Origin: Flavobacteriaceae bacterium
GTDB lineage: Bacteria; Bacteroidota; Bacteroidia; Flavobacteriales; Flavobacteriaceae
Direction: 5' to 3'
Assembly: GCA_013042715.1 (NCBI GenBank)
Contig: JABDPN010000141.1
Location: 1 to 35,797 of the forward strand
Length of the DNA stretch: 35,797 nucleotides
The notes below the pieces were generated by a model that was given only the letters and a program-made list of their open reading frames with translations, searched no databases and had not been told where the DNA came from. Position numbers and translations under genes: made by a program. Shown here one piece after another: positions 1 to 35,797 of the stretch; the stretch's first letter is position 1, and each line of letters opens with the position of its first letter.

Positions 1-364
1 CGCCATTAAAGAAATCTTCGAATTCTGCTAATAGATTATCGACATCTGCTTTGTTTTGATTTCTTAAATCACCAATAAAGTAGAAATACTCTTCTGGAGT
101 TAAGTAACCAATTAAAAAACTTTCGTCAATAAAAGCAGAGGTGAAATTCTTCCAGTCTTCACTTTTGTTAACTTGAATATCAGTGTTGATAATATGTCCA
201 GTAGTTGGTTGAATTAAATCCAATACCAAATTAAAAAACGTGGTTTTTCCTGCGCCATTATTCCCAACCAAACCAAAGCTTTGTCCTTTTCGGATTTCAA
301 TATTATCTATGTTTAAAACCTGAACTCCATTATATGCTTTTGATAAATTATGTACTGTAATCAT
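1..364 (-). CDS. ABC transporter ATP-binding protein, N-terminal part (3' end cut by window edge)
   Basis: Reverse strand from ATG at 364 reads MITVHNLSKAYNGVQVLNIDNIEIRKGQSFGLVGNNGAGKTT..., with Walker A GNNGAGKTT. Open to window edge, so absent from ORF track. Confidence 0.9.
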   Translation of the reverse strand, partial: MITVHNLSKAYNGVQVLNIDNIEIRKGQSFGLVGNNGAGKTTFFNLVLDLIQPTTGHIINTDIQVNKSEDWKNFTSAFIDESFLIGYLTPEEYFYFIGDLRNQNKADVDNLLAEFEDFFNG

Positions 365-376
365 GGTGTTTTATTT

Positions 377-1855
377 TTAGTTGTCTTGACTAAAAGCGTC
401 AATCATTTTATATTTTGATTCGTAATATTTTGAAACAATGTGTTTCATTAATTTATGATGGAAAACAATTCCTAGAATCCCTAATGAGGCAACTACAATA
501 GTTGCAACTTCAAAATTGAAAATCCAGAACAGAATTCCAAAAAGTGCCATTGGTAAAAGCATTAACGGAATACCTAATAACCACTGTACTGCTCCTGTAC
601 CTTGCCAATTAAATGCTGCGCGCTCATCTAGGTTTATTTTCTTTCTGTTGTACGATCCTGCATACAACACAACATGTGTGTTAACTCCCATGTTATAAAC
701 TGCTGCTGCAAAATGTGCTAATAGTATTTTCCAACCAAAATATACATAAGGTATACTTAGTAAGAACATAATTATAACACTTGCTGCCATTAATGTAAAC
801 TTAGATTTTAAGTATTTTTCGTACTTTATATTCTGGCTCATTAATAGCCTGTAATACGCACTATCCCAGGCAGGAATGAATTGCCCAAAGTTTATAAGGA
901 AGATTCCTGTTACAAATATTCCAATGAAAATATATAATGGTTCAAAATCTCGATACATTGGTTGTGGATAGAAAAATAATCCGTAAAGCAAACCAATAAG
1001 TAAAATCCAAATAGAAGATTTTGCACGTTTGTTTCGTGATATCAGTTTTATATCTAATTGCAAAAAAGCTGAGATATCACCAAAACGCTTAGTCCATTCC
1101 AGATTGGTTTCTTTAGCCTGAGATGTTTTTGTTTTAAGCGAATTATCTATATATAGTTTTTGTTTAAGCTGGTTGTAGTTTAGCATGTAAAGCGCTATTA
1201 AAACCAACAGTAAAACTAAAATGTAAACAGGATTGTTTACAATGCTTAAAATTGCTTTAGAAATTAAATCTGAAAACGAAATAATTCCAAAATGGTTTAA
1301 TCCAACCAAACCTCCAACAAAGGCAATAATTGGTAAAAACGATAGTTCTATTTGCGATGAATAGCTTTCAATTATAAAATTTATGTAATTAATAATTAAG
1401 GTTATAATTACCATTACCAAAAACCAAACAGCAACCTCAATGGTGTTATAATCATGAATTAATAACATGATGCTAAACGGAATAATGGCGAAAAATGGAA
1501 GGAAATTAAAAAATGAAAAAGCCGATTTTCTTAATACATAATTTATAATCGTTTTACGTTTAACTGGAAGTGTAAGCAAAGGTTTTACTGACATTACTGG
1601 CAACTTCTGCAAAAAGAAACGCATCATTAAATCTGCCATGATCCAGTAAAATAAATAGCCATTTATAATTATAAAAGGATCGCTTTCTGGATAGAGTTCT
1701 TTAAGCATTGGGTAGAGTACTAACCCAAGAGCTAGAAACGAAACCATCATGTATAAAGCAAAAAATACAAGCAAAATGTTTAATGCAACACTTTTTTGCC
1801 AATTAGAAGAGCGGAAGAATTGTTTCCATTCAAAACTTAAAAATTGTTTTATCAT
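377..1855 (-). CDS. Multi-TM ABC permease-like protein (DUF5687 family)
   Basis: 492 aa, many hydrophobic segments, 12 bp from the ABC ATPase; N-terminus FLSFEWKQFFRSSNWQKS typical of Bacteroidota DUF5687 proteins. Confidence 0.75.
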   Translation of the reverse strand: MIKQFLSFEWKQFFRSSNWQKSVALNILLVFFALYMMVSFLALGLVLYPMLKELYPESDPFIIINGYLFYWIMADLMMRFFLQKLPVMSVKPLLTLPVKRKTIINYVLRKSAFSFFNFLPFFAIIPFSIMLLIHDYNTIEVAVWFLVMVIITLIINYINFIIESYSSQIELSFLPIIAFVGGLVGLNHFGIISFSDLISKAILSIVNNPVYILVLLLVLIALYMLNYNQLKQKLYIDNSLKTKTSQAKETNLEWTKRFGDISAFLQLDIKLISRNKRAKSSIWILLIGLLYGLFFYPQPMYRDFEPLYIFIGIFVTGIFLINFGQFIPAWDSAYYRLLMSQNIKYEKYLKSKFTLMAASVIIMFLLSIPYVYFGWKILLAHFAAAVYNMGVNTHVVLYAGSYNRKKINLDERAAFNWQGTGAVQWLLGIPLMLLPMALFGILFWIFNFEVATIVVASLGILGIVFHHKLMKHIVSKYYESKYKMIDAFSQDN

Positions 1856-1938
1856 GATTTTTGGATGTAGTTGATTTATTTGTTGTTGTTTATAGGAATT
1901 TGTTACAATCTAAGTTAAAAATAAACTTTATAATATAT

Positions 1939-1946
1939 TACATTTG
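1939..1946 (+). promoter_or_regulatory. Candidate Bacteroidota -7 element (TACATTTG)
   Basis: Exact match to TAnnTTTG 16 bp upstream of the ATG at 1963; no well-spaced TTG -33 element seen. Confidence 0.4.
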
Positions 1947-1962
1947 CTTAAAAATATAATCA

Positions 1963-3018
1963 ATGTCTCGATATTATAAATTAATAATCTCAAATATTAC
2001 TAGGGAAACAAATAAAGCAGTAAGTATTACATTTGATGTTCCTGAAAACTTAAAAGAAACTTTTAAGTTTAAAGCAGGACAATATCTATCTATAAAAACA
2101 AAAATTAATAACGAAGAACTAAGAAGAGACTACTCCATCTGCTCTTCTAGACTAAGTGGCGAATTAAAAGTAACTGTAAAAGAAGTTGAAGATGGTACGT
2201 TTTCGGTTTTTGCAAATACCAAATTAAAAGTTGGTGACACCTTAGAGGTTGCACCTCCAAATGGTCGTTTTATTTTTCAACCAGATGCTTTAAAAACTAG
2301 AACGGTTGCTGCTTTTGCTGCTGGAAGTGGTATTACACCTATTATGAGTATTGCAAAAACCCTTTTTGAAGAAGAGCCAAATAGCAAATTTATCTTGGTT
2401 TATGGTAACAAAACGCCTCAAGACACCATATTCTTTCAAGAGATATTAGATTTACACCATAAATATTTAGAGCGTTTTGAGTTACATGAAGTATTTAGTC
2501 AGTCCGAAAAACCAAATGCATTATTTGGTCGAATAGAAAAAAGCACAGTAGATTTTATTGTTATGTCTGAATACAAGGACATTGATATTGATGCTTTTTA
2601 CATTTGTGGCCCAGAAGGTATGATAGAAACGGTTCAGCAAGTATTAGATGAACATGAAGTTGAAAAAGAACGTGTGTTTTACGAATTGTTTAAAAGTTCT
2701 GAAACAGGAATTTCTGGGGTAAATTCTGATGTAAATGGTGAAACCAATATCAAAGTAATTGTGGACGATGAAGAAGCTTCATTCTCAATGAAACAAACTG
2801 ATACCATTCTTGAAGCGACTTTAGCTGAAGACATAGATGCCCCACATTCGTGCAAAGGTGGAATTTGTAGTAGCTGTATTGCAAGAGTTACCGAAGGTAA
2901 AGCAGAAATGCGCCAGAACAATATCCTTACAGATAGCGAAATTGCAGAAGGATTAATACTTACATGTCAAGCGCAACCAACTACTGTCAGTATTACTATA
3001 GATTATGATGACGTTTAA
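1963..3018 (+). CDS. FAD/NAD(P)-binding oxidoreductase with C-terminal 2Fe-2S ferredoxin domain (PaaE-like)
   Basis: RRDYSICSS (FAD), AAGSGITPIMSI (NAD(P)), CKGGICSSC...C (plant-type 2Fe-2S). Confidence 0.88.
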   Translation: MSRYYKLIISNITRETNKAVSITFDVPENLKETFKFKAGQYLSIKTKINNEELRRDYSICSSRLSGELKVTVKEVEDGTFSVFANTKLKVGDTLEVAPPNGRFIFQPDALKTRTVAAFAAGSGITPIMSIAKTLFEEEPNSKFILVYGNKTPQDTIFFQEILDLHHKYLERFELHEVFSQSEKPNALFGRIEKSTVDFIVMSEYKDIDIDAFYICGPEGMIETVQQVLDEHEVEKERVFYELFKSSETGISGVNSDVNGETNIKVIVDDEEASFSMKQTDTILEATLAEDIDAPHSCKGGICSSCIARVTEGKAEMRQNNILTDSEIAEGLILTCQAQPTTVSITIDYDDV

Positions 3019-3037
3019 AGAATTAATTAAAAAAAAG

Positions 3038-3065
3038 AAAAGCCTATCTTAATCGTTAGGCTTTT
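3038..3065. terminator. Bidirectional intrinsic terminator hairpin
   Basis: AAAAGCCTA - 10 nt loop - TAGGCTTTT, followed by T-run on + and by A-run on the other side; lies between convergent stops at 3018 and 3056. Confidence 0.75.
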
Positions 3066-4084
3066 TTTATGACTTTTAGTGTTTTTTCTACAACCTGTTT
3101 AGGCGTAATAGATGCAATCGCATCCTCATAACCTTCTGGATATTTATTACCATATATAGACGTAGGAATCTTAGGATACTTAGTTTGATTTGCTAACAAA
3201 GCATTATCAGGATTTTGATTAAAAGGATAAAAACCAGCATAAGGATGTGTAACACCCCAAAGTGTTACAACTTGAGTTCCTAACATAGCAGCCATATGTG
3301 CATTTCCTGAATCCATGGCAATCATAACTTTCAAATTTGAAATCACATCAAGTTCTTGATTAAGATTGAGTTTTCCAGCTAGATTTATGGTGTTTTTATT
3401 TTTGTCTGCTATTTGATTAAGAATTACTGTTTCCTTTTTTCCGCCTCCAAAAAGTAAAATTTTGTACTCTTTAGATAAGTCTTTAATAACCTCTTCCATT
3501 AAAGCTATTGGATACGCCTTACTTTTAAAAGCAGCGAAAGGTGCAATGCCAATCATTGGCTTAGAATTACTATCTATAACTTCTGAAATATAAGAATCAA
3601 GTTTCGCTTTTTCTGGAAAAACAGGATTTTTTAAGGATAGTGTAAAACCTAATTTTTCAAAAACATCTGCATAACGTTGATGTGTAGTTTTGAGTTGTTT
3701 AAAATCTTTACCTGTAGTTAGAGCTTTTTTTTTAGCTCTCCCTTTATTTATTTGAAAAAAAGGCGTCCCAACAAAAAATAATTTTAAAAGATTACTTCTT
3801 AATACATTGTGTAAATCGGCAACTGCATCAACGCTTAACAGTTTTAATTCTTTGGATAATTTATACAACCCATGTACGCCTTTGTGTCTGCCTTTTACAT
3901 CAGCTTTATAGATGCTTACATATTTTAAATCTCTGAAAAAAGGCGCAAAAAAAGCACGCGTTAAAACTGTTATTTTAACCTCTGGATATTGATTATTAAG
4001 CGCTCGTAACACAGGAACAATCATAGCAACATCTCCCATTGCTGAGAGACGTATAACTAAAATATGTTTAGGTTTTTGAGACAT
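3056..4084 (-). CDS. Glycosyltransferase family 9 (heptosyltransferase-like)
   Basis: HILVIRLSAMGDVAMIVPVLRAL N-terminus; AMDSGNAHMAAMLGTQVVTLWGVTHPYAGFYP C-terminal GT9 signature. Confidence 0.88.
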   Translation of the reverse strand: MSQKPKHILVIRLSAMGDVAMIVPVLRALNNQYPEVKITVLTRAFFAPFFRDLKYVSIYKADVKGRHKGVHGLYKLSKELKLLSVDAVADLHNVLRSNLLKLFFVGTPFFQINKGRAKKKALTTGKDFKQLKTTHQRYADVFEKLGFTLSLKNPVFPEKAKLDSYISEVIDSNSKPMIGIAPFAAFKSKAYPIALMEEVIKDLSKEYKILLFGGGKKETVILNQIADKNKNTINLAGKLNLNQELDVISNLKVMIAMDSGNAHMAAMLGTQVVTLWGVTHPYAGFYPFNQNPDNALLANQTKYPKIPTSIYGNKYPEGYEDAIASITPKQVVEKTLKVIKKA

Positions 4085-4122
4085 CTTAAATTAAGATGAG
4101 AATGCTGTGTTGCTATTAACAA

Positions 4123-4731
4123 CTACTTTTGTCCTCTTAATACAGGATTAAGTTCGTCGTCATTATACATTTTCATTTGCTTGTATACTTTCATGTATTT
4201 ATCACCTTTTGAAATATCTAATAATAAATCGTCTAAAGCAGTAGATAAATCCACACGTTGCTCTAAAAGAACATCTAGCTTTTTCTGACAAGCAGCTTTG
4301 TGAGCATCAGATGCATCTTCACGTACAGTTTCCAAATGCATATGATATATTTTAAGTGCAAGAATAGATAATCTATCGATAGCCCAAGCTGGACTTTCAG
4401 AGTTTATTTTTGCATTAGGTTTTACTTCTACTTCTTTATATTTATCTAGAAAGTAACTATCTAAATACTCAACAGTATCTGTCCTATCTTGGTTTGAAGC
4501 ATCAATTTTTCGTTTTAAAACCAATGCAGCATCAGGATTAATATTAGGATCTCTAATAATATCTTCGTAAGCCCATTGTACTGAATCAATCCAACATTTT
4601 CTATATAACAGATGTGCTAGTAAATCTTCGTCTTTATCGTATTTGTTTACAAAAGGTTGGTCTACAGTATTTAAAACCTTATATGTTTTAATTACGTCTT
4701 GAAATATGGTGTTTGCTTTTTCTGAAAACAT
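4123..4731 (-). CDS. DUF4254 domain-containing protein
   Basis: 202 aa soluble protein with NxxLWHxED-like region absent but overall DUF4254-like pattern (DRLSILALKIYHM...EQRVDLSTALDDLLLDISKG) and location next to GT9. Confidence 0.7.
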   Translation of the reverse strand: MFSEKANTIFQDVIKTYKVLNTVDQPFVNKYDKDEDLLAHLLYRKCWIDSVQWAYEDIIRDPNINPDAALVLKRKIDASNQDRTDTVEYLDSYFLDKYKEVEVKPNAKINSESPAWAIDRLSILALKIYHMHLETVREDASDAHKAACQKKLDVLLEQRVDLSTALDDLLLDISKGDKYMKVYKQMKMYNDDELNPVLRGQK

Positions 4732-4749
4732 GTCTTAAAATTTAGAGTA

Positions 4750-4757
4750 CAAATATA
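4750..4757 (-). promoter_or_regulatory. Candidate -7 element (TATATTTG) for the DUF4254/GT9 pair
   Basis: Exact TAnnTTTG on - strand 18 nt before the ATG at 4731; no well-spaced TTG found. Confidence 0.4.
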
Positions 4758-4800
4758 CTTCTATTTCGTTAACTTTACCATATTCAAAACTACAGTAATT

Positions 4801-5460
4801 ATGCAAGTTCATCACTTAGCCAAAAACAATTCCATTTTAAATACTTTCTTACATGAATTACGAAGTATTTCTATTCAAAACGATAGTATGCGTTTTAGAA
4901 GAAATATTGAACGAATTGGAGAAATACTGAGTTATGAATTAAGCAAAACCTTAAACTATTCTTCACAGACAACCCAAACACCATTAGGAGATAAAGCCAT
5001 TGAATTACCAAATAAAGACATTGTAATTTGTTCAATTTTAAGAGCTGGATTACCATTGCATAGAGGTGTTTTAAATTATTTTGATCATGCTGGGAGTGCA
5101 TTTATTTCAGCATACAGAAAAAGTATAAAAGGTACAGACGATTTTGAGATTAAAGTTGAGTATGTTGCTTGTCCAGATTTGGAAAACAAAACACTTATTC
5201 TAGTAGATCCAATGCTTGCAACTGGACAATCTCTTGCACTTACTTACGAAGCTTTACTACAAAACGGAAATCCTAAGCAAGTGCATTTAGTAAGTGTTAT
5301 TGGCTCTATGCAAGGTGTAGATTTTATTAAAGATAAATTTCCAGAGCAAACAAAACTTTGGATTGCAGATATTGACAATGTCTTAAACGATAAAGGGTAT
5401 ATTATTCCGGGATTAGGAGATGCTGGCGATTTAGCTTATGGCGTAAAATTGCAACACTAG
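4801..5460 (+). CDS. upp: Uracil phosphoribosyltransferase
   Basis: ICSILRAGLPLHRGVL, LILVDPMLATGQSL (PRPP-binding), GDAGDLAYG C-terminus. Confidence 0.9.
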   Translation: MQVHHLAKNNSILNTFLHELRSISIQNDSMRFRRNIERIGEILSYELSKTLNYSSQTTQTPLGDKAIELPNKDIVICSILRAGLPLHRGVLNYFDHAGSAFISAYRKSIKGTDDFEIKVEYVACPDLENKTLILVDPMLATGQSLALTYEALLQNGNPKQVHLVSVIGSMQGVDFIKDKFPEQTKLWIADIDNVLNDKGYIIPGLGDAGDLAYGVKLQH

Positions 5461-6372
5461 AATTGCTAAAGATGTCAAGACTAGTAACCACATAAAGAAC
5501 TCTCCAAACCATTTATCTTTTAAACCTTCAATATAGTTTGTTGCAATTATTGCCAAAGGTGTAAACAAGAAAATAAATTCAGAACCATTTTTATTAGGTG
5601 CAACTACAATAACTGCAATTGCAATAAATAGTGCATACAATATAACTACGTAAGTTGTTCTTTTTATTCTTACTAATTCTCTTAACTTTTTAAGGTAAAA
5701 CATCACGCTCCAAATAGTTAACACTACCAATATGGTAAACCCAATAACTAATGTAATTTTATTGTAATTAATAGTGCTTAATCCAATTGGTTCAAAATAA
5801 TTTTCTAAAAAAAAGAATGAATTATTTACAAGTAGATTATACGAAACAGAACAAATGGCAATAACAATTAAAGCAACAAATGGTATAATCCAGTTTTTCG
5901 GTTGACCTAGAGAGAAAATTAATATGGCTATAAAAATTAATGGAAAAAATAGAATTACCCAAAAATAAAACAAGGAAGCAATACCAATCCAAAATGCAGC
6001 ATCAAAAATTTTCTTTTTAACTGCTATATTACTTTTTAAACTTACTAATCGTCTTAAAGCTAAAACAATAAAAAAATTAGATAGAATGACATTATTATCT
6101 ATTAAGGTTGCTGGAATTATTGCCACAAATAACACTAATAGAATGCTATTAAAACTGCTTTTTTGTGTTAAATTGTTTTTTGAAACTAAAAACGATTGAA
6201 CTGCAATTGTAAATAATAATGTTAAATAAACGAGTAGATTTATAGAAAGTGAAGTAAGATTAAAATCTTGAAAAACAACCTCTCTTCTATAAAAAACAAA
6301 TACAAATAATGACAACAAAATCACTAAAAAGAAGTGAAAAGGTTTAGTTGATTTAAAAAAACTTGTAATCAT
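5431..6372 (-). CDS. Multi-TM membrane protein, DUF6427-like
   Basis: 313 aa, strongly hydrophobic; flavobacterial synteny with upp and purD. Confidence 0.7.
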   Translation of the reverse strand: MITSFFKSTKPFHFFLVILLSLFVFVFYRREVVFQDFNLTSLSINLLVYLTLLFTIAVQSFLVSKNNLTQKSSFNSILLVLFVAIIPATLIDNNVILSNFFIVLALRRLVSLKSNIAVKKKIFDAAFWIGIASLFYFWVILFFPLIFIAILIFSLGQPKNWIIPFVALIVIAICSVSYNLLVNNSFFFLENYFEPIGLSTINYNKITLVIGFTILVVLTIWSVMFYLKKLRELVRIKRTTYVVILYALFIAIAVIVVAPNKNGSEFIFLFTPLAIIATNYIEGLKDKWFGEFFMWLLVLTSLAILVLQFYAIS

Positions 6373-6392
6373 TTAAAGAGTTTGTATATTTG
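6363..6392 (+). promoter_or_regulatory. Flavobacterium-type promoter TTG-N19-TATATTTG
   Basis: TTG at 6363-6365, 19 nt spacer, TATATTTG at 6385-6392, 25 nt before the ATG at 6418. Confidence 0.6.
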
Positions 6393-6417
6393 TTCAGTAA
6401 ATATAAGATTATTACTG

Positions 6418-6645
6418 ATGAAAGATTTCTTTTATGCCATTCAAGAATTATTTGAAGGTTTTTTATTTATCCCTTTTAAAGCGCTAGCAAAATTAGAACT
6501 AGAAAACTGGTGGGCAGCAAATATTGTATCATGGATATTAGCTATAATTGGTTTAGGCTTTTTTATTTATTGGATGTTACAACTTAGAAAATTTGACAAA
6601 AATAACGAAGAAGACAAAAGTATTACCTCGCATTCTTACTTATAG
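6418..6645 (+). CDS. Small membrane protein, DUF6341-like (start reassigned from 6382 to 6418)
   Basis: MKDFFYAIQELFEGFLFIPFKALAKLELENWWAAN...; the upstream ATG of the ORF track lies on the promoter. Confidence 0.75.
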   Translation: MKDFFYAIQELFEGFLFIPFKALAKLELENWWAANIVSWILAIIGLGFFIYWMLQLRKFDKNNEEDKSITSHSYL

Positions 6646-7911
6646 ATCGAATCCTAAGTCTTTACGATAATACATCTTATCAAAACACAATTTATCAATG
6701 TTTTGGTAAGATTTTTTTAGTGCCTTTTTGTAATCTTCTCCATACGATGTAATTGCCAATACTCGCCCTCCAGAAGTTACTGTTTTACCATTATTTGTAG
6801 TTGTTCCAGCGTGAAACACAATAGAATCTTCTACAGTTTCAATTCCAAAAATTTCTTTTCCTTTTTGATAGGCTTCTGGATAACCACCAGAAACCAAAAC
6901 AACTGTTACCGCAGCTTGTTCTTCAATTTCTATAGTTTTTTGGTTTAGAGTCTGATCTTTAAATGCTGCAAACAATTCTACTAAATCTGTTTTTAACCTT
7001 GGTAGAACTGCTTCTGTTTCAGGATCTCCCATTCTTACATTATACTCAATTACTTTAGGTTCGTCACCAACTTTAATTAACCCAATAAATACAAACCCTT
7101 TGTAAGGTAAATTATCTTTTTGAAAACCATCAATAGTAGGTTTTACAATTTTGTTTTCAATTTTTTTCATCAATACCTCGTCTGCAAAAGGAACTGGAGA
7201 AATTGCTCCCATTCCACCTGTGTTTAATCCTGTATCTCCTTCCCCAATTCGTTTATAATCTTTTGCTGTTGGTAAAATTTTATAATTCTTTCCATCTGTA
7301 AGTACAAAACAACTTAGCTCAATACCATCTAAAAACTCTTCTATTACTACTTTAGAACTTGCTTCTCCAAATTTAGCATCTACAAGCATATTTGATAATT
7401 CTTCCCTTGCTTCTTCTAAATCTGAAATGATTAACACTCCTTTCCCTGCTGCTAACCCATCTGCTTTTAACACATATGGAGGATTTAATGTCTGAAGAAA
7501 TTTATGCCCTTCTAAAACAGTTTCTTTTGTAAAACTCTTATATGCTGCAGTAGGTATATTATGTCTCGACATAAATTCTTTTGCAAATTCTTTACTACCT
7601 TCTAAAAGTGCTGCTTCTTTTTGCGGCCCAACTACAATTATATCTTTTAAATCTTCATCTTTCAAGAAAAAATCATGAATACCATTTACTAAAGGATCTT
7701 CTGGCCCAACAACAACCATTTTAATGTCTTCAGCCAAAACTAGTTCTTTTATAGCTTCAAAATCATTTACACCAATGTTAAAATTGGTTGCTATAGACTG
7801 GGTTCCTGCGTTCCCAGGCGCTACAAAAAGTTTGTCACAGTGCTTACTTTGCGCTATTTTCCATGCAAAAGTATGTTCTCTTCCTCCTGAGCCTAAAATT
7901 AAGATGTTCAT
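6640..7911 (-). CDS. purD: Phosphoribosylamine--glycine ligase
   Basis: MNILILGSGGREHTFAWKIAQS, GPEDPLVNGI, KADGLAAGKGV, YNVRMGDPETEAVLPRL. Confidence 0.96.
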   Translation of the reverse strand: MNILILGSGGREHTFAWKIAQSKHCDKLFVAPGNAGTQSIATNFNIGVNDFEAIKELVLAEDIKMVVVGPEDPLVNGIHDFFLKDEDLKDIIVVGPQKEAALLEGSKEFAKEFMSRHNIPTAAYKSFTKETVLEGHKFLQTLNPPYVLKADGLAAGKGVLIISDLEEAREELSNMLVDAKFGEASSKVVIEEFLDGIELSCFVLTDGKNYKILPTAKDYKRIGEGDTGLNTGGMGAISPVPFADEVLMKKIENKIVKPTIDGFQKDNLPYKGFVFIGLIKVGDEPKVIEYNVRMGDPETEAVLPRLKTDLVELFAAFKDQTLNQKTIEIEEQAAVTVVLVSGGYPEAYQKGKEIFGIETVEDSIVFHAGTTTNNGKTVTSGGRVLAITSYGEDYKKALKKSYQNIDKLCFDKMYYRKDLGFDL

Positions 7912-7999
7912 TGTACTGCTGTTTAATTAAAGAGTAAAAATAATTGCTTTTACGTTTAAAAAATAATTAATTTACAAAAACATTTTATCTCAATTACAA

Positions 8000-9310
8000 T
8001 TGAAATTATTTGACTTCTCTTTAAAATTAAATGGCTTTAAAATTAACGAAGCTAAAGATGCTTTAAAGGCTATTCAATCTATTAGAGAAACTGAATACGA
8101 TAATTATCTTGCTACAAAAAGAGAAGAAATTGTTAACTACCATTTAGCAAATAATTCATTTTACAAATCTTTTGCTAAAAATGCAAACCCTCAAGATTGG
8201 GAAAGTCTACCAGTGATGTATAAAAGTGATTTACAATATCCTTTAGAAAAGCTTTTGTCGTCAAAATTTACTAAATCTAGAGTCTATATAGATAAAACAT
8301 CAGGAGCATCAGGGCAACCTTTTATTTTTGCTAAAGATAAATTTTGTCACGCTTTAACTTGGAGTGTTATTATAGATCGCTTTTCTTGGTTAAACATTAA
8401 TTTTAATCACTCTAAACAAGCACGTTTTTACGGTATACCCAAAGATATAAGAGGGTTTTATAAAGAAAAAATAAAAGATTTTTTGGGTAATAGAAAACGA
8501 TTTAATGTTTTTGATCTAAGTGATCGCGCCTTTGAAGATTGGATTCAGGTATTTAAATCAACACAATTTGAATATATAAATGGCTATACAAGTCCAATCG
8601 TACTTTTCGCTAAATACTTAATGACCAAAAAAATCAAGTTAAATACAATTTGTCCAACACTTAGAGTATGTGTCGTGACATCAGAAATTTTATTTGATAC
8701 AGACAGGTTACTGATGGAAACACAGTTTGGTGTTCCTGTAATAAATGAATATGGAGCTTCGGAATTGGACTTAATAGCATTTGAAAACTCTAAAAAGGAA
8801 TGGATAATAAATAATGAAACCTTATTTGTTGAAGTATTAGACGAAAATGATAACCCTTTACCATATGGTGAAGAAGGTCGTTTGGTTATAACCTCACTTT
8901 ACAATAAAGCTCAAGCATTTATTAGATATGATATTGGAGATATTGGAATCATTTCAAAAGAAAGTACACCTAAAAAAATGTTGTTAAAAAAACTTATAGG
9001 AAGAACAAACGATACTGTAATTCTTCCAAGTGGTAAAAAAGCAGCTGGTTTAACCTTCTATTATATTACAAAGAGCATAATTGAAAGTGACAATCTTGTA
9101 AAAGAATTTGTAATTGAACAACAAAAAAAGGATACATTTAAAATAATTTATGAGAGTGAGAAAATGTTATCTAAAGAGAAAGAAGCTTTTGTAAAAAGTG
9201 AAATGACGGGTTATTTAGAAAAAGGATTGCACATCTTATTTGAAAAACAAGATAAAATACATCGATCTAAAAGTGGAAAACTTAAGCAATTCACATCTTT
9301 AATTAACTAG
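8000..9310 (+). CDS. PaaK/CapK-like adenylate-forming protein of polysaccharide loci
   Basis: TTG start; DKTSGASGQPFIFAKDK, NEYGASELDLIAFE, IRYDIGDIG, KLIGRTNDTVILPSGKK as in the phenylacetate-CoA ligase superfamily. Confidence 0.82.
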   Translation: MKLFDFSLKLNGFKINEAKDALKAIQSIRETEYDNYLATKREEIVNYHLANNSFYKSFAKNANPQDWESLPVMYKSDLQYPLEKLLSSKFTKSRVYIDKTSGASGQPFIFAKDKFCHALTWSVIIDRFSWLNINFNHSKQARFYGIPKDIRGFYKEKIKDFLGNRKRFNVFDLSDRAFEDWIQVFKSTQFEYINGYTSPIVLFAKYLMTKKIKLNTICPTLRVCVVTSEILFDTDRLLMETQFGVPVINEYGASELDLIAFENSKKEWIINNETLFVEVLDENDNPLPYGEEGRLVITSLYNKAQAFIRYDIGDIGIISKESTPKKMLLKKLIGRTNDTVILPSGKKAAGLTFYYITKSIIESDNLVKEFVIEQQKKDTFKIIYESEKMLSKEKEAFVKSEMTGYLEKGLHILFEKQDKIHRSKSGKLKQFTSLIN

Positions 9311-9313
9311 CTT

Positions 9314-10483
9314 GTGAAAAAGGAAATCCTTATAATAACAAATTACTTTCCCCCTGAAAAAGGTGCAGCCTCTAATCGTATGTTTGTAATGGCAAATTCA
9401 TATTTAAATAACGGTTACAAGGTATTTGTGATTTGTCCATTGCCAAATTATCCTCAAGGTTCAATTTTTAAAGATTATAGAAATAAGTTTTTTTTAAAAG
9501 AAAAAATCAATGGCATTGATATAAAACGATTGTGGGTTTTTGCCAGTAACTCAAGAAGTAAATTTATAAGATTGTTTTCGATGTTATCATTTGGTATATG
9601 CTTATTTGTATTCTTGCTTTTTAATAAAACTCCTAAGAAAGTTATTATTCAATGTTCACCATTACTTGTTGGATTTTTTGCTGTGTTAGCTTCAAAGATT
9701 AAAGGAAAAACAATTATTCTAAATGTATCAGACTTATGGCCTTTGGCGGGTATACAAATGGGGCTTTTCAAAAAGGGGATTTATTTTAATTTACTTGAAA
9801 AAATTGAGAGATATAATTATAAATCGGCTCATTTAATTTTAGGTCAATCTGAAGAAATCTTAGAGCATATTAAGTTATCCTATCCTAAAAAGAACTTCTT
9901 CTTATACAGAAATTTGCCAGATTTTAAACCTCCAAAAGTTTTATCTAAACCTCATTCAGAAGAAATTAAAATTGTTTATGCAGGTTTATTAGGTGTAGCT
10001 CAAGGCGTATTTAATATCTGTAAAGAAATTAAGTTACCAAGCAATGTTACTCTAGATATATATGGTGATGGTCCAGAAAAAGATTGTGTAAAAAATATAA
10101 GCGATAAAAACCCACAGATTCATTTTCATGGTTTAATAGAAAGGGATAAGCTTCATGAAGTTTTAATTCATTACGATTTTGCTTTAGTTCCATTAATTAA
10201 TAGAATTTACGGTTCTGTGCCTTCAAAAATATTTGAATATACTAGTTTGGGGCTTCCAATTATTTATTTTTCTGAAGGAGAAGGAGCTGATTTGATTTCT
10301 AAATATAAACTGGGTTATACAATAAAAGACAACAACTATAAGGCATTAAATAAACTGATTTTAGAACTCGCTTCAGGTGAAAAAAACTGTTTAATTAAAA
10401 ACAGAATTCAAGAAATATCTATGGGAACTTTTAATCTTGAAGTGCAGTTTAAAAAATATCTAGAATTTAGTAACTCGCTTTAA
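9314..10483 (+). CDS. Glycosyltransferase family 4 (WbuB-like)
   Basis: GTG start; IITNYFPPEKGAASNRM, PLPNYPQGSIFKDYR, IVYAGLLGVAQGV, VPSKIFEYTSLGLPIIY. Confidence 0.82.
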   Translation: MKKEILIITNYFPPEKGAASNRMFVMANSYLNNGYKVFVICPLPNYPQGSIFKDYRNKFFLKEKINGIDIKRLWVFASNSRSKFIRLFSMLSFGICLFVFLLFNKTPKKVIIQCSPLLVGFFAVLASKIKGKTIILNVSDLWPLAGIQMGLFKKGIYFNLLEKIERYNYKSAHLILGQSEEILEHIKLSYPKKNFFLYRNLPDFKPPKVLSKPHSEEIKIVYAGLLGVAQGVFNICKEIKLPSNVTLDIYGDGPEKDCVKNISDKNPQIHFHGLIERDKLHEVLIHYDFALVPLINRIYGSVPSKIFEYTSLGLPIIYFSEGEGADLISKYKLGYTIKDNNYKALNKLILELASGEKNCLIKNRIQEISMGTFNLEVQFKKYLEFSNSL

Positions 10484-11886
10484 TAAGCTTTCTTGTCCCC
10501 TTTTACTAGATTAATAAGGGTTTGAATAATTATTTTAATATCTAAAAAGAGAGTCCAATTTTCAATATAAAAAATATCGTATTTGATTCTATTAACTATA
10601 TCAGAATCGCTTTTAACTTCACCTCTAAAACCATTAATCTGAGCTAGCCCAGTAATTCCTGGTTTAACACTATGTCTGTAAGTGAATTTATATTTATCAA
10701 TCTTTTTAGAGTAATCTGATGTGTAAGCAATCATATGCGGCCTTGGTCCAACAACAGACATATTACCAATAAATGTATTGAAAAATTGGGGTAATTCGTC
10801 TATACTTGTGCGCCTTATAAATTTTCCAATACGAGTTAAACGTTCATCATTTTGTTTAACATGATTTACATCTTTTATGTGTTCTCTTGAAAGTGATCTA
10901 AATTTATAGCATGTAAACTCATTATAGTTTAAGCCATGTCTTTTGTGTTTAAAAAATATTGGTCCTTTTGATTCTAGTTTTATTATGATTCCTAATATTG
11001 GAACTAACCAAGATAAAACAAAAACAATTACAATTAATGAGAACCCAATATCAAAACTTCGCTTTATTATTTGGTTAATTTCGTTGTTTAAAGCTACTTC
11101 TTTTAAAGTTAAAACAGGTGTATAGCTATAAAACTCTGTGTTTAAGCTTTTAGTGAAGTTATCTTCTTTATTTGGTATGAATTTTATATTAACTTTTTTT
11201 AAACTTGCAATTTTTACAAATTGATTAATTTGACTTTCAGTCATTTCGTCTATAGAGCAGTAAATTTCATCTACTTCACTGTGAGTCTCAATAAATTGTA
11301 AAGCATTATTTATTTTATCCTTCTGATTGTTTTCTCTTGATTTATTTACTTCTAAAATAGTATAACCTAAATCTTTTTTAGTTGTAAAAAGTGATCTTAA
11401 TTCATTTGCTCCTCTACCTTCTCCTACAATTACAACACGCCTTAAATTGCCTTTAAAATAGAGTCTTATATGCTTTAACAAATAATAGCTAATAAGTTTA
11501 AAAGCTCCAATTATCGCAAAACAAGACAGTAAATAATTTAGGGTTACAAAAGCACTAATATCTACACTCCTAAATAGTCCAATAAATGCTAAAACTATAA
11601 TAGCAAAGAAAACGAATTGTTTGACTATTAACGAAAAAATTTGAATTGCAGAAGTAAACCTGTATATTTTATAAAACTTTATAAAAGTTGTAGATATTAA
11701 CCAAAAAATAGTTACATAAACTGTAAACACAAGCTGCTTATTGTTTAAATACTCTGAGTAGTAACTAATTAATTCTTTGTTTCTTAAGTCGAAAAAAATT
11801 AAAGAAAGGTAATTAATTGTTATTAAGTCAATAACAATTAAAACTGGTCTCATTAACCACGAATATCTTCCTCTTATATAGTTCAC
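10480..11886 (-). CDS. Polyprenyl-phosphate sugar phosphotransferase (polyisoprenyl-phosphate hexose-1-phosphate transferase family)
   Basis: GTG start; N-terminal TMs, GEGRGANELR nucleotide-binding-like domain, C-terminal KRSFDIGFSL...KLESKGPIFFKHKRHGLN...RRTSIDELPQFFN...MSVVGPRPHM. Confidence 0.92.
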   Translation of the reverse strand: MNYIRGRYSWLMRPVLIVIDLITINYLSLIFFDLRNKELISYYSEYLNNKQLVFTVYVTIFWLISTTFIKFYKIYRFTSAIQIFSLIVKQFVFFAIIVLAFIGLFRSVDISAFVTLNYLLSCFAIIGAFKLISYYLLKHIRLYFKGNLRRVVIVGEGRGANELRSLFTTKKDLGYTILEVNKSRENNQKDKINNALQFIETHSEVDEIYCSIDEMTESQINQFVKIASLKKVNIKFIPNKEDNFTKSLNTEFYSYTPVLTLKEVALNNEINQIIKRSFDIGFSLIVIVFVLSWLVPILGIIIKLESKGPIFFKHKRHGLNYNEFTCYKFRSLSREHIKDVNHVKQNDERLTRIGKFIRRTSIDELPQFFNTFIGNMSVVGPRPHMIAYTSDYSKKIDKYKFTYRHSVKPGITGLAQINGFRGEVKSDSDIVNRIKYDIFYIENWTLFLDIKIIIQTLINLVKGDKKAY

Positions 11887-11942
11887 AATTAATCTGAAAT
11901 TTAAAACATCTTAATAAGAAGTGTCAATTAAAATGTTTATTA

Positions 11943-11950
11943 CAAATATA
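11943..11950 (-). promoter_or_regulatory. Candidate -7 element (TATATTTG) upstream of the sugar transferase
   Basis: Exact TAnnTTTG on - strand inside the 85 bp gap 11887-11971; no clear -33 element. Confidence 0.35.
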
Positions 11951-11971
11951 AGCTTAAGTGGGAATTGTTAA

Positions 11972-13939
11972 CTAATTTTTTTGATTCTTATCGTCAAGTA
12001 ATTCGTACTGGGAATTTAAGCTTCTATACTCAGGAACAATCACTTTCATTTGAGTAACCATTTTGTGAGTATTAAACTGCTTTGCATAGTCTACAAGAAT
12101 AGAAATTTCTTCATTTAGTCTATTATAGTCTTCTGCGTCAAGTTGAGCAATCATTATTTTTTGATTGTACGTTGGAAGTGTTTTTGTTTTATCGTTTAGT
12201 AACTCTTCATAAAGTTTTTCTCCAGGGCGAAGCCCAATTATTTCGATATCAATATCCTTATATGGCACAAAACCTGCAAGTTTAATAATTTTAGTTGCTA
12301 AGTCAACTATTTTAACAGCTTTCCCCATATTAAAAATAAATATCTCTCCTCCTTTTCCCATAGACGCAGCTTCAAGTACTAATTGACAAGCTTCTGGAAT
12401 AGTCATAAAATATCTAATAATTTCTGGATGTGTAATTGTTAGTGGGCCACCTTCTTCTATTTGTTTTTTAAATAACGGTACCACAGAACCGTTAGAACCT
12501 AATACGTTACCAAATCTTGTAGTAATGAAGTTTGTTTTAAAATTTGGCGACTGTCTAGTGTGGAAATGCAAAGATTGTACATACATCTCTGCAATTCTTT
12601 TAGAAGCTCCCATTACATTACTTGGGTTTACTGCCTTATCTGTAGATACCATTACAAATTTATCGACATCATATTTTAAAGATATGTCTACAAGGTTTTT
12701 AGAGCCTAGTACATTAACAAGAATAGCTTCAGACGGATTACATTCCATTAAAGGAACATGTTTATATGCGGCTGCATGATAAACAATATTTGGCCTATAG
12801 ATGTTGAATAGTCTTTCTAATTTCTCATAATTTACGACATCAGATATAATGAATTCATAATCAATTTGAGGATAATTTTTTAAAATCTCAGATTGAATTT
12901 GATACAAAGGTGTTTCTGCTTGATCAATTAAAATTATCTTTTTAGGACTGTAATTTGAAATTTGTCTTACTATTTCGCTTCCAATTGAACCAGCCGCTCC
13001 GGTTATAAATATAATTTTTTGATAAAGATCTTTTGCAATTAATTTATTGTCTAATACAATTGGATCGCGTTCTAGCAAATCTTCAATCTGTATATTTTGA
13101 ATTTGTTTAATTAGTGTTTTTTCGTTTTCAATATCAGAAACTAAAGGTGCTCTAAAAACCTTATAATTATATTCCAAACAATCGTCAACAATTTTAAGCC
13201 TATGCTTCTGATTTAATTTATTATCAGAAAGAATTAAAGCCTCTGCACCTCTAGAGCGTAATAATGTAGATATTTTTCTATTTTTAGGAATAATTGGTAA
13301 CCCAAAGATTTGTTTACTCTTTTGCTTCGAATTATTTGTGATAAAGCCAACAATTTTAAAACGTTGTGGTATTTCGTATTGTAATGCTTTTGCAATTGCG
13401 ATAGCATTAGAATCTGAACCGTAGATAAGTGTTTTGGTGATTTTGCCTCCATCTAAAATATTATAGGATGCTTGAAATATTTGTTTCACAAAAACCCTAA
13501 TTAAGAATAATAAGCTGTAGGATACTGTAAAGTATATAAAGAGTTTACCTAATGAAAATAATTTAATTGATGTTATGTAAATATATATTAAATGAGTAAT
13601 GCTTAAAACACCAAAAGTGAAACTTGAGGCAATAAACAACTTAAGGGCATCAATAAAAGTTGAGTGTCTTAAAAGGCCTGCGTAAGTTCTAAATAATAAA
13701 AAGAAAAAAACATTTACCCCTAGTATTATTCCTTCAGAAGGTAATAAATAAAGTGATTCTATTTCAAGTAAGGATATGCTAGATACAACAAATTTTGTAA
13801 TATATATTGCTAAAACACATGTAAAGATATCGAATAAAAGAACTAACCATCTTGGTAGATACCCTAAGTTTGAAAAATCTAATTTTCTTCGACTAGATTC
13901 AAAAATTTGTATTATAGCGTTTCTTAATCTAATACTCAT
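11972..13939 (-). CDS. Membrane nucleoside-diphosphate-sugar epimerase/dehydratase (PglF/WbpM/CapD-like)
   Basis: 655 aa: N-terminal TMs, FITGAAGSIGSEIVRQI Rossmann, STDKAVNPSNVMGASKR, TTRFGNVLGSNGSVVPLF. Confidence 0.93.
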   Translation of the reverse strand: MSIRLRNAIIQIFESSRRKLDFSNLGYLPRWLVLLFDIFTCVLAIYITKFVVSSISLLEIESLYLLPSEGIILGVNVFFFLLFRTYAGLLRHSTFIDALKLFIASSFTFGVLSITHLIYIYITSIKLFSLGKLFIYFTVSYSLLFLIRVFVKQIFQASYNILDGGKITKTLIYGSDSNAIAIAKALQYEIPQRFKIVGFITNNSKQKSKQIFGLPIIPKNRKISTLLRSRGAEALILSDNKLNQKHRLKIVDDCLEYNYKVFRAPLVSDIENEKTLIKQIQNIQIEDLLERDPIVLDNKLIAKDLYQKIIFITGAAGSIGSEIVRQISNYSPKKIILIDQAETPLYQIQSEILKNYPQIDYEFIISDVVNYEKLERLFNIYRPNIVYHAAAYKHVPLMECNPSEAILVNVLGSKNLVDISLKYDVDKFVMVSTDKAVNPSNVMGASKRIAEMYVQSLHFHTRQSPNFKTNFITTRFGNVLGSNGSVVPLFKKQIEEGGPLTITHPEIIRYFMTIPEACQLVLEAASMGKGGEIFIFNMGKAVKIVDLATKIIKLAGFVPYKDIDIEIIGLRPGEKLYEELLNDKTKTLPTYNQKIMIAQLDAEDYNRLNEEISILVDYAKQFNTHKMVTQMKVIVPEYRSLNSQYELLDDKNQKN

Positions 13940-14009
13940 GAGTTAAGGTGTTATAAACAAATATCTTAAAAATTTGTTAATTACATGCTTAGTTTTTTTT
14001 TTTTCTACT

Positions 14010-15377
14010 TTATCTTCTTAAGAGTTTTATTTTTAAAAGTATATAAAAGAAATATGTGAAAAACAAATATCCGCACAAATTAGCAAATGAAGATCTTAAA
14101 CTTCCTCTTAGAATTAAAAATTCAAAAGGAATTAATAATAAATAGCTTATTATGAAATAGCTTTTTAAATTATTTCTAAACCAAAATTTAAAGTCTAACC
14201 AAGAATTAACTAATGCTAATAAAAGTACAAAAATAATAATTCCAATAATTCCAAAATTTATATAGCCTTCAGCAAAAAATCCAATAGCTACATTAGAAAA
14301 CCCTTGATATTCAAGATTGTTTGCAAGTAAATAACTGCTCCCTATTGGCTTACTTTCCCAAATGGCTCTGGGTATCCAAAAAAACAATACTCCTATAAGT
14401 TGATCTCCATAAGTGATAATTTTATTCATAATTATATTTACAGAGTTTTGATAAGAGTCAAAATGTAAATCTAGGAACATACCAAAATTAACTGGATTAA
14501 CTAAAACATTGCTGTTGAATCTAAAATGATGCAGATAGGGGAAGACTATCAGGAAACAAATAATAAAAAAAGAAGAGAAGTTGTATTTCTTTAAAAATGG
14601 TTTAATGTATATTAAAAAAAGTGGTAAATAAGTTACTGCAACTCGATATCTTGAAATTCCTGTTGGAAAATTACATATGACAATTAAAAATATTAAAGCT
14701 ATTTCTAAATACGCGTTTTTTAAACCATTTAGTTTATAATATAAAAATAAAATTAAAGGTGCTCCTCTAAATACATTAATAATAGCTATAACTGGTTTTG
14801 AGAAGCTTTGTGATTCATTTAAAAATACCTTTCTATGGAAAACAACTTCAAGATTAAAATCAAAATAAATAAAAAATATAAATGTACAGAGCAAAGAAAA
14901 ACTTAAAATAACTCGATTATTAATATTCTTGTCATCTAGTCTAAAAGGGTTTATGTTTAACTTTTTGTCTTTAAATCTTGTTCTATTTAAATAATGATAG
15001 GAAATATTATATAGTATTATAATTCCTAAAAATAAGCAGTTCCCATACAAAAATTCTAGTGTAGACAATTCACCATTGACACCCATGAAAAAAATAGATT
15101 TTTTATATTGTAATGCTGGTGCTAAGCCAATAAAAAAAAGAAAAAATAGATTTGTAATTCCATGAAGAGAGAAAGGCAAAGATTTATATGAAAAAATTTG
15201 AGTTATTGAAATGATAATAATTAAATAATTCAGAAATAATACTTTAAAATTAAATTGCAATCCATTGTCTAAAAACAAGACAAACCCAAGAAAAATAAAG
15301 GCAACTACTATAAAAAATTGTTTTTTCTTATACATAGAAAATCTCATTAAAAGCTTCTTTAATTCTGATAAGGTCAT
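14010..15377 (-). CDS. O-antigen/repeat-unit polymerase-like multi-TM protein (Wzy-like, copy 1)
   Basis: Multi-TM, motif GDQLIGVLFFWIPRAIWESKP; likely true start at M15 (15335), giving 8 bp overlap with upstream gene. Confidence 0.72.
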   Translation of the reverse strand: MTLSELKKLLMRFSMYKKKQFFIVVAFIFLGFVLFLDNGLQFNFKVLFLNYLIIIISITQIFSYKSLPFSLHGITNLFFLFFIGLAPALQYKKSIFFMGVNGELSTLEFLYGNCLFLGIIILYNISYHYLNRTRFKDKKLNINPFRLDDKNINNRVILSFSLLCTFIFFIYFDFNLEVVFHRKVFLNESQSFSKPVIAIINVFRGAPLILFLYYKLNGLKNAYLEIALIFLIVICNFPTGISRYRVAVTYLPLFLIYIKPFLKKYNFSSFFIICFLIVFPYLHHFRFNSNVLVNPVNFGMFLDLHFDSYQNSVNIIMNKIITYGDQLIGVLFFWIPRAIWESKPIGSSYLLANNLEYQGFSNVAIGFFAEGYINFGIIGIIIFVLLLALVNSWLDFKFWFRNNLKSYFIISYLLLIPFEFLILRGSLRSSFANLCGYLFFTYFFYILLKIKLLRR

Positions 15378-16464
15378 TATCTTTTAAATTAGAACTGCTA
15401 GGCAAACACAATCCTTGGTTAAATAACTTTTCACACATTCCATTTTTATACATTGGACTAGTTGAAAAAACAGGTTGCATATGCAACGGTTTCCATAGAG
15501 GACGTGATTCTATGTTTTTTGATGCTAATATATTAAAAACTTCTTCTTTTGAAACTTTTGTTAATTCAGAATTAATTGTAATGCAATTCAACCAATAATT
15601 TGAATAAAAATCACTGTTTGGTTCTTTGAATAATTCTACACCTTCAATACTTGCAAATAACTTATTGTAAAAACGATTATTCTTTCGTCTTAAGTTAATA
15701 TGCGCTTCTAATGCTTTTAATTGAGCTCTGCCAATACCCGCACTAATATTGCTCATTCTGTAATTATAACCAATATTTTTATGTTCATAATGAGCTTCGT
15801 TTTCTCTTGCTTGAGTGGCAAAATAGATTGATTGCTTTTTTTGTTTTATTGAATTACAAACTAAAGCACCGCCTCCAGAGGTCGTAATAATCTTATTTCC
15901 ATTAAAAGATAATATCGAGAAATCTCCAAAGGTACCACACTTTCTTCCTTTATAAGATGACCCTAAAGCTTCCGCAGCATCTTCTATTACATTAATATCA
16001 TATTTATTAGCAACAGCTAATATTTTATCGATTTTCGAAGGCATGCCATAAAGATGAACCATGATAATCGCTTTTGGTTTCATTCCCTTTTTTAATCTGT
16101 CTTTAATTGCCTCTTCTAAAGCAATTGGGCAAATGTTCCAAGTTTCTATTTCACTATCTACAAAAATTGGTTTAGCGCCTACATAAACAATTGGATTTGC
16201 AGAAGCACAAAAAGTAAAACTCTGACATATGACTTCGTCGCCAAAACCTATTCCTAATTGAATTAATGCTAAATGTATGGCTGCGGTTCCTGAAGAAAGA
16301 CAAGCAACATTTTTATTTTGATTTAAGTAACTCTCTAAGTCTTTTTCAAATTCAGTAATATTGTTGCCATAAGTAGTGACTTCGTTATTTAACAAAGCGT
16401 CTTTAATGTAGTCTAATTCATTTCCAGACATATGGGAAACTGATAAAGGAATTCTAGTTTTCAT
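15328..16464 (-). CDS. DegT/DnrJ/EryC1/StrS sugar aminotransferase (PglE-like)
   Basis: SHMSGNELDYIKDAL, ACLSSGTAAIHLAL, VIEDAAEALGSSYKGRKCGTFGDFSILSFNGNKIITTSGGG. Confidence 0.93.
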   Translation of the reverse strand: MKTRIPLSVSHMSGNELDYIKDALLNNEVTTYGNNITEFEKDLESYLNQNKNVACLSSGTAAIHLALIQLGIGFGDEVICQSFTFCASANPIVYVGAKPIFVDSEIETWNICPIALEEAIKDRLKKGMKPKAIIMVHLYGMPSKIDKILAVANKYDINVIEDAAEALGSSYKGRKCGTFGDFSILSFNGNKIITTSGGGALVCNSIKQKKQSIYFATQARENEAHYEHKNIGYNYRMSNISAGIGRAQLKALEAHINLRRKNNRFYNKLFASIEGVELFKEPNSDFYSNYWLNCITINSELTKVSKEEVFNILASKNIESRPLWKPLHMQPVFSTSPMYKNGMCEKLFNQGLCLPSSSNLKDNDLIRIKEAFNEIFYV

Positions 16465-17446
16465 GTGTCTTGTTAAGTTGTTTAATTAACTTGTATTTTA
16501 TAACTACATAAAGCATTGTGAAAGATATCACAATAAATGTCAGAGCAAGTAATTTATTTATTGTTATTTGCAAAACAATTATCAATAAAACATTTATTAC
16601 CAATTGTAGAACGAAGTAAATAGAGGCTATTTTTAAATGTCCAATTTTAAAATCGTTTACAGCTAATTGATATAAATGTCTTTTATGGGCTTGGAATACA
16701 TCTTCTTTTCTATAGGCTCTTTCAATAATTGTTAATCCTCCATCAAGTAAGTAAACTAAAAAGACTAATAAAACTAGCAGATTTTTGGTATCTAAATATA
16801 GTTTTAAAACAAAATAAATTAACGAAAATCCTATTGCAATACTGCCTATGTCTCCTGCAAAACATATTGCGTTTTTCCTGAAATTGAAAAACCCGAAAAC
16901 TACTATTGCTAATATCAAAACAATCAACAAGTTAGAGTCGGTAAATTGTAAGTAATATTCATTGAGGTATAATAAAGTAGAATAGCTAGCCAAACCATTT
17001 AAAAACGTGATTCCGTTTATTCCATCCATAAAATTATAGATGTTTAAAAACCCAATTGAAAATAGATAAACAATAAGTAAAACAGCCATTTCTAAAGCGC
17101 TTGAAAAGTTAAAAAGTTCTAGACTATAGAAAATTAAGGAGAATGCAATAAAATGAACAATTAATCTAACTTTTGAAGAAAGCATTATTAAATCATCTAC
17201 AAAACTAATAACAGAAACCAAGACAATCCCAGATAAAAAATATAAAAAATTCGCATCGGCATTAAAGAAAAATAAATACAAAAAGACTGAAAAGAAAACT
17301 ACTATACCTCCTCCACGAATGATTGGTGTAGAGTGCGCACTTCTATGATTTGGATCATCTTTTATATTTTTAATTCTTGCGACTTTTATATAAATTGTTT
17401 CTAAAACAAAAAGAGTGCAAAAAATAATTATATGATAAATCATCAT
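16454..17446 (-). CDS. WecA/WbpL/MraY-like polyprenyl-phosphate N-acetylhexosamine-1-phosphate transferase
   Basis: HSTPIIRGGGIVVF, SFVDDLIML, NIYNFMDGINGI, FAGDIGSIAIGF, HKRHLYQ. Confidence 0.9.
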   Translation of the reverse strand: MMIYHIIIFCTLFVLETIYIKVARIKNIKDDPNHRSAHSTPIIRGGGIVVFFSVFLYLFFFNADANFLYFLSGIVLVSVISFVDDLIMLSSKVRLIVHFIAFSLIFYSLELFNFSSALEMAVLLIVYLFSIGFLNIYNFMDGINGITFLNGLASYSTLLYLNEYYLQFTDSNLLIVLILAIVVFGFFNFRKNAICFAGDIGSIAIGFSLIYFVLKLYLDTKNLLVLLVFLVYLLDGGLTIIERAYRKEDVFQAHKRHLYQLAVNDFKIGHLKIASIYFVLQLVINVLLIIVLQITINKLLALTFIVISFTMLYVVIKYKLIKQLNKTHEN

Positions 17447-17458
17447 ACTTAAAGGTTG

Positions 17459-18673
17459 TTAGTTTTGTTTGTTTAGCTTTTTAAAAAGTAAATCTAGCTG
17501 TGAAAATAACTTATTTTTAGCAAAATTGTTTTGATAAAAGCTTAAAGCATTATTCTCCATGATACGCTTTTCTTTTTCTGATAGTTTTGACACTAAAATT
17601 GCTTTTTTTGAAAGCGATAATGCATCGCCAGCAGGTACAGCGTAACCACAATTAGAATCGTTTATAAGCTCATTGCCTTCTCCATTAATCATTCCTAATA
17701 TTATTTTACCAGAAGCCATATATGCCTGGATTTTTGCTGGAACTGTAATTCCAAAAACAGGTATATCTCTTAACGACACCAACATTGCATCGGCTTTTTT
17801 GAAAAAATGAGGCATCGTTTCTAATGGATATCTTCCTAGAATGAAAATATTACTCAAACTCCGTTCTTCAATTTGGCCTTTTAACCAACTTAATCTTCTC
17901 CCATCGCCTACAATAATCCAATTTATATTTTCATTTTTTGTATTTTTTGTAGCTTCTAAAATTGATTCAAAATCTTGAGAATCGCCAACATTTCCAGCAA
18001 ACATAATATTGAATCCTTCTGGTAATTTAGGTAATTCTAAATTGGATTCCTTTACCTCTACAAAAACATCTTCTGCCCAATTTGGAAAATACTCAATTGT
18101 TTTAGTAGACTCGCATTTTTTAGTAATACTCTCTTTAAAAGATTTTGAACTTACTAAAATTATATCCGACTTTGCATATATCTTTCTAACTAACTTATCA
18201 ATATAATTAATTAGTCTTCCTTTTTTAAAACGTGTTGTTGCAATGATACTTTCCGGCCATAAATCTAGAACCCATAAAACTAAAGGAATCTTCTGTCTTT
18301 TTTTAACCCATAAACCAGGCAATGCCATTGTTGCAGGTGATAATTGCTGTACAAATACGATATCGTATTTTTCTTTTAATCTAAATAATACAGTAAAATA
18401 AGAAAAGAAAATAAATGATAAGTAATTTAATGCCAACGGAATAGTTTTGCCACTTTTTCTTGGAAAAACAGGAGATCTTAAAACCTTAACTCCATTAATT
18501 ACTTCCTCTCTTTTATTAAAAAAATTATAACCTTTAAAAAAATCTCCTTTAGGGTAATTGGGTTTAGCAGTTAAAACGGTTATTTCGTAGCCTTTTTTAG
18601 CAAAATCAAAAACAATCTCGTTGCCTTTAAAAACTTCAGGGTGAAAATATTGTGATATAAATAATATTTTCAT
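17459..18673 (-). CDS. Glycosyltransferase family 4, WbuB-like (probable L-FucNAc transferase)
   Basis: ILFISQYFHPE, LTAKPNYPKGDFFKGY, LVLWVLDLWPESI, NIMFAGNVGDSQDFESIL, PAKIQAYMASGKIILG; next to FucNAc cassette. Confidence 0.85.
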   Translation of the reverse strand: MKILFISQYFHPEVFKGNEIVFDFAKKGYEITVLTAKPNYPKGDFFKGYNFFNKREEVINGVKVLRSPVFPRKSGKTIPLALNYLSFIFFSYFTVLFRLKEKYDIVFVQQLSPATMALPGLWVKKRQKIPLVLWVLDLWPESIIATTRFKKGRLINYIDKLVRKIYAKSDIILVSSKSFKESITKKCESTKTIEYFPNWAEDVFVEVKESNLELPKLPEGFNIMFAGNVGDSQDFESILEATKNTKNENINWIIVGDGRRLSWLKGQIEERSLSNIFILGRYPLETMPHFFKKADAMLVSLRDIPVFGITVPAKIQAYMASGKIILGMINGEGNELINDSNCGYAVPAGDALSLSKKAILVSKLSEKEKRIMENNALSFYQNNFAKNKLFSQLDLLFKKLNKQN

Positions 18674-18674
18674 C

Positions 18675-19811
18675 TTACTGTTTTGACCAAACGACTCTGT
18701 TTATATAGTCCGTATAAGAAATAATTATTCTTACGATTTTTTCTGAAACATTAGGCATAGAATAATCGTAAACTTCTCTAAAATTACGGTCTGGATCTCT
18801 TTCTTGAGCCTTTAACGCAGCCAAACCTTGCATAATGCGTTCTGGTTTTAAGCCAACCATCATTACAGAGGTCTCTTCCATGGCTTCGGGCCTTTCGTGC
18901 GCTTCTCTAATATTAAGAGCATGGAAATTAAGTATTGACGATTCTTCAGATATTGTTCCGCTATCTGATAATACTGCAAATGAATTCATTTGCAGTGCGT
19001 TATAATCGTTAAATCCTAATGGTTTTAAAAACTGAATGTTTTTATGTGTCTTTAAATTTTTAGATTCAAGCATATTTCGTGTTCGAGGATGTGTTGAAAC
19101 AATTACAGGATACTTATACTTTTCTGCAATTAAATTTAAACTTTCTATTAAACCGTTAAAGTTTTTTGAGGTGTTAATATTCTCTTCTCGATGTGAAGAA
19201 ACCAAGAAAAACTTTTGTTTTTTCAAGTCTAATTTTTGCAATACATTAGACGACTCAATTTTTGACTTAAACTTATTAAGTACCTCATACATTGGGCTTC
19301 CGGTTTTAATCACTCTATCTGGCGATAAACCCTCTCTTAATAAGTATTCTCTTGCGATAGAGCTATATGTGAGATTTATATCTGAAACATGATCTACAAT
19401 CTTTCTATTGGTTTCTTCTGGAACACGTTGGTCAAAACATCTGTTTCCTGCTTCCATATGGAATATAGGTATTTGTCTTTTTTTAGCTGGAATCGCACAT
19501 AAACATGAGTTTGTGTCTCCTAAAACTAAAAATGCATCTGGTTTTTGTTCTTCCAGAATTGGATCTATTTTAATTAAAATGTTTCCAACTGTTTGTGTTG
19601 CATTTTTTCCTGCTGCATTTAAAAAAAAGTCTGGTTTTCTAATTTCTAAATCTTCAAAAAAGATCTCGTTAAGCTCGTAATCGTAATTTTGACCTGTATG
19701 CACAATTACATGCTCTATTGCATCGTTTTTGTCTAAAGCTTGCATCACACAAGCTAACCGTATAATTTCTGGTCTGGTACCAACAACAGTAATAACTTTT
19801 AGTTTTTTCAT
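18675..19811 (-). CDS. wecB: UDP-N-acetylglucosamine 2-epimerase, non-hydrolysing (WecB/WbjD/Cap5G type)
   Basis: VVGTRPEIIRLACVM, HTGQNYDYELNEIFFEDLEI, LVLGDTNSCL, HMEAGNRCFDQRVPEETNRKIVDH, LSDSGTISEESS. Confidence 0.93.
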   Translation of the reverse strand: MKKLKVITVVGTRPEIIRLACVMQALDKNDAIEHVIVHTGQNYDYELNEIFFEDLEIRKPDFFLNAAGKNATQTVGNILIKIDPILEEQKPDAFLVLGDTNSCLCAIPAKKRQIPIFHMEAGNRCFDQRVPEETNRKIVDHVSDINLTYSSIAREYLLREGLSPDRVIKTGSPMYEVLNKFKSKIESSNVLQKLDLKKQKFFLVSSHREENINTSKNFNGLIESLNLIAEKYKYPVIVSTHPRTRNMLESKNLKTHKNIQFLKPLGFNDYNALQMNSFAVLSDSGTISEESSILNFHALNIREAHERPEAMEETSVMMVGLKPERIMQGLAALKAQERDPDRNFREVYDYSMPNVSEKIVRIIISYTDYINRVVWSKQ

Positions 19812-19858
19812 AAAGACATTTTACTGCTGCAAAAATAGAATTTTATTGCTGAAAACTA

Positions 19859-20992
19859 TTATACTTCAACAAAATATGTGTCTGGATCGTCTGGATTATA
19901 TGGCTCGTTAATCCAAAACATTGTTATAAGTTCAGTATCACCAATATTGGTAATATTGTGTGTATACCAAATAGGCATATCAACATAAGCAGGCTCATTA
20001 CCATCAAGCTCGTAATTTATTATCTTATCTGTATTTATTTTACGTAATTGAATGCAAGCCTTACCGCTAATAACAGCAAATCGCTCTACCTTTCGGGTGT
20101 GATAGTGATTGCCTCTTGTAATTCCTGGAGCTGTAGTAGAATATGAGGATTGTCCTGATGTGTTAGCTCTCATAATTTCTACAAAAGCACCTCTATAGTC
20201 TGAATGCTTTACAGATTTTCTTGGAAAATAGTCTTTAGGAATAAAGCTTGTAAATGTATTGAATAAAGCCAATTCAAAGGGATCGCTTAAATCTGATACT
20301 ATACCATTATCCATATAAGTTACCTTATACTCATTTAACAGGATTAATATTTCTGATACTTTTTTTGTTGCGTTGTGTGGTACCAAAAAAGTTTTAATTT
20401 GCTTTTTATTATCTATAGTCTCTTGGTAAAAAGCTTCAGCTAAATCGTTAATATAAATTAAATTTACTTCACCATCGCTATGAATGGTTGGCATTTCTCC
20501 TTTTACTATTTGATGACAAAACGTTGCGATAAAAGAATTGTAATATGGTTCTCCAAAAGGACCAAAAACATTAGGAATAACAAAAGATGCTACTTTTCCT
20601 CCAGATTTTTTCGCCCAATCTTCCAACAGTTTTCTGCCATCTCGTTTAGATTTGCCATATAAGTTATCTCTTTCTTCTTGGGTTGAGGATGAAAAAATAA
20701 TTTTTGGTTTTGAATTTGTTGTTTCGCATGCGTCAATTAATTTTTTAACTAATTCAACATTAGTGTTGTAAAGAACTTGTTGTTCGTCATGTCTGTTTAG
20801 TGCAGCAAGGTGAATAATAACATCGCATTTACTTACAAAGTCTTTTAGCTTTTTGTTTTTTTTAAAAAAACATATGTCATAACTTATAAGCTCTAAACCT
20901 TCTTTTGTACCAAAGTAATTATATAGATGGCTTCCCATGAAACCTTCCTGTCCTGTGATTCCTACTTTTATCATTTTTCCCAATTTACCCAT
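19859..20992 (-). CDS. NAD-dependent epimerase/reductase with C-terminal cupin (WbjC/CapF type)
   Basis: VGITGQEGFMGSHLYNYF Rossmann; C-terminal RGNHYHTRKVERFAVISGKA cupin. Likely start at M7 (20974), ATGA overlap with preceding gene. Confidence 0.9.
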   Translation of the reverse strand: MGKLGKMIKVGITGQEGFMGSHLYNYFGTKEGLELISYDICFFKKNKKLKDFVSKCDVIIHLAALNRHDEQQVLYNTNVELVKKLIDACETTNSKPKIIFSSSTQEERDNLYGKSKRDGRKLLEDWAKKSGGKVASFVIPNVFGPFGEPYYNSFIATFCHQIVKGEMPTIHSDGEVNLIYINDLAEAFYQETIDNKKQIKTFLVPHNATKKVSEILILLNEYKVTYMDNGIVSDLSDPFELALFNTFTSFIPKDYFPRKSVKHSDYRGAFVEIMRANTSGQSSYSTTAPGITRGNHYHTRKVERFAVISGKACIQLRKINTDKIINYELDGNEPAYVDMPIWYTHNITNIGDTELITMFWINEPYNPDDPDTYFVEV

Positions 20993-21408
20993 TTGTTGCT
21001 GTCAAATCTTACTTGATCATCTTCAATTTCATTTAATTCATAATCTGACATAATCATTAGTTTAGAGTTTTTTTCTATTGCTTTAAATCCGTTAGCATAT
21101 CCATTTGGAATATAAAGTACTTGCGGTTTACTCTCTTTTAAAACAAACTCGAAAACTTTACAATCTGTTGATGGATTTTCCCAATTATCAACATCTACAA
21201 GCTTTACTTTAAAGCTTCCGTTTACACAAAAAAACCACCTTTTTTCAATCTTATGACCTTGCCAAGCCCTAATGGTTTCTGTTATTGGGTGAGTTGTAAA
21301 ATACATGCGTTTTATTGGAGATAAGCTGAATTCATTTACAAATTGCAATGTTCCTCTGTCGTCTGAAAACGCTCCGCCTTCAATTAATTTTGGTGGCTCT
21401 TTACTCAT
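20971..21408 (-). CDS. WxcM/FdtA-like cupin sugar-processing protein
   Basis: 145 aa; GGAFSDDRGTLQFVNEF, AWQGHKIEKRWFFCVNGSFKVKLVD, LYIPNGYANGFKAIE as in dTDP-sugar isomerase/RmlC-like cupins. Confidence 0.8.
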   Translation of the reverse strand: MSKEPPKLIEGGAFSDDRGTLQFVNEFSLSPIKRMYFTTHPITETIRAWQGHKIEKRWFFCVNGSFKVKLVDVDNWENPSTDCKVFEFVLKESKPQVLYIPNGYANGFKAIEKNSKLMIMSDYELNEIEDDQVRFDSNKWVNWEK

Positions 21409-22423
21409 TTAGTTTAACATCGTTTCTAATAAAATCGAGTTTTAGCAGTAATTTCTTCATTCCTTCAACATCAAGTTGTTCTGTGTTGTGAGAATGATAA
21501 TCTTCTATTTCATTCATATCTATTTCTCCTTCAGAGAAAAAATTGGCATAGTTTAAATCTCTATTATCTGCTGGCACCCTATAGTAATCTCCTAAATCTT
21601 CCGCTTTAACTCGTTCTTCTCTGGTTAACAATGACTCGTAAAGCTTTTCTCCATGACGTGTTCCTATCACTTTTAATTTGCTATTTGATGTGTACAAATC
21701 AACCAAAGCTTTTGCTAGGGTTTCAACGGTTGCTGCAGGAGCCTTCTGCACAAACATATCACCTGATTTTGCGTTGTTAAAAGCAAATAACACCAAATCT
21801 ACAGCGTCTTCCAGAGTCATCATAAATCGTGTCATTTTAGGGTCTGTAAGGGTAAGATCTTTGCCGTTTTTCATTAACTCAATAAATAATGGAATAACCG
21901 AACCTCTAGATGCCATTACATTTCCATATCTTGTTCCAGAGATAACTGTATTCCCTGCATTTCTAGATTTAGCAACAAGCACTTTTTCCATCAACGCTTT
22001 AGAAATCCCCATGGCATTTATTGGATAAACAGCTTTATCTGTGCTTAAAACAACTACACTTTTTACATTGTAATTAATGGCTGCTTCCAATACATTTTCT
22101 GTTCCCAATACATTGGTTTTCACAGCTTCTATTGGGAAAAACTCGCAAGAAGGCACTTGCTTTAATGCAGCAGCATGATATATATAATCTACACCGCGTA
22201 CAGCAGTTTCAACAGAGCGGTAGTCACGAACATCTCCTATGTAAAATTTAACTTTTGGATTAGCAATACGACGTCTTAATTCGTCTTGTTTTTTTTCATC
22301 TCTGGAAAAAATACGTATTTCCTTAATATTTGAATCCACAAAACGGTTTAAAACTGCGTTTCCAAATGAACCTGTTCCTCCGGTAATTAGTAATATTTTG
22401 TCTTTAAAATTGTTCAATGTCAT
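21401..22423 (-). CDS. UDP-GlcNAc 4,6-dehydratase/5-epimerase (WbjB/CapE type)
   Basis: LLITGGTGSFGNAVLNRF, FYIGDVRDYRSVETAVRGVDYIYHAAALKQVPSCEFFP, STDKAVYPINAMGISKALMEK. Confidence 0.92.
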   Translation of the reverse strand: MTLNNFKDKILLITGGTGSFGNAVLNRFVDSNIKEIRIFSRDEKKQDELRRRIANPKVKFYIGDVRDYRSVETAVRGVDYIYHAAALKQVPSCEFFPIEAVKTNVLGTENVLEAAINYNVKSVVVLSTDKAVYPINAMGISKALMEKVLVAKSRNAGNTVISGTRYGNVMASRGSVIPLFIELMKNGKDLTLTDPKMTRFMMTLEDAVDLVLFAFNNAKSGDMFVQKAPAATVETLAKALVDLYTSNSKLKVIGTRHGEKLYESLLTREERVKAEDLGDYYRVPADNRDLNYANFFSEGEIDMNEIEDYHSHNTEQLDVEGMKKLLLKLDFIRNDVKLNE

Positions 22424-23573
22424 AATTATTTATGTTCTTATATAAATACTCTATTGTTTGTTTAGAACATTCTTTCCAAGAAAATTCTTTTGCTTTACTT
22501 TTTGCTACTTTTGCCGACTTTTCTCGTTGCTCTGAATGTTCAAGAAAATATTTTAAATTTTCGTATACACTTTTTTGATTAGTTGGGTCAAAGTAAAAGG
22601 GGTGTTTAGCACCTAAAAACTCAGGCATTGGTTGGTAATTAGAGCAAAGAATTGGCAATCCAGACAACATGGCTTCTATTAAAATATTTGGCATATTCTC
22701 GCAAGTTGAAGCAAATATAAAGCCATCTGAAGTTTTGTAAAAATTCTCTATCTCTTCATAATCAACTTTCCCGTGGAAATTTACAACTTTATCATATAAA
22801 TCATTTGATTGAAACTCTTTTAAATACTTTTTATAATATGGGGGATAACTTCCTCCAACCAAGTTAAGTTTAAAATTATATCCTTCTTTATATAATGAAA
22901 TTGCTCCTTTAATTAGAGTTATTTGATGCTTATAAACTGTTATTGGAGAGATGTACAACAAATTATAAGGTTGTTCTTTTTTGTATTTTGAAACATCCTT
23001 TTGTTTTTTTACATCTTCACTAAATTTTTGATTTACTCCGTGATGTATAATTGGACAGCTAGTTAAATCTTTATTTAAAAATTTTAGAACTGTATCTTTG
23101 GCATAATTTGAAATGAAAATAATGCCTTTTGAATTGTTAAATGCCTTTTTCTGAAAATAACGAAGTAACCTAAATTTAAACTTCATTAAGGACAGTTTTC
23201 CATACCTGTCACTTTCAATTGAATCCCAAATTAACATGTTTTGACTCATCTCAATATGAGGATTGAATTTACCTGAATATGTACCTGCTGGATTAAATAA
23301 GACAGTTCTTTTTGTTGTTTTTTTTAAATATCTATGAAAGTGTATTTTTTTCCAAAAAGAAATAAAAATAGTTCCTTTTTCTAACCAAGGATGGGTTTTC
23401 TTTTCTATCCAACTTTGATCATTAATTTTTGAAAGAGTGTTGTTATTACTAAAAACCTCAATAATATCAAATTTCACGGTGGCTTTACTAATATTATTTA
23501 GTAATTCTACTAAATGTGTAACTCCCCCTCCATCTCTAATATTAGAGGCGTCAATAATTAATTTAGTTTTCAT
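22404..23573 (-). CDS. Glycosyltransferase family 4
   Basis: DGGGVTHLVELL, NLLYISPITVYKHQITLIKG, GFIFASTCENMPNILIEAMLSGLPILCSNYQPMPE. Confidence 0.87.
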   Translation of the reverse strand: MKTKLIIDASNIRDGGGVTHLVELLNNISKATVKFDIIEVFSNNNTLSKINDQSWIEKKTHPWLEKGTIFISFWKKIHFHRYLKKTTKRTVLFNPAGTYSGKFNPHIEMSQNMLIWDSIESDRYGKLSLMKFKFRLLRYFQKKAFNNSKGIIFISNYAKDTVLKFLNKDLTSCPIIHHGVNQKFSEDVKKQKDVSKYKKEQPYNLLYISPITVYKHQITLIKGAISLYKEGYNFKLNLVGGSYPPYYKKYLKEFQSNDLYDKVVNFHGKVDYEEIENFYKTSDGFIFASTCENMPNILIEAMLSGLPILCSNYQPMPEFLGAKHPFYFDPTNQKSVYENLKYFLEHSEQREKSAKVAKSKAKEFSWKECSKQTIEYLYKNINNYDIEQF

Positions 23574-23576
23574 GTA

Positions 23577-24341
23577 TTAGTACTTTTTATCGACATTTAA
23601 AAAATACTTAAAATGAGATACTGGCCAATTTGGTTCACAGTGTCTTCGGTTGATTACAAAGCTATTAAAACTATGATAGTTTTTATAATCTGTGCCGCTA
23701 AATATATGCTCGTAATATTTCTTTGAAACCTCTAATGCTTCTTCGTTAAAATGTTGCATTTGACCAAAGGGAAATGCAAACATATTGCAGTTATTATTTG
23801 TTTTTTCTTCTATATACTTTTTACAATATCCTAATTGATACTCTAACTGTTCTTGAGATAAATTAGTACCCAAATCTAAATGGTCCATTGTATGCGAACC
23901 GATTACATGACCATCTTTTATTAATGCATTAACTTGATTCCATGTCATTGGAGATTTATTTTTTGTATTAATACGCTTTAAAAACTTTTGATTATATTTT
24001 TCATCTCCATCAATAAATCCAGGATTAATAAAAAACCCAGCGCTTATACCAAACTGTTTTAAAACAGGATTAATATGTGTATAACACTCCTCAAAGCCAT
24101 CATCGTAGGTAAAAGTAACTAATGGTTGATTGACTTCCTTTTTGTTTTCTACTAGCGATACAGCTTCCTCTATACCAATAAAAGTAACATGATTACTAAT
24201 GGCTTCTAATTGATGAAAAAATACGTCTGAATTTGATTTTTTTTCTGATATATAGTGGCTATTAATAATATGAATTCCTTTTTTTGGTTTAGAGATTAAA
24301 CCAAAAATATCTAGATAGGTATTGCGTAAAAAGGCTCTCAT
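23577..24341 (-). CDS. Polysaccharide deacetylase (NodB/CE4-like)
   Basis: TYDDGFEECYTH, HVIGSHTMDHLDL, MFAFPFGQ motifs; no convincing signal peptide. Confidence 0.87.
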   Translation of the reverse strand: MRAFLRNTYLDIFGLISKPKKGIHIINSHYISEKKSNSDVFFHQLEAISNHVTFIGIEEAVSLVENKKEVNQPLVTFTYDDGFEECYTHINPVLKQFGISAGFFINPGFIDGDEKYNQKFLKRINTKNKSPMTWNQVNALIKDGHVIGSHTMDHLDLGTNLSQEQLEYQLGYCKKYIEEKTNNNCNMFAFPFGQMQHFNEEALEVSKKYYEHIFSGTDYKNYHSFNSFVINRRHCEPNWPVSHFKYFLNVDKKY

Positions 24342-24344
24342 ATA

Positions 24345-25253
24345 CTACCAAGGTATATTTTTTAAATTAAACATCTTTTGTATTTTTAATTTTTCACCTT
24401 TATAATCCTCTGTGAGTTCCTCCAATACTTTCTCTTGAACATCTGTCTTTTCGCTTGATGTATTCACTTTTTTATAAATTGGAGACAAAGTTTTTTTCAT
24501 TATGGATCCTATAAACACCCCTACCTTACCTTTATAAAAATAGTTTAAATAAAATTGTCTTAGTCCAACATACAACTTTGAAAGCAGTCTAGATTTTACT
24601 TTTACAGTTTTATTAAAATGTTGAAATTCATAACCTTGGTAAAATTCCTTGTCAATGCCTAATTTTTCACAAAATTGATTTAAAAACAACTTTGGATTAT
24701 TTACTAAGTCTTCATAAAAAAACACATGCATAGTGTGTTCTTTAAGGTGTTCTTTGAAAACATTTAAATAATTGCTGTAAAATCCTGTTTTAAAAGCTAA
24801 CAATGATAGGTTGCTTTCTTTGTTATAGGCTTTAGATAATTTATAATAATTATCAAAATCTATTTCTTCGTTTAAAAGACCTTGTTGTTTGCCAAATCTA
24901 AACCAAGATTTAAATCTAGTTACAGGGTTTCGAAGTATGATAACCACTTTTCCATTATTTGTGTTTAAAAATAAATTTATTTTTTTTGCTGTATTTGCAT
25001 AATACATGTAATCTGGAGAGGCTTCTAACTTAAATTTTTTATTAGGATCGCATTTAAAGAAATTTTGATAGTTATCATGACTTTTATCATAATCGAATAC
25101 AGATGATAGTTCATGTTTTTTTTGAATTTCTTTATCTAAAAAGTAGTTTGTTTGTTTAATATAAGAACCGCAAACATCTGGATGGTCTGATAAATATCTA
25201 AACAAAGAGGTTGTCGCTGCTTTGTTTGTGCCTGCTATAATTATATGTTTCAA
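24345..25253 (-). CDS. Sulfotransferase (heparan-type/Sulfotransfer family)
   Basis: 5'-PSB-like GTNKAATTSLFRYLSDHPDV and 3'-PB VVIILRNPVTRFKSWFRF. Confidence 0.87.
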   Translation of the reverse strand: MKHIIIAGTNKAATTSLFRYLSDHPDVCGSYIKQTNYFLDKEIQKKHELSSVFDYDKSHDNYQNFFKCDPNKKFKLEASPDYMYYANTAKKINLFLNTNNGKVVIILRNPVTRFKSWFRFGKQQGLLNEEIDFDNYYKLSKAYNKESNLSLLAFKTGFYSNYLNVFKEHLKEHTMHVFFYEDLVNNPKLFLNQFCEKLGIDKEFYQGYEFQHFNKTVKVKSRLLSKLYVGLRQFYLNYFYKGKVGVFIGSIMKKTLSPIYKKVNTSSEKTDVQEKVLEELTEDYKGEKLKIQKMFNLKNIPW

Positions 25254-25259
25254 TTTTTT

Positions 25260-26198
25260 TTAATTTTTAAACCAAAGTTTAACCAAGTCTATATTTAGCA
25301 ATTTAGATGTTTTTTTTACATTTTCTAAATAGCTATTTGTTAACATCTCCCTTGTTTTCTCTTTAATTGGTTGGTATTTCTCTTGTTTAATATTAGCTTT
25401 TAATAAAGCTCTTTTAAATTTAGCTCTTAACGTAATGCTAAATGCATTTTTAATAAAAGAAGGAATAAAAGTGTTATTTATTAGTTTTTGTATAAGAATT
25501 GACTTTGGTGTTCCTGACTTGTTAGTATAATTAAATTCAAATTCAAAATTACTTTCAATTTTGAGAAAATCTAAAATATCTGCTATCTGTTTTTTCTTGT
25601 TTTTGATTAGTTCTTCAAAAATAACAACTTTTATATTTTTTTTGCCAAATGCATCTACTATATCCTTTATCTGATCATAATATAACCCATGCGAATAATG
25701 TGCAATAGCACCTATTTTACTCCTACCTACTTTATCAAACAGTAAGTCTGGTGTATTTAAATATGTGTCTAGGCTATTCTGATTAAAAAGACTTTTTTCA
25801 AATTCTAATGAATCTTCGAAAGACTGATTTATTGAAGACCTTCCTGTTTTAATAGCTTCCCAATAGGCCGAATAAGCTCTGTCAACTGGGTTTCTTAAAA
25901 CAATGAGAAATTTTGAACTCATTAACTCTGGGTGATAAGAAATTCTTTTAACAAACAACTTTGAAAAATAGATATAGTTTACATAACTGTGTAAAATATA
26001 CTTTTCACTATTGTAATTAGAGTATAAAGTATTATCCAGCCAAGACAATCCCTTTTGATAAAACCTGTCTGAAACAAAGAATGGGAACTCTTTTAATTCT
26101 GGAACTAAAAAAATATCTGGATGTTGACCCAGCCAATCGTATAATGAGGTTGTTCCTGCTTTCTGCACACCTAAAAGAAATAGATTTGGTGTTTTCAT
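25260..26198 (-). CDS. Sulfotransferase (heparan-type/Sulfotransfer family)
   Basis: LLGVQKAGTTSLYDWLGQHPDIF...KEFPFF and FLIVLRNPVDRAYSAYWEA. Confidence 0.9.
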   Translation of the reverse strand: MKTPNLFLLGVQKAGTTSLYDWLGQHPDIFLVPELKEFPFFVSDRFYQKGLSWLDNTLYSNYNSEKYILHSYVNYIYFSKLFVKRISYHPELMSSKFLIVLRNPVDRAYSAYWEAIKTGRSSINQSFEDSLEFEKSLFNQNSLDTYLNTPDLLFDKVGRSKIGAIAHYSHGLYYDQIKDIVDAFGKKNIKVVIFEELIKNKKKQIADILDFLKIESNFEFEFNYTNKSGTPKSILIQKLINNTFIPSFIKNAFSITLRAKFKRALLKANIKQEKYQPIKEKTREMLTNSYLENVKKTSKLLNIDLVKLWFKN

Positions 26199-26201
26199 GT
26201 T

Positions 26202-26999
26202 TTAATTGTTCAAATAATTAACCCATTCATTATTATTTTCATATCCTAAATCTATTAAGGTTTTGCCTAAATATTTTTCAAATACTTGAGCAGATTCTAT
26301 ATTGAAATTGTTTTTCCAATCTCCAGCAATACCTTTTCTTAAAAAACTATTTTTGTCTTCTTGCCCTGGTTTTCTTTTAGTTTGGTTTTTAAATGAAAAC
26401 TTCTCTGTCGTTTTTAATAATCTATCTTGATCAATTTCTGTTTCGCCTAAAAACAATAATACATTACTTAATTCTAATTCAATATTTTTTAACATATCTT
26501 CATATTTAACTAATATGACATTTTCTTGACCTAAATTATATGAATTTATAAAATCTGCTAAACTAAATCTATTGAATTTCTTTAAATAATCTGTGTGAAG
26601 ATATTCAATAAAATACGGTAAGTTTTTCTTAATGTTTTCATAATCGTTAAATGGCATTTTCTTCCTGTTGTTTTTGATTATTCTGTCTGGTGTTCTATCA
26701 TTACCCACTAACATATGAAAATAATAAGAAACCATAATGTCTCTACCATCTCTGGTTACAAAAACTATTTTATTAAATTTTTTACTGTACAAATAATGCC
26801 CATGAATAACAGCTTGTTTAAATTTTGGAATAACATTCCTTGGATAATATAGATTTAAATAGTCTGATATTATTTGTGTCATCCAAGTACCCCCAGACTT
26901 TGGATACTCTACCACTTGCAATAGATTTAGCTTTTTTGAGAAATTATGCCATAAAATGTATCTATATAATGCATTAAGTTTCTGTTCTAGGTAATTCAT
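26202..26999 (-). CDS. Sulfotransferase (cytosolic SULT/Sulfotransfer_1 type)
   Basis: VVEYPKSGGTWMTQII 5'-PSB, FVTRDGRDIMVSYYFH 3'-PB, C-terminal RKPGQEDKNSFLRKGIAGDWKN (RKGxxGDWKN). Confidence 0.92.
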   Translation of the reverse strand: MNYLEQKLNALYRYILWHNFSKKLNLLQVVEYPKSGGTWMTQIISDYLNLYYPRNVIPKFKQAVIHGHYLYSKKFNKIVFVTRDGRDIMVSYYFHMLVGNDRTPDRIIKNNRKKMPFNDYENIKKNLPYFIEYLHTDYLKKFNRFSLADFINSYNLGQENVILVKYEDMLKNIELELSNVLLFLGETEIDQDRLLKTTEKFSFKNQTKRKPGQEDKNSFLRKGIAGDWKNNFNIESAQVFEKYLGKTLIDLGYENNNEWVNYLNN

Positions 27000-28272
27000 T
27001 TTTTTTAGTAATAGAATGAGGATTTATATTTAACCTGTTTTTTAAGACTTTAAGGGATTGTAAATTCAATATCAGCAAATATATTAATGTATTTAGTCCT
27101 AAAATAGTTATAGAAAAGTATTTTGTTAAAATTATTGTTGAAGTGATAAGATAAAAAGCTGATATTAAAGTTATTTTGTTAAATGTTTTTTCGTTTCCAG
27201 TAACTTGAAGTATTACTCCAACTGGACCTGCCCAATTATTTATTAATTGTGCTATAATTAGCAATATAAATAAAGCCCAATAGTCAGAAAGCAGATTGTT
27301 ATAAAGTTCCGAATATAAATAATAGAAAACAATGACTCCAGCAAAAACTAAAGAGCTAACCAGCATAAGCATCCTAGTAATTTTTACAACATAAGTTTTA
27401 AGTTCTTTTAAATTTTTTTGATTATAAAATTTTGCTGCAATAGTCATTACTCTACCATTTGTAGCTATAAGTGGTAAAGTAACTATTTGAGAAAACCTTA
27501 ATATTGTATCATAAATCCCTAATGCTTCTAATGAATATTCACTTTTAATTATGGTGTATAAAATTGTAGTGGATATAATACTAATCGAATTTGTTAAAAC
27601 AAAATGAATGGCTCGCTTATAAACTAATATAATTGAATTATAAATCTCCTTAATTAAATTAAACAGGTTTATTGATAAAATTTCTTGGACAATTTTTTTA
27701 ATAAAAAATATTATAATAAGCAAAAGTGCAATGATGTTGACAAAAATTATACTTTGGATTAAATCGTTTGTTTCTAAAACAAAATGATTCACCAATAATG
27801 CAATTAAAACAGTAAGTTGTAGAAGTACAAACTCAAAAAAACCGTACATAATCATGTTGTTTTTACCTCTAAAAAAGTGGCTTAAAAACCTCCAGAGTGC
27901 TAAAAATATGGATCCAAATAAAAGGTAGTAATCTATTTCAAATAAAAAACTAAATACTAAGAATAGAATAACGAAAATACATATATTAACACTTAAAATG
28001 GATAAGTGAAAAATTAAATTATTCCTTTTAGTTTGATCTAGTTGGTTTATTTCTTTAACTATTAAATAATCTAAACCAAAGACAATAAATATTTTTATGG
28101 CTCTTGATAATGCAATGAAGTTTGCATATTCCCCATTTACCTCAAAACTATAATAATGAATAATTAGCATTAAAACTAAATAGTTAAAAAAAATGCCAAT
28201 CAATTTAAGCACAAATAAACTACCTGAGTTTTTTATTCCAAAACTTATATACTGCTTTAGTTTATTTATCAT
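26974..28272 (-). CDS. Polysaccharide flippase (Wzx-like)
   Basis: 432 aa, many TMs, N-terminal SFGIKNSGSLFVLKLIGIFFNYLVLMLI...GEYANFIAL. Confidence 0.82.
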   Translation of the reverse strand: MINKLKQYISFGIKNSGSLFVLKLIGIFFNYLVLMLIIHYYSFEVNGEYANFIALSRAIKIFIVFGLDYLIVKEINQLDQTKRNNLIFHLSILSVNICIFVILFLVFSFLFEIDYYLLFGSIFLALWRFLSHFFRGKNNMIMYGFFEFVLLQLTVLIALLVNHFVLETNDLIQSIIFVNIIALLLIIIFFIKKIVQEILSINLFNLIKEIYNSIILVYKRAIHFVLTNSISIISTTILYTIIKSEYSLEALGIYDTILRFSQIVTLPLIATNGRVMTIAAKFYNQKNLKELKTYVVKITRMLMLVSSLVFAGVIVFYYLYSELYNNLLSDYWALFILLIIAQLINNWAGPVGVILQVTGNEKTFNKITLISAFYLITSTIILTKYFSITILGLNTLIYLLILNLQSLKVLKNRLNINPHSITKKNELPRTET

Positions 28273-29653
28273 TTTTATACACTAAACTTATTCTGTTTAT
28301 ATAAAACAAAAAATTTAAAAGTATCACTATTACGATAAATTTTGAGAAGAATTGATTTAATTGTCGTGGTAAAAAGAAAAAAGAGGCTAAACAAAAAGAT
28401 AGTATTACAACCTGTTTATTTGATTTAAAAACACTATTTTTCCTAAAATATTCATCAACAAAATTTGACAACCAGCCAATAAAAAGTGAAATTAAAATTA
28501 CACCTACTATTGCAAAGTCAGAATATGGAACTCCAAGATAGCTTGCAGGAGCACTAAACTTGTCTCCAAAACCCTTTTGACCACCTAAATAATCTCTAAT
28601 AAACCAATAACCAAATTGTGGTGGTTTTTCAGGCCAAAACTTTCTAGGAACCCAGAAAAAAATTACAGCTAAGGTTGATTGACCATATCTAAGATTTTCT
28701 TCTTCGTAATAATCCACAACATAATTTAAATACACTGTTGTCTTGTCAGTAGAATAATCTTTTGTTACTTTTTCGTATTTTTCAATTTTCTCTCCCAATA
28801 AATAATTAACAAATCCATGCCTTCTAATATCAACTATTTTATTTGAAATAAAATACCCTGCTACTAACAAAACGATGAAAGAGTATCTAAATTTAATTTT
28901 ATGAGAGTTGATTAGAGAATATGTTCCTACCAAACCAAGAAAAGAAAATAAGATATGGTGTCTCGTGCCAATTACTAAATATATAAACCAGATAATCCCA
29001 GAGGGAAATAATGAAAGCAAAAAAGATAATAAAGGACTAAAACGTCTATTAAACCATATAAAAATTAATGACGGTAATATATAACCGGCAAATCCTGAAA
29101 TAAAATATGCAATACTAGAAAAAACAGACCTTTTAGCTCCTTCTAAACCTCCAAACTCTCTGCCTCTAATAATTTCAAATCTACTTGTAAAAAAAGAATT
29201 AAAAGCATTTGGGAATTCATAAAACAAGAAGAAAAAATATAAAATAATAATTAGTAAAAAAGTTAATGGTTTTAACTTGTCTTTTACCTCAATATAAAAG
29301 CCCTCAAAAACATCTTTGAATTTTCTTTTTTCAAAAACCCTGTATGTTGTGATAATTAATAATTGACTAATTAAAAACAGATAGGACGTATAGTTGTAGT
29401 TACTTAAACTTGTTTTTAAAATAATTTCATCTCTTGATAAAATACCATCTAAACATATTATAGTTATAAATCCTAAATTCCAAAAAGTATAAGTAGATAT
29501 AAAATTGTTTCTATTTATTTGTGTTACTATTTCAATAAATGAAACTAATACTAATCCAATATATATATTATCAAATAATATATTTAATAAAACACATATA
29601 AACAGATAAATAGTAACTCGAGCTCCTATTGTTGTTTTTAAATTAAAATTCAT
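28262..29653 (-). CDS. Repeat-unit polymerase-like multi-TM protein (Wzy-like, copy 2)
   Basis: 463 aa, YGQSTLAVIFFWVPRKFWPEKPPQFGYW motif shared with the 14010..15377 protein. Confidence 0.75.
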   Translation of the reverse strand: MNFNLKTTIGARVTIYLFICVLLNILFDNIYIGLVLVSFIEIVTQINRNNFISTYTFWNLGFITIICLDGILSRDEIILKTSLSNYNYTSYLFLISQLLIITTYRVFEKRKFKDVFEGFYIEVKDKLKPLTFLLIIILYFFFLFYEFPNAFNSFFTSRFEIIRGREFGGLEGAKRSVFSSIAYFISGFAGYILPSLIFIWFNRRFSPLLSFLLSLFPSGIIWFIYLVIGTRHHILFSFLGLVGTYSLINSHKIKFRYSFIVLLVAGYFISNKIVDIRRHGFVNYLLGEKIEKYEKVTKDYSTDKTTVYLNYVVDYYEEENLRYGQSTLAVIFFWVPRKFWPEKPPQFGYWFIRDYLGGQKGFGDKFSAPASYLGVPYSDFAIVGVILISLFIGWLSNFVDEYFRKNSVFKSNKQVVILSFCLASFFFLPRQLNQFFSKFIVIVILLNFLFYINRISLVYKNDK

Positions 29654-29666
29654 TTTTTATAGTAAA

Positions 29667-30920
29667 TCAATAATCCTGCATATTGACATTATTAATACTA
29701 ATTGAAAACAGTAGACAATAAAAAAAACTGAAAAAAGACAAAAAAGCATATGTTGCCAAAGCGCTTTCTGTAAAAAATATAGTTAAGCACAAAAAAATGA
29801 AGACTTTACAAACTAATGCATATTTATATTTTTTTGTTTTTTTAATAAAAAAAACGATGTTAAATAAAAATAATAGAAATCCAATTATCCCAATTTCTAG
29901 GATTATTTGAATATACATATTATGAGCATCCTTTTTTGTCATCTGTGAAATAAACCCAAAATCACCTTTCTTAGGATATTTTGATTCTAACATTTTCTGA
30001 GCGTTTTTAATTCCTAATCCAAATAAGGGGTTTTCTCTTATAGTCTCAATGGCTATTGGCCAAATAATTGCTCTACTTTCAATTTTTTCAAGCTTTTTTA
30101 AGTAATTAGGTTTTTCCCTTAATTCGTTTCCTAATGAAATTAAGGATATTAATACTAAAAAAGTGCTAAACAAAACTACTGCTATTTTTGGTAAAGATTT
30201 TGGTAAAACTTTTAAAATTAAAATTATTATCATACTAATTAAGCCAATAACACTAAATATTTGAATTATTCCAATCACTAAAATACTAACAATGATTGCT
30301 TTGTGCTTAAAAAGGGTATCAAATTTTAATACAGCATATAAAGCAAATGAATAGTAAATACTTAAAAAATTCGAGTTCATATTTTGGAAAAAATTATTAG
30401 CTAGATAATAATTAGTTAATAAAATAGAAGCGCTAGAATTGATTATAGATTCTCTATGTGAAGAAATTACAGGGTTGAATTCAAATGGAGCAATACTAAT
30501 AGAATTATATGAAGCTATAACAAATGAGAGTATATAAACAGTTATACAGCCATAAACAAAATATTTAATTAAATATTTAAAATCAGATTTGCTTAAATTA
30601 ATTGTAGAAAATATAATTGGGAATGCAATTAATGATGCTTTTCGTTCAAAAATATATATTCCAAATTCAAAACTGTCTCTATAATATGCGATAACATATA
30701 AAAAATATAATAATATCAAGGGCAAAAACATTAATAGTCTATTAATATTAATTTTCTTAATATTAAAACAGGAAAATAAAAAAAGAAGTAAAATTAATAT
30801 TGTTGATACCTTCTGATTAATTGGTAAAAAAAAGCAAAAACAGATTAATAATAATTTTCCAATAAGAATTGGGTTTGTGTTAATCTGTTTGAAACTTGTA
30901 TTTTTAAATATTAAATTCAA
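29667..30920 (-). CDS. O-antigen ligase/polymerase family membrane protein
   Basis: 417 aa, IETIRENPLFGLGIKNAQ...KKDAHNMYIQIILEIGIIGFLLFL, Wzy_C-type signature. Confidence 0.82.
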   Translation of the reverse strand: MNLIFKNTSFKQINTNPILIGKLLLICFCFFLPINQKVSTILILLLFLFSCFNIKKININRLLMFLPLILLYFLYVIAYYRDSFEFGIYIFERKASLIAFPIIFSTINLSKSDFKYLIKYFVYGCITVYILSFVIASYNSISIAPFEFNPVISSHRESIINSSASILLTNYYLANNFFQNMNSNFLSIYYSFALYAVLKFDTLFKHKAIIVSILVIGIIQIFSVIGLISMIIILILKVLPKSLPKIAVVLFSTFLVLISLISLGNELREKPNYLKKLEKIESRAIIWPIAIETIRENPLFGLGIKNAQKMLESKYPKKGDFGFISQMTKKDAHNMYIQIILEIGIIGFLLFLFNIVFFIKKTKKYKYALVCKVFIFLCLTIFFTESALATYAFLSFFSFFYCLLFSISINNVNMQDY

Positions 30921-30922
30921 CT

Positions 30923-31453
30923 CTATTCAAGGTTAAAGAGTTTTCTTATGAAACCTTGTCGGAAATTTAAAACAGGTATATGCTTATTATTAATTGTTTT
31001 TGTCTCAATAGTTTTTGTTTCTTTATTAAATAAAACATAATTATTCATTGTGAAATATCTATCCAATTCTAATCCATCAACTATAACTTTTTGATCGTCA
31101 TAGCTTAATGTGATATTATTAATTACCATTTTTTTAGGTTTTTTACCTAATTTTAATTGAATTTTAGATGAGATATAATCACCAAACATTTTAAAATTTG
31201 TGGTCTTTAGTTCGTCAGAAGAATTGATTTTTTGGGTTATTGTATAATTTCCTGTTTGAGTATTATCTCCTAATTCAATATTAGAAAATGTGCATTGAAA
31301 AAAATCTGAAATATCTGATTTATACTCAACAGAAACAATTAGTTTAATTGGTTCTTTGGATACTTCTAAAGGTAAAGATTCTTCACTTTTGTCTTTGTTT
31401 TCGTTACAATTAAAGAAAAGTGATAAACAAATTAGCATTAATATCTTTTTCAT
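30923..31453 (-). CDS. Putative lipoprotein of unknown function
   Basis: MKKILMLICLSLFFNC signal with lipobox-like LFFNC followed by NENKDKSEE. Confidence 0.6.
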   Translation of the reverse strand: MKKILMLICLSLFFNCNENKDKSEESLPLEVSKEPIKLIVSVEYKSDISDFFQCTFSNIELGDNTQTGNYTITQKINSSDELKTTNFKMFGDYISSKIQLKLGKKPKKMVINNITLSYDDQKVIVDGLELDRYFTMNNYVLFNKETKTIETKTINNKHIPVLNFRQGFIRKLFNLE

Positions 31454-31471
31454 CTTTTTAGTATTATATTT

Positions 31472-32725
31472 CTATTTAATCATTCCTGCAGCAACTGTTT
31501 CGTTAGTTGCGTCATCAATAAGAATGATGCTTCCAGTTGTTTTATTGTCTCTATAATTATCTACCATTAAAGGTTTAGTTGTTCTTATTTTCACCTTAGC
31601 TATATCGTTCATTTTCAATTCTTTGTCTTCTTTATCTCTATCTAAGGTGTTAATATTTATTTTGTATATAACTTCTTTAATCATTGCTCTTTGGTCATTA
31701 GAAGTGTGCTTAATTGTGTATTTAGCTCTAGGTTTAGCTGGGTTATTGTGTAGCCAACACAGCATTACATCTATATCTTGTGTTGCTTCTGGTTTATTGT
31801 TAGTTCTAACAATCATATCGCCACGACCAACATCGATATCATCTTCTAAAGTTACTGAAACTGACATTGGAGCAAAAGCTTCTTCTAATGATTCTTCAAA
31901 AGTGTCAATTGACTTTACCTTTGAAGTAAACCCAGAAGGTAAAACTGTTATGTTATCGCCTTTTCTAATTATTCCACTAGAGAGCCTTCCCGCATAACCT
32001 CTATAATCGCGATGAGTGTCACTTTGTGGTCTTAACACCGTCTGAACAGGAAAACGCATATCAATTTTATTAATATCACTACTAATATGTATTGTTTCTA
32101 GTGTATGTAAAAGTGGAGCCCCTTGATACCAAGTCATATTATCTGACCTATTTACTACATTATCTCCTTTTAAGGCGCTAATTGGAATAAACCTAACATC
32201 TTTAACGATAAGCTTAGATGAGAATTCTTCAAATTGATTTATTACAGTATTATAAGCCTCTTCGTTATAATCTACTAAATCCATCTTATTTATACACACC
32301 AAAATATGAGGAATATGTAATAAAGATGCTATAAATGAATGTCTTTTAGTTTGCTCTATTACACCATGTCTTGCGTCTACTAAAATAATTGCCGCATTAG
32401 CTGTAGAAGCACCTGTTACCATGTTTCTAGTATATTGAACATGACCTGGTGTGTCTGCTATTATAAACTTACGTTTTGGAGTTGTAAAATATCTGTATGC
32501 TACATCTATTGTAATACCTTGCTCACGCTCGTCTTTTAAACCGTCTGTAAACAAAGCAAGATCTACACCTTGATGACCTTTTCTTAAGCTTGTTTTTTCT
32601 ACTGCTTCTAATTGGTCTTCAAAAATAGATTTAGAGTCATATAATAAGCGTCCAATCAAAGTGCTTTTTCCGTCGTCTACACTTCCTGCTGTAGTAAAAC
32701 GTAATAATTGATTATTGTCTATCAT
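31472..32725 (-). CDS. cysN: Sulfate adenylyltransferase subunit 1 (GTPase)
   Basis: TAGSVDDGKSTLIGRLLYDSK, DTPGHVQYTRNMVTGAS, NKMDLV; no C-terminal APS kinase fusion. Confidence 0.95.
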   Translation of the reverse strand: MIDNNQLLRFTTAGSVDDGKSTLIGRLLYDSKSIFEDQLEAVEKTSLRKGHQGVDLALFTDGLKDEREQGITIDVAYRYFTTPKRKFIIADTPGHVQYTRNMVTGASTANAAIILVDARHGVIEQTKRHSFIASLLHIPHILVCINKMDLVDYNEEAYNTVINQFEEFSSKLIVKDVRFIPISALKGDNVVNRSDNMTWYQGAPLLHTLETIHISSDINKIDMRFPVQTVLRPQSDTHRDYRGYAGRLSSGIIRKGDNITVLPSGFTSKVKSIDTFEESLEEAFAPMSVSVTLEDDIDVGRGDMIVRTNNKPEATQDIDVMLCWLHNNPAKPRAKYTIKHTSNDQRAMIKEVIYKININTLDRDKEDKELKMNDIAKVKIRTTKPLMVDNYRDNKTTGSIILIDDATNETVAAGMIK

Positions 32726-32755
32726 TCTTTATTTTTTTGCTTTGATTATATTTTA

Positions 32756-33661
32756 TTAAAAATATCCTTGACGTTTTCTGTCTTCCATAGAAGTCTCAGA
32801 GCGTTTGTCGTCACTTCTGTTTCCGCGTTCTGTTTTCTTCATTGCTGATACTTCTGCAGCAATTCTATCTACAGTGTCTGCAGTAGATTCAATACCTCCA
32901 GTGATTGTTATATCTCCTAAAGTTCTAAAACGCACTTTTTTAACAACTATTTCTTCGCGATCTTCTAATTTTAAATATTCTGAATTAGGAATCCATGAAT
33001 CTTGTCTCCAAACCACTTCTCTGTCATGTGCAAAATAAAGTGATGGGATTTCAATATTTTCTCTACTTATATAATTCCAGACATCCATTTCTGTCCAGTT
33101 ACTAATTGGAAATGCTCTAAAATGTTCTCCATCGAAATGCTTACCGTTAAAGATATTCCAAAGCTCAGGGCGTTGGTTTTTTGGATCCCATTGTCCAAAA
33201 TCATCTCTATGTGAAAAGAAACGTTCTTTTGCTCTTGCCTTTTCCTCGTCACGTCTTCCACCTCCAATTGCACAATCTACTTTGTTTTCTTCAATTGCAT
33301 CTAGTAATGTGGTTATTTGTAATTCGTTTCTTGTTGCGTTTTTTCCTTTTTCTTCTGCTACTCGACCTTCATTTATAGATTTTTGAACTGAGCCTACAAT
33401 TAGTTGAACGCCTAATTCTTTTACTAGATCATCTCTAAACTTAATAGTTTCTGGAAAATTATGTCCTGTATCTACATGCATTAATGCAAATGGTATCTTA
33501 GATGGGTAAAATGCTTTTCGGGCTAAATGTGTCACTACTATTGAGTCTTTTCCTCCTGAAAATAAGATTACAGGATTTTGAAATTGAGCCCAAACCTCAC
33601 GTAAAACAAATATGGCTTCACTTTCTAATTCGTCTAAATAATTTAAGTAGTACTTACTCAT
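32756..33661 (-). CDS. cysD: Sulfate adenylyltransferase subunit 2
   Basis: LFSGGKDSIVVTHLA, HVDTGHNFPET, GGRRDEEKARAKER, C-terminal MEDRKRQGYF. Confidence 0.96.
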   Translation of the reverse strand: MSKYYLNYLDELESEAIFVLREVWAQFQNPVILFSGGKDSIVVTHLARKAFYPSKIPFALMHVDTGHNFPETIKFRDDLVKELGVQLIVGSVQKSINEGRVAEEKGKNATRNELQITTLLDAIEENKVDCAIGGGRRDEEKARAKERFFSHRDDFGQWDPKNQRPELWNIFNGKHFDGEHFRAFPISNWTEMDVWNYISRENIEIPSLYFAHDREVVWRQDSWIPNSEYLKLEDREEIVVKKVRFRTLGDITITGGIESTADTVDRIAAEVSAMKKTERGNRSDDKRSETSMEDRKRQGYF

Positions 33662-34256
33662 TTTTATATTTTAATATTGGTTCTATAAATTTTAATATTT
33701 TTTCTACTGCTTCTTCAACAGTTTCTTGCTCTGTTTTTATTTCAATTTCTGGATGTTCTGGGGCTTCATAAGGTGCGGTAATTCCAGTCATATTCTTAAT
33801 CTCACCAGCTCTTGCTTTTTTGTAAAGCCCTTTTACATCTCTTCGTTCGCACTCTTCAACACTTGTGTTTATATAAATCTCGACAAAGTTAACATCTTTA
33901 ACAATACTTTTTATGTTATCTCTATCTTTTTTATAAGGTGAAACAAATGCTGCTAATACCACTAAGCCAGCATCTATCATTAGATTTGATACCTCAGCAA
34001 TTCTTCTAATATTTTCAGTTCTATCTTCTGGAGAAAAAGTTAGGTCTTTATTTATACCTTTTCTAATATTATCACCATCTAAAGTGTATGTTTTAATACC
34101 TTTTTTCTGAAGTCTTTGCTCAACCACATTTGCAATTGTTGATTTACCAGATCCCGATAAACCTGTAAACCACATTAAAAAGGAATTTTGGTTATTTGCT
34201 TTTCTCCTGTCGTTTATCGTTACTTGATAATGATGTGTTACTATGTTATCTTTCAT
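33654..34256 (-). CDS. cysC: Adenylylsulfate kinase
   Basis: WFTGLSGSGKSTIANVVEQ P-loop, LDGDNIRKGINKDLTFSPEDRTENIRR, GLYKKARAGEIKNMTGI. Confidence 0.95.
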   Translation of the reverse strand: MKDNIVTHHYQVTINDRRKANNQNSFLMWFTGLSGSGKSTIANVVEQRLQKKGIKTYTLDGDNIRKGINKDLTFSPEDRTENIRRIAEVSNLMIDAGLVVLAAFVSPYKKDRDNIKSIVKDVNFVEIYINTSVEECERRDVKGLYKKARAGEIKNMTGITAPYEAPEHPEIEIKTEQETVEEAVEKILKFIEPILKYKNE

Positions 34257-34713
34257 TGTTTTTTAACTTTCCGTATACATATTTTCGAATTCTACCTAAT
34301 GGAAGCGTGACCCATAAACGTTCATGAATGTAATATAGAATAAACTTACTTACAGATTCTGTGAGTGCAATATAAAGCGCAATTTCATCAAATGCATTAA
34401 GTATCGCTCCAGAAATTATAAATGTCATTGCAGAAGCTATTACACGCCATGAAATTGTTTTATAAAGAGTTTCTTTTTTTGAAACAACACCATCTTTTAA
34501 AGCAAATTGCCAAACTCTTTCATGTATGTAATAAACCGCTAGCTTTAAAAGAAATTCAACTAACCCTATTTTAATTGCATGTTCTATACTACAATTTCCA
34601 GTAAGACAAGTGATTAAAAGTACAACTAATACTGTATCTGCTGTAGCTAAAAAACGCCATGTAATCCCTTTTATTAAGCTTCTTAAATGTGATTCTTTTT
34701 TGAAGTTTGTCAT
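34246..34713 (-). CDS. DUF2061-type membrane protein with two tandem repeats
   Basis: KGITWRFLATADT...YYIHERVWQ repeated as KTISWRVIASAMT...YYIHERLWV. Confidence 0.85.
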   Translation of the reverse strand: MTNFKKESHLRSLIKGITWRFLATADTVLVVLLITCLTGNCSIEHAIKIGLVEFLLKLAVYYIHERVWQFALKDGVVSKKETLYKTISWRVIASAMTFIISGAILNAFDEIALYIALTESVSKFILYYIHERLWVTLPLGRIRKYVYGKLKNNER

Positions 34714-34716
34714 TTA

Positions 34717-35520
34717 TTAGCCTTTTGTAACCACAAACCAAGGGTTTAATAAGTTTTGCTTATTGTAAAGTAATGGCTTATTTGTTTCTTTAGAAATAAC
34801 CTGATATCCTACAGCATTACAAATCGCTTGACCTGCTGCAGTGTCCCATTCCATTGTTGGAGCATATCTTGGGTAAACATCTGCGTTTCCTTCTGCAATA
34901 AGACAAAATTTTAATGAACTGCCTTTAGATACTATTTCTACTTTTTTACCTTGTTCTTTTAAATTTTCTACAAAATCAAGTGTTTCTTGGTTCATATGCG
35001 AACGACTTCCAACAACTTGTATTATATTATTTTTTTCATTTTTAGGAGTTAATGGTCTTGCCCATTTTGTAATATCTTCAATTGAAACTTTATGTGAGCT
35101 TAATTCTGTTTTAAAGCCTTTTCTTTTATTTATATCTGCAAAATAAAGTGTTCGAACTGCCGGGACGTAAATAACACCTATTTCTGGCTTTCCATTTTTT
35201 ACTAATGCAATATTTACAGTAAATTCTCCATTGCGTTTAATGAATTCTTTTGTGCCGTCTACAGGATCTACAACCCAACATTGTTTCCAGTCTTTACGAT
35301 CTAAGTATTCTATTTGTTTGTTTTCTTCGGATATAATTGGTATTTGAGTTGGGATTAGATATGAGTTTATGATATCATTTGCCTTTTTATCGGCTTGAGT
35401 TAAAGGAGACTTATCGTCTTTATACTCTACTTCAATTACCGAATCATAAACTTCCATTATTACCTTGCCGGCTTTAAGAGCTGCCTTAATTGCAGTTTTG
35501 AGGAGTTCGCTTTGTTTCAT
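34717..35520 (-). CDS. cysQ: 3'(2'),5'-bisphosphate nucleotidase
   Basis: SPLTQADKKAND, ISEENK, CWVVDPVDGTKEFIKRNGEFTVNIAL, EWDTAAGQAI: IMPase-family motifs. Confidence 0.94.
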   Translation of the reverse strand: MKQSELLKTAIKAALKAGKVIMEVYDSVIEVEYKDDKSPLTQADKKANDIINSYLIPTQIPIISEENKQIEYLDRKDWKQCWVVDPVDGTKEFIKRNGEFTVNIALVKNGKPEIGVIYVPAVRTLYFADINKRKGFKTELSSHKVSIEDITKWARPLTPKNEKNNIIQVVGSRSHMNQETLDFVENLKEQGKKVEIVSKGSSLKFCLIAEGNADVYPRYAPTMEWDTAAGQAICNAVGYQVISKETNKPLLYNKQNLLNPWFVVTKG

Positions 35521-35578
35521 TTTACAAAAAGATTTATTGAAACTAATATTGCCAAAAACATGTATTAGAAAACAATTA

Positions 35579-35586
35579 CAAATATA
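35579..35586 (-). promoter_or_regulatory. Candidate -7 element (TATATTTG) for the cysQ-led operon
   Basis: Exact TAnnTTTG on - strand 58 nt upstream of the cysQ ATG; no well-spaced TTG -33 seen. Confidence 0.4.
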
Positions 35587-35674
35587 GAGATTAGAGCATG
35601 TTCTGCCTTTAATTTTTGACTCAAATTACACTTCTAAAAAGTGCTTTTGCATTATTATTAGCCAACCAATCATA

Positions 35675-35797
35675 TTAGCTAATTTTATTTAAAAACCACT
35701 GAATAGTTTTAAGAATTCCTTCATTAAAACCCACTTTAGGTTGATATGATAGTAGTGTTTTAGCTTTACTAATATCTGCAAGCGAATGCTTTACGTC
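35675..35797 (-). CDS. NAD-dependent nucleotide-sugar epimerase, C-terminal fragment (cut by window edge)
   Basis: Reverse strand reads DVKHSLADISKAKTLLSYQPKVGFNEGILKTIQWFLNKIS*, typical UDP-hexose(NAc) 4-epimerase C-terminus. Confidence 0.8.
   Translation of the reverse strand, partial: DVKHSLADISKAKTLLSYQPKVGFNEGILKTIQWFLNKIS

Follow-up and report, generated by a model that had tools for sequence, protein, structure and literature searches.

In the rhizobial Nod factor, a cytoplasmic CE4 deacetylase (NodB) and a sulfotransferase (NodH) work within one lipo-oligosaccharide pathway, in which NodA acylates the amine exposed by NodB and NodH O-sulfates C6. Other CE4 enzymes, such as PplD, IcaB and PgaB, have completed glycans outside the cytoplasm as their substrates, and removal of O-acetyl groups is also possible for enzymes of this family. 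In the Caulobacter holdfast, lipid-linked glycosyl units are the presumed substrate of the CE4 enzyme HfsH, and the GNAT HfsK has been suggested to acylate the amines that HfsH exposes (PMC5362036), the hfsK gene being unlinked to hfsH (PMC8449245). Animal NDST enzymes, which produce the N-sulfated sugar of heparan sulfate, carry a deacetylase and a PAPS sulfotransferase in a single Golgi polypeptide; the deacetylase clusters nearer to CE18 than to CE4, and obtaining active animal NDST from bacterial hosts has been described as a bottleneck for heparin biosynthesis (PMC13353177). The catalytic base of both 3-OST and NST is a Glu (PMC11625862, PMC8341778), and the catalytic residues of NST are numbered Glu641 and His716 (PMC3733922). 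Our searches of an open-licence paper library brought up no account of N-sulfation by a bacterial pair of CE4 and sulfotransferase.

Here we study two adjacent genes, one for a CE4 deacetylase and one for a PAPS sulfotransferase (ST1), in a 35,797-nucleotide stretch of DNA from a Flavobacteriaceae bacterium (contig JABDPN010000141.1), hereafter the window. The initial annotation had read the pair as a possible split NDST, that would deacetylate and then N-sulfate an amino sugar of a lipid-linked repeat unit in the cytoplasm.

Results

The source genome is a 2.4 Mb draft in 335 contigs (82% complete, 5.5% contamination), and the window is one of these contigs; genes were called as longest ORFs. 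CE4 (23577..24341) and ST1 (24345..25253) both lie on the minus strand, separated by 3 bp. Directly upstream of ST1, on the same strand, are two further sulfotransferases: ST2 (25260..26198; PF00685, 5e-16), that retains the Glu (KEFPFF) and matches NDST1 with 44 bits and 3-OST5 with 40, and the SULT-like ST3 (26202..26999; PF00685, 2e-21), whose PDB matches are cytosolic SULTs. CE4 is adjoined by a GT4 glycosyltransferase (22404..23573, minus strand; Glycos_transf_1, 4e-21) and, next to it, by genes for FnlA-like, WxcM/FdtA-like cupin, FnlB-like and 2-epimerase (annotated WecB) proteins (18675..22423, minus strand; Pfam and NCBIfam matches), which we take to be a probable UDP-L-FucNAc pathway. 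Beyond the sulfotransferases are encoded, on the minus strand, a Wzx-like flippase and a Wzy-like polymerase (26974..29653), the latter with a weak match to PF14296 and the former assigned by position and hydrophobicity only, with no Pfam hit; also a ligase-like membrane protein; and, again on the minus strand, a PAPS operon (31472..35520) comprising CysN, CysD and CysC, named from sequence, a DUF2061 membrane protein and a CysQ-like phosphatase (Pfam DUF2061 and Inositol_P, and the gene order of relatives). The PAPS supply on which the initial annotation counted is thus encoded in full within the window, and the ORF coordinates agree with the gene spacing it gave.

The small DUF2061 membrane protein (34246..34713) sits between CysC and CysQ, and this order recurs in the PAPS operons of several relatives (G039, G068-type, G074, G118, G256, G293, G386). 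Between CysN and the ligase-like gene, a 176-aa lipoprotein-like protein (30923..31453) has no confident Pfam match, and homologs occupy the equivalent place in L023, L061 and L064.

The CE4 protein (254 aa) has the NodB fold and the Asp-Asp and HxxxH motifs of a polysaccharide deacetylase, as seen by Pfam (Polysacc_deac_1, E=4e-22), in an alignment of 30 homologs and in an AF2 model built with them (pLDDT 94.7). Both motifs named in the initial annotation are intact: TYDDG (residues 78-82; 24096..24110, minus strand), in which D80, D81 and G82 are invariant in the 30 homologs, and (S)HTMDH, whose HTMDH part (residues 150-154; 23880..23894, minus strand) has H150 and H154 likewise invariant. 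The NCBIfam models for PdaB, PgaB, IcaB, HfsH and NodB match it far below their cut-offs (HfsH 4.5e-7, NodB 6e-7, both weak). The nearest folds to the model are PplD (TM 0.70), IcaB and PgaB, with TM 0.67-0.70 on the query, and the NDST deacetylase was not among its fold or sequence matches. At the N-terminus, MRAFLRNTYLDIFGLISK, the best 19-residue Kyte-Doolittle mean within the first 70 residues is 0.86, with similar values in orthologs; by this hydropathy measure there is no apparent signal peptide or transmembrane segment, as the initial annotation had suggested for the signal peptide. The N-terminus is modelled as a helix that could possibly touch the membrane surface. The enzyme probably strips acetyl from a surface sugar.

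Single-sequence scans of genome and viral contigs yielded no relatives, and an alignment query of genome contigs with CE4 gave 29 loci; the named CE4 relatives are almost all Bacteroidota. In 400 genomes of the family we found six CE4 relatives with 43-47% identity, each with a GNAT adjacent or two genes off. The CE4 clade has 31 members (the window and 30 relatives; support 100/99). We examined their neighbourhoods, trimmed at 10-20 kb, with sulfotransferase, CE4 and GNAT profiles built for this analysis, which some members may escape. A GNAT lies beside CE4 or two genes away in 16 of the 31; a glycosyltransferase, methyltransferase or other neighbour is found in 12, and two are cut by the contig end. 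No GNAT was found within the window. A sulfotransferase is a direct neighbour of CE4 in none of the 30 relatives and in the window alone, which rules out CE4 and sulfotransferase as a conserved pair across the clade. The 12 relatives with neither GNAT nor sulfotransferase as neighbour indicate that CE4 functions without an ST partner.

The gene order of one relative, L052 (GNAT-CE4-GT4-FnlA-cupin-FnlB), is that of the window, with a GNAT replacing ST1. A GT4 that is 39-41% identical to that of the window adjoins CE4 in L046, L051 and L052. In G039, G074 and G118, PAPS operons and sulfotransferases are located beyond the GT4, and the GNAT has been retained. Some relatives (G297 and G374, for example) carry sugar genes other than the UDP-L-FucNAc set. 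Also encoded among the successive sulfotransferases of G039, G074 and G118 is a 252-aa protein (L036:11777-12535) with no Pfam match; judging by its beginning, that resembles a PAPS-binding sulfotransferase, it may represent an undescribed sulfotransferase family.

ST1 (302 aa, TTG start) belongs, among PAPS sulfotransferases, to the 3-OST/NST fold group (PF00685, E=4e-10; PF13469, E=9e-9; AF2 pLDDT 91.8). Its PDB sequence matches are, in order, the bacterial protein 3rnl, NDST1 and 3-OST. The structure search against NDST proposed with the initial annotation did match NDST1 (Foldseek: 3rnl, 3-OST and NDST1, TM 0.54-0.66 on the query), but the fold of ST1 fits NDST no better than 3-OST. As a single sequence ST1 scores 28 bits with NDST1 and 23 with 3-OST, and a profile of the ST1 trio gives 50 versus 42 bits, a preference of 8.5 bits for NDST1, whereas a broader profile of 35 sequences favours 3-OST (114 versus 97 for NDST1). 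Ranked by NST preference among 77 bacterial homologs, ST1 comes 12th, and its ortholog in G068 (see below) is neutral. With the profile scores so mixed, the sequence slightly on the NST side, the ortholog neutral and the fold equally close to both, NST membership of ST1 is unproven and cannot be claimed. The label heparan-type is fair as far as the 3-OST/NST fold group goes, with no NST-specific feature to take it further.

The column of the catalytic-base Glu is occupied in ST1 by Gln (codon 34, CAA; 25152..25154, minus strand). Of the 77 homologs, 67 have Glu in this column, 5 have Asp and 2 have Gln, these last two being ST1 itself and the G068 ortholog, which rules out a sequencing error as the cause. 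Glu641 of NST aligns with Gln34, and His716 with Phe120. The 5'-PSB lysine K11 is kept (K in 66 and R in 11 of the 77), as is R108, and the 3'-PB serine S116 is present in 77/77. A Gln in place of the Glu is awkward for N- and O-sulfation by ST1 alike.

G068 carries a syntenic cluster with ST1 (51% identity), ST3 (63%), Wzx, Wzy, CysN/D/C and a CE4 in the matching position. This CE4, of only 28-30% identity, groups with the CE4 of G135; forcing it into one clade with the CE4 of the window was rejected (AU p=0.0004), so the two are not orthologs. Since the CE4 of G068 comes from another lineage, two different deacetylases adjoin ST1 orthologs, and this single recurrence of the pairing with a non-orthologous CE4 hints at a functional link. 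G293 encodes an ST1-like protein (33-36% identity) that has the Glu, and no CE4 is seen in its neighbourhood. Among 57 other PAPS-kinase neighbourhoods (14-20 kb each), 30 contain sulfotransferases and one, G279, a CE4, which directly precedes a sulfotransferase; G114 is arranged alike. The adjacency has thus apparently arisen in about three independent lineages (the window, G068, and G279 with G114), too few for a strong statistic, and its chance occurrence is 6-24% per cluster given several sulfotransferases. In G114 and G279 (L065:6826-10604, L123:5229-9125) the CE4 is of a different, 350-aa type and is flanked on both sides by sulfotransferases that have kept the Glu base, which makes this a second kind of CE4-sulfotransferase arrangement.

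Discussion

From the gene identities, the motifs, the lack of a signal peptide, the PAPS genes and the neighbourhoods described above, we infer a substrate, an order of steps and a site of sulfation as follows. CE4, predicted to work in the cytoplasm and to unmask an amine on the way to a sulfated repeat unit, would take the acetyl off one amino sugar while the unit is lipid-linked and has yet to be flipped; FucNAc is one candidate substrate, given the UDP-L-FucNAc genes in the window. CE4 would be part of a Bacteroidota CE4-GT4 module, in which the GNAT that is often adjacent would presumably re-cap the amine. ST1 would hold the slot of this GNAT and be one of three PAPS sulfotransferases sulfating the repeat unit, acting on an oxygen while the amine stays free, giving a zwitterionic unit, or is capped by another enzyme. 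An O-sulfating ST1, next to an amine that is free or capped in another way, is somewhat more likely than an N-sulfating one, because ST1 has no NST-specific features and the relatives of CE4 occur in clusters without sulfotransferases. Such a pathway is supported by what else the cluster of CE4 encodes, namely the PAPS enzymes, a Wzy-like protein and three sulfotransferases, and marine O-polysaccharides with free amino groups are known (PMC3210612). Against an O-sulfation independent of CE4, the repeated adjacency in G068 fits a tighter coupling. Cytoplasmic unmasking with ST1 in the GNAT slot is for us the best overall explanation, about evenly poised between holding and failing.

The split NDST first proposed, in which ST1 would use PAPS in the cytoplasm to N-sulfate the amine exposed by CE4 and so give the repeat unit an N-sulfated amino sugar, keeps part of its ground. 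The 3 bp spacing, the CE4 without signal peptide, the PAPS supply, the location of ST1 in the GNAT slot of relatives (clearest in L052), the G068 ortholog beside a CE4 of another lineage and the preference of the ST1-clade profile for NDST1 are all consistent with it; also, a report on Pontiella describes N-sulfated EPS, detected by an indirect nitrous acid assay (PMC7356697). It has to be contrasted with the replacement of the base Glu by Gln34 and of NST His716 by Phe120, with an NST preference that is nothing special among the homologs, with a CE4 whose fold is not NDST-like and with the lack of an adjacent sulfotransferase in all 30 relatives. On balance we find it possible but rather unlikely. 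A specific form of it, an independently arisen two-gene counterpart of NDST in which a CE4 of the acyltransferase clade and a Glu-to-Gln sulfotransferase act together in the cytoplasm to sulfate the amine of a lipid-linked amino sugar, we deem unlikely.

Alternatively, the two genes could be unrelated neighbours, CE4 acting on another acetylated sugar or on an O-acetyl group and the adjacency being an accident of cluster reshuffling. The rarity of CE4 in PAPS clusters, the ST1-like protein of G293 with no CE4 in sight and the frequency of chance adjacency in clusters with several sulfotransferases would fit such an accident, but the adjacency is repeated in three apparently independent lineages, and we consider this reading rather improbable. 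That ST1 is a non-catalytic, PAPS-binding or scaffold protein, with ST2 and ST3 performing the sulfation, would agree with the loss of the general base to Gln, both in ST1 and in its ortholog, and with the KExxFF retained in ST2. However, K11, R108 and S116 are conserved, and two orthologs with 51% identity share the whole fold and the Gln, which points to constraint, not decay; we consider this reading very improbable.

Among the described systems, the preferred cytoplasmic unmasking finds its counterpart in the holdfast: by analogy, the CE4 step would work like HfsH, and the GNAT of the relatives would be in the role proposed for HfsK (PMC5362036), whereas the window has a sulfotransferase and not a GNAT. 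The Nod factor pathway resembles the window in joining a CE4 and a sulfotransferase, but its amine is acylated, and the CE4 of the window matches the NodB model weakly. PplD, IcaB and PgaB provide the closest solved folds to the CE4 model, although the window CE4 has no export signal. As in animal NDST, a deacetylase is found with a PAPS sulfotransferase, of 3-OST/NST fold in ST1, but in two separate ORFs, and ST1 lacks equivalents of Glu641 and His716. By the features tested, the CE4-ST1 pair falls outside the NDST family, and it would be NDST-like in function only if ST1 is an N-sulfotransferase. If it is, the pair would represent a natural bacterial route to N-sulfated glycans through two small, separate proteins. 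Should ST1 prove to be a pure O-sulfotransferase, the exchange of acyltransferase and sulfotransferase next to one and the same deacetylase would still provide a testable model, in which Bacteroidota would vary one amino sugar as acylated, sulfated or free amine.

The cluster as a whole has two candidates for the initiating transferase, WcaJ-like (10480) and WecA-like (16454), within 10480..17446, and two Wzy-like proteins (14010 and 28262, the second spanning 28262..29653), so that it may build two glycans. At its edge lies a PaaK-like adenylate-forming enzyme (8000..9310); genes like it come after the CE4-GT4 pair in both G297 and G374, which suggests that the PaaK-like enzyme could activate an acyl group for an amine.
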